Shown here: positions 1 to 64,000 of the stretch, in pieces
How positions within the stretch are numbered: position 1 is the first letter of the stretch
Layout: the number at the start of each line of letters is the position of its first letter
Assembly (NCBI GenBank): GCA_021292105.1
Contig: CM037874.1
Coordinates: forward strand, 35,328,185 to 35,392,184
From: Anadara kagoshimensis
Taxonomy: Eukaryota; Mollusca; Bivalvia; Arcoida; Arcidae
DNA: 64,000 bases
Direction: 5' to 3'
Position numbers and translations under genes: made by a program
Notes under the pieces: model-generated
Seen by the model: only the letters and a program-made list of their open reading frames with translations
What the model was told of the DNA's origin: nothing
Database searches by the model: none

Positions 1-678
1 GATTTGGGAAAATAAGCGGTGTTTTGACTCATTTTTGGGGAAATTCAACCAGAGGCAAAAGTGTTACATTCAGGTTTTCACTGGTCATAATTGAAATATA
101 AATGCAAATTAGAATTCTATTTGTCTATCTTCCATGCATTTGAGTTTATTTACAGCATGTTCTAACTGTGTCTGAGAGATGAAGGTTTAGAAATCGATTT
201 AGAAAAACATACCATTTTGATGTAAACATAATATACAAAGAAATTGAGAATATTAACCTTATCCATTGGAAAAAACTTGCGTTATTGCATTGGGAAAGGG
301 GCCCAATTTTAGCCCCAAATTTGCTTCAGTGATACCCCTGCATTAGATTACATTTTACACGTATTCAACACAACTGTTGGTTTACCTCATCATGTTATGC
401 TGTTATCATCATCCATATTTTTTTCAAATTGTCTATTATGAATTTTTCATAAAATTAAGGTTTTTCAGTTGATACATGTGGTTGATTTAAACCTAAACAA
501 GTTACACTGCACTACATGTTCAATTTTTTTTTCAAAGTAAAAAAAATGAATTCATTCAGGAATGAAATAATAATGAAATTTTATTGTTCTGAACTTGCGA
601 AAATGGCTGCACATGAACATAAACTTATAAGCATTATTTCTTAAAAACGTCACATTATGTTGATTGTGTAAATTTCAG
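1..678 (+). other. GCN1 intron, 3' part
   Basis: AT-rich sequence ending in the acceptor aatttcag before exon 1 of this window. I see no exon or recognised repeat here. Confidence 0.7.
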
Positions 679-3600
679 GGGACACCTTGCCAAAAGCTGT
701 AGATATGTTACCAGTATTGATACAAACCATAGAGAAGGCAAACAACCAGGCCAGCCAATCACAGCTAGTGACAGAAGCTGTATCAGCAGCATGTATATTA
801 GTCAAAATTTCATTGGTTGATATACAAGCAGGTATGTTTCTGAATCATTAATTATTTAGTTTATTGATGTATTAAAATGGACCCATCTCACACCATCTGA
901 CCCAAGACTTGGAAAGTGGGTAGTGACTTCTTTCACCAAGCACTCGGCATTACGAAATGAAAGTCATGGTTTTTCGGATGGGAACTTAAAATAAACGAGG
1001 TCCCGTGTCATGGTTAGCTTGGCACGCTAAAGAACCCTGCTGTATAATGCCATCAGCGCAATACACAGGCAAAATTTCTGCACCTTCGCTTATAGCTGGC
1101 GACCTCACGATATAAGTGAAATATTCTTGACTGGGACGTTAAACACCATTACTCACTCACTCACACCATCTAAAAGGTTTAATATCGTATAAATGAGGAA
1201 TGGCTTTTTAAGTCCTAACATTTTATTAAAATTCAAATATATATTAAGAAGAAAAAAATAGATGTCCAGACTTTTGATCAAACCTGGGGTTTTATTTATC
1301 TGCTACAAAAGGTCTAAAAAATCACCTCGTCCATCTCACTCAGTTTTGTTTTACCTGGCTAGCAAGGTGAACATATAAAGATGATTTTCAACTGTTTGTA
1401 ATTGCCATTGTCATCACACTTTTCTTCTAACTGTTAATGCAGGCTACATAAATTTTCTGCTATATTCTTAGTGTCTAATTTGCCAGTATATCACTGTTGT
1501 TTTGAAAATTTAGAGTGGTCAAATTGGGAAGTTTTAGTCATTTTCCATTGGGGAAACTACCTGCATTCTGAAGTTATTTTAGACGAAATCAATGTTTTGT
1601 TATATTTGAAAAGTTTCTTTTGTTTGTTAATATAGAATCTAAACTGGGTCCATTTTGGAACACTGTACTGGATACACAAAAACAACTATTTGTTAATGAC
1701 AAGTTTTTGACTTCGGTTGGAGATGAAGTGTTGAAGAGTGTTGTAACCCTGTCAGAAAAGCTAATACTGGAATATCCACAGAAAATGACAGAAAAAATAT
1801 CACAGTAAGTTGTAACGCTAATTTTATCAACTGCTTGGCCAATAACATCTGTGGTGGCCTGCGGCTGCCAAGGGGTTTATGTTAACCTTCAAACCCAAGA
1901 CATCTCACTAATGTGGTTTTGACTCTGGTTGAACTCAAGTGAGAAAGGGCTTTCTCTTGCCTTAGACCTTTACTGGTTGGTTTGGTATCAATATAATAGA
2001 CTACGTGGCTTGCGTTGTTCATGTGCAACATTATAGGCATGTGTATTGGTATGTTAAAGGTAGTTCATACGTGCACACTAGTACAAAGAAAATAAGAAAC
2101 ACTTAAACAAACTTGCACACCAAATGAATGTGTGTTTGGATTAATCCATGAGATTAAAAAAAGGTCTTTTAATTATATGATATTAAGAATATGGTAGCTG
2201 AAAGTTTCTGATGTGACATAAAACAACATTCAACCAGCCACTCGACCAGCATTTCTGCCAGTATCATAGCAATGGCATGGAATTACACTAAATTTTGTGG
2301 TCTTAAGAAATGCCATGTAGTCTGTTGTTTCTACTTTGCTGGAAGCATGGACATCGTAAATTTGGAGATACATGTTGTATTAATATTTTATTTTGATTTT
2401 TTTAGGCCATATTATAAAGCCATTGTATACAGTCTAACCAGGAAGTCCTACAAGTTAAGAAAACGTACCAAAGCAAGTGTCAGACGACTTCTGTCACTTC
2501 TAGGAGGTACTTCCATATCATTGTCCTTACTGTCAGAGTTTAACGATTTGATAAAGACACAGAAGGTAAAATAATACTATAAACCATAGACATTTTACAT
2601 CACCACATATTTTTTTCATACAAAAAGGGTTGTCTGTAATGTGTATAAATTTTTTATTATTCCCCGCCTTTCGAAGAAAGAGGTGGAATTAAATTCAAGT
2701 TTCTGTCCTTCCGAAATTCTTGTCTGTGCTAATTCTCCAGAATTATGAAGCACTTTTTCACGAAACTTGGTGCAAAGTAGCAACACAGATAGGAGTCGAC
2801 ATATTGTTAACTTGAGTTGGTTTGCTCACTTTTTTTGGAGTTATTGCCCTTTAAACTTTTGTAAATGACAAAAAAGAACCTGTTGGCGAGGGATCCTAAA
2901 TCACTGAATTTACTTGTTAATTTTGTACTAAGGATTACAAGTATGCTTAGGATCCTTTTAAGATTTAGGACTTGTCATGACGTCAAATCTTAATCTCATT
3001 GTTAAAATTTTGTATCTTCTCCATAATTTCCACATTTTTGAATGGATTTTGATCAAACTTGTCGCAAATGAAAACTAAATGAATATGAAATGACATGTCT
3101 TGTACCACTTTTGGGTATGTAGTTCAGAGGTCAAACCTTGGTTTCTTTTTGTGTTTCTGTTCATCTACTGTCCGTTTACTGTGCTGGAGAGAAAGGAATA
3201 ACGCTAATATCTCAAAGATTTGAATGGCACGGTTAAAAATCAAATAATTATTTACTTACATGAGCCGAGTCATTTCTTATAATCCTTATTTCGATCTAAT
3301 CCGTGCATTATAACTCCTTTAATGCACCAAAACGTGTTTTGGGTGGGTGTTTACAATGGTAAAAATTTTGACAAAATGGCGGAGTCTTTTGTCTGACGTA
3401 ATGATGTCGGAAGAATTTATTATTTACGTAGGTTCGCGAGGGGTACAATGAAGGGTAATTCAAAGGTCGGGTTGAGTTTAAAAGTTTGAATTTATGTCAA
3501 TTTTTTTCAAAAGTTTGAAAATGCAGAAAGGTAGTTCACTTTATAACTTTATTAAATCGATTTTGGTCATCCCGGTTACGCAAAAATCAATCCGTTCTTG

Positions 3601-5754
3601 AGCTGCACTAACCTACGTAAATAGTCGACTCTTTCGTCATGACTACGTATCATAAAGAACCCCGCCATTCCGTAAAAAAGATTACCATTGTAAACACCCA
3701 CCCAGGTTATATTTTGTAGCATAAAATGATATATTACGCAAGGATGGAACCGAAACAGAAATTTTCAGTTACGACTCGGCTCATGTAAGTAAAAGAATCA
3801 TTGAATTGTACCCATCGTATTGAAATTTATAGAGTATTTTGCGATCTTGCTCTCTCCGAAAAAGGCTAAATAAACAGTAGTTAAAGTTCCATCTGCTTGT
3901 GGACTGAATACACATTTTTTATAGAGATAGTTTTAGTAGCTGTACTGATATTACAGTGTTAATCAGTATATTGTTTTGATTACAGTTTATAGATCCAGAA
4001 ATACTACAAGGTGATGATGACAAAGAGAACACACCAGAACAGTCTAAATACATCATGCCACATCTGTTATCACAAGCCTTATTGACCTTGACCTTTGTAG
4101 AAAAAGCTGACCCCAAAGATGCAGAGGCCATTGCCAAGGCAACCCTGATTCCAGCACATCATCCTTGTATTGGTAAGGAATGTTTTCTTTACATGATCAT
4201 GTTCAGGCCCCAGTTTCACAATCATTCCTTACCTAAGATATTCCTTAACTCAAATCTTGCAAAATTTCAAATCTTATAATTTTGTTAATTTTCAAGATAT
4301 TTAGAAATTTAAGGTGTCATTTTTAGATTACTTCTAGATTAAAACATTTGCATTTAGTTTTGACAGAAATTTCACCAATAGTTCAAAATAGAGATTACAA
4401 AAATTTCCTAAATTTAAGTTAAGGAAAATCTTAGCTAAGGAATGATTGTGAAACCGGGACTTGGTCATATGCTTTCTGTAATGTTAAATATTAATTTTCA
4501 CATTTTTCTATGGCGTTTTCAGAATGCATATATTTTTTATACATGATTAATTTTATACATGTGATTTGAATGGATTAAAGTGGAGAAATGATGTTTAATT
4601 GTCTAGACATGATTTCTTCACCTATATAGAACCAGTCAGTTCTTGGATAATTGAAGAATGTAGAGTGCCAGAGAAAACTGACCCTCGGCAAACTGAACAA
4701 ACTTTCTCGTTCATATTCTGTCTGTCTGAGTGGGATTTGAAGGTAGAAGCTAGATGATTAGAGGAAATGTGATCTGTAAGCATAGGGTTTCGACCACTCA
4801 GCCACCAGGTCCAAATCTTTGTTTTGGTGTTTATTTAATCAAAACTATGCACATAGAAATAACTGCGATTGATAAGCTAAGACAGTTTCCCCCACCTGTT
4901 TAAGGGGGAGGGGGGCTTAGTGGCCAAGTGATGTAACACACCAGCATATTGATCACAATGTCTCATACTGCAAAGGTTCAAATCCTGCTCTGGACAAATC
5001 CTGTCGTTGTTGTTGCCAGTTTACTTGTCAAAGGTTGATGGTTTTCTCTGGGCACTCTGGTTTTCTTCATCATCCCAGAACTGACCACCTTGTACCGTTA
5101 CTCCACTCTTCACCTGTTTCTACTTTTACTATGTGTACATTTAATGTGAAACGATATTACCAAAAATATTTTCAAGTCCTGATTTTTTTCTATTATCTTT
5201 CAGTATATGCTAATGAGTCAACTTGGACTGACATCTTAGCACAGCTGAACCTTGATGCTAGAAACTTTGTGAAGAATAACTGTGACGCATGTATAGAGAT
5301 AGCAAAAACCAATGATGAATTCAGTGAGGTATGTATTATCATTCTTACATTGTAACTGAACTGATAGAAAATTTGATGAGTGTGAACCCAAACAATTGTA
5401 AATCTCGTCCAATATTTTTGTTAAGTAGAAAAATTTGAACTTTAACCGACAATTGGAATGACCATCATTATTTTATGGCTAATGCTATATAAAAAAATCC
5501 ATATTTTAAGTTTAAAAGGTTTTCTCTATGTACATACAAGGTTGAAGCTTAACTATTTTGAGTTAGGAGCCCAGAATTTGTAATAGTAATAAATAGCTAA
5601 AATGTGTAAACATTAAGGGACCCAGACTGATTTTAGTACCCATTGGCTACTGGGCCCCTGCTAATCTTCATCCCTGACTGTGGTGTGATCTTCTTCATAT
5701 CAAACTTATTTAAACAATATAAATTTAATATTTAAGATTCCAATTTTCCTGGTA

Positions 5755-5833
<79 letters not shown>

Positions 5834-8134
5834 GAATAATAATTATGCCTGTGTTTCACCATTGTGTCTTCAAATTGAAAACAGGAAAGAGTTTTTTCAA
5901 AAATACTGGCATGACTTGATTCTCAGTTAGTGTAACAGACAAAGAAATGAATTTTAAATTGTATTATTTTCTTAACAGAATGTGAACAATGCTTTATCAA
6001 ATGAATTTTAAATTTTATTATTTTCTTAACAGAATGTGAACAATGCTTTATCAAATGAATTTTAAATTGTATTACTTTCTCAACAGAGTGTGAACAATGC
6101 TTTATCAACATTAGTTTGGGTTGCTCCAGATGTTGTGTTGCCTCCCCTGATCCAGTATGTCCATGGATTACTGGATAACCCGGAAATGTGTAACATAACA
6201 AGAGATGAGTATGGAATATTTTTGACGCCAGATGGAGAACTGTATGATAAATCTTTATTAGAAAGGTTGGTATCTCTGTTAAACATACATGTGTTATTCA
6301 TTGGTTAGCATGCATGTTTTGTCAAGGAATTGACTGGTTGAGATCCTTTTTTTCCATAAAATCATCAGACACAGAGCTGTAAGATAAATCTTTACTAGCA
6401 ATCTGTGTTAAACATACATTTACATCAGTTAGCATGCACATTTTGTCAAGGAATTAACTGGTTTAGATCTTTCTTTTCTGTGAAATCTTTTATTAAAGCG
6501 GCAGACAGAGAGCTATATGATAAATCTTTATTAGAAAGGTTGGTATCTGTGTCAAACATACATGTACATCAGTTAGCATGTACGTTTTGTCAAGACATTG
6601 ACCGCTTGAGATTCTTCTTTTCCATAAAATCTTCTATTTGGACAGTAGCCAGATGCTGTATAATAAATTGCTAATAGAACAATTGCTATCTGACAAGGTT
6701 CTATGTGTTAACACATTATTGTGATAAAATTTATCAGTTAGCTTGCATATGTTTTGTCAAGATACTGACTAGACGAGTTTCATTTTTTCCATAAAAACTT
6801 TTTAAAATGGAATATGTGCCAATGACATATCAATGTTCAAATTTGATGGCTTAGGCTTAGAAGAATAAGGGTAAATATTTTAGACTTCTTCAACAGAATA
6901 CCTTTTATGTTTCGACTTTTAACAAAGTATGATATTTTAAAATCCCTGTGCACTGATTTGTAGCAATTATTGTAATCAAAGATAATGATGTATTACTTTA
7001 ATGTCTAATGGGATTGTTGTCGCGTAAGTTTTAGCTATTAAAATTCTTAATTCATGACATTAACCAGATGTATTAAGTATGTACAGTAAAACCTCATAAT
7101 GCTTCTTAATAGTTTTGCCACATCACTTAATGCCACATCATTTTGAAAGTACCAAAATCCATCTTAAGATGCCCAGATGAAGCTTGGTGATTTACCAGTT
7201 TTTTTCACCATTCCTTATAAGTCTATGTGGATGTTTTTTTCAATATCAACCTCCATCAACTTGTGTAAAACTTTTGACTGAACAAAAGTAAAGTGTTGTG
7301 GTATCTTGTATAATATTCATGATATCTGCCTTGATGTTTTATTTCTTGTATATTTTATGTTTAGCTTCACAAAGTCTGCTGTAGTAAAAGAATCTAACAT
7401 CAAAAGAGAAAACAAGCTGTACTCGTACGCTGAACAAATGGCTGAGTTAGAGCTGAAGAAGGTAATGTACAACATGTATCACACAGCCTTATTACAAAAA
7501 AAAAAAAAGATTTGGTATTGCCAAGATGCTTTGGTGACCAAGTGGTTTAAAGCATCACTTGTTGAAAGTTGTTAATGGTTTTCTCCAGGTAACCTACCAC
7601 TACAGTAGCTCAGTTGATAGAGTGCTTGCTCTTTATGTGGGAGGTTGTGGGTTCAAACCCCGGCCGGGTTTGACCTAGACTTGAAAATAGGTAGTGACTG
7701 TTCTTTCACCAAGCACTTCACATTTAGAAATGAAAGTCACTGGTCCTTTGAAAGAAACCTTAAAAAACTGATGCCCCAAGTCACTGTGGGCGTGGCATAT
7801 AAAAGAACCCTCCCTGGACATTGCTTTTAGTGCACTGCAAATGTAAATATTTCTGTATATAAATTATAAAACTTGTGTTTTGTTTATTTTCAGGAATTTG
7901 AAAAGAAAAAAGGAAAACCTAAAGAAACTCCCAAGTTGTCAAAGAAACAAGAGGAAATGATCCAGGCACAAACACAAAAAGAGTCTGATACCAGACAGAA
8001 ATTGACTGTGGTTTGTATATACAGTAAAACTTGTTATAATGCCCCTCTATAACTTTGACACCTCGCCTATCGCCACAGTAACACTAAAAGATGCACTTGC
8101 AGTAAGTGGGAATTGTGTTTCTGTAAAAAATTTA

Positions 8135-8171
<37 letters not shown>

Positions 8172-11100
8172 TAAAATTACAGTGTATAGTAAAATTTTCC
8201 CTTCAATTATTATAATGCATTATAATGGCCCTCAATAACATTGTCACTTCACTTGTTGTCCACAATACATTGAAGTCCAAAAATCTGTGTCGTTCATGTT
8301 CTTCTTCATAAGCCTCCCTCAATTTATTGCCGTACCTTTTACAACACCAAAAACTTACCTAATTGAATGATTGGTATCTGACTAGGTTTTGTGTGTTTAA
8401 ACATCATTCTGATTGACAAATTATGGCAATGAATGAAGGTTTTTATTGTACTTTAAATACTTTTATGTTTTATTTCTTGTAGCTAAATCAACAACTATGT
8501 TGCGGATGTCAGATTTTGAAAGCTGCTGTCAAAGGTAACAAAGAAGCAGTGTGTGGATATATGAAACAGATTTGTGGATACCTGTACCCATTGTTAAAAT
8601 CTCCCTTAGGTGCCCCAGTAGCAAGCCAAGTATTTGTTAAATATGGACAGGCAGCATTTGAAGATAAATTCCTAGGTGAGTCTTGTATAACTGTTAATGG
8701 GGTTCACTAGGGGTACCATGTGATCTGTACCCCTTAACGTTTGTAGCGTTCAGTCTAGAAGGTGTGCTTGAGCTATTTGACCCAAAGTAATGATCTTGTC
8801 CCTAAAAAACACTGTCTGTAGGTGGAACCTTGTCTATCATTTCAGGGCTACTATAGTTGGGTAATGAATAAATCTAGTTTTATATGTACCTGCTTCTCAT
8901 TTAGATACATTCATTCAATGAGTTTATACTGATTAATAAAACACATTGAGTTATGTTATACTGTTGACCAAAGTTTTGCAAACATGGACTCTGTTTTGTG
9001 TTCAAAGTCTGGACTAGGATTACAAACAAATTGAACTGTCATCTTGAATTTTGACAGCAAAATACAACAGGATGAAATACCATAATCTTTGAGCAGCACA
9101 TGTACATAATTCCCAATCCAGTTCAAATGCATTTACAAGTCAACACCATCAGTCATCTTGAAGATTTTATGTGCAGATATGAAACACATCCAATGACACA
9201 TACTATCAGGGTTTGTACAGGCCTGGAAAAGTCCTTAAATTTTGAGATTTGCCTTAAAGAGGTCCTAAAAACAAGTCTGATATTAAAAAGCCCTGAAATT
9301 TATCCTTAGGGCTGTAAAAAGTCCTTGAATTTGGCCAGTTAGGTGTCTGTATTTCAATATTAAGTGGTTGCAAATAGACTGATATAAATAAATTAATAAA
9401 TTATGTTGAAATGAGCAATTTAAAGGTATCTGGCCCTCCCGAACGTCCAACTTCAACCTTATCCTTATCAAATGTTGTTACTATGGACACGTAAGTAACT
9501 GTTTTATTGATTTAATTTAATTGCCTTTGCACCAATATTTTTTTTGCTAAAATTGTCCCTCTGATTAGGCCTTAAATTTGAAAATAAGACCCTGAAAAGA
9601 CCTTAAAAAGTCCTTAAATTTGGAGTCTAAATGTCTGTACGAACCCTGTGCTATTAATCGATGACATATACATGTACTTTAGATCAATCAAGTTTACATG
9701 AACTTTGTAATGTTTCTTTTTTACAGGAGAACTAGTTAGCAATGTCACACTACGACTGATAAAGCCTGAATGTAAAGTGAATTCTGAATGGACACATGAA
9801 TCTCAGTCAGACCAGGGCTCACGTGTAATACAAGTTTTATATGACTTATCAGTACCAGACATTAATAATCCCAATAAAGATTCAGTTCTGTTTCCATCAT
9901 CCAGTTTTGCTTTTATATACTACCTTATCAGAACTATATTGCACAGTGGAGGGGTGATTGTGGACAAGAACGAAGGGACGTTAGTCAGAGCTCTGAAACT
10001 GATTGCTGCACATGCTCAGACCAGAAAAGGTGATGAAGATGACTCAGAATTGGTAAGAGAGAAATTAATTTTTTACAAAATTACCACAAAAACTCTTAAT
10101 TTCCAAAACACCTGTCTTTCCTCCAACTTTCAAGCAATGAGTGAAATCACTGACTTTGTATAAATCACTGCATCACCACCATAGTCATTTAAAGGTTTTC
10201 TATGAGAAATTTATATTAAGAAGGGGCCTTGATGGCAGAGTCCCACATTGGATAGACCCTAATGTCCGAAAGTTTTTTCAGTTCACTTGCTGTAGGTTGC
10301 TGATTTTCTCCAGGCACTCCAGTTTCCTCCACCATCCATGAACTTACTTCCTCTGTATAAGTGAAAGGATCTTGACTGATGTTTAAAGTTCTCACTTTGC
10401 TTGCTGAAGGTTGGTGGTTTTCTCAGATTCCTCCATCCCCCAATAACTAAATTATGGATACAAGTGAAAGAATTATAGATACAAGTGAAAGAATTGTAGA
10501 TACAAGTGAAAGAATCTTGAAATCTCTATAACTCTACTCCTTTCCTTGTGTTAGCATGTCTTTCCATTGTCTTGCAGTCAAATAATGTACAGTTCGACTT
10601 GTACAGAAATTTGAGTCATCTGTATCCGAGATGATGAGAATCGACTTTACATATAATTTCTATGTCTTATACTTCAGCATAACCCTAGTTTCCTTTGTCT
10701 TGCAGTCAAATACATGTTATATACAATATATGTATAATTACTGTATCTCTTTTACGTGTACATTTCAGTATGACCCTAGTCTCCTACCACATGAGGAACT
10801 TCTCCAGCAGCTGATACAAGTCATCAGTACATCTAATACAAAGTTACAACAGCTAGCTAGTGTCACACTGGTAGAAGTGTGTAAGTCTATCAACGGTGAT
10901 GAGAGGTGTGCCAAGGCTTCCGAGAAGGAGATCAAGGTCCTATTATCTGCATTAAAATCACCATGTACAACAACTAGAGATGCCACTTTACAGGTAGGTT
11001 AAAATTACTTTTTCTGAAAAGCGTTTAGTATTTTGCACTGCTCAATCCAAGAATTTAACTGTTCTGGCCATCATCTTGACCCAGAGATTGAAAAAAAAAA

Positions 11101-14100
11101 AAACAGGAGCCAGTTTTTCACAACTTGGGTAAACATTTTTAAAATACACATAGCTTGATGTGTTTTATTTGGAAAGTTCATAAAGAAGATATACAATGTA
11201 TATGAGAAAGAAATATAACTTGACTTATTTAAAACTCAACCAAGGCTTAAAAGATTGGCCAGGGTTACACTATAGACAGTATTTTTGTTGGACAAAATAA
11301 ATATTTTTGTTTTGATGTTTTCAATACTTTTGCCATCTACCTCATTGAATATTGAAAGAATCCATGATTAAATAAATAGAAAACAAATTCTATATTTCAA
11401 AAAAAAAAAAAAAATTAAAAAGTCAGTGGTCACCACACTTACCACACTTTCTTCAGAGATGCTGGCCACCATTTTTCATTTCACTTTTGTCACATCTGAC
11501 AATCTTTTTCATATACAAAGAATGCCACAAAGGGAAAAAAATTAGGGGGTATACTGTTTTTTTCTCTCATTATTTTATTGATTTATTTTTTTAAAATGAA
11601 CACATTTTAGATTGTATTTACAAATTAAAATAATACATTTACCGTACATATGGCAAAACTCCTAACACGGTTTAAAAATATTAAAAATATTTTTACATAT
11701 AAATTTAAAAAAAAATTTAGTCCCCATAGAGAGCCCTGCTAAAATTTTGAGTGTTGAAATGTGACAAAACACAAAAGTTTTGACACATTTGAATTTGCTC
11801 ACCTGAACCTGCTGAACACCTGGCATACAGCTTTGTCAATTTCCTTACATGATTGACAGGTCAACAGAAACGTAGATTTCACCATTTTAATATCTTCTTT
11901 ATTTACCAGGTGATCATGATTAACACTTCTCAATTTCTATGTCCATTTCACTTTGCATGCTCATGTGGAAATATTTCTTGGCAATTTTTTCTTATATTTT
12001 GAACATGATCTGACATTTTCGGTGGCATAGCTTGCATAAAGTACAAATCACTTATTGTATAGTGAATGTGGGTGCGTTTGAAAATGGAGTCCCTATTTTG
12101 TGAAGTCAACTCTTCCTACAGTTTTCCTCCAAAAAAAAACCCTTATAAAGGTTGATTATTTCTTTAAGATTAATATATCGTAAGTATAAATTCAGTAAAT
12201 TATAGGATACATAATTTTACAAATACAGCCAATAGTCATCTCGGTATACGTGTATGTTGATGGATGTAGAATCAATAGCAATGCCATTGTGTTATATTTC
12301 TTAATGAAAGATATAAAATTATCTAAAACTGGTCAGGCAGTATGCTAGATAAAACCCTTTCAAACCACTGAAAAAAATGAAGTTAGTCTCAGAGCATTAT
12401 ATTATTTGGCCAAAGTTTTGATACATGTATATCTTGACCCTATCTACTACTACAACCTCTTTATAATCATGGGTTATCCTGACAGTAAAGATTCAATTAG
12501 AACCAACTATAGATTGTCTTATGCGGTGGCATGCTATTTTTCTGTGTATTATTACTAGTATAGGCAGATTTTCAGCTTACTGTAAACAGATTTAATTTTG
12601 CATGTATTTATTTTCGCGGTATAGGAAATTTAGACATATCCACTTAGTTAAATTTTCGCGTTTTTGAAATATGCACTATAAAACAATAAATATAATATAA
12701 TTTTTGCTCTGTATTAATTTCATGCAAAACAAAACAAATGACCACAAAATAAGCGAAAATTAGTACACCGCAAAAATAAACACGTTTACAGTACTTAGTA
12801 TTGAGATATCTTAAGCTCCAATATATTTCACTCTTTAATTATGTTTAGTTTATTTAGTATTATAACAATTTTGATTTTTTCTTTCAGGGTCTTTTGGCAA
12901 TGGTGAATATGTTACCCAATATAGACGATAACTTTGAGGTCGGTCTTGAGATTGCTTTGAGAGTCTGGTCAATGACTTTTGATGATGATGAAAATGTACA
13001 AAGTCTTGCTGAAAAGTAAGTAAATTTTTATTCTACTGTATAATGGATAAGTTTAAAGTTTTTTTTGACTTTGTATTATAACAAGTAAGGTGGCATAGTT
13101 ATAAAGGGTTATTAAAATGAGAATACACACAACTATCTTTTATTTACAGGTTATAGATAAAACACTCACCCAACTCCTTCTGACCGAGTAGAGTTGGCCT
13201 AGTCACATGAGATTTATTCACACTCAGCCAAGTGCCAATCCTTTATTCTAATTAAAATGCCAAAATATAATGCTAAAATAAAATAAAAAGCAAAATTATT
13301 TCTTTTTTAATGTCAAGTTCTAACTACTTAGTGCCAAGACCACAATACCTGGCACAATTTGAAATTTTTTTATCTGAGGCCAAAAAAAAAATATGTGAGT
13401 TTACTGTCACATGCTGAAAAAAAATAGTGTCGGTAGGTCGATTTTTTTTTTCCCCTTCCAATTGTAGATCCTTGGTCTAATTAGCTATATACAGAGAAAC
13501 AGAAGACACTGTATATTGTGCACATGCTTCACACTTTTTAAAAGTTAGCGACGAAGCGCTGACAGTGCTGGCACAGGAGGCTGCCATTGTTGTTGTATAC
13601 AGTAAATAACAGAACCGGTGACGGAAAAGGCGAGAATTTCCGGAATTTCAGAAAATTGCCGATAAAATAAGTTAGGGTCGCGGCGATATATGAGGGTCGG
13701 TCGGGTGACCGTAAACACACATATTTTTTTTTTTGGCCTGAGCCCCGATTTAGTAATAGAAACTGTATTCTTTCTTTCTTTTTTTTTGTACAGACTTAAA
13801 GAAGAACTTGGTTTAGATGAGCCGTATGAAGACATGTGTTCACTATTGATTGAGGATATTATACACGATGAGGAAATTGTCAGAAAGGCTGCAGCTAAAA
13901 CTCTGAAGGAAACACTTAGCTGTCATAAAGAGTACATTACCCCCACCATCCAACAACTGTTTGAAAATATGAGGAAAAACTTTATGTATGCATTTATTGT
14001 TAGCTTAGAATTTGAAAATAATTTTATTTCTCCATCCATGTGTTCTGATATAGCTACTCGATCTCCTTGTCTATTTGTCTATCTATCCAATTTGTCTGTA

Positions 14101-17100
14101 TTTATCTAAATAACTACTATAATTCATTATTTCTCCCATCCTCCATTTGGAATCACTGTGTCTGTTTGTCCTTAGGTTTATTGAGTTATGCATGACAGTC
14201 AAATTGGTTCTCTGATTTTAAATTGTGGGGAATATTGTCATATCTGAGTACAAAATCAAAGATGTTACAAACATGTTATAAATCCCAAATTGTCTAGGAC
14301 ATCCCAGGTTTTTACCCTTTTAAAACACAAAATACTATAATTTTGATCCTGTCTAAAGTTTTGAAAAACCTGCCATTCTCAAGAAAAAATCTAAGTTTCG
14401 CAAGATTTACAAGATATTTCATAGTTAGATTTCATCATGAAAGATACTTTTTTCACATATTGTTTCTGTTGTAGATGTATGTTAAAATAAGACAATGGCA
14501 AAAATTTTTAATTTACAGAAGTAACAATGGACCTTGTGTAAGTTTTATGCGAGTTTAAATCTTTGTGTTACAGATGCCGCCACCAATTTTAGACAGCTTC
14601 GGTCGCCTGGTAGAAGACCAGCCATTGGATCAGTGGGAAGCCAGAAGTGGAGTAGCATTAGCCCTAGAAAAAATATCACCTTTGTTGCCATCAGAACAAA
14701 TTAATGAAGTTTTCTCATTTTTTGTGCCGAAATCTCTCGGAGATCGCCATGTAGAAGTCCGTACACACATGAGATTGGCAGCTTTAGCAGCAGTAAATGA
14801 ACACGGAAAAGTAAGTGAAAAGTAACGATAGTTTTGAGTTACAGTTAAATAATGTTATTCACAGAACAGACTTTATCGGCTAAGTGGTTTACTGAAAGTG
14901 AAAAATTATGTTTCATGTAAAACCTACATGTTTTATTTCTAAATAAGGGTCCTTTAAGACTAAGGGGCCGAAACTCCTCCAACACAATACCATAACATGT
15001 AACATTATATAAGAACGTAAATAATACATCACCAGTGGCCTAGTGGTATAAATCACTGGCTTACAGATCTTAGCACCTATAACTGTCTAGGTTCGAAGCC
15101 CACACAGGGCAGATTCTAGTGTGAAAAGTTTGTGTTTGTCTGCTAAAATTCAGTGTTTTTTTCATGCACTTTGATTTCCTATATATCCCTTAACTGACTG
15201 CCTCAATATAATTGAAAAAATCATGCATGGGGTTTAAAACACCATCACTCAATTTTTTGCCTTATGATAAACTAAATAAATTACTAGTATTTTGAGCATG
15301 GTAAATTTTACCCTACATTACAGGAACATGTATCAGATTTACTACCGGTGTTTGAAGAGTTCTTGGCTAATGCTCCCGACACAGCCAGTTATGATGCAGT
15401 ACGACAGAGTATCGTAATTTTGATGGGAAGTCTGGCTAAACATTTGGACAAGGACAATCCCAAGGTCAAACCAATTGTAGCACAACTTATTGGAGCACTC
15501 TCTACTCCATCACAAGAGGTAATTATAACTGAACAGAGATATAACATTGGAGAGCATCTGTTGTGTATACAAATATGTACCTTATAACCCCATAAAATTT
15601 GTTCAAACCCCTTAAAATTTGTGTGGAATGTTATGAAAAACATTTTCAGGGTCGTCAATCTACTTAATTGGGGCTAAAAATGGGTCCCATTTCCAATGCT
15701 CATAACCTATATTTTCCCAAATAGTTGATAAATGCTCCCAATTCAGATTAAATACAAAACTAACTTATCAGTCTCTACTATGCATTTCCTGTTCTTTCCA
15801 AAATTGCATGAATAGATGCAAATTTTCTCCCAATTGACGGATCGCCTCCCCACTTACAATGTTCCAATAAAGGCCTGGCATGCTTGAATTACACACAAAA
15901 AGAATGAAAACTCAGCCCGAGTTGTGCCAATTTGTTCACTGACGTCACTGACACTAATACATCATTAGTTGCCATGACACTGCTTTCGTACTGTGATGGT
16001 TGCAAGTGTCGGAACATTAAAGGCATGACCATCGATATGTCAATTCCAAGGAGCCTGGATCCAGTACCAAAAGGAATGTGACAGCCCTGGTTTACATAAT
16101 GTCACCATTTTAGGGTAAAACATCAACTAATACATATAATACAATTTTATTTCAAATGGAAATAACAGTTACACACAAATGTTACGTGTTTTAAGGTTGT
16201 ATGCTGGTGTACTCCATTGGTAACATTGTATGTCACAATGTTAACCTAATGAAATGATTTAATTTATCATGTTGGTTGAAGATGAAATGTCAGTAAGTGT
16301 GTCTTTTATGAAAACTCCCTGCACATTGCCTTTAGCTGTAATGTAGGTGAAACATTTTTGACTAGGACATAAAACCCAATTGAATTTATCCATCACTGAT
16401 ATTTATTTCATTTCTTGATATACATTTTAACAGGTACAAGAGTCTGTAGCTAACTGTTTGCCCCCGTTAGTACCAGCCATTAAACAAGATGCCCCTGAAC
16501 TAGTCCAGAAACTACTTCAGCTGTTGTTAGAGTCTGATAACTACGGTGAAAGGAAAGGTGCAGCATATGGATTGGCTGGGCTTGTTAGAGGGCTCGGTAT
16601 CACAGCTTTAAAACAGTTAGAAATTATGTCTACACTAGAACGGGCAGTGAAAGACAAGAAAAACCCCAGAAAACGTGAAGGTAAAGAAGAAAAAAAGTTT
16701 TCATTGAAAGTTATTTAATCACAAATTGTTTTTACAACACAAATATACATGTAAATACTGCAAAATTAACCATACAATTTTAATAATACAGCCGCCTGTT
16801 TCCATCAAAAGTTTCATAAAAAATACAAATGACAAAAACATTTTTATTGCTATTTTGATAGGGTGGTTTGAACTGAGTAATTAAAACAAGATGTTGGTAC
16901 ATATTGCATTGTACACAAATGCATCACTCTCGTGGTATACTCAAGTCTTGGATTCAAATGTTGCAAATCAAAAACAGTTCAGTTGATCAGGGAACTCTGT
17001 GGCTGAATGATGCATGCTTACAGATCACAGAAACTTTAATGCCTAAGTTTGAATCCAAGTTTGCTTGAAAAAAAATTGTGTTTTTGTCTTACCACTTCAA

Positions 17101-20100
17101 TATTTTAGTGAATTTTGACTGGGGCTAAAATCTCTATTACTCAACTCACACCCCTTCAGTTCAGTAGATCTGTAAGCGATTTTTATATGATTTTTAAAAA
17201 TTATTTACTGTAATAAAATGAATGTATTATCCCTATGAAAATTGAAGCATATTTTGATATTGTTGCAGGTGCCTTATTTGCATATGAGATGTTATGTATT
17301 ATGTTGGGTAAACTGTTTGAGCCGTACGTTGTACAGATTTTACCTCATCTACTGTTATGTTTTGGAGATGGAAGTCAATATGTGAGAGAGGTAACAACAT
17401 TGTTTTATTATAAACAAACTAGCATAGGGGTTATATATGAATTATTCACCATTTATAATATGGGGGGCTTCAGTGGCCAATTGGTCTAAAGTGTGCGTTC
17501 TCCACTGCTTAGGTTCCAATCCCATTTGGGATTTGGGATAGTTTCTAGTGTGAGAAAATTTGTCAGTGTGCTTGTAGAAGGTCGTCTGTGGTTTCCACTG
17601 GGCACTGATATCCTCTACCATCCCTGAACTGAAAGCTTCCATATACTTGGTGTAAGTGAAGGAATCTTGACTTGGGCATAAAACAATATTACACACCACA
17701 CAACCTTACACCCAAACCCACCCCATCTCCTCAAAAGTGGATGCTTATGTCTTCAACCTCTGCTGGTTCATAATAAGACTAAAATTTGAGATCCTGCAGT
17801 TCACCTGGTATCAGTATAGTGCGATTTAGGGAGTTGCATACTTGTTTTGTGAGCTAGCACCTAATAGTCATCCTGAGTGCATACTAGTACAATGCAGACC
17901 ATAAAACACACTCCCACATATCTCTCTCTCTCTCATAACAGATCTTTATGAAACTTCACAGAAACAATCTTTGGATGTGCCATTGACTATTTATATTTTG
18001 ATCATGCACATGGTTGGGTATTACTCGGCTACATTGAAATTCATTTGAGGCATTTTTGAAATGACATCTCATTTCAGTTTTAACTTGTTTAACTTGATCT
18101 CTTTTGTTAGGCAGCAGATGAAACCTCAAAGGCAGTGATGAGTATGTTAACAGCTCATGGTGTAAAGTTAGTACTACCATCTTTATTGAAAGGTTTAGAA
18201 GAAGATGCTTGGAGAACTAAAACAGGTATATACATGTACAGTAAAACCTTGATTTATAGCTACCATTTGTTGGTTTGTCAAATTTTGGCATTAAATTTAG
18301 AGAGACTTATAAAAACAATTGAAGAAATGGATATTGCGACTTAAATTTAGTCTGGCAATGAATAAGGTGACAAAGTTATTGTACATTGTTTCAAATTAAT
18401 ATTGCATGGTTCATGTAAATACATCATTTTAGCTCACCTGAGTTCAGGTGAGCTATTGCAATGGTTCCCTGTCCGTTTTCTTGTCATGTACCATCTGCTG
18501 GTACATTTTAATCATCTCCTCTAACACGACTAAGCCAAATTTATTTGTAAGTATCATGTGCAGGTGCAGGGGTTTCAGCCTTGCACAAATAAATGTGTTA
18601 TGACCTAACTTGACCTCATAAAGTGGAAGAAAGTAAAAATCTTTAGAAAAGATTCCATAACTGGGCAGGGGTTTCAGCCTTGCAAAATTAAAGGTGTTAT
18701 CCTCCAACTTGGCCTCATAAAATAGAAAATAGTAAAATCTTTAGAAAAAGATTCCATGAATATACATGAGTTATAATTCAAATATTTCATGTATATCATT
18801 CTTAGGACACCTTGTTTCATATTTACACAAATCTTGTGTGTGGGGGGCTCAAAATGGGGAAACAGAAAGGTACCTAAGGAGTAAATGTTTGAAAGTATTA
18901 TATTTATTAATATCTCTGATAATGTTATATCAGCAATCCGAGGTTAGAGGTCAAAAGTTAAAAGGTTACTAATTGGAGATCTATTCTTTTTCAGGTGCTG
19001 TTGAACTTTTAGGTGCCATGGCATTCTGTGCCCCGAAGCAGTTATCAGCTTGTCTGCCTAGTATTGTACCCAAACTTACAGAAGTGTTGACAGATTCCCA
19101 TGTTAAAGTACAGAAGTCAGGAGCCCAAGCCCTAAAACAGATTGGGTCTGTTATTAGAAATCCTGAAATTCAAGGTATAGTGGATTGTGAAAAAAAATTG
19201 TGTAGACTTGTAAAAAAAATGTTAAAATATAATCAATAATCTATTGCTGTTGAATAGTTTAAATGGTATCCTTTCACTTTCAGTGTACATATTTGCTTTA
19301 GAGGATGCTATAGTATATTTTTTTTCTATATTTTTCAGCCATTGTACCAGTTTTACTGGATGCGTTACAGGAACCATCAAAGAAGACCATGTTCTGTCTA
19401 CAGACTTTACTGGAGACTAAATTTGTACATTTTATTGATGCGCCATCCCTGGCTTTGATAATGCCTGTAGTAGAACGAGCATTCCAAGAACGGGTTACAG
19501 AAACTAGGAAAATGGCTGCTCAGATCATTGGTAATATGTACTCCCTAACAGATCAGAAGGTATGATGTTTGCTCATTTGTATTTTTTTTACATCCCACAA
19601 ACTAAGTTTAGGGATGGGGTATACAGGAAATCACCCTGTCCGTCTGGTCGTTCGTCCTAATATTATGTCCTATCCATATCTTTCTTTTCTATGGATGGAT
19701 TTTGATTAAACTTGGCTCAAATGTAAACCACCATGAGGCAATTTGTTGCATATCACTTTTAGGTGCATATAGCACAAGGTCAAATAACAACTTGGCATTG
19801 TTGTGGATGGGGTGAATGGGGTAAGGGAATATTTCTTTTGAAAGGGTCTGCTCTAGTTGTGTGACCCACCCCAAAAAGTGGTGTGCAAACTGTATAACTT
19901 GCATCAGGTTAATTATCATCATGGCACATTAATAAAAATCATGTCAAATGATGTAAAAACCTCATTATTATTTATCCAGGATCTGGACCCATACATAGAG
20001 AAAGTTATACCTGGGTTGAAGCAGTCCCTGCTGGACCCGGTACCTGAAGTTAGAACCGTTTCTGCCAAAGCATTGGGTGCCATGGTTAGAGGTATAGGAG

Positions 20101-23100
20101 GAGATAAGTTTGAGGATCTCATGAAGTGGCTGATGGATACATTGAAGAGTGAAAGTAGTTCTGTAGATAGGTCAGGAGCTGCTCAAGGTATGTATATGTA
20201 TACTGTCTGACAAAGTGAACCATGATTGTAGCTTAGTTGGTAGAGTGCTACCTAGGTATGAAGGAGGTCTGAGTTTGAACCTCAGCCAGGGTCTTCATAA
20301 AAATAGGTAGTGAATGTTGTTTTGTCAAACACTCAGCATTTAGAAATGAAGTAACAGGGTCTTTTGGGAGAGATCTTTAAACTGATGTCCCATGTCATGG
20401 CAGGTGTTGCATGTTAAAGAACTCTTCATTCATATTGCCCTTAGTGCACTGCAATGGCATTTCACCTATTGTTGGTGATGTCTCAATATAAATGAAATAA
20501 TTTTGACAGGGATGTAAAAACCCAATCATCTACATGAATGTAGATTTCTGTATCAATATAGGAGAAAATCGCAAATGTCTTCCTCTATTACATGCCAAAC
20601 ATAGTGACTGGTTTTCAATCCAACGATAGTATAATCGGACAATATTGATTGGCTTTATTCACCAAGCATCATACAAATATGAAGAGTATTTATTACAAAA
20701 TTTACATGAAAATAAAAAGTTCACACAAACATCTTGAAATGGCAAGTCTTGCCAAAATTGACCCGACAAAAAATTTCCTGATTTACAGTTGTATGCGATG
20801 GTAATTACCAAGCACCATCACAAATTTGAATAGAATTTACATGTATAACAAAGTTTACGTGATTGTAATAATGGATATTTCAGTGTTTTAAGGTAAAAAA
20901 GACCCAAAGCCCCTCATCTAAATAATTCAGTCAAATAGCAACCATTTGGAAATGGTTTCTAATTGTTTCAAAGGTGATAATCAAAAATTTTGTTATTAAG
21001 GTTTATGGTTTGAAAATTTTTAGAAGTTATTATGTTTATTTTAAATTTTGACAAGCTTCAAACATTAATTTGCACTTGTGTTCTTAGTCGATAATAAACT
21101 CTAATAATTTGTTCGTAAGTTTTATCTGAATTTTTGTCATTGATTTGTACTTTTGATCTCAGTTGATTAACACTTATAATTTGTAGGTTTGAGTGAAGTG
21201 ATTGGAGGTTTAGGTATCCAGGAATTACAAAGGCTGATGCCAAACATAATACAGACAGCCGAACGTAACGATATTCCATCTCACGTTCGTGATGGTTATA
21301 CCATGATGTACATATACCTACCGTCAGTGTTTGGTGAAGACTTCATGGAATACATAGGGCCTATCATTCCATCTATTTTGAAGGTACAGTAAAAACAGTT
21401 ATAATGGTAATGCCACTTAATAACTTTGCCCCCTTACTTCTCACTTATTGCCACACATTTTTGAAGTCCCAAAAATCTCTCTCATTTTATCGCCAAACTT
21501 CTTTATAATGCCAAAAATCTGACTGAACAAATATTGGCATTGAATTGAAGTTTTATGTTAATTAAAATAATACAATTTAAGGAGGTTATGTACTTGTACA
21601 ATGTTACTGATTTTGCCTTGTATCAGTTTAGTTAGCAGGTTTGGTTTAGTTCAGCAGTGTTTGCTTTAGGATTTTTTTAAGAGGGGGCAATTTTCAAAAA
21701 AAAAAATCCTCTAAAACACCATTACATCAATATTACAGTCTTATTTTATGTTAAATTGTATATTGAGTACTTGCAGTTAAGATGGGAACCCTAAGAAATT
21801 CAATTTTCAGAACAAATCAAACACCTGGTTTGCTCAAGGTTCAGTTTAGCCATGGTTTCCAGTTTATGCAGGGTTCAGTTTGCATATTGTCACTCCCCAG
21901 GTACAAGTAAAAAGATTAGTTTTTATATTAACCTTTTTAAAACATTAATATTTTCAGGCTTTAGCTGATGAATCCGAGTATGTAAGAGACACAGCATTAC
22001 GAGCAGGTCAGAGGATTATCAACGTGTATGCAGACACAGCTATAGAACTTCTGCTACCAGAACTGGAGAATGGTTTATTTGATGATAACTGGAGAATTAG
22101 ATATAGTTCTGTACAGTTGTTAGGGGATCTACTGTACAAATTATCAGGTAAATGACAACATCATCTGACTACTCAGGGCCTCGGTGGCAAGGTGCTTTAA
22201 AGTGTGCTTACCTTACCGATCATGGCCAATCCCACCTCTGATGCTAGTGTCAGAAAGTTTGTCTGTTCAAATGCCAAAGGTCAGCAAATTTCTCTTGGTA
22301 CTCCAGTTTTCTCCATTCCTTAACTGACCACCATGATATTTGTGAAAAAAATCTGTGAGAGTGTGTCTGTTGGATTGCCAGAGGTCAGTAAATTTCTCTG
22401 GGTACTCCAGTTTCCTCCATACCTGAAATGACCACCATGATGTTTGTGAAAAAAATCTTGACCGAGGTGTAAGCAACATTAGTCATTTACATAGTGTTAG
22501 TGGATATACACACATGATTAGGAATTACCATGTTGGTCTGTCATCATATTATTGTACATTTTAGACCGTACCATAAGGCAGAGATGAGGCCTAACTATTT
22601 TGAGTTAGGGCCAAGCTTACTTCAGAAAAGAAGCTTTAATAGGAATAAGTATCTAAAATGTGTAATCATTTAGGAGCTCAGAGCGATTTTAGGAGCTATG
22701 GGCCCTGCTAATCTTACTTCCTGCAAGTCATTACTTCTCCAGAGGAATTTCATTAAACTTCACACAAATTATTTCCATGGTCCAAGAGTGACTGGACCTT
22801 CAGTAAAGGTAATTTCTCTAAAGGTGAAATTGTGGAGGGTGTAGGTTACAACTACTGGGTGAAGGGTAAGTACAAGCAGAATTCTAGTTAATTATGGGGG
22901 ATGCCTAATTGGGGAGGGTGTAGGTTACAACTGAGGGATAAGTACCAGTACAATTCTAGTTAATTATGTGTGTATGCGCCTAAATGGTATATTGAAATTA
23001 TTAATAGTTTATTTGATATGTATAATTGTAGGTGTTACTGGTAAAATGAGCACAGAAACGGCTCATGATGATGATAACTTTGGTACTGAAAGTTCACAAA

Positions 23101-26100
23101 AGGTAAATATCTACAGGTTATTTATGTATATTGTACAAGAAAGGTAAACTTGTATTTGTACTGCTCTTTAAACTTTGACAAATTTTCAAACCATGATATA
23201 CATAAGTGAAAAAACCCAGAAATCAAGGAACTAATGTGTGGTTATATTTCCCTTTTACCAAATACATGGATATACCAGGGGATGTAAATATACAGTTTCC
23301 ACCACCATCCCAGATCTAACTGCAAGTGTAAGAATTTTAAAGGGGATGTAAGTTTTCATGTGTTCATTCTTAAATTGACATCTAGCAGTAATTTTTCATT
23401 TATTAACAGATAATTAGGAGAGTGTAAGAGACAATCAGTCTCTTAAGGTCCATAGCAGGCCTCAGGGTTCTTATTGTAAATGCAGCACTCAGTGGTCTAT
23501 AAAGCACTTGCTTACAGATCATATAGCCTTGCACCACTTAGGTTAGAATCCTACACGAGTCAGGTTCTAGTGTGATAAAGTTTGTCAGTTTCCTTGCTGA
23601 AGGTAGATGGTTTTATCCAGGCACTCCAGATTCCTTCATTATCCCAAATCTCACTGCCTGAGTCTTTGTATTGAATGTAAGACTCCATTTCTTCACTCTT
23701 AAATTCACATCTAATAGTTATTATTTTTCTTTATTATTTATTAACAGATATTATGAGGGCTTTAGGTAAAGATCGGCGGGACAGAGTGTTGTCTGGTTAT
23801 ACATGGGACGTTCAGATACAGCTCTGTTAGTTCGACAATCCGCCCTTCACGTCTGGAAGATCATCGTGGCTCATACACCACAGACGCTGAGAGAAATACT
23901 TCCTACATTGTTCAAACTCTTACTTAGTTGTCTAGCTAGCACCAGTTATGACAAAAGACAGGTAATTATATCAATAATAATAATAATAATTTTGTTACTG
24001 AACTAATCAAGGGCCCACAAGAGACAACTACAACCAAACTAAAATTCCAAATAAATATATTAGATTACAGTCAAATCTGTCTTTAAAGGCCAATTTAGGG
24101 AACTGGTAAGATTGGCCTTTATGGGCAAGTGGCCCTTATATAGAGGTTCAAATAACATAAAGAAAATTGGGATAAAAATCCTCTTGCTTTTAAAAGCAGG
24201 TGGTCATCATATATAGAGGTGGCACATGAATAAAGAACGTTGGGATAAAAATCCTAAAGCTTTTAAAAGCAGGTGGTTCTTATATAGAGGTGGCCTTCAA
24301 GGCAGGTTGGACTGTATTACATGAAGTCGATGTACATACATGTACATGTAGTTATATTTCTTTTTTCACTGTTTACATACTTTGATCATTTTGAGACAAG
24401 GTGATGTTAAATATCTTGCTTACACTTGAGTTGTTAATAAGATACTTGAAGATGTTTTGATGCTTATTAAAATTAAAAGCTATAAAATATATAAAACTGG
24501 AAGAAAATTAGTTTTGACATACATTTGTATGATGTAAATTATTTAGGTATGGGTGGTTGGAAGTATACATGTTATGTGAATATGTAATTTCATAGTTGTA
24601 AATTATTTTTAAATTTTGTTTAAGACAGTTTTCAGTGTTCAATAGTAGGAAGACAGTTTTAACATCAAATATAAAGCATCACTGTATTATATGTTCCTGA
24701 ATATGAATGTTTTTATTTCTATTTTGTCCAGGTTGCAGCTAGAACACTAGGTGATCTTGTAAGGAAGCTTGGAGACAGAGTATTACCAGAGATCATTCCA
24801 ATCCTGGAGAGCGGTCTGGATTCTGAACAAGCAGATCAAAGACAAGGTGTCTGTATAGGTCTGAGTGAAATCATGGCAGCTACTAGTAGAGATCATGTAA
24901 GTCCAAAAAATATATAACCCTGCCCATCCACCCAAGTCCTTTTGTCTCTTCATTGAGTGAACAGCAACTGTTAGTAGAAATTATATGAGTCCAAAAATTT
25001 AAAATCCCACCCATCCAAGTTGTTTTCTCTCTTCACTGAGTGAAAAAATGGCAACTAGCACTAGATATCATGTATTATAGCCCCACCCACCAAGTAGAAG
25101 CAAGTAGCTCAGTTGGTGAAGTGTCAGACTCAAGATCTAAAGGTTGAGGGTTCAAATCCTGACAGGGGCATGTTGTGATCTTAAGCTAGTTGTTTCATTT
25201 TACATTGCTGCTGCTGTGTCAGGATAATGAACCAGTAGGACTTCAACCTCTGCAACTGCTGTCTATATGAGCTAGCATATTAAATTTGCCATGAGTGTGT
25301 GCTAGTACAAAGCAGACATATACATAATGCACATTGTCAGTCATGGTCATGTCGTGGTAGTCCAGTGTGATCTGGCTGACACTAGCAACACAGTAGAAAG
25401 TTTTTAGATGTGTCAATGCAAGTCTAAGGCTTACTTAAAGTGTCCACTACAGTGAGTGAAGTTGTTTCTGTCCTCACTTGGTTTTCTAGTGGCAAAATAT
25501 ACACTTACTAAACATGTATAAATGTCATTTAAATATGTAATTCAGTTTAATTGTAATATGTTTTCAGGTGTTGGTGTTCTCAGACAGTCTGATTCCAACT
25601 GTTCGTCGTGCACTCATTGATCCGCTACCAGAAGTACGAGAGGCAGCAGCACGCACATTTGACAATCTCCATGCCAACATAAGTCAGCGAGCATTAGATG
25701 AAATCTTGCCAGACTTACTACAGAAACTGGTATATAGATAAATTTCTTAAAAGTTATAATAGTTATACTAACATAAAGATATTTTGTCAGAGATCATATA
25801 GTGTTATAAAAATATAAACATGATTGCACCTATTGTTGCACTTACAAATTGTCATTGTCAATAGCCATTTTTGGGGTTTTTATTTTAGTGATGTTCGAGT
25901 TAGACAAATATTGCTAATTAATAAATGCTATTTATGCTAGTATAATAATAACATAATGACATGAAAGGATAAGATGCTAATTCATGATTATGCTAACTGT
26001 CATTGTTCAGTGTGTGCCAAACTTCGTCGGACCGTCCGACAAGTCCGATAAAATTACCGCTGGTCCGATAAAAAATCAGATTTTTCCGGACCGTAAGTCC

Positions 26101-29100
26101 GGTAACCAGTTCGGAAAATAGAGAGCGCCAAAAATTCGGATTTATAGTTCCGATCCAATTCGAATTTTATTATTGCCATCCGACTTCCGTTATTACAAAA
26201 ATGTTTAACCTGAAATATACGTTCCAGGAGCTATTCCACAGCAATAAAACGGAAAGCAGGAGGCCCAAATTATGAATAAAACGTAAAAGAAAATATAAGC
26301 AGCATTGGATGGAGGGGCGACCATGGTTGCAATTTGACGAGGAGAAATGTGTAATGAAATGCACACACTGCTTTGAATTTTATGGGTCGGGAGGCGCAGC
26401 ACACAATAATAATTTAAAAGGCCAAAATACATTTATTTGTACTTCCATAAATAAATGTATTCTGACCTTTTAAATTATTATTGTGTGCTACGCTTCCCTA
26501 ACTCGACCCGACCCGACTCGTTTCTCCTTGTCAAATTGCAACCATGGTCGCCCCTCCATCCAATGTTTCTTAAATTTTCTTTCAAATTTTCTTCATAGTT
26601 TGTGCCTCCCGTAGCTTTCCGTTTTAAAGGAGAAAATAAGTAAATATTTACAAAACCGAATAATTGTTTTCTTTTTATTGAAGAATTTTTGGTCCAGTAA
26701 AAAACTTTACGGTCTGGTAAAGTTTCTAGGTTTACCAGACCGAATGTCCATTAATCATTTTGAAAGTTTGGCACACACTGTTGTTGTTGTTAAAATTTGA
26801 TTGTGCTGAATAAAAAAGTACACAAGACATGTGCAAGGACGGTTCTTTGACCATGTCTCTTCTGAAGGACCTCAAGGCTTTCATTTCTAAATGCCAAGTG
26901 CATGTGGAAAGAGCAGTCTCTATCAATTTTGAAGTCTTGGTCAAACCCTGTCTATAAGTGATCAGCTGGCATTAGGGTTAATACATTGATTAATTATTCA
27001 TTAACTGTGTAATGCTTATATTTTGCCATGGTTTTATTTTCGCTGTATTCGTGGTCCAGTGTATTCCTGTGAAAATAAAACGACAGCAAAAACATGTGGG
27101 TATTTCCAGCCAATCACTCTTGCTAGAGTTGTTTTCATTTAGTCAGATAAGACTGCGAAAATATTGACACGGCGAATACACTAGTCATCGTCAAACCGCG
27201 AAAGTTTGACACCATGAAAATAAAGCAATATACAGTACTGTAGAATGTCTAGTGTTCACATATTCAGCATTTTAATTTTTCTCTTGATTTATTTTTCAGG
27301 GAGATCCAGAGTATTCAGAGCGAGCACTTGATGGTTTACAACAAGTCATGACAGTTAAAAGTAGAGTTGTACTTCCTTATCTTGTACCACAGGTATGTGA
27401 TAGAAATTTTTTGTCTCATTCTGTGATCAGGAGGCTATCACATGGCTTTTTATACAATCATTTCTAGAAATGGGACATATTATGGTAAAGTTCCATGTGC
27501 AATAGTTTGCCTGGCCTACACCTCCAACACTATTGGAGGATCTGTAACCAAACTGGGTATATATAATTACTAGGACATGTGTTGGCCAAAAGAGGAGAAA
27601 GGCTTGTGTAAATTTCTCAAGAGTTGTGCCCCTTTGATTGAAAAACAAAAAATGTCCCTAGATACTAGATTGGATGTGATTACAAACCAAATTGTCAATG
27701 ACAATCCTTAAAGGTACTGTTCTTATCAGTCCCGATACCTTTTTAGTATACCAAGTTTGAAATAAAAATTCAAAATGGATGCATAAAAGATATGTGGAGG
27801 CAGAGTAGTCTGAATTGAGTTATGACAGCTGTGTGTCACCTTGCAAATCGAACTTTCATCGCCAGCAATGGGTACTTCCAACTCTGCCCTAGGTATATAG
27901 TGTCCGTCTTGTAAGGACATCCTCCACATTGATACCTAGTCAAGGAATTTCTGGTGCACCCACTCCTCTTTTCAGAGGACCCCCTGCTAGAGGGTTGATT
28001 TGACTTTTGTCTCAGACCTTCCCAAGGGTAATATGAGTAATTGAATACCCAGTTTGTTACCCCTAAAGCAAGCATTGCCACCACACCATGCTACATATAG
28101 GGTGTGATTTCATTTATATAGCATGCGATGCTCAAGTGCTAATTCATAGTTTTATTTAATTTGCATATATTTAAAAAATTGAAACAATTTATTATGTATA
28201 TACAGGGATATTCATGTTTTAATTCAATTTTGATTTAAGCAATATAGTATTTTAAATTTTGATAAAAGAAAATTAGTATTTATATCTTATTTTGGCCATG
28301 AAAATGAGATTTCACAAAATATCTAAAATCCTTGATTTTTTAAGGGGAGATAATCATGATTTTTTTTTAAAAAAAACACATTTGATGTTGAGCACTGATT
28401 GAAATCTAGAATAAATGAATAATCATTATTATTACTCATAGGAAAAGGTTTTTTAATGAATTAAATATTTCTATGAAAATATTTTTATAAGAGATTTGGT
28501 CCATAACTAGACATTATATATATAAAGAGGGAAAAATATTCAGAAAAAACTTATAATCTGCCCTTGATAACTTTGTTCATTACTGAGCCCTTAAATCCTT
28601 CAGTTTAATGGGATTCGCTGCTGTACCGCGTGATACCCTCTAATGTTTGTGCAGAACACTTATTTCCAATGGATATAGAATCACTTAAGATGACGTTTTC
28701 TGTAAAAACAATGTTAATCTGGGAATTTTCTACATTAACGTTTTCCGAAACATTAAAAGGTATTGGTCTGGTGGTACAGCAATGAACCCCATTCTGGTGT
28801 CTACCTGGATTTATTGTCAATACCCTTTATGTTGTCCAAATAGACTAAGCATGCAAGATTGAACTGTATATTTGGCTTGAAATCTTTTGATACCAGTAGT
28901 TAAAAAATTTTAATTTATTTTTTAGCTCACATCTCCACCTGTGAATACCAGAGCATTGTCATTTTTGTCATCGGTAGCAGGGGATGCATTAACTAGACAT
29001 TTGACTAAAATCTTACCAGCTTTGATGTCGTCCCTTAGTGAAAAATCAGGATCACCAGAGGAAGAACAGGTTAGTTCATTAGATGATAGAAAAGTTGAAA

Positions 29101-32100
29101 TCATTTGAAGACATTTCTTAGCTATAAAAATGTCAAATTATTTTTCTCCATTTGTATACTAAATAACACAACAAGGTCAGTTCAGCAGATGGTATGAAAG
29201 TTAAAATCATAGTTAAAAACATTTTTTTTGTTATATAAATAACAAACCATTTCATTTTTATCCTTCTACACTACATGACATTAATACAAATCAGTACATA
29301 TTTCTACACCTTTATCCCATACATACACACACTCACACCCAACACTTCATCATCATCATAAAATTTTTTAAACCCAAATTAAAAAAAAAATTAATCCATG
29401 ATTTCTGAACGTAGATTGGAAATTTGATGATTAGTAAACCAGAAAATTTAAATATGTAAAGTAAATAGATATATTTCCTTGCCAACCTGCTTGTTTACTG
29501 TAAACATATTTATTTTTCATGGTGTACTAATTTTTAGCTTATTTTGCGGTTGTTTGTTTTGTGCAAAAATTGTTACCAAGAGAAAATTATATTATGCGTA
29601 ATGTGTCTATATAGTGCATATTTAAAAAACACAAAATTTAACTACGTAGATATGTCTTAATTTCATATACCTCGAAATTTAATACACATTAAATTTTTTA
29701 AATTAAATATATTGACAGTATTGTATACATGTTGTTACCATGGTAATTATTGTATTATCGTGGTAATTGTTGTGTAAAGATGGTAATTATTTTGTTACCT
29801 CCTCACTATTTTACAGGAATTAGACTACTGCAGAAGTGTGGTATTGTCAGTCACAGATCCAGAGGGTGTCAGAACCATTATGGAAGAACTTCTATCAGCT
29901 GCCAATACTCCCTCTGCAGACTTGTGTAGTTCTGCTGTTACAATTCTACATGCGTTCTGTGAAGGAACATCAGCTGACTATTCTGATTACCTCCCCCAGC
30001 TTTTCAGAGGACTTATTGGATTGTTTGTTAGAAGTGATGAGAAAGTTTTACATGCCAGCTGGAATTGTCTAAATGCAGTAACCAAGGTAAACTATAAGCA
30101 TCCTTGATTTCCACATTTTTAAAATTTTAGTTCACCCGATTGACCATCACTACTTTTAGGGGGATTTTCTGTGGTAAATTTTAATTATTTTTCTCAAAAG
30201 AAAACTTCCTGTATTCTGTTGTAACGCATGTTTTACGTTATATACACATATTTATATTAAGAAGCTAGAATTTATTATTTCGCCAAAAGTAAGTGGGGCA
30301 CTTAGTGTTTGCTCCGTTTCTTGCGTAAACATTTTGTCCAGGTCTTTTCTCAACAACAACATTGAATTTAACAAATCCTTATGAAACTTCACAAGAACAA
30401 TGTTATGGTGATGTAGGCATGCCATTGATTATTCATACTTTGATCATGCAGATGGTTGGGATTTTTAGTTGGGGTTCATTTTTGAAATGACATCCCATTT
30501 CAGTTATAACTTGTTTTTTTTTTTATAGAAACTTGATGTATCTGAGATGTTACAACACATAGCTGATGTTAAACTGGCTATGAGGTATGCTACATCTGAC
30601 TTCAAAGGTAAAGAACTTCCAGGATTCAGTCTACCAAAGAAGGTAAGTGTGACATAAAAAAAAACCCACTAAACATTAAGTGTTGTTTGTTGCATTCAAA
30701 ACATGTCCAAATCAATAATTTACAGCCCTGTCAGTAAATTTTGAAGTAAACGACAAATTTGTTTTAAGTAGACAGCAAATATGGAGTAATATACATTGTA
30801 TATTGTAAAAAATGTTTTGAAACGTAAACTTAGTGGAAGTATGCAACAAATTTAATCCAAATCCAAAATAGTAGAAAATTTTCATTGCCTTACAAGCTTT
30901 ATTGAAACCACTGAGTGACAAAGATGGTTCCATTAAACATTTGATATTCATGGGGTAAAATTTTGTGATTATTTATGTAAATAAAAAAATGTTTTGAGAC
31001 AATTTTTGGGTGAGGTAGATATGTCATTGGCTATTTGTATTTGATCACACACATGCTTTGGGTTTGTTTTGCAGATGCTTTTGAATTGACTCCCTATTTT
31101 AGTCATAACTTGTTATTTCAGGGTATTGCTCCAATTTTGCCAATATTCAGAGAAGGAGTACTAAGTGGATCACAAGACGTAAAAGAACAGGCAGCCATTG
31201 GACTGGGAGAACTAATTAACCTTACTAGTCCTGAAGGATTGAAATCATCTGTTGTTGCAATAACTGGTCCCTTGATTCGTATCCTTGGAGACAGATTTAC
31301 CTGGAATGTCAAAGTCGCTGTTTTGGAGACTTTAACCATTTTGTTAGGCAAGGTCAGTATTCATTTTAAACATTTCATTTGCAACATGCAAGATTGAAAA
31401 TGTTAACAAAGAAAGATTGTCAATAATCATAAGATGTTTACATTGGATTAATCAGTGTACTATGTGATACTTCATAACATTCGTGCGGAAAATTATTTTC
31501 ATTAAATATTGAATCTTATACGTTCATGTTTTCCCATAAAAAATATGTTTGTCTAATAATTTGCAGCATTAACTTTTTCCAAATTATTCAGCTCAAATGT
31601 TAAAGAGTATCCTTTGGTTTCTCTGATAAATTCAAATAAGTATTGATAATTCAAACGAAATATTGACATCAGTTTGTTTTGGTTACGGTGGAAAGCCAAC
31701 ATATTTATTTTCAAGGTGTACTAATTTTTGCTTCTTTTGTGGAAAATAAACACCAAGCAGAATTTATATGTGCTTATTGTGCATATTTCAAAAAGCAAAA
31801 ATTGAACTACACGGATATATCTAATTATCCTATACAGCGAAAACACAATACATGTGAAATTAAAGATGTTTACAGTATATTGAATGAGATTTTAATATAA
31901 GAAAAAAGTTGTTGAGTCAGAACCAGATGCCTTTCAACATTCTTATTTTAGGTCGAATCTTAAACATAACAACTCGACGTACAATGGTGGGGGAGGAGAT
32001 TTGGGATTTGTCTTTTAAGAGACTGCACCAGTTTGGTTTTACAGATTTAATTTGATTACACATATACATGTATATTTAAATTTCTTATTTATTTAGGTTG

Positions 32101-35100
32101 GAGCATTGTTAAAACCATTCTTGCCACAGTTACAGACAACATTTCTGAAAGCTTTGAATGATCCACAGCGGTCGGTCAGATTAAAGGCTGCCTCGGCTTT
32201 AGGGAAGTTAATAGTTATCCACATGAGGGTGGATCCTTTGTTTACAGAACTTCATAATGGAATTAAGAATGCCGCAGATACTAGTGTCAGGTGAGAGTTT
32301 GTTTGAACTTCAAGTAGACTATACTCCAGGCCCCGGTTTCACAATCCATCCTTAGCTTAGATTTTCCTTAACTTAAATCTGATAAAATTTCAAATCTTCA
32401 TAATTTTGTTGTTTTTTTGGATATTGAGGAATTTAAGATGTCATTATTATACTACTAGATTTAAACATTTGCATTTAGTTTTGACAATAATATTCATCAG
32501 TAGTTCCAAAAATAGCTAACCAAATTTTGCTTAATTTAAGTTAAGGAAAATCTTAGCTAAAGAATGATTGTGAAACCGGTCCCAGCTTTACCATGTGTAA
32601 ATTTGCATAAGCAATGTTTCAACAAAGTTAACAAAGAACTAGTCAACATAAAGATGGCGACATGTCGTGTTATTTATCTCAACGTTTTATTTTACTATAT
32701 CACAACTTTCCGTCATATTATATCTACTTGTCATGGTATTAAGTCAACATGTCTAGATAATTTTATGTCGACCGAAATTATCTGGATGTCAGAAATAAGC
32801 CACCATACTAGAAAATTGTTTCTCAAGGAAATTACTTTAGTGCATACATTTAGTTTATTAAGTTAAGCTTTCACAGCCATATACTGCAAATACTTCAATA
32901 TTTCAATTTTATGAATGAAATTTCACATGATAATCATAATGAAACCTATGGCAAAATTCATTATAACTTTTCCCTGAAGTTGCACTTAGTGCATAAATAA
33001 AAATGTCTGCAGTTGATTGTAGCAATTCATTATAATTAATATCAGGTTACTTGAATGATTTGTTCTTGTTACTAGGGATACTATGCTACAAGCTTTAAGG
33101 TTATGTTTGAATGGTGCTGGTAAGAAAATGTCGGAGGCATTGAGGAAGCAGATCATGGCGACTTTACAAGGCATGCTGGGAATACAGGAAGACTCCACCA
33201 GATCAGTGTCATCTGGATGTTTAGGATCACTATGTTCATCAATGTCAGAGGAAGAACTTGCAGATACACTGATACAGCATCTTCTAGGTACAGTCATAAC
33301 TTGTTATCTCAAAATTCACGGGAGGAAGAAAAATACTTTGACTTATCCAAATTTTGACTTAACAGAAGTCAGGGGTTAGGTGTTTTCCAAACAAACGGAT
33401 GTAATTGAAGTTTTTGTATCTTAAGTTGTACTGTATGTTACCAGGAATCTGTTAAAGCAGATTAAATGTTGATTATATATACATGTTAAAGATTTATTTT
33501 TTGATTGAATGGGTTCTTTTGCCACCATCCCTGAACTGACAACATAAAAGTGAAAGAATTTTGTTGCCTCGTAAAACACCCTACTCAATATACATGTTAT
33601 TTTTCGCATACATTCAGTTGATCAAATTTTTACTGTAACAAACCATCAAAGTTTGGCTAAATAAAAAAAGGAATTACAAGTGTATGTACATTACATGTTT
33701 ACATGTATAATAATAAATACATATACAGAAAAAAGGAGCCAGAAATATTTGTCTCAGCACTTATCTATATTGATTGATTGAATGATTGATCGATTGAATG
33801 ATTTATTGATTGAATGATTTATAGATTGATTGTTTGATATTACAGATAATGATACAAGTGTTGACTGGATGCTTCGTCAGGGAAGAAGTATTGCTCTCTA
33901 TGTAGCCCTAAAAGAATCACCGGACGCAATCTGGAAGCCAAGTTTTCAACAGAGTATTATCAATGTAACAACTACATTGACTGGATCTGATAGGGTAATT
34001 ATAAATCATGTGACAACTTATAAATCATGTGACCACATTGACTGGATCTGATAGGGTAATTATAAATCATATGACAACTTATAAATCATGTGACCACATT
34101 GACTGGATCTGATAGGGCAATGATATAGGAAGCATGACAGATATGCAAATATTCAATATAAAGGAAAAACATGTTGGTTAAAAATAGAAAAAAGTCCTGG
34201 TGGAAGAATTTTATTTTCTAGTTGTAGCATGGGGTTATTGGATGAAATTGCCTTGTTAAAAAATTCTAGAAAGTGTTATCCAAATTAGAATTTCAATTTA
34301 ATATTGAAAAATATGTCTTGACAACAATAAGATCTCATAATAATACAACGTTTGACATTGGTATTTTAATGATGTTAGAAAAAAAAAAAAATAAACTTAC
34401 TACATTGATATCTTAATGACAAGAATTCGTTTTGCTTCATTTCTACCCTCTACCTGCCTCCCCCAATAACTTTATGGTTTTCAGTATAAATTCCCTCGAT
34501 TTATCCCCAGACCTCTTTATAACATCAAAATTTTCCTGAACAAAGAGTGATACTGCATCTATGTTTTACTTTAATATGACGATTTTGTATTGTATTTCAG
34601 ATTCCGTTATGTCTTTGTGGATTTAGGTCGCTGGGTTATTTATTAAAACATCAGATAGCTATAGATGAAGTAGACACCAGCTTGGTTACATTACTAGTCA
34701 AGGTAAGTCTAATACATCAGCGAAGCTTCACTACAGTCGTACTGCTGATAGCATAACACCAAGCTTTCAAAAGCATCATATTTAGATAGCTTTATGTGGT
34801 AAACCTGCCAGTCGAGGTAGCTAATGTGATACGACTGACAATAGCATCACATCAAGGTAGCCTTATTTGATCTAACTGCCAGTTAGATGGTCAATGGTAG
34901 TCAATGGTTCTTAATTTAGCCAATGACTGTCAATAATGTTATTCTGACACATCCATTTTTCGATTCAGATCAAGCTAAGGCCATAAATTAAATTTCCCTA
35001 TCTTGTATCATGATTGCTAATAGATTTTATAAACATTATACATCAGGTGCAAGTGCCTGTGACAAATGCCAAAGGTGTTTGGCAATAGCTTTTTGATCAT

Positions 35101-36487
35101 GCTATGTTGTCCTTCTGATAGTTCTTGGATTCAGTCATGATGTAACATTTTGTAATTTGTCTTTCAGGGCATGAAGGTAGATTCAAATGATGTTAAACAG
35201 TTGGTGACACAAGTTATAACGTATTTAGCCAATACTGCATCCAAAGAACTGTCAGCAGCTTGTATCAAGATATTAGTTCCCCCGCTGGTGATGGGAACTA
35301 AGGAGAAAAATACCATAGTTAAATCTAACAGTGAATTTGCTCTTGTAGCAGTACTTAGACTAAGACAGGGAGATGCTGTTTTATCGGTAAGTATCTATAT
35401 ATAGCTCACATCACTACCGTTGCTAACAACAACAACAAATCAACAATTTAGCCTCAGAAAGTAAAAAAAATAGGATTACTTTGGCGTAGGGATTAAAATG
35501 TCTCTGTGTGTCATCCATAATAAGATGATGTCATTGAGAGCCAATCCATTCGTGCAAACGTAGTAGAAAAATTTGACTAATCAAAATGCTTGAAATAATG
35601 GAGAATTGAATTATCATCTATCCTTATATATCAACTTTATATAATCTCTAAATTACACGATGGATGTGTCTGTTTGAATATTCAAATTCAAGGTCAAACT
35701 TGACACACTATGTAACCATAATTTATCTTCCATCTTCCTATGTTTGAGATAGAGATTTCCACTTGAATACACGATGGTAGAAATTTCTATCTTCACCTCC
35801 ACGTGCGGCTTTCAGTGACGTCACAATCAAAGGACAATTGAATGGTGTCATATCATGGAGACATGACGTCGTCTTGCGGGAAAATGACACCTGAGTCTCC
35901 AAAATTTAGAAATTTTCACTGCATTCCAAATGCTTATTTTGGGAGATTAGAATAAATGGCTTTGTTTTCTAGTTTATACATTTTGTTTAAACCAAAATCA
36001 GGCACATTCTGTCCGATGGTCATATTTATATAAAACGTTAAATAACAAAGTTAGATTTGCAAAGATGGCGTCGATGTCGATGTGACTGATACTTCAAGCA
36101 AACAATTGTCATCTAAATGGAAGAAAAAGAATCAATCATGAGTTTATCCATGTAGGATAGGGAAATCTCACCCTCGGGGTTGAATATTTCTGTCAGAGAC
36201 TCGGCAAGCCTCATCTCCGGCCATTGTTTATTTACATTATTTATAATTGACTCTACTGAGTACCTCAAGGTATCCAAAACTAGTACCTTGGAGGAATTGG
36301 TTTTTCCTACTATACATGTGTAAGCTTTATATAATTGTTTCTTCCTATCAAATTTCAGGCAACCTTGTCACAGTTGGATGTTGGAATGAAAGACTCCTTA
36401 AATGAAGTTGTAACAAAGTCACTAAACAAAATATGTAAACAGCCAGAAACAGCCCAAGAGGAGATTGACGACACGGTCCTCAAATAA
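679..36487 (+). CDS. GCN1: GCN1, activator of the eIF2-alpha kinase GCN2 (5'-partial, 38 exons)
   Basis: GCN1 is a cytoplasmic HEAT-repeat scaffold that binds collided ribosomes and, with GCN20/ABCF3, delivers uncharged tRNA signals to GCN2. Exons (all AG/GT flanked): 679-831, 1636-1804, 2406-2565, 3986-4172, 5204-5328, 6087-6265, 7365-7461, 7894-8010, 8483-8675, 9727-10052, 10769-10993, 12888-13015, 13794-13985, 14574-14810, 15324-15518, 16434-16680, 17269-17390, 18111-18225, 18995-19174, 19339-19559, 19980-20187, 21187-21383, 21958-22147, 23032-23102, 23748-23961, 24732-24896, 25568-25729, 27300-27392, 28926-29069, 29817-30086, 30529-30642, 31122-31352, 32097-32290, 33076-33287, 33846-33994, 34601-34702, 35168-35386, 36359-36487. 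The translation tracks remembered human GCN1 without gaps, from about residue 455 to the C-terminus. Landmarks are [15 protein letters not shown] HEAT motifs, [43 protein letters not shown] and [13 protein letters not shown]. The most conserved central part (exons 14-28) is the eEF3-like HEAT region, and exons near the 3' end should hold the GCN2 RWD-binding region. Upstream exons lie outside the window. Frame breaks are described at exons 13 and 25. Confidence 0.96.
890..1172 (+). mobile_element. SINE family 2 copy lacking the tRNA head
   Basis: It begins in the body (acccaagacttggaaagtgg) and runs to 'gggacgttaaacaccattac' and a tcactcac tail. The promoter boxes are missing, so it is a truncated insertion or a decayed copy. 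Confidence 0.75.
3251..3793. mobile_element. Foldback DNA element in GCN1 intron 3
   Basis: The ends are inverted copies of tttacttacatgagccgagt. Inside, gggtgggtgtttacaatggt is mirrored by accattgtaaacacccaccc. It is about 540 bp with no coding capacity, and its superfamily is not clear. Confidence 0.85.
4204..4460. mobile_element. MITE family M3, copy 1
   Basis: The inverted ends are ggccccagtttcacaatcat and atgattgtgaaaccgggac. It shares about 85% with copy 2 at 32,327. It lies directly after exon 4. Confidence 0.85.
4909..5102 (+). mobile_element. SINE family 1 copy
   Basis: It has a diverged A box (agtggccaagtgatg), the B box GGTTCAAATCC, and the body motif gttgatggttttctctgggc. It lies in GCN1 intron 4, just before exon 5. 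Confidence 0.75.
5760..5831. repeat. (AG)n microsatellite
   Basis: About 72 bp of alternating AG with a single GATGAG interruption lie in GCN1 intron 5. Confidence 0.98.
5945..6104 (+). repeat. 54-bp tandem triplicate containing a splice acceptor
   Basis: There are three head-to-tail units. Each has an AT-rich tract, a pyrimidine-rich stretch with (t/c)aacag, and then the first bases of exon 6 (tgtgaacaatgctttatca). The period is exactly 54 bp. The first two carry cttaacag|aatg and the functional third carries ctcaacag|agtg. Confidence 0.93.
6087..6265 (+). CDS. GCN1: GCN1 exon 6, flanked by tandem copies of its own splice sites
   Basis: The exon encodes [17 protein letters not shown] onward to [10 protein letters not shown], matching the human segment that ends GELYDKSIIQ. 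The acceptor AG at 6085-6086 is the third of three near-identical 54-bp units (acceptors at 5978, 6032 and 6086). The donor at 6266 is followed by decayed copies of the exon end plus intron start. Using either upstream acceptor in the known phase gives a stop after about ten codons, so only the third yields GCN1. Confidence 0.92.
6231..6765 (+). repeat. Degenerate tandem copies of the exon 6 end plus donor region
   Basis: The segment gatggagaactgtatgat through the donor and the downstream 'cagttagcatg...ttttgtcaag' recurs at about 6367-6455, 6502-6596 and 6647-6765, with growing divergence. The copy at about 6502 keeps the exon end and a gaaag|gttggt donor. The others are decayed. These copies are intronic and have no acceptor that would make them exons. 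Confidence 0.75.
7603..7860 (+). mobile_element. tRNA-derived SINE, family 2
   Basis: The A-box-like tagctcagttgatagagtg and B box GGTTCAAACCC (7650-7660) are followed by 'aaaataggtagtgactgttc', 'tttagaaatgaaagtcactg' and 'gttttagtgcactgcaa'-like sequence. It occupies most of GCN1 intron 7. Confidence 0.85.
8132..8168. repeat. Poly(A) run
   Basis: About 37 A in GCN1 intron 8, within sequence resembling the 'acagtaaaacttgttataat' repeat seen also near 7,083, 18,238 and 21,386. Confidence 0.95.
10223..10420 (+). mobile_element. SINE family 1 copy, tail partly repeated
   Basis: The body motif ttctccaggcactccagttt with tcctccaccatccatgaact is followed by a second partial copy (cttgctgaaggttggtggtt) and a short 'gatacaagtgaaagaat' triplicate at about 10,456-10,514. 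Confidence 0.7.
10994..12577 (+). other. GCN1 intron 11, mostly unassigned
   Basis: Between exon 11 and the MITE at 12,578 there is AT-rich sequence with A runs (about 11,090 and 11,399). No exon or clear element was found. Confidence 0.6.
12578..12793. mobile_element. MITE with tactgtaaac termini (family M1)
   Basis: The 216-bp element has terminal inverted repeats tactgtaaac/gtttacagta and inner complementary tracts (tattttcgcggtataggaaa and ttcgcttattttgtggtcat on the other strand). Related copies lie at about 27,008-27,240, 29,493-29,725, 31,670-31,880 and 38,060-38,272. Confidence 0.8.
13375..13742. mobile_element. Foldback element next to the GCN1 exon 13 acceptor
   Basis: The inverted ends are tgaggccaaaaaaaaaatat with gtgagtttactgtcac, against gtgaccgtaaacacacatat with tttggcctga. 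The element is about 370 bp and ends 51 bp before exon 13. Its core is GC-richer than the surrounding intron. Confidence 0.8.
13794..13985 (+). CDS. GCN1: GCN1 exon 13, 3' end out of phase with exon 14
   Basis: The exon encodes [21 protein letters not shown] through FENMRKNF. The only good donor (at|gtatgc, 13986) leaves phase 2, whereas exon 14 (acceptor at 14573) must be read in phase 0 as [12 protein letters not shown]. Direct joining gives an early stop. One missing T in the run at 13981-13983 would give NFY|MPPP, which matches the human spacing (KLYRPPP) exactly, so a one-base deletion is the simplest reading. The alternative is a 19-nt micro-exon at 14519-14537. Confidence 0.8.
14519..14537 (+). 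other. Candidate 19-nt micro-exon (alternative explanation)
   Basis: The block is bounded by tttacag and a consensus gtaagt donor. Inserted between exons 13 and 14 it restores the frame (2 + 19 nt gives phase 0) and adds ISNNGPC. Against it, the intron it would leave before exon 14 is only 36 nt, and the family has no insert at this position. I favour a sequence error in exon 13. Confidence 0.25.
15032..15252 (+). mobile_element. tRNA-derived SINE, family 1 (best-preserved copy)
   Basis: The A box TGGCCTAGTGG (15036-15046) and B box GGTTCGAAGCC (15090-15100) both match consensus. The body has 'agtgtgaaaagtttgt' and 'actgactgcctcaatataa'-type sequence and ends in ggggtttaaaacaccatcac. The cloverleaf is incomplete, so it is not a tRNA gene. 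Confidence 0.85.
16987..17150 (+). mobile_element. SINE family 1 copy, degraded
   Basis: The head 'actctgtggctgaatgatgc', a B-box-like gtttgaatcc and the tail 'gactggggctaaaatc' mark the copy. The middle is shortened. Confidence 0.6.
17461..17695 (+). mobile_element. SINE family 1 copy
   Basis: The head cagtggccaattggtctaaa is followed by B box GGTTCCAATCC, the body 'agtgtgagaaaatttgtcag', 'tcctctaccatccctgaact' and the tail 'aatcttgacttgggcataaa'. Confidence 0.8.
18430..18770. mobile_element. Hairpin-ended repeat fragment in GCN1 intron 18
   Basis: It opens with the palindrome tagctcacctga/tcaggtgagcta and contains two units with 'ggggtttcagccttgc' and 'agtaaaatctttagaaaaag'. It is related by its terminus to the insertion at 46,254. 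Confidence 0.6.
20223..20520 (+). mobile_element. SINE family 2 copy
   Basis: The head gtagcttagttggtagagtg, B-box-like gagtttgaacctc and body 'ataggtagtgaatgttgttt' are present, with a tail ending 'tgacagggatgtaaaaaccc'. Confidence 0.8.
22175..22475 (+). mobile_element. SINE family 1 copy with body duplicated
   Basis: The head gcctcggtggcaaggtgctt is intact. The body segment 'aggtcag(c/t)aaatttctct' to 'aaaaaaatct' occurs twice (about 22,278-22,352 and 22,381-22,460), an internal tandem duplication. Confidence 0.75.
23482..23700 (+). mobile_element. SINE family 1 copy
   Basis: The head cagcactcagtggtctataa is followed by 'ttagaatcctacacgagtca', 'aagtttgtcagtttccttgc' and 'tccaggcactccagattcct'. 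It ends about 50 bp before exon 25. Confidence 0.75.
23748..23961 (+). CDS. GCN1: GCN1 exon 25 with two apparent single-base deletions
   Basis: The exon encodes [16 protein letters not shown] in one frame, then [19 protein letters not shown] to DKRQ in another. Both halves match human GCN1 ([19 protein letters not shown]), so one base is missing after 23796. A second base is needed at the acceptor (23747/23748), because exon 24 ends in phase 0 with SSQK and the first frame needs one extra nucleotide. The exon is 214 nt; 216 would keep the frame. No other exon of the gene is internally broken, so assembly error is likelier than a pseudogene. Confidence 0.88.
24066..24317. mobile_element. MITE family M2 (tacagtc(a/c)aac ends), copy 1
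   Basis: The ends are tacagtcaaatctgtcttta and ggcaggttggactgta, with an internal duplication of 'gttgggataaaaatcct'/'ttttaaaagcaggtggt'. Other copies lie at 37,273-37,380 and 44,861-45,040. TA at the ends suggests a Tc1/mariner-type relative. Confidence 0.75.
25098..25320 (+). mobile_element. tRNA-derived SINE, family 3
   Basis: The head gtagctcagttggtgaagtg and B box GGTTCAAATCC (25149-25159) are followed by an unrelated body (aggataatgaaccagtagga, 'gtgctagtacaaagcagaca'). Body fragments also lie near 17,750-17,925 and 2,060-2,110. The acceptor stem does not pair, so it is not a functional tRNA gene. Confidence 0.7.
26008..26780. mobile_element. hAT-like foldback element, 773 bp
   Basis: The terminal repeats are cagtgtgtgccaaac and gtttggcacacactg. 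Flanking octamers tcattgtt/ttgttgtt agree at 6 of 8 positions. Inside, ggaggggcgaccatggttgc and the tract around tttaaattattattgtgtgc are mirrored, so most of the element can fold back. It has no transposase. Confidence 0.8.
26826..26950 (-). mobile_element. SINE family 2 body fragment
   Basis: On the minus strand it reads agggtttgaccaagacttca and 'catttagaaatgaaagcctt'. No promoter boxes remain. Confidence 0.6.
27393..28925 (+). other. GCN1 intron 28, unassigned
   Basis: A block at about 27,780-28,110 has higher GC and an open frame on the minus strand (82 codons), suggesting an old transposon fragment that I cannot name. The rest is AT-rich without recognised features. Confidence 0.5.
29493..29725. 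mobile_element. MITE family M1 copy
   Basis: It begins tttactgtaaacatatttat and carries 'catggtgtactaatttttag'. The right end is decayed. Confidence 0.6.
31670..31880. mobile_element. MITE family M1 copy
   Basis: The interior 'caaggtgtactaatttttgc' and right end 'agatgtttacagtatatt' match family M1. The left end is altered. Confidence 0.6.
32327..32583. mobile_element. MITE family M3, copy 2
   Basis: The ends are ggccccggtttcacaatcca and atgattgtgaaaccggtccc, with the same interior as copy 1 (aaacatttgcatttagtttt). It lies just after exon 33. Confidence 0.85.
33768..33838. repeat. GATT/GAAT-type simple repeat before exon 35
   Basis: Imperfect attgattgaatgatt units end just before the exon 35 acceptor and form part of its upstream tract. 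Confidence 0.85.
33846..33994 (+). CDS. GCN1: GCN1 exon 35, with its donor end tandemly repeated
   Basis: The exon encodes [20 protein letters not shown] to TLTGSDR and joins in phase to [15 protein letters not shown]. Its last 21 bp plus the first 40 bp of the intron are repeated at 61-bp intervals (33974, 34035, 34096). The second donor (34056) is intact as agg|gtaatt; the third is changed to agg|gcaatg. Using donor 2 would add 61 nt and meet a TGA stop. Confidence 0.93.
33974..34136 (+). repeat. 61-bp triplicate spanning the exon 35 donor
   Basis: Three copies begin acattgactggatctgatag, at a 61-bp period. Copy 1 is the real exon/intron boundary and copies 2 and 3 lie in the intron. Confidence 0.93.
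35400..36358 (+). other. Last GCN1 intron
   Basis: It contains an isolated perfect CRE (35816-35823) in a context, gtgacgtcacaatcaa, shared with the satellite unit over 16 bp. It also has a half-copy of the palindromic MITE arm near 36,157. No exon is seen. Confidence 0.5.
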
Positions 36488-36511
36488 TATATTGTTTAAT
36501 TTTACAGAATT

Positions 36512-36517
36512 AATAAA
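36512..36517 (+). terminator. GCN1 poly(A) signal candidate
   Basis: AATAAA lies 25 bp after the GCN1 stop codon. Other AATAAA hexamers occur further downstream (for example near 38,423), so the 3' UTR could be longer. Confidence 0.5.
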
Positions 36518-36878
36518 ACAATAATATTGTGCTTCAGCATTGTTGAAATATGTGTGAACTTTTAATTTATAAGCTGTTGTTTATAAAGGTGTTATAGAAT
36601 TGAAATTGAAGACAGTTAAAGATATACATGGACATGTAAGTGGGATCCAGAGCTCAAACTAAAAATAACAAATAGTGCAAATACGACTTTTGCTGTTTCT
36701 AGAATGTTTATCAATTAAATCAGTCGTGTCTGATGCAGTGAAAAAAGGAAATATTTAAATATACAATGTATATTTATAAGTTATGTCAGCCATGTTATAA
36801 ATCTAAATGTGTCTTTGTGACAATAACAAAGAGAATAATGAGTTGACATGTTTATCATTAAGATATGCACGTCAGATA

Positions 36879-37125
36879 TATCCCATAATGCATTGATAAT
36901 TCCCACTGTGCATCTGAATTATTATGACTCACACAGTGCATATGAAAATAGGATCGACAAATTGTAAATATACTGTTTCCCCATAATGCATCAGAAATAT
37001 TGTTTCCCACAGTGCACAAAATATGATTTTCACATGGTAAATATGCATTATGTTTCCCATAATGCATCAGAAGATTTGATATTTCCCACAATGCATTAAG
37101 TATATTTTCCATAATGCATCAGAAA
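36879..37125. repeat. Cluster of Staf/ZNF143-like motifs after GCN1
   Basis: About eight near-copies of CCCA(t/c)AATGCAT occur, with variants such as cccacagtgca. The copies at 37054-37069 and 37083-37098 fit the Staf consensus YWCCCRNMATSCMYYR at all 16 positions. Spacing is irregular (about 20-50 bp), so this is a degenerate minisatellite or a site cluster. Confidence 0.7.
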
Positions 37126-37272
37126 ATTATATTTTTTAATTTTGTTAATTTAAAAAGCTGATTATAATTCATGAGAGCATATAAGAAATATCCACTCACA
37201 ATATGATTTGAATTGTAATTTCCAAATTATTTGTAAAACATTTCAAAATGTATAACTTTTAATTTTTTGTTG

Positions 37273-37380
37273 TACAGTCCAACTTGCCTTAAAGGACACC
37301 TCTATAAAAGGGCCACATGCCCGTAAAGGCGACTTTTACTGGTTCCTTTGGGTGGCCTTTAAAGACAGGTTTGACTGTAT
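37273..37380. mobile_element. MITE family M2, short copy
   Basis: The 108-bp copy has ends tacagtccaacttgccttaa and gacaggtttgactgta. Confidence 0.8.
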
Positions 37381-37671
37381 TTTGAACATCATCATACTTA
37401 CTAATCAAAGTTTGGTAATTTGAAGTGTGGCTAAAGTATTAAATTGTAAACTGTTGTTTTGTTCGCCTCACCTGGCAAATTTCTGCCACAAGGTGGAACT
37501 CGAGATTTGACTTTTCCAGTGTCTGTGTCAGCCGTGGTGCTAATTTTGTTGTATGGTTATGTTTATTCAAAGCCAAGGCTTATAGTGATAATAAGAGTGA
37601 GACTTTCTTTTATACACCCCACCTGTTAAATTCCAAGTTGAAATGAAATTTTTGAGAAAAAAAACAATTTT

Positions 37672-37773
37672 CCAAGAAATGTTTAAAATTGCTTGATTCT
37701 TGCATCAAGAAATGTTTAAAATTGCTTGGTTCTTGCATCAAGAAATGATTAAAATTGCTTGATTCTTGCATTT
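37672..37773. repeat. 33-bp tandem triplicate, intergenic
   Basis: Three copies of caagaaatgtttaaaattgc plus ttgattcttgcat, with one or two changes each. Confidence 0.9.
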
Positions 37774-38059
37774 TAAGGCTTTCTGAGTTAAAATTAAATC
37801 TTTATTTGAGGGTACAAATGGAATTCTTTCCACTATAGGAACTACAATGCAACATCTTATTCCATGAGGTTCTTGTTAACTTGTTTGTACCGTTGTTGTA
37901 CAAATATAATTTTTAAATTAGGTTGAAAAATGATTATGTGATGGGTCATGTGATTTATCAGTTACTTGATTTTGCCGTCAATGTAGAAAAAATTTAATGT
38001 CCTCATATTGAACACAATCATGCAGAATGATTTAGAAGTTGAAATTTAAAATAAGAGAA

Positions 38060-38272
38060 AAACTGTAAACATGGTTTAATATTTTCGTGTGGTGGAAATT
38101 TTTGCCAATTTCACAAATTGAAAAAAAAATCATCAGGCAAAAATTACAAGTTATGTGCTTTGTACTACAAGAACGGGCACAAATTGCGAAAATAACCCTC
38201 TCGCCAATACCAACAATACAATTTCGCAAAAATTTCCAATCATGAATATAACCACATTTACAGTAACAAATC
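38060..38272. mobile_element. MITE family M1 copy, intergenic
   Basis: The ends actgtaaacatggtttaata and aaccacatttacagtaa enclose complementary ggcaaaaatt-type tracts. It lies between the two genes. Confidence 0.65.
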
Positions 38273-38507
38273 TGAACAATATTTTCAGTGCAGAAGTTGC
38301 CAAGTTCTACATTATATGGTACAATGTTAAACTTCATTGACTTGTTTTAGTCCAATAATCATAAATAGTGCTACGAGACTGAATGAAGTCTCAAAAATGT
38401 TTGTTTGTTCTTCAAATTGAAAATAAATTTTATTAAATATATTCATACTTTAGTGTTTTCTTTAATTTTCTCTTATTTGGATCTTTAAACTATACTAGGA
38501 GTATGGG

Positions 38508-38836
38508 AGTGGAGTCAAGTAATGGTGATTAAGTCCCAGTCAAGAATATTTCACTTATATCCAGACATTGCCAGCTATAGGCGAAGGTACAGAAATTTTG
38601 CCTATGCATTGCACTGATAGCATTATACGGCAGAGCTCTTTATTGTGCCATGCCTAGCGACACAGGACCTTGTTTATTTTAAGTTATCTGAAAGTACATA
38701 ACTTTCATTTTGTAATGTCGAGTTCTTGGCAAAAGAACAGTCACTACCCACTTTCAAGTCTTGGGTCAGACATTGTCGGGGTTTGAACCCACAACCTCCG
38801 TCATATTTAGTGAGCACTCTACTAACCAAGTTACTA
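38508..38836 (-). mobile_element. SINE family 2 copy, reversed
   Basis: On the minus strand the B box GGTTCAAACCC-like 'gggtttgaaccc' palindrome lies near 38,780. The body 'gggtagtgactgttcttttg' and the tail 'gactgggacttaatcaccat' follow. Confidence 0.8.
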
Positions 38837-38885
38837 GTTATATGGAATGCTATACATGCATGTCCATTTGTAGTGAAATCTTGAT

Positions 38886-39110
38886 TGATTGAACTTGGTT
38901 TTACATCCTAGTAAAGAATATTTCATTTGTCTGCCATGACATGGGGCATCAGGTTTTTCATAGGTCTCTTTCAAAGGAATCTGATTTTCATTTCTAAATG
39001 CAGAGTGCTTGGCTACCTATTTTCGAGTTTTGGTCAGATCCGGTTGATGTTCAAATCAATGACCTCCTATATGCAAAGCAAGCACTCTATCAACTGAGCT
39101 ACTGTAGTTG
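38886..39110 (-). mobile_element. SINE family 2 copy, reversed and shortened
   Basis: On the minus strand the head gtagctcagttgatagagtg is followed by 'ataggtagccaagcactctg' and 'tactaggatgtaaaaccaag'. It is shorter than the neighbouring copy. Confidence 0.75.
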
Positions 39111-39905
39111 TGAAATATTAATGATTTATTTAAGGATCGAACTTAGTACTGATTTATTGGATAGTTTAGTAGACGATGCGAAAATCGATTGAATGGTGAA
39201 GCCCAAAATAGGGCCCCAGATCCTATTATAAGAATGTTGGCTTGCTGAAGATGTTTTGGGGGAGTATTCTAGTTTCTTCTACAATTCCTAAATTGTCTCA
39301 ATATAAGTGAAAGAAACTTGGCTGAGGTGTAAAACTAAATTACTCTGCCAATGTTGCTTAACATATGTGAATTTTTTTTACAAATATTTTCGTCGAGCCA
39401 CTTTTGTCTTATCAATTTTGCATCACAGCTGCTACCTTGCTCTGTCTGCAGAGCTCTTGTTGTGTTGGGTTTCATGCATATTGTTTACATGTCTAATTTA
39501 GACCAGCTTTCTGAGTAGACATATAGATTGTTGTAATTATGTTTATGATAGCTAGACTTGTTTCATTCTTATGTGAACTCATGCAATTCATGGGATCGAG
39601 AAGTCAGCCACTCTAACACAAGATTGATTGAATGAGGTTTTTACATCCCAGTCAAGAATATTTCACTTATTTTGAGATGTTGCCAGGTAAAGGTGAAGTG
39701 CCAGACATTTTTACCTTTGCAGTGCCATTGGCTTCCTGCACTTTGCCCCAACCACACTCCGTGCAAAGGTTCAAATCTTATGGCATTGTGTTAGAGCACT
39801 CTCTAAGGGCCTGGCTCCAGTTTCTTCCATCTTGCAACGAAATTACTTTTTTTGTCAGACTACGATAAATAGTAAGTCAACAACAAGAACTGTATTTTTC
39901 GATGT

Positions 39906-39911
39906 TTTAAT
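39906..39911 (-). terminator. SELENOM poly(A) signal candidate (ATTAAA)
   Basis: The hexamer ATTAAA lies about 75 nt past the SECIS on the minus strand, a suitable place to end the 3' UTR. Confidence 0.5.
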
Positions 39912-39984
39912 ACAATAGTATTAAAAAAAATTAAAAATCTGAAATCAATCCTCACAAATTCTGACAAAACCTTCATACACCTTA

Positions 39985-40064
39985 CACCAGGCTCAGTATA
40001 TATACATCAATCATCAACTACAAGTGCTTTAAGTTGACAAAATCATCATTACTGCCCCCTGGTG
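39985..40064 (-). promoter_or_regulatory. SECIS element in the SELENOM 3' UTR
   Basis: A SECIS recruits SBP2/eEFSec so that UGA is read as Sec. On the minus strand, CACCAGG pairs with CCTGGTG and CAGTA with TACTG (helix I). An internal loop then leads to the AUGA core (40046-40043) facing UGAU (40009-40006), giving the non-Watson-Crick U.U/G.A/A.G/U.U quartet. Helix II is UUUGUCAACU with AGUUGAUGAU: nine of ten positions pair, including two G.U. A 12-nt apical loop starts UAAAG, placing the AA motif 12 nt after AUGA, as in canonical elements. The simple apical loop resembles form 1. Confidence 0.9.
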
Positions 40065-40407
40065 GAAGAATATGAAATTATTTATCAGTGCAAGTGTCGA
40101 GTCATTGCAAAAGCATACACACATAACAAAATATTTTAAATATTTTTCTTCATATACACAGCTACAAATAAATAACACTACATTTATAAAATGGCACCCA
40201 AAAAATTAAATTTTCAACCAAAATTTAAAATTTTTAAAAATTTTTTGAGATTGTTATATTTACTGGGGGTCCATACTTGTATAAAGTTTCAGTTTTTAAT
40301 TTCAAACTATTCACTCTGTAAATTTATTACAATCATGACATTAACAGTCATAATGCTCCTAAAAACTTTGCCAACTTCCTTTAATTTTCTTTGGTACGGG
40401 TGTTGAG

Positions 40408-40556
40408 GAATAATGGTGTTTTACACCCAGTCAAAACCCTTTCACTTATTAAATTAATGAGGTGGCCAGTTCTAGGAAGGAAACCAGTGCCTGGAGAAAT
40501 CTAACCACCTTCAGTGTGAACTAACATGCTTGAGAACACTTGGCCACCGAGGCCTC
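40408..40556 (-). mobile_element. SINE family 1 copy in the SELENOM 3' UTR
   Basis: On the minus strand it reads 'gaggcctcggtggccaagtg' at the head and 'ggtgtaaaacaccattatt' at the tail, with the B-box region deleted. It lies between the SELENOM stop and its SECIS, so it would be part of the mature 3' UTR. Confidence 0.7.
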
Positions 40557-40995
40557 TCCTTTGGGGAAAACAAGCTGTAACAAATGACATCGTTTCAAAT
40601 TGTTTCATGATAACCACTCACACATTTCATTCCAAATTTTAAACTTTTAAATTTCCAAATTTTACACTTTCAAACATTTAAATTGTAAAATTTTTGATAC
40701 AAATAATTGGTACCCCAGTCGACAAACTAACCCATCCATACAATTATGCAAATATTCACATGCACACTTTATCCATTTAGTGATTATCAAAACATCTGTT
40801 CTTGTGCATTTAAAATTTTGAAATTTAAAAAAAATATTTTGAGGTTAACGGTCTTAAATCAAAATTATGATCCTGAAATTTTGATATGCTTCATAAAATA
40901 TTTTGAGGATAACAATCTAGAAATTAAAATCATGATTCTGGAATTTAAATCTTTGTACTGCGTAATTTAAAATAATGTTTATTTATTTTTTATTT

Positions 40996-41133
40996 TTACA
41001 ATTCCTGCTTCTTCTCGTCATCATCATCATCATCATCGTCGTCGTCTTCATCTGCTGCCTTACGTTTTACGAAGTTTGTATCTTTTAACAGCTCGTTACA
41101 CTGTTCTCTGTTATAATTTGATAAATCTATTTT
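40996..41133 (-). CDS. SELENOM: SELENOM exon 4, acidic tail and ER-retrieval signal
   Basis: The acceptor is tttatttcag. The exon encodes KIDLSNYNREQCNELLKDTN, then FVKRKAADED, a poly-Asp run and EKKQEL before TAA. LSxxxREQxNxLL matches LSEMTREEINALV of human SELENOM. The frame stays open upstream into the intron to a spurious ATG at 41226. Confidence 0.93.
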   Translation of the reverse strand, partial: KIDLSNYNREQCNELLKDTNFVKRKAADEDDDDDDDDDDEKKQEL

Positions 41134-44100
41134 CTGAAATAAAAATATGTACCATAAATAATTACAATTCATGGATAAAAGTTCTGCTATGTTTTCACAT
41201 TTTAAAATAAGTGAAAATATAGCCATCAGTCACATCAGTCCCAGACAATGACCTTATTGCTCTGAAACCAAAATATGACAGATGAGTGAGTTGAAGAAGT
41301 CTGCCATAAAAGTGGCTGGGTATAAAGGAGAACTATAACTAATAAAGTATATTTGAGGTGTGCAGCTGGAAAATGTTCATCTTTCCTTTTTTAGCCTTTC
41401 CATTACTGTAACAGTATTACAAGTTGTTGCATAAACTAAAAAACCTTCATTGGCTACCAAACAAGGCGCACTTTCAACCACTAGGCCATTTAAGCTCCCT
41501 TAAAGATGAGGTAGCTACCATAAAGTGTGCACTTTCAACCACTTGGCCACTGCAGCTCCCTTAAAGATGAGGTAGCTACCAAAAAGTGTGCACTTTCAAC
41601 CACTAGGCCACTTAAGCTCCCTTAAAGATAAGGTAGCTACCAAAAGTATGCACTTTCAACCACTAGGCCACTTAAGCTTCCTTAAAGGTAAGGTAGCTAC
41701 CAAAAAGTGTGCACTTTCAACCACTAGGCCAATGAAGCTCCCTTAAAGATAAGGTAGCTACCAAAAAGTGTGCACTTTCAACCACTAGGCCAATGAAGCT
41801 CCCTTAAAGATGAGGTAGCTACCAAAAAGTGTGCACTATCAACCACTAGGCCACTTAAACTCCCTTAAAAATGAGGTAGCTACCAAAAAGTGTGCACTTT
41901 TTACCACTAGGCCATTTAAACTCCCTGAAAGATGAGGTGGCTACCAAAAAGTGTGCACTATCAACCACTAAGCCACTTTAACTCCCTTAAAGATGAGGTT
42001 GCTTCCAATCAACTACTTGGCCACTTAAACTCCCTTAAAGATGAGGTAGCTACCAAAAAGTGTGCACTATCAACCTCTAGGCCACTTAAACTCCCTTAAA
42101 GATGAGGTAATGAGCCAACACTGGTTGCATTGGACAAAATGAAATGTAATTAACATTATCGTTATGTGCACTTTCTGGTATTAAGAATGGGTCCTTTTAC
42201 TGGCCCCTGTTGAAATTACTGTTATATAATATCTTACCTCTACACTCTGTCCTGCTTCATTCAAAAAGTGTAAAACTGGTGGAGCACCAGGAACTTTTTT
42301 AAATTCAACATTGTCACTTAATTAACGTTAAGGAATTTTGTTGTCAATATGAGCCATTCAATAGCAAGCTATTAGACACCCCTAACATAGCAAGTGATTG
42401 GAGTGTAAAACTAGTACTTTTTTAAATTAAACATTGGAAAGTTAGAGAATAAATATTCTCACACCTTTGACATGGAAATCCCACATTTTTACCCATGTGG
42501 GATGTCCTTGTCTCACCCTCGGGTTGAGACAGGCTACATGCTTCACCTGAATAAACAGCTGTTTTCTGTGACCCTAGAAGCTTTTAATGGATTTTTAAAG
42601 GAATAAAAGGTGAAAAAAAGAGTCAATGGCTACTGGTCATATGAGATAGGGAAATCTCAACCCAAGGTCTTATATATTTTATATATTTATATACATGTAT
42701 TTTGGTCCACAACTTGGCAAGCCTTATTTTGGACCAAATATATATAAGACCTTGGGTTGAGATTTTTCTATTTCATATGACCAGTAGCGATAGATTGATT
42801 CATTCGATTAGTAATTAAATTCAATTTTCACAACAGGTTTATAATTTTCATCATGTTTATTGCTAGTTTAGAGAGGTTTCACTTCATTTTCAATTAATAT
42901 TACCTGATGTATTAATTACTTTTAATGTTTTTATCAAGAATTTTGCCTGCATACTGATTTTTATCTAAATACAGTCAGGTCAACAAGAGGTCAACAGACC
43001 TTACTGCTCACCCGAGGATATGTCCCATATCTCTTGCAGAACTAAAATACATCTCTATTTAAGTCTAGCTACAGTGTATTTATTAACAACAAAAATTGTG
43101 GTACCAAATGTATAAAACTAGGTCATTCCAGGCAGTATTCCAATACAACTGTGACCTTGACCTTTGAACTCATGACCTTCATCTATATATCACAACTATT
43201 GTTGTATCAATAAATTAAAATATTTTAATATATATATTCCTTTACATAAAGCTTAGTTTTTTCAGATAGTTGACCATTTCAGTATTTTTATGCTTTAGTG
43301 AGCTAAAAATTCTGACATGTTTGTAGGGTGAATTTGAACATAAAACTTTCCACTGTTGTAGATGTGACAGGACTTTTTCTAAATGACGTGTTTTTTATAC
43401 AATGTATTTATGATTAAAAAAAATACTGTGAAAATATATACAAGAGATACAATCTTTCTCATTTGGTGAATTTGAATGAAAATCTTTTCACTGCTGCAAA
43501 TGTAACAGGACTTTCTCTTAATGGCCTGTTTTTTATACAATGTATTTATGACTTGTGAAAATATACAAGAGATACAATCTTTCTCACCGGTGAATTTGAA
43601 TGAAAATCTTTTTCACTGTTGCAGATGTAACAGATTTTCTCTCAAAAACTTGTTTTTTATATTTATAATCTGTAACAATGTCGTGAAAATATACAAATGA
43701 TAAATCCTTCTCATATACAGAGCACCTGTTACAAATTTACATATATATTATTTAATCTCTTTACTTACTAATAAATGCTGCTACATACGCAAGACTAGTC
43801 CCAAGTGAAAAAACATCAAACAAAATATGTGATAAACCAATAAATCTGGCAACATATGGCCATTACGGTAATCTTAATAGCTTTAACTGAAACTTATCTT
43901 TCATATTATAACAATATTACAGTAAGAACCTTATTAAAAGTGGAGTGGAGTTAGGCATTTAATGTCTCAAGTCAAAATGATTTTCTTTTTACTTATACTG
44001 TCAGTACTTTGATGGCCTAGGAAACTCGAGTATGCTGACATAACTACCTACCTTATAGCTGTCAAGGGTGATAAGAGTTCAGTTGAGTTTGTTGTTTAAC

Positions 44101-47100
44101 ATTCCAGTCAAGAGTATTTAAATTATATCGAGACACCACCAGCTAAAGGTGAATGTGCAGAAATATTGCCTGTGCATTAAACAACCTTTTAAAAGACTGG
44201 CTCAGGTGGTCTAGCAAAAATCCAAGTTTGAATGAGTTAAAATACAGCTAATCTTAGCAAAATTCCATGTTTTACCTAAATTTGAGCATATGTACCTGTC
44301 ACTACCTGACCTGTTTTTGTTTTACATGGCATATGATCACTACTTTTATAATTATTAAAACAATGACACACAAGTCAGAGATTAGCATAGAAAACAAAAC
44401 TTATACTAGCACTAAACAAATGGAATAGAAAATTGTTTGAGGGCAGAGAAAGAAATCTTCCTCACCTGTGTCTCATAAGGTTAGCCGCCTGACCATGTGA
44501 TATCACACAGCGCTTGTACGGATCACTTGATTAATTGCATAAGATGACTCTTTACCTTATAAACAACTTCATTCCATGAATTTGCCATGTAAAGGTTTTA
44601 CAAAATGTCTTTCATAAACCTAAATGGTTATTTATCATGTGGTACACTTGGAAACCCTAATGTTTTGATTTTTTTCTTGTTACATAAAAAGGATACTACA
44701 GAGGGATGTCATCAAAAATGAATCTCTTCACCTCTGGTAGACGGTTCAAACGTCATCCAGCACAACTCTGAAATAGACAAAAAAAACATCTTAATATTTC
44801 TAAGAGAGAGATGTTTAAAATGGAATTGGGCTAGTTGAGGTGTAGACTTTGTGTCAAAAGTACAGTTAAACCTGCCTTAAAGATCATCTCTATATAAGGG
44901 CAACCTGCTCTTAAAGGCTAGAATTTTCTTTATTCCAATCAATCTTTACTAATGTTATTTGAACCGTTTAATAAGGGTCACCTGTTCCTAAAGACCACAT
45001 TGGTTCCTTAAGGTGGCTTTTGTAGACAGGTTTGACTGTAGATAAAATAATGTGGATTAACTGAGACTCTTCAGGGCTTCGATTATTCAATCGTCCACTT
45101 GTCCTGACGAGTGAAATTTATACTGGGACAAGTGAAGCTGTTATTGCACTCGTCAAGGTGCCGAGTTAAATTTATCAGACATATACTTCATGGGCTTGTT
45201 ACAATTAATAAACAACAGACAATTTAGTGTAGGTCGGGAAAATTGTGTATTTAAAGGAGGTCAATTGTAACGACCAGGGCCACTTTGTAAAAATCTTGGT
45301 GTTCTGTTACAAGCGTGAATCAACAAAATCATTTGAACGTTTGCATCATATGTGCAAACCGTTTCACATTCGGAAGTCACTTAGTGTAACGTAAAATCCA
45401 ACAGATGTTCCGAGTGTTTATATATTTGTCAGTCATCTGTAAAAGTACAGTATGTCAAAGAAACGTAAACAAACACAATATTATCTTTTACACTTGTGAT
45501 GACTGTGCAGAGTTAAATTTCCAATGGCCTGTTCTTCATAGGTGCAGACTCACTTATCACCTGGGACACGTAGGAACAGGGTTGAACCTAATTTCTGTTA
45601 ACCCTCTTGCTGCCAAACAGACATATGTGTACTCTACGGACAGCAATGGAATTGACAACTCTTGGTTAAAAGACAAAGATATACTCATAATCATTTTGTA
45701 AACAAAAATGCAAAAAGTTGACCCTTGAGATTATAATCTACGATGATGTCATGACTACAAATGTGTCCCGTATCATAACCTATTGTTGACGTCATATCAT
45801 TTCGCATTGTGAACTTCAATTTGGCACTGCCAATGTTGCATTGAAAATTAATTTGGCAGCAAGAGGGTTAATCCAATGGCAGTAGTTTGAAAAAAGTTTC
45901 AGATTTGATGGATAATATCAAAATTTCAGAGCATTACCAAACTTGGATATTTGTGCCAACTTGTTGAGCTTTTTATATATTGCAATGTTTAAAAGTTTCC
46001 ATATATAGATCTATGTTCATGCTTCTAAAAATAAAACTGGCAATGTGAAAATAAAAGTAGAAATCCATGTCAGCAGTTACACATATCTTAATCTTAAAAA
46101 AATATGACAGCGAACTTTAAAACTTCGAAATTTAAGTCGCTTAATCAACTGATGTATGAAAGACATTTTAAGTTTTCAATGTTTATTTGTATACTTTCAG
46201 TCACAGGGGCCAGTTTCATAATAAAATTTAAAAAATACCGATAAGTATATAAACAAGAGGCCCATGGGCCTTAACGCTCACCTGTGATCTTTGAACCCAT
46301 GAGCTTCATTCAAATATCAAAATGATAATTCGGCCAATATTCTAATATACATCCCTATACAAAAAGTTTATAGTTTTTGAGATAAATAATCATCTCAGTA
46401 CTTGTTTGTATCTGTGATCTTGACATTTGAACCCATGACCTTCATTCATATATCAAAATGATCATTAGGATAATACCTAAATATTCTAATATACATGCCT
46501 ATACAAAAGGTTTATAGTTTTTGAGATAAATAATCATTTCAGACCTTGTTCACATCTGTGACCTTGACCTTTGAACCCATAACCTTCATTCATATATCAA
46601 AATGGTTGTTAGGCTAATACCTACAATATTCTAATATACATGCATATACAAAAGTTAACAGTTTTCAAGATAATTAACCATTCAGGTATTCATTCACATC
46701 TGTGACCTTGACCTTTGAACTCATGACCTTTATTCATATATCAAAATGACCAATGGGCCATTACCTACAATATTCTAATATACATGCCTATACAAAAAGT
46801 CTATAGGTTTAGAGATAAATAATCATTTCAGTACTTGTTTACATCTGTGACCTTGACCTTTGAACTCATGACCTTTATTTATATATCAAAATGACCATTG
46901 GGCCATTACCTACAATATTCTAATATACATGCCTATACAAAAAGTTCATAGTTTTGCAGATAATTAACTATTTTGGTAAACTTGTACATCTGTGACCTTG
47001 ACCTTTGAACCCATGAACTTAATCGATATATCAAAATGATCGTCATGTCAATACCTACAATTAACCAAAAATCCTACATCATTATCACCAGAAATGTTTA

Positions 47101-49087
47101 AAAAATAGCATTTTTTATCAAAGGTCAAAAACTGGGACATGACCTTGACCTTTGACCTTGACATCAATCGGAAGAAAATCGCAAGACAAGATCAACAGTG
47201 AAAACTCCATACAATTATCTTCAGCCATTATGAAGTTATAACAATAAATGTCTCATTTTAAAAATTACATAATTTTACGCAAAAAACGCGTAACCTATTT
47301 TTCGTTCAATTTTCATGAAAAACACAATTTTAGTGTATCTAGGTATCCTGAATCCAAATATCCAATCAAAATTTGCCTGCACCTTTTGGTTTCAGAGAAG
47401 AAGATTTTTTTGTCTTTTGGCTATTTATAGTAACGGCAGCCATATTGTTGGGCGTGGCCAAACCCCGAACACAATTTTGAAAGCCTGTTACCCAGGCATA
47501 ATAATCACCAAGTTTCATCAAATTTGGCTCAGTAGTTTTGGAGGAGAAGATTAAAATGTAAAGTTTACGCACGACGGACGACGGACGACGGACGACGAAC
47601 GACGGACGGTGATAGATAGCAATAGCTCATCTGAGCCTTTCGGCTCAGGTGAGCTAAAAAGAGTAAAGGGGAACAACGAATCGGATCTTTCAAGTGTAGG
47701 TGCTCCGACAAAACTCTACATTACTTTTTTAATTTGTGTCCGACCATTGTGATCTTGGTGTCATTTTGTTCCCAGATAAATATTCTTTAAGTTGGTATTC
47801 AATTTTTGGACATAATTTAAAATCTAAATAAAATGTTCAAACGGAAAACACAGAAAAACAGTGTAATTTTGCCCGATGTAGCTAAGCCCGTCCATGTAAA
47901 AGTAGCTTAAAATTCGCATTACGCTCATGTTTTTCACTACCAGCGTCCGTGTCAACTACAAATGCTGATGTGGATCGAAGAACTAAATAAAAAGCAATAA
48001 ATTTCAAAGGTAATCGTTACTCACTTCTAAATCTACAAGCTATTATATCCTATTTTGTTCCAACGCGGACCAACTTTCCTCTATCATGCTTCCATTTTGA
48101 GCTAATACAAAAAGCATGTACCGCGCATGTGTTATAGCTGTTATTCGATTGGTTAAAAACATTTCAATATACTCTGTATTTATGAAAATTTAAGAAAATG
48201 AAATTACATTAACTTATTTGATCTTTCTTTTTTAAGTATAAATCGTTATAAAGTCATTTTGATAGAAAGTTTGATACATTGACAAAATTCTACAAATGCC
48301 AACGGAGGGGGTGAAATATTTTTAACCAATCAAATCGCAGCTTAAAATAACTGCATATATAATAACAAGATGGAGGCGTGATAGAGGAAAGTTGGTCCGC
48401 GTTGGAATAAAATAGGATATAATAGCTTGTAGATTTAGAAGTGACTAACGGTTACCTTTGAAATTTATTGCTTTTTATTTAGTTCTTCGATCCACATCAG
48501 CATTTGTAGTTGACACGGACGCTGGTAGTGAAAAACATGAGCGTAATGCGAATTTTAAGCTACTTTACATGGACGGGCTTAGCTACATCGGGCAAAATTA
48601 CACTGTTTTTCTGTGTTTTCCGTTTGAACATTTTATTTAGATTTTAAATTATGTCCAAAAATTGAAAGCCAACTTAAAGAATATTTATCTGGGAACAAAA
48701 TGACACCAAGATCACGATGATCGGACACAAATTAAAAAAGTAATGTAGAGTTTTGTCGGAGCACCTACACTTGAAAGATCCGATTCGTTGTTCCCCTTTA
48801 CTCTTTTTATATACTTATCGGTATTTTTTAAATTTTATTATGAAACTGGCCCCTGTGCTTTCAGTCTTTGTCGGCAACCCCCCCCCCCCCCCCCATCCAC
48901 CTTCCCTTTTCCACATAAATATTGGAAATATTGCATATAAAATAGCAAGTAATCACATGTAATTTACCTCTACTCGTGCTTTGACAATATTTTTATCTGT
49001 TATAACTTCATTTTCTTCGTCGTCATCCGCCGTAACTATCGTTACAGCCAGAACAAACGCCAACACATGAAGAACCTTCATCTTCAT
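40996..49087 (-). CDS. SELENOM: Selenoprotein M, four exons with in-frame TGA (Sec)
   Basis: Selenoprotein M is an ER-lumen thioredoxin-fold selenoprotein linked to redox and calcium handling. Exons on the minus strand are 48968-49087, 44697-44767, 42238-42316 and 40996-41133; phases are 0, 2 and 0, and all junctions are GT-AG. The product is 135 residues (human has 145). It has a signal peptide (MKMKVLHVLAFVLAVTIVTA), an acidic linker, then ARVESCAGU with selenocysteine at residue 45, RLNRLPEVKRFIFDDIPLY, KKVPGAPPVLHFLNEAG, an acidic run of ten Asp, and a C-terminal KQEL fitting the ER-retrieval pattern. Human SELENOM has ARVETCGGU, QLNRLKEVKAF and HLPGADPE at the same places, which separates it from SELENOF. 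A SECIS element lies about 930 bp after the stop. The gene is convergent with GCN1. Confidence 0.95.
41434..42113. repeat. 61-bp minisatellite with an embedded Pol III A box (SELENOM intron 3)
   Basis: About 11 units carry the core gtagctaccaaaaagtgtgc and actttcaaccactaggccac; one unit is truncated near 42,008. On the minus strand most units contain TGGCCTAGTGG, which fits the A-box consensus TGGCNNAGTGG exactly. The same head opens the SINE at 15,032, so the array probably arose by amplifying a SINE head. Confidence 0.93.
42238..42316 (-). CDS. SELENOM: SELENOM exon 3
   Basis: The acceptor ttaattaag has a weak pyrimidine tract and the donor is gtaag. The first base completes Tyr. The exon encodes DNVEFKKVPGAPPVLHFLNE then AGQSVE, matching the PGAxPxL thioredoxin-fold segment of the family. 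Confidence 0.92.
42629..42788. mobile_element. Palindromic MITE, SELENOM intron 2
   Basis: The long arms begin gctactggtcatatgagata and end tatttcatatgaccagtagc, with about 55 bp paired (including aaatctcaacccaaggtctt). Sequence resembling one arm (ggatagggaaatctcaccct) lies at about 36,157 in the last GCN1 intron. Confidence 0.85.
43328..43705. repeat. ~125-bp tandem repeat, three units (SELENOM intron 2)
   Basis: The units run from ggtgaatttgaatgaaaatc through 'tgtttttta' and 'acaagagatacaatctttct', with the middle one best preserved. Confidence 0.8.
43706..44065 (-). other. SELENOM intron 2, unassigned stretch
   Basis: AT-rich intron sequence with no recognised repeat or exon. Confidence 0.5.
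44066..44182 (-). mobile_element. SINE family 2 tail fragment (SELENOM intron 2)
   Basis: On the minus strand it reads ttaatgcacaggcaatattt, 'cacctttagctggtggtgtc' and 'gactggaatgttaaacaaca', matching the 3' body of the copies at 890 and 38,508. Confidence 0.65.
44697..44767 (-). CDS. SELENOM: SELENOM exon 2, contains the Sec codon
   Basis: The acceptor is ctatttcag and the donor is gtatcc. The 71 nt encode SCAGU, then RLNRLPEV, KRFIFDDIPL and the first two bases of Tyr. The TGA splits the open frame, which is why simple ORF searches miss this exon. Confidence 0.94.
44753..44755 (-). other. Selenocysteine codon (UGA recoded)
   Basis: The TGA falls exactly at the Sec position of the CxxU redox motif, here C-A-G-U. 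The family usually has C-G-G-U. The reading frame continues with high SELENOM similarity on both sides. Confidence 0.94.
44861..45040. mobile_element. MITE family M2 copy (SELENOM intron 1)
   Basis: The 180-bp copy has ends tacagttaaacctgccttaa and gacaggtttgactgta. It lies about 95 bp upstream of SELENOM exon 2 in transcript terms. Confidence 0.8.
45602..45867. mobile_element. piggyBac-type MITE with TTAA target duplication
   Basis: It is flanked by TTAA on both sides (45598-45601 and 45868-45871). The ends are ccctcttgctgccaaa and tttggcagcaagaggg. The length is 266 bp. TTAA duplication with CCC-starting ends is the piggyBac signature. Confidence 0.85.
46254..47656. mobile_element. Nested 1.4-kb insertion with hairpin end
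   Basis: It begins caagaggcccatgggcctta and ends in the hairpin agctcatctgagcc-tttc-ggctcaggtgagct (47625-47656), then CTAA-like sequence. It contains about six tandem units of ~144 bp (ctgtgaccttgacctttgaa, about 46,284-47,040) and an acggacg microsatellite (47,570-47,610). A related hairpin (tagctcacctga) lies at 18,430-18,455. The hairpin plus CTRR-like end recalls non-autonomous Helitrons, but the usual 5' TC is not seen. Confidence 0.75.
46284..47040. repeat. ~144-bp tandem repeat inside the nested insertion
   Basis: About six units carry gaccttgacctttgaaccca and 'tattctaatatacatgccta'. Diverged single units occur near 43,130-43,200. Confidence 0.85.
48878..48895. repeat. Poly(C) run
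   Basis: An uninterrupted run of about 18 C lies just outside the hAT-type element, about 75 bp from SELENOM exon 1. Its length is likely uncertain in the assembly. Confidence 0.9.
48968..49087 (-). CDS. SELENOM: SELENOM exon 1
   Basis: The start ATG is at 49085-49087. A second in-frame ATG two codons later could also serve; either precedes the hydrophobic signal core. The 40 codons end KNIVKARVE and are followed by donor gtaaat. The acidic DDDEEN stretch follows the predicted signal cleavage. Confidence 0.93.
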
Positions 49088-49110
49088 GTTGTAATATGAA
49101 TACACATAGA

Positions 49111-49120
49111 CACTTCCGGT
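49111..49120 (-). promoter_or_regulatory. ETS-type site in the SELENOM proximal promoter
   Basis: ACCGGAAGTG on the minus strand is a perfect ETS-family core, 24 bp upstream of the start codon. Sites like this are typical of TATA-less housekeeping promoters. The actual transcription start is not visible. Confidence 0.5.
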
Positions 49121-49479
49121 TAGAGACGTGTCAAAATAACCTCGTCCCCAGATGAAAAAATTGATTATTTTGAATTAATCACAGGTCTAAGATTCCTTTT
49201 AATATTTTTAAAAATATATATTCTGTATTGATTCAATAAAATCACAATGGTTGATTATGGCAAGATAAACAAGATATATTGAAGAAAGGCAAGCATACAT
49301 AATATTTTTCCGTGAATAGTTTTATTTATTTTGCCATAAAATATTCACCTTGTAGCGGTAGACAGTTTGTCTTTTTCCACAGTACTGTTAAGTTGTTATT
49401 TTACTTTTTTTTTTTAATTATTTTAAACAATTTTCATGCCTAATTAATAAATTATTTTTTCTGGCTATTAAGTTTTTTT
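49121..49479. other. SELENOM upstream region before the satellite
   Basis: An AT-rich stretch without ORFs or repeats that I recognise separates the SELENOM start from the satellite. It contains several T runs. No TATA box is evident at a convincing distance. Confidence 0.4.
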
Positions 49480-52400
49480 TTTGGGTCGAATGTTGCCGGC
49501 TAGTTATTAATGAACAAAATAAAATGTGAAAATAACGAAAAGTGAACAAAAACCCATATCACAATAAACGATGATAATAGTTTTATCGGAAACAAAGGTA
49601 AAGTGGTAGCTGGTACATGCTGCATTGTGGCCTAACTTGGTACTTGCACTGTTTTGTTATCACGGGGAGGGGTTAGCGCGAACGCAGAACCCGCACACTA
49701 AAACATTACGACCCGAGTCATCCACATTAGTGATGATTGCAAGAGTTATCCAATCCGAAGTGCAACGGAAAGGGCATCATCCCGGAAACCCGCCTTGCAG
49801 ATTTCAATTAGAGACTGTTTCGTTGAGTACTTATGTGATTTCATAAATGCAATGAAAGGTGTCCATGAAAATTTTCACTTTAAATAGTTTTAATTGTGCC
49901 GGCAAAACTAGGTAAAAACTATAATACATGTTTCAAGTTATTTTCTTAAAATTTTGGTACTTACGGAAAACTGTGTAGTTCCATTTTTGTTGCGAAATAC
50001 TCCAAAATTCACTATTAAAATCCTAAAAATCGCTTTAACACAAAACGTTGTACATACGTTTCAAGTGTGCATCATACACTACCCGTTTTGAACGTTTCCT
50101 CTGCGTTTTCGCAACTTTTAGCATGAAAACACACTCCGCAAACTGCATTCCGACTTTTTCAGTAACATTCGCAATTCTTCTTAGTTACCGACTGTGACGT
50201 CATACCGGATGTTCTTGTTGCACTTGTGACGTCACAATCAATTTTTAGTGATTTTGTAAGACCCGACTTTTTCGGTGTTTTTCGCTATTTTTCATGCATT
50301 GAATGTTGTCGGCAGGTTTTTGATGACACAAACTAAAATGTGACAATTGTGAAAAGTGCGAAATATGCACAAAAACCTATAAAATTAAGAATATCACAAT
50401 AAAACGATGATAATAGTTTTATCGGAAACAAAGGGTAAAGTGGTAGCTGGTACATGCTGCATTGTTGCCTAGCTTGGTACTTGTACTGTTTTGTTATCAC
50501 GGGGAGGGGTTAGCGCGAACGCAGAACCCGCACACTAATACATTCCGTACCCGAGTCATCCACATTAGTGATCGCAAGAGTTAGCCAATCCGAAGTGCAA
50601 CGAAAGGGCATCATCCCGGAAGACCCGCCTTGCAGATCTCAATTAGAGACTGTTTCGTTGAGTACTTATGTGATTTCATAAATGCAATGAAAAGTGTCCA
50701 TGAAAATTTTCACTTTAAATAGTTTTAATTGTGCCGGCAAAACTAGGTAAAAACTATAATACATGTTTTCAAAGTTATTTTCTTAAAATTTTGGTACTTA
50801 CGGAAAACTGTGTAGTTCCATTTTTGTTGCGAAATACTTCAAAATTCACTATTAAAATCCTAAAAATCGCTTTAACACAAAACGTTGTACATACGTTTCA
50901 AGTGTGCATCATACACTACCCGTTTTGAACGTTTCCTCTGCGTTTTCGCAACTTTTAGCATGAAAACACACTCCGCAAACTGCATTCCGACTTTTTCAGT
51001 AACATTCGCAATTCTTCTTAGTTACCGACTGTGACGTCATACCGGATGTTCTTGTTGCACTTGTGACGTCCCACAATCAATTTTTAGTGATTTTGTAAGA
51101 CCCGACTTTTTCGGTGTTTTTCCGCTATTTTTCACGCATTGAATGTTGTCGGCAGGTTTTTGATGACCAAACTAAAATGTGACAATTGTGAAAAGTGCGA
51201 AATATGCACAAAAACCTATAAAATTAAGAATATCACAATAAAACGATGATAATAGTTTTATCGGAAACAAAGGGTAAAGTGGTAGCTGGTACATGCTGCA
51301 TTGTTGCCTAGCTTGGTTCTTGTACTGTTTTGTTATCACGGGGAGGGGTTAGCGCGAACGCAGAACCCGCACACTAATACATTCCGTACCCGAGTCATCC
51401 ACATTAGGTGATCGCAAGAGTTAGCCAATCCGAAGTGCAACGGAAAGGGCATCATCCCGGAAGACCCGCCTTGCAGATCTCAATTAGAGACTGTTTCGTT
51501 GAGTACTTATGTGATTTCATAAATGCAATGAAAAGGTGTATATGAAAATTTTCACTTTAAATAGTTTTAATTGTGCCGGCAAAACTAGGTAAAAACTATA
51601 ATACACGTTTTCAAAGTTATTTTCTTAAAATTTTGGTACTTACGGAAAACTGTGTAGTTCCATTTTTGTTGCGAAATACTTCAAAATTCACTATTAAAAT
51701 CCTAAAAATCGCTTTAACACAAAACGTTGTACATACGTTTCAAGTGTGCATCATACACTACCCGTTTTGAACGTTTCCTCTGCGTTTTCGCAACTTTTAG
51801 CATGAAAACACACTCCGCAAACTGCATTCCGACTTTTTCAGTAACATTCGCAATTCTTCTTAGTTACCGACTGTGACGTCATACCGGATGTTCTTGTTGC
51901 ACTTGACGTCACAATCAATTTTTGTGATTTTGTAAGACCCGACTTTTTCGGTGTTTTTTCGCTATTTTTCATGCATTGAAGGTTTCGGCAGGTTTTGATG
52001 ACACAAACTAAATGTGACAATTGTGAAAAGTGCGAATATGCACAAAAACCTATAAAATTAAGAATATCACAATAAACGATGATAATAGTTTTTATCGGAA
52101 ACAAAGGGTAAAGTGGTAGCTGGTACATGCTGCATTGTTGCCTAGCTTGGTACTTGTACTGTTTTGTTATCACGGGAGGGGTTAGCGCGAAACGCAGAAC
52201 CCGCACACTAATACATTCCGTACCCGAGTCATCCACATTAGGTGATCGCAAGAGTTAGCCAATCCGAAGTGCAACGGAAAGGGCATCATCCCGGAAGACC
52301 CGCCTTGCAGATCTCAATTAGAGACTGTTTCGTTGAGTACTTATGTGATTTCATAAATGCAATGAAAAGGTGTCCATGAAAATTTTCACTTTAAATAGTT

Positions 52401-55400
52401 TTAATTGTGCCGGCAAACTAGGTAAAAACTATAATACATGTTTTCAAAGTTATTTTCTTAAATTTTGGTACTTACGGAAAACTGTGTAGTTCCATTTTTG
52501 TTGCGAAATACTTCAAAATTCACTATTAAAATCCTAAAAATCGCTTTAACACAAAACGTTGTACATACGTTTCAAGTGTGCATCATACACTACCCGTTTT
52601 GAACGTTTCCTCTGCGTTTTCGCAACTTTTAGCATGAAAACACACTCCGCAAACTGCATTCCGACTTTTTCAGTAACATTCGCAATTCTTCTTAGTTACC
52701 GACTGTGACGTCATACCGGATGTTCTTGTTGCCTTGTGACGTCACAATCAATTTTTAGTGATTTTGTAAGACCCGACTTTTTCGGTTTTTTCGCTATTTT
52801 TTCACGCATTGAATGTTGTCGCAGGTTTTTGATGACACAAACTAAAATGTGACAATTGTGAAAAGTGCGAAATATGCACAAAAACCTATAAAATTAAGAA
52901 TATCACAATAAAACGATGATAATAGTTTTATCGGAAACAAAGGGTAAAGTGTGACTGGTACATGCTGCATTGTTGCCTAGCTTGGTACTTGTACTGTTTT
53001 GTTATCACGGGGAGGGGTTAGCGCGAACGCAGAACCCGCACACTAATACATTCCGTACCCGAGTCATCCACATTAGGTGATCGCAAGAGTTAGCCAATTC
53101 GAAGTGCAACGGAAAGGGCATCATCCCGGAAGACCCGCCTTGCAGATCTCAATTAGAGACTGTTTCGTTGAGTACTTATGTGATTTCATAAATGCAATGA
53201 AAAGGTGTCCATGAAAATTTTCACTTTAAATAGTTTTAATTGTGCCGGCAAAACTAGGTAAAAACTATAATACATGTTTTCAAAGTTATTTTCTTAAAAT
53301 TTTGGTACTTACGGAAAACTGTGTAGTTCCATTTTTGTTGCGAAATACTCCAAAATTCACTATTAAAATCCTAAAAATCGCTTTAACACAAAACGTTGTA
53401 CATACGTTTCAAGTGTGCATCATACACTACCCGTTTTGAACGTTTCCTCTGCGTTTTCGCAACTTTTAGCATGAAAACGCACTCCGCAAACTGCATTCCG
53501 ACTTTTTCAGTAACATTCGCAATTCTTCTTAGTTACCGACTGTGACGTCATACCGGATGTTCTTGTTGGACTTGTGACGTCACAATCAATTTTTAGTGAT
53601 TTTGTAAGACCCGACTTTTTCGGTGTTTTTCGCTATTTTTCACGCATTGAATGTTGTCGGCAGGTTTTTGATGACACAAACTAAAATGTGACAATTGTGA
53701 AAAGTGCGAAATATGCACAAAAACCTATAAAATTAAGAATATCACAATAAAACGATGATAATAGTTTTATCGGAAACAAAGGGTAAAGTGGTAGCTGGTA
53801 CATGCTGCATTGTTGCCTAGCTTGGTTCTTGTACTGTTTTGTTATCACGGGGAGGGGTTAGCGCGAACGCAGAACCCGCACACTAATACATTCCGTACCC
53901 GAGTCATCCACATTAGGTGATCGCAAGAGTTAGCCAATCCGAAGTGCAACGGAAAGGGCATCATCCCGGAAGACCCGCCTTGCAGATCTCAATTAGAGAC
54001 TGTTTCGTTGAGTACTTATGTGATTTCATAAATGCAATGAAAGGTGTCCATGAAAATTTTCACTTTAAATAGTTTTAATTGTGCCGGCAAAACTAGGTAA
54101 AAACTATAATACATGTTTTCAAAGTTATTTTCTTAAATTTTGGTACTTACGGAAAACTGTGTATTCCATTTTTGTTGCGAAATACTTCAAAATTCACTAT
54201 TAAAATCCTAAAAATCGCTTTAAACACAAAACGTTGTACATACGTTTCAAGTGTGCATCATACAATACCCGTTTTTGAACGTTTCCTCTGCGTTTTCGCA
54301 ACTTTTAGCATGAAAACACACTCCGCAAACTGCATTCCGCTTTTTCAGTAACATTCGCAATTCTTCTTAGTTACCGACTGTGACGTCATACCGATGTTCT
54401 TGTTGCACTTGTGACGTCACAATCCAATTTTTAGTATTTTGTAAGACCCGACTTTTTCGGTGTTTTTCGCTATTTTTCACGCATTGAATGTTGTCGGCAG
54501 GTTTTTGATGACACAAACTAAATGTGACATTGTGAAAAGTGCGAAATATGCACAAAAACCTATAAAATTAAGAATATCACAATAAAACGATGATAATAGT
54601 TTTATCGGAAACAAGGGTAAAGTGTGACTGGTACATGCTGCATTGTTGCCTAGCTTGGTACTTGTACTGTTTTGTTGTCACGGGGAGGGGTTAGCGCGAA
54701 CGCAGAACCGCACACTAATACATTCCGTACCCGAGGTCATCCCATTAGGTGATCGCAAGAGTTAGCCAATCCGAATGCAACGGAAAGGGCATCATCCCGG
54801 AAGACCCGCCTTGCAGATCTCAATTAGAGACTGTTTCGTTGAGTACTTATGTGATTTCATAAATGCAATGAAAGGTGTCCATGAAAATTTTCACTTTAAA
54901 TAGTTTTAATTGTGCCGGCAAAACTAGGTAAAACTATAATAATGTTTTCAAAGTTTTTTCTTAAAATTTTGGTACTTACGGAAACTGTGTAGTTCCATTT
55001 TTGTTGCGAAATACTCCAAAATTCACTATTAAATCCTAAAAATCGCTTTAATAACAAAACGTTGTACTACGTTTCAAGTGTGGCATCATACACTACCCCG
55101 TTTGAACGTTTCCTCTGCGTTTTCGCAACTTTTAGCATGAAAACGCACTCCGCAAACTGCATTCCCGACTTTTTCAGTAACATTCGCAATTCTTCTTAGT
55201 TTACCGACTGTGACGTCATACCGATGTTCTTGTTGCACTTGTGACGTCACAATCAATTTTTAGTGATTTTGTAAGACCCGCTTTTTCGGTGTTTTTCGCT
55301 ATTTTTCACGCATTGAATGTTGTCGGCAGTTTTTGATGACACAAACTAAAATGTGACAATTGTGAAAGTGCGAAATATGCACAAAAACCTATAAAATTAA

Positions 55401-58400
55401 GAATATCACAATAAACGATGATAATAGTTTTTATCGGAAACAAAGGGTAAAGTGGTAGCTGGTACATGCTGCATTGTTGCCTAGCTTGGTTCTTGTACTG
55501 TTTTGTTATCACGGGGAGGGGTTAGCGCGAACGCAGAACCCGCACACTAATCATTCCGTACCCGAGTCATCCACATTAGGTGATCGCAAGAGTTAGCCAA
55601 TCCGAAGTGCAACGGAAAGGGCATCATCCCGAAGACCCGCCTTGCAGATCTCATTAGAGACTGTTTCGTTGAGTACTTAGGTGATTTCATAAATGCAATG
55701 AAAGGTGTATATGAAATTTTCACTTTAAATAGTTTTTAATTGTGCCGGCAAAACTAGTAAAAACTATAATACACGTTTTCAAAGTTTATTTTCTTAAATT
55801 TTGGTACTTACGGAAAACTGTGTAGTTCCATTTTTGTTGCGAATACTTCAAAATTCACTATTAAAATCCTAAAATCGCTTTAACACAAAACGGTTGTACA
55901 TACGTTTCAAGTGTGCATCATACCTACCCGTTTGAACGTTTCCTCTGCGTTTTCGCGCACTTTTAGCATGAAAACACACTCGCAAACTGCATTCCGACTT
56001 TTTCAGTAACATTCGCAATTCTTCTTAGTTTACCGACTGTGACGTCATACCGGATGTTCTTGTTGCACTTGTGGACGTCACAATCAATTTTTAGTGATTT
56101 TGTAAGACCCGCTTTTTCGGTGTTTTTTCGCTATTTTTCATGCATTGAATGTTGTCGGCAGGTTTTTGATGACACAAACTAAAATGTGACAATTGTGAAA
56201 ATTGCGAAATATGCACAAAAACCTATAAAATTAAGATATCACATAAAACGATGATAATAGTTTTATCGGAAACAAGGGTAAAGTGTAGCTGGTACATGCT
56301 GCATTGTTGCTAGCTTGGTACTTGTACTGTTTTGGTTATCACGGGGGGGGTTAGCGCGAACGCAGAACCGCACACTAATACATTTCCGTACCCGAGTCAT
56401 CCACATTAGGTGATCGCAAGAGTTAGCCAATCCGAAGTGCAACGGAAAGGGCATCATCCCGGAAGACCCGCCTTGCAGATCTCAATTAGACTTTTTCGTT
56501 GAGTACTTATGTGATTTCATAAATGCAATGAAAAGGTGTCCATGAAAATTTTCACTTTAAATAGTTTTTAATTGTGCCGCAAAACTAGGTAAAACTATAA
56601 TACATGTTTTCAAAGTTATTTTTCTTAAAATTTTTGGTACTTACGGAAACTGTGTAGTTCCATTTTGTTGCGAAATACTTCAAATTCACTATTAAAATCC
56701 TAAAAATCGCTTTCCACAAAACGTTGTACATACGTTTTCAAGTGTGCATCATACACTACCCGTTTTGGAAGTTTCCTCTGCGTTTTCGCAACTTTTAGCA
56801 TGAAAACACTCCGCAAACTGCATTCCGACTTTTTCAGTAACATTCGCAATTCTTCTTAGTTTACCGACTGTGACGTCATACCGGATGTTCTTGTTGCCGT
56901 GTGACGTCACAATCAATTTTTAGTGATTTTTGTAAGACCCGACTTTTTCGGTGTTTTTTTCGCTATTTTTTCACGCATTGAATGTTGTCGGCAGGTTTTT
57001 GATGACACAAACTAAAATGTGACAATTGTGAAAAGTGCGAAATATGCACAAAAACCTATAAAATTAAGAATATCACAATAAACGATGATATAGTTTTATC
57101 GGAAACAAAGGGTAAAGTGGTAGCTGGTACATGCTGCATTGTTGCCTAGCTTGGTTCTTGTACTGTTTTGTTATCACGGGGAGGGTTAGCGCGAACGCAG
57201 AACCCGCACACTAATACATTCCGTACCCCGAGTCATCCACATTAGGTGATCGCAAGAGTTAGCCAATCCGAAGTGCAACGGAAAGGGCATCATCCCGGAA
57301 GACCCGCCTTGCAGATCTCAATTAGAGACTGTTTCGTTGAGTACTTATGTGATTTCATAAATGCAATGAAAAGGTGTATATGAAATTTTCACTTTAAATA
57401 GTTTTAATTGTGCCGGCAAAACTAGTAAAAACTATAATCACGTTTTCAAAGTTATTTTCTTAAATTTTGGTACTTACGGAAAACTGTGTAGTTCATTTTT
57501 GTTGCGAAATACTTCAAAATTCACTATTAAAATCCTAAAAATCGCTTTAACACAAAACGTTTGTACATACGTTTCAAGTGTGCATCATACACTACCCGTT
57601 TTGAACGTTTCCTCTCGTTTTCGCAACTTTTAGCATGAAACCACACTCCGCAAACTGCATTCCGACTTTTTCAGTAACATTCGCAATTCTTCTTAGTTTA
57701 CCGACTGTGACGTCATACCGGATGTTCTTGTTGCACTTGTGACGTCACAATCAATTTTAGTGATTTTGTAAAGACCCGACTTTTTCGGTGTTTTTCGCTA
57801 TTTTTCATGCATTGAATGTTGTCGCAGGTTTTTGATGACACAAACTAAAATGTGACAATTGTGAAAAGTGCGAAATATGCACAAAAACCTATAAAATTAA
57901 GAATATCACAATAAACGATGATAATAGTTTTATCGGAAACAAAGGTAAAGTGGTAGCTGGTACATGCTGCATTGTTGCCTAGCTTGGTACTTGTACTGTT
58001 TTGTTATCACGGGGAGGGGTTAGCGCGAACGCAGAACCCGCACACTAATACATTCCGTACCCGAGTCATCCACATTAGGTGATCGCAAGAGTTAGCCAAT
58101 CCGAAGTGCAACGGAAAGGGCATCATCCCGGAAGACCCGCCTTGCAGATCTCAATTAGAGACTGTTTCGTTGAGTACTTATGTGATTTCATAAATGCAAT
58201 GAAAAGGTGTCCATGAAAATTTTCACTTTAAATAGTTTTAATTGTGCCGGCAAAACTAGGTAAAAACTATAATACATGTTTTCAAAGTTATTTTCTTAAA
58301 ATTTTGGTACTTACGGAAAACTGTGTAGTTCCATTTTTGTTGCGAAATACTTCAAAATTCACTATTAAAATCCTAAAAATCGCTTTAACACAAAACGTTG

Positions 58401-61400
58401 TACATACGTTTCAAGTGTGCATCATACACTACCCGTTTTGAACGTTTCCTCTGCGTTTTCGCAACTTTTAGCATGAAAACACACTCCGCAAACTGCATTC
58501 CGACTTTTTCAGTAACATTCGCAATTCTTCTTAGTTACCGACTGTGACGTCATACCGGATGTTCTTGTTGCACTTGTGACGTCACAATCAATTTTTAGTG
58601 ATTTTGTAAGACCCGACTTTTTCGGTGTTTTTCGCTATTTTTCACGCATTGAATGTTGTCGGCAGGTTTTTGATGACACAAACTAAAATGTGACAATTGT
58701 GAAAAGTGCGAAATATGCACAAAAACCTATAAAATTAAGAATATCACAATAAACGATGATAATAGTTTTAATCGGAAACAAAGGGTAAAGTGGTGCTGGT
58801 ACATGCTGCATTGTTGCCTAGCTTGGTACTTGTACTGTTTTGTTATCACGGGGAGGGGTTAGCGCGAACGCAGAACCCGCACACTAATACATTCCGTACC
58901 CGAGTCATCCACATTAGGTGATCGCAAGAGTTAGCCAATTCGAAGTGCAACGGAAAGGGCATCATCCCGGAAGACCCGCCTTGCAGATCTCAATTAGAGA
59001 CTGTTTTCGTTGAGTACTTATGTGATTTTCATAAATGCAATGAAAAGGTGTCCATGAAAATTTTCACTTTAAATAGTTTTAATTGTGCCGGCAAAACTAG
59101 GTAAAAACTATAATACATGTTTTCAAAGTTATTTTCTTAAAATTTTGGTACTTACGGAAAACTGTGTAGTTCCATTTTTGTTGCGAAATACTTCAAAATT
59201 CACTATTAAAATCCTAAAAATCGCTTTAACACAAAACGTTGTACATACGTTTCAAGTGTGCATCATACACTACCCGTTTTGAACGTTTCCTCTGCGTTTT
59301 CGCAACTTTTAGCATGAAAACACACTCCGCAAACTGCATTCCGCGACTTTTTCAGTAACATTCGCAATCTTCTTAGTTACCGACTGTGACGTCATAACCG
59401 ATGTTCTTGTTGCACTTGTGACGTCACAATCAATTTTTAGTGATTTTGTAAGACCCGACTTTTTCGGTGTTTTTCGCTATTTTTCACGCATTGAATGTTG
59501 TCGGCAGGTTTTTGATGACACAAACTAAAATGTGACAATTGTGAAAAGTGCGAAATATGCCACAAAACCTATAAAATTAAGAATATCACAATAAAACGAT
59601 GATAATAGTTTTATCGGAAACAAAGGGTAAAGTGGTAGCTGGTACATGCTGCATTGTTGCCTAGCTTGGTTCTTGTACTGTTTTGTTATCACGGGGAGGG
59701 GTTAGCGCGAACGCAGAACCCGCACACTAATACATTCCGTACCCGAGTCATCCACATTAGGTGATCGCAAGAGTTCCAATCCGAAGTGCAACGGAAAGGG
59801 CATCATCCCGGAAGACCCGCCTTGCAGATCTCAATTAGAGACTGTTTCGTTGAGTACTTATGTGATTTCATAAATGCAATGAAAAGGTGTCCATGAAAAT
59901 TTCACTTTAAATAGTTTTTAATTGTGCCGGCAAAACTAGTAAAACTATAATACATGTTTTCAAAGTTATTTTCTTAAAATTTTGGTACTTACGGAAAACT
60001 GTGTAGTTCCATTTTTGTTGCGAAATACTTCAAAATTCACTATTAAAATCCTAAAAATCGCTTTAACACAAAACGTTGTACATACGTTTCAAGTGTGCAT
60101 CATACACTACCCGTTTTGAACGTTTCCTCTGCGTTTTCGCAACTTTTAGCATGAAAACACACTCCGCAAACTGCATTCCGACTTTTTCAGTAACATTCGC
60201 AATTCTTCTTAGTTACCGACTGTGACGTCATACCGGATGTTCTTGTTGCACTTGTGACGTCACAATCAATTTTTAGTGATTTTGTAAGACCCGACTTTTT
60301 CGGTGTTTTTCGCTATTTTTCACGCATTGAATGTTGTCGGCAGGTTTTTGATGACACAAACTAAAATGTGACAATTGTGAAAAGTGCGAAATATGCACAA
60401 AAACCTATAAAATTAAGAATATCACAATAAAACGATGATAATAGTTTTATCGGAAACAAAGGGTAAAGTGTGACTGGTACATGCTGCATTGTTGCCTAGC
60501 TTGGTACTTGTACTGTTTTGTTATCACGGGGAGGGGTTAGCGCGAACGCAGAACCCGCACACTAATACATTCCGTACCCGAGTCATCCACATTAGGTGAT
60601 CGCAAGAGTTAGCCAATTCGAAGTGCAACGGAAAGGGCATCATCCCGGAAGACCCGCCTTGCAGATCTCAATTAGAGACTGTTTCGTTGAGTACTTATGT
60701 GATTTCATAAATGCAATGAAAAGGTGTCCATGAAAATTTTCACTTTAAATAGTTTTAATTGTGCCGGCAAAACTAGGTAAAAACTATAATACATGTTTTC
60801 AAAGTTATTTTCTTAAAATTTTGGTACTTACGGAAAACTGTGTAGTTCCATTTTTGTTGCGAAATACTCCAAAATTCACTATTAAAATCCTAAAAATCGC
60901 TTTAACACAAAACGTTGTACATACGTTTCAAGTGTGCATCATACACTACCCGTTTTGAACGTTTCCTCTGCGTTTTCGCAACTTTTAGCATGAAAACGCA
61001 CTCCGCAAACTGCATTCCGACTTTTTCAGTAACATTCGCAATTCTTCTTAGTTACCGACTGTGACGTCATACCGGATGTTCTTGTTGCACTTGTGACGTC
61101 ACAATCAATTTTTAGTGATTTTGTAAGACCCGACTTTTTCGTGTTTTTCGCTATTTTTCACGCATTGAATGTTGTCGGCAGGTTTTTGATGACACAAACT
61201 AAAATGTGACAATTGTGAAAAGTGCGAAATATGCACAAAAACCTATAAATTAAGAATATCACAATAAACGATGATAATAGTTTTATCGGAAACAAAGGGT
61301 AAAGTGTGACTGGTACATGCTGCATTGTTGCCTAGCTTGGTACTTGTACTGTTTTGTTATCACGGGGAGGGGTTAGCGCGAACGCAGAACCCGCACACTA

Positions 61401-64000
61401 ATACATTCCGTACCCGAGTCATCCACATTAGGTGATCGCAAGAGTTAGCCAATCCGAAGTGCAACGGAAAGGGCATCATCCCGGAAGACCCGCCTTGCAG
61501 ATCTCAATTAGAGACTGTTTCGTTGAGTACTTATGTGATTTCATAAATGCATGAAAAGGTGTCCATGAAAATTTTCACTTTAAATAGTTTTAATTGTGCC
61601 GGCAAAACTAGGTAAAAATATAATACATGTTTTCAAAGTTATTTTCTTAAAATTTTGGTACTTACGGAAACTGTGTAGTTCCATTTTTGTTGCGAAATAC
61701 TTCAAAATTCACTATTAAAATCCTAAAAATCGCTTTAACACAAAACGTTGTACATACGTTTTCAAGTGTCATCATACACTACCCGTTTTGAACGTTTCCT
61801 CTGCGTTTTCGCAACTTTTAGCATGAAAAACACTCCGCAAACTGCATTCCGACTTTTTCAGTAACATTCGCAATTCTTCTAGTTACCGACTGTGACGTCA
61901 TACCGGATGTTCTTGTTGCACTTGTGACGTCACAATCAATTTTTAGTGATTTTGTAAGACCCGACTTTTTTCGGTGTTTTTCGCTATTTTTCACGCATTG
62001 AATGTTGTCGGCAGGTTTTTGATGACACAAACTAAAATGTGACAATTGTGAAAAGGCGAAATATGCACAAAAACCTATAAAATTAAGAATATCACAATAA
62101 AACGATGATAATAGTTTTTATCGGAAACAAAGGGTAAAGTGGTGACTGGGTACATGCTGCATTGTTGCCTAGCTTGGTACTTGTACTGTTTTGTTATCAC
62201 GGGAGGGGTTAGCGCGAACGCAGAACCCGGCACACTATACATTCCGTACCCGAGTCATCCACATTAGGTGATCGCAAGAGTTAGCCAATTCGAAGTGCAA
62301 CGGAAGGGCATCATCCCGGAAGACCCGCCTTGCAGATCTCAATTAGAGACTGTTTCGTTGAGTACTTATGTGATTTCATAAATGCAATGAAAAGGTGTCC
62401 ATGAAAATTTTCACTTTAAATAGTTTTAAATTGTGCCGGCAAAACTAGGTAAAACTATAATACATGTTTTCAAGTTATTTTCTTAAAATTTTGGTACTTA
62501 CGGAAAACTGTGTAGTTCCATTTTTTGTTGCGAAAATCTCCAAAATTCACTATTAAAATCCTAAAAAATCGCTTTAACACAAAACGTTGTACATACTTTT
62601 CAAGTGTGCATCATACACTACCCGTTTGAACGTTTCCTCTGCGTTTTTCGCAACTTTTAGCATGAAAACGCTCCGCAAACTGCATTCCGACTTTTCAGTA
62701 ACATTCGCAATTCTTCTTAGTTACCGACTGTGACGTCATACCGGATGTTCTTGTTGGACTTGTGGACGTCACAATCAATTTTTAGTGATTTGTAAGACCC
62801 GACTTTTTCGGTGTTTTTCGCTATTTTTCACGCATTGAATGTTGTCGGCAGGTTTTTGATGACACAAACTAAAATTGACAATTGTGAAAAGTGCGAAATA
62901 TGCACAAAAACCTAAAATTAAGAATATCACAATAAAACGATGATAATAGTTTTATCGGAAACAAGGGTAAAGTGGTAGCTGGTAACATGCTGCATTGTTG
63001 CCTAGCTTGGTTTCTTGTACTGTTTTGTTATCACGGGGAGTGGGTTAGCGCGAACGCAGAACCCGCACACTAATACATTCCGTACCCGATCATCCACATT
63101 AGGTGATCGCAAGAGTTAGCCATCCGAAGTGCAACGGAAAGGGCATCATCCCGGAAGACCCGCCTTGCAGATCTCAATTAGAGACTGTTTCGTTGAGTAC
63201 TTATGTTGATTTCATAAATGCAATGAAAAGGTGTCCATGAAAATTTTCACTTAAATAGTTTTAATTGTGCCGGCAAAACTAGTAAAAACTATAATACATG
63301 TTTTCAAAGTTATTTTCTTAAAATTTTGGTACTTACGGAACTGTGTAGTTCCATTTTTTGTTGCGAAATACTTCAAATTCACTATTAAAATCCTAAAAAT
63401 CGCTTAACACAAAACGTTGTACATACGTTTTCAAGTGTGCATCATACACTACCCGTTTTGACGTTTCCTCTGCGTTTTTTCGCAACTTTTACATGAAAAC
63501 GCACTCCGCAAACTGCATTCCGACTTTTTCAGTAACATTCGCAATTCTTCTTAGTTACCGACTGTGACGTCATACCGGATGTTCTTGTTGCACTTGTGAC
63601 CTCACCAATCAATTTTTAGTGATTTTGTAAGACCCGACTTTTTCGGTGTTTTTCGCTATTTTCACGCATTGAATGTTGTCGGCAGGTTTTGATGACACAA
63701 ACTAAAATGTGACAATTTGTGAAAAGTGCGAAATATGCACAAAAACCTATAAAATTAAGAATATCACAATAAACGATGATAATAGTTTTATCGGAAACAA
63801 AGGGTAAAGTGGACTGGTACATGCTGCATTGTTGCCAGCTTGGTACTTGTACTGTTTTGTTATCACGGGGAGGGGTTAGCGCGAACGCAGAACCCGCACA
63901 CTAATACATTCCGTACCCGAGTCATCCACATTAGGTGATCGCAAGAGTTAGCCAATCCGAAGTGCAACGGAAAGGGCATCATCCCGGAAGACCCGCCTTG
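49480..64000. repeat. ~840-bp satellite array, more than 17 head-to-tail units
   Basis: The array begins with a diverged edge (about 49,485) and runs to the window end, where it is cut mid-unit. Recurrent landmarks (tgccggcaaaactagg, cggggaggggttagcgcgaa, aaacgatgataatag) repeat every 830-842 bp. Units look about 95-99% alike, and much of the difference is one-base indels in homopolymers. Each unit has an AT-rich half and a GC-richer block (gttagcgcgaacgcagaacc to cccggaagacccgccttg). I find no tRNA, rRNA, snRNA or long ORF in it. Confidence 0.97.
50195..50234. promoter_or_regulatory. Paired CRE palindromes, one example of a per-unit motif
   Basis: Two perfect TGACGTCA octamers (50195-50202 and 50227-50234) sit 32 bp apart, with ACCGGATGT between them, an ETS-like sequence. 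The pair recurs in nearly all units (for example near 53,543/53,575 and 58,547/58,579). Some units have lost one octamer by an indel or substitution. CRE is the binding site of CREB/ATF bZIP factors. Confidence 0.8.

Follow-up and report, generated by a model that had tools for sequence, protein, structure and literature searches.

Selenoprotein M (SELENOM) has an N-terminal signal peptide, and its SECIS element lies in the 3' UTR. Two solved structures serve for comparison with the locus described here: PDB 2a2p (Selenoprotein M), which we take to be the mouse protein, and PDB 2a4h (Sep15, also known as SELENOF). Among molluscs, selenoprotein P has reportedly been the subject of a study by Baclaocos et al. 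in 2019. The excerpts of published work drawn on here and below term the CXXU selenoproteins, M included, putative oxidoreductases (PMC7278666), count SelM in 4 of 6 invertebrates, with no SelM count for the limpet Lottia in the table columns as read (PMC3473315), and list selenoprotein M contigs in two freshwater mussel transcriptomes (PMC3934898). Among the titles listed by literature searches on selenoproteins in molluscs, bivalves, clams and oysters, none is devoted to molluscan SELENOM, and nothing on the subject was found in the excerpted text of PMC10169727.

The locus lies on the minus strand of the 64-kb stretch of DNA that was analysed (referred to as the window). We consider it very probable that this is an intact animal SELENOM gene in which UGA45 is decoded as selenocysteine (Sec) by way of a downstream AUGA_AA SECIS element, and that its product is a thioredoxin-like oxidoreductase retained in the endoplasmic reticulum (ER). 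The candidate coding sequence (CDS 40996-49087) consists of four coding exons, read directly from the sequence, and encodes a product of 135 amino acids (aa). Its features are as follows:

48968-49087, minus strand: exon 1, coding part, 120 nt; acidic stretch, ends ...KARVE
49087-49085, minus strand: start codon ATG, in exon 1
44697-44767, minus strand: exon 2 with the Sec codon, 71 nt; SCAGURLNRLPEVKRFIFDDIPLY, final codon split by the intron
44753-44755, minus strand: Sec45, the in-frame TGA of the CxxU motif C-A-G-U; aligns with the last C of 2a2p CGGC
42238-42316, minus strand: exon 3, 79 nt; DNVEFKKVPGAPPVLHFLNEAGQSVE
40996-41133, minus strand: exon 4, coding part, 138 nt including TAA; ...FVKRKAADE(D)n EKKQEL
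40996-40998, minus strand: stop codon TAA, in exon 4

All three introns are GT-AG, and the exon start phases (0, 0, 2, 0) are mutually consistent. Direct reading of the exons, introns, ATG and TAA confirmed the four-exon structure proposed in the first-pass annotation, as well as the in-frame TGA within C-A-G-U, which is codon 45. The N-terminus is hydrophobic and signal-peptide-like as judged by eye, and the KQEL tail, also claimed earlier, can be seen in the sequence: the C-terminus has a poly-Asp run followed by EKKQEL. The remark that exon 2 has no listed open frame and would therefore be hidden from ORF-based annotation holds, since none of the three ORFs of at least 20 aa over this exon is in the frame of the gene. 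Selenoprotein genes hidden from standard annotation are a known general problem: according to an excerpt of PMC12822975, just 11% of vertebrate selenoprotein genes are well annotated in Ensembl and 5% in GenBank.

Exon 2 ends in two tandem GT donors, GTATCC after 44697 and GTAGTA after 44700, which lead to the junction sequences DIPLYDNVEF and DIPLDNVEF, respectively. The donor after 44697 adds a tyrosine, with which the score for the Pfam family PF08806 rises from 75.8 to 87.2 bits and that for 2a2p from 63.3 to 71.7 bits; the alignment to 2a2p is gapless over 86 residues with this donor and gapped with the other. Because of the better Pfam and 2a2p scores and the gapless alignment, 44697-44767 was taken as exon 2, giving the 135-aa product. 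The alternative exon (44700-44767, with GTAGTA as donor) was rejected, as it loses the tyrosine and 11.4 Pfam bits and introduces a gap relative to 2a2p. On visual inspection the exon 3 acceptor looks weak, as do the two donors, which probably makes the exon 2/exon 3 junction the least certain part of the gene model.

A Pfam profile search identified the Sep15/SelM redox domain in the candidate: PF08806 (Sep15_SelM) matches residues 37-108 of the 135-aa model with 87.2 bits (7.5e-25; cut-off 26 bits). When solved structures were searched, 2a2p matched residues 33-118 without gaps across the Sec position (71.7 bits, E=5.5e-19); 2a4h was the second match (33.5 bits, 3.6e-7), and the third and final one, 1g9u (9e-5), was taken for chance. 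Both the PF08806 and the 2a2p matches span the TGA, bearing out the earlier statement that SELENOM-specific sequence is present on either side of it. SELENOM identity, already proposed in the first-pass annotation, is upheld by the Pfam match and by the score for 2a2p, well above that for 2a4h. With 2a2p, the candidate shares the active site (CxxU here, CGGC in the 2a2p chain) and the gapless domain; it differs in that CAGU replaces CGGC and in that its KQEL tail is placed behind a poly-Asp run. An NCBIfam search of the candidate returned 0 families. In a whole-genome Pfam search in which 11 candidates were scored, the single match listed was a SELENOF exon, none of 14 prokaryote controls matched, and the SELENOM locus was absent, presumably because its exons are short.

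Since one Pfam family covers both SELENOF and SELENOM, with the PF08806 redox domain common to the two, the candidate might be thought a SELENOF copy. We regard the chance of this as close to negligible: the comparison with the two solved structures places the candidate closer to SELENOM than to SELENOF (71.7 vs 33.5 bits), its motif is CxxU and not the CxU of SELENOF, and the same genome already has a separate SELENOF locus on contig C3 (68.7 bits, Pfam), where the upstream exon reads VCGUKLGRFPQVQ and the motif is CGU. This SELENOF gene has its own SECIS element, located about 1.4 kb downstream of the stop codon in the last matched exon, which scores 37.2 bits with the Rfam model SECIS_1 (cut-off 35).

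Matches to the Sec machinery were also found in the genome. Fourteen tRNA-Sec matches were listed, 2 of them over the cut-off (both on C19, 77.8 bits each) and 12 below it, and a 12-kb stretch of C1 contains 7 matches to the SepSecS family; for SepSecS, as for SELENOF, a single locus was found. Taken singly, a tRNA-Sec or SepSecS match carries less weight than it might seem to, since the tRNA-Sec model matches all 14 prokaryote controls (5 over the cut-off) and SepSecS is over its cut-off in 3 of the 14, including Bacillus subtilis. The machinery matches, together with a SELENOF gene that has its own SECIS, make Sec decoding likely in the host organism.

A SECIS candidate is found downstream of the SELENOM stop codon:

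39987-40063 (core 40046-40006), minus strand: SECIS candidate, 950 nt past the SELENOM stop
40046-40043 (ATGA), 40030-40029 (apical AA) and 40009-40006 (TGAT), minus strand: SECIS core elements, pattern ATGA-N12-AA

In helix I, CCAGG/CAGUA pairs with UACUG/CCUGG, and helix II has 8-9 pairs following a U-U mismatch. AUGA_AA is the majority form of invertebrate SECIS elements (PMC3473315, in excerpt), and the AA loop is as in SELENOM of vertebrates outside placental mammals, the loop of placental SELENOM being CC (PMC3316567, in excerpt). A pattern-and-helix scan with an explicit pairing register gave five matches over both strands of the window (3 minus, 2 plus), of which the SECIS candidate is the best (-25.4); the same scan also recovers the SELENOF SECIS. 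The candidate was equalled in 0/500 shuffles of a 1.5-kb 3' flank (48/500 held any match) and in 1/4000 shuffles of a 2-kb flank (350/4000 held any match), in comparisons that were not blind, as the rule was written once the candidate had already been spotted by eye. Conservation is independent of the scan rule: when 38498-41440 is aligned with a second copy of the gene (described below), the longest identical run (115 nt, 40095-39981) encloses the candidate, the next being 78 nt, and between 51 and 98 positions are identical in the other 100-nt windows. The element in the second copy has the same pattern-and-helix score.

Other searches were less favourable to the candidate. On a short stretch, SECIS_1 scores it at 20.8 bits, below the cut-off of 35; it was not detected by an Rfam search at the gathering threshold, nor was it listed in an Rfam search of 4.1 kb at E<=10. 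Its fold energy is modestly low (z -1.94 and -1.85, with 9/200 shuffles folding equally well in each case). The candidate was absent among the 8 minus-strand matches listed by a first SECIS scan because that scan demanded a strict folded hairpin; its best match in the window was a plus-strand site in intron 3 (41248-41294, -23.0). A genome-wide SECIS_1 search, in which 150 of 25467 candidates were scored, listed 5 sites, all below the cut-off, with neither the SELENOM nor the SELENOF SECIS among them; as this search also matched in 4 of the 14 prokaryote controls, it says little. Elsewhere in the genome, SECIS-like sites below the Rfam cut-off fit the helix scan (L026 and L027, both at 1510-1558; L028, 1511-1555; L030, 1510-1554) and may mark other selenoprotein genes, or be chance.

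SECIS elements and C/D boxes have a kink-turn-like core in common. The 3' element could on this count be a C/D-box snoRNA: by eye it has a box C (AUGAUGA), a box D (CUGA), a GGC/GCC terminal stem and a second UGAUGA, and the models snoR116 (23.6 bits), snoU31b (22.7 bits) and SNORD41 (20.9 bits) score it on a par with or above SECIS_1 (20.8 bits), all under their own cut-offs (47 for the best of the snoRNA models, at 23.6 bits). We nevertheless think a snoRNA unlikely. With the boxes and terminal stem held fixed, 0/5000 shuffles gave helices I and II equally good (helix I alone was matched in 11/5000 and hairpin II alone in 101/5000), so a SECIS accounts for more of the element's sequence. In addition, the place of box D' is without CUGA by eye, and the stop codon and the next minus-strand match to the SECIS pattern (22223-22180, -23.0, adjacent to a tandem repeat with a 104-bp unit at 22256-22458) are over 18 kb apart.

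We infer that the downstream element is included in the SELENOM transcript. Several possible poly(A) signals bear on this point:

40978-40994 (first bases 40994, 40987 and 40983), minus strand: three AATAAA, possible proximal poly(A) signals, directly after the stop in A/T-rich sequence, by string match
40385, 40328 and 40300 (starts), minus strand: further AATAAA/ATTAAA strings ahead of the SECIS, by string match
39906-39911, minus strand: ATTAAA beyond the SECIS, a possible distal poly(A) signal, by string match

Those that precede the SECIS candidate count against its inclusion in the gene model. In our own reading of the alignment, one of the three stop-adjacent AATAAA remains in the second copy. 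It is conceivable, if very doubtful, that the stop-adjacent cluster yields a short mRNA lacking the SECIS, and that the poly(A) site used determines whether full-length selenoprotein M or a truncated 44-residue product is made; if true, Sec decoding would be under an additional level of regulation.

A protein search of the genome gave eight exon matches, four belonging to the SELENOM gene and four to a second copy on the same contig:

C18:36244002-36252753: second copy of the SELENOM gene, about 875 kb from the first copy

The CxxU motif with Sec from an in-frame TGA is present in both copies. Their coding sequences differ by one Asp codon indel and six substitutions, all synonymous and five of them downstream of the TGA, in a comparison that is shallow if the two copies are haplotypes, as is possible. 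Exon 1 has one synonymous change; exon 2 with the TGA and exon 3 are identical (132/132 with flanks for exon 3); and exon 4 is one Asp codon shorter in the second copy and has five synonymous changes. The chance that 5/5 changes downstream of the TGA would be synonymous is approximately 3e-4 to 2e-3 at a neutral synonymous fraction of 0.19-0.28. This pattern shows protein-level constraint on the coding part after the TGA, and the coding part ahead of it is constrained as well. Across 38498-46202, identity in the aligned blocks is 84-91%, and intron 1 is 4200 nt long in the first copy vs 1133 nt in the second. Some of the blocks farther out are closer to the second copy, with 98.2% identity at 22626-27491 and 96.7% at 48894-61285, the latter mostly satellite.

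These data bear on whether the gene might be a decaying SELENOM pseudogene, one whose TGA really terminates translation and whose coding sequence beyond that point is a relic. The presence of two copies, one of which could be redundant, leaves room for such a history, but we judge it highly improbable: neither copy has lost the reading frame, the splice sites or the tail, not one of the substitutions between them (five of which lie downstream of the TGA) alters an amino acid, exon 3 and its flanks have no differences at all, and the SECIS candidate is unchanged. An intact gene is thus the preferred reading, and recoding of the UGA is supported by the finding that every substitution downstream of the TGA is synonymous, by the SECIS candidate and by the Sec machinery matches. 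The second copy, the SECIS candidate and the choice of exon 2 donor are additions to what the first-pass annotation had described.

There are two collinear blocks, with 35.333 Mb corresponding to 36.203 Mb and 35.600 Mb to 34.725 Mb; one of the blocks contains the window, and each has one of the two matches in the genome to nuclear RNase P RNA. The match in the window is as follows:

27794-28084, minus strand: nuclear RNase P RNA gene, 163.2 bits

The blocks are either unpurged haplotypes or a real tandem duplication of approximately 875 kb, and we lean towards haplotypes. On C18 (34.7-36.3 Mb), C19, C13 and C17, similar loci occur in pairs spaced 0.75-1.6 Mb apart on the same contig, the C17 pair being oppositely oriented; the paired loci include tRNA-Sec and SECIS-like sites, suggesting unpurged haplotypes or large duplications. 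Upstream of SELENOM, repeat units of about 830-839 bp form a tandem satellite that reaches the end of the window (49556-64000); it is also found beside the second copy, and the duplicated block may have its boundary at this satellite.

Repeats are also present within the introns. Intron 1 contains a tandem repeat with a 144-bp unit (46335-47061), which includes GACCTTGACCTTTGAAC, and a near-perfect inverted repeat (47655-48809) with arms of 246 and 201 nt that are 98% and 97% complementary, perhaps a fold-back element; by alignment coordinates, the inverted repeat is without a match in the second copy. Intron 3 has a minisatellite (41453-42109) with about 9 copies of a 61-bp unit, the array in the second copy being longer (about 2.9 kb). 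At about 9.8-31.4 kb on the plus strand are candidate exons of a large HEAT-repeat protein, presumably GCN1-like, for which all Pfam matches are under the cut-off. One of these exons matches the 2898-residue PDB chain 8i9x_LR (5.4e-14), whose label, Ribosomal protein L19, looks to be mistaken.

Based on these comparisons, the SELENOM gene would be transcribed and spliced as modelled, and the UGA at codon 45 of its mRNA would be read through as selenocysteine under the direction of the AUGA_AA SECIS. We predict that a signal peptide directs the product into the ER, that the KQEL tail retains it there, and that Cys42-Ala-Gly-Sec45 serves as the redox site of what would be a small thioredoxin-like thiol-disulfide oxidoreductase. 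The locus extends the known SELENOM family and leaves knowledge of the family unchanged; it provides a complete gene model, with a candidate SECIS, for a type of gene that is often cut short or missed by general pipelines.
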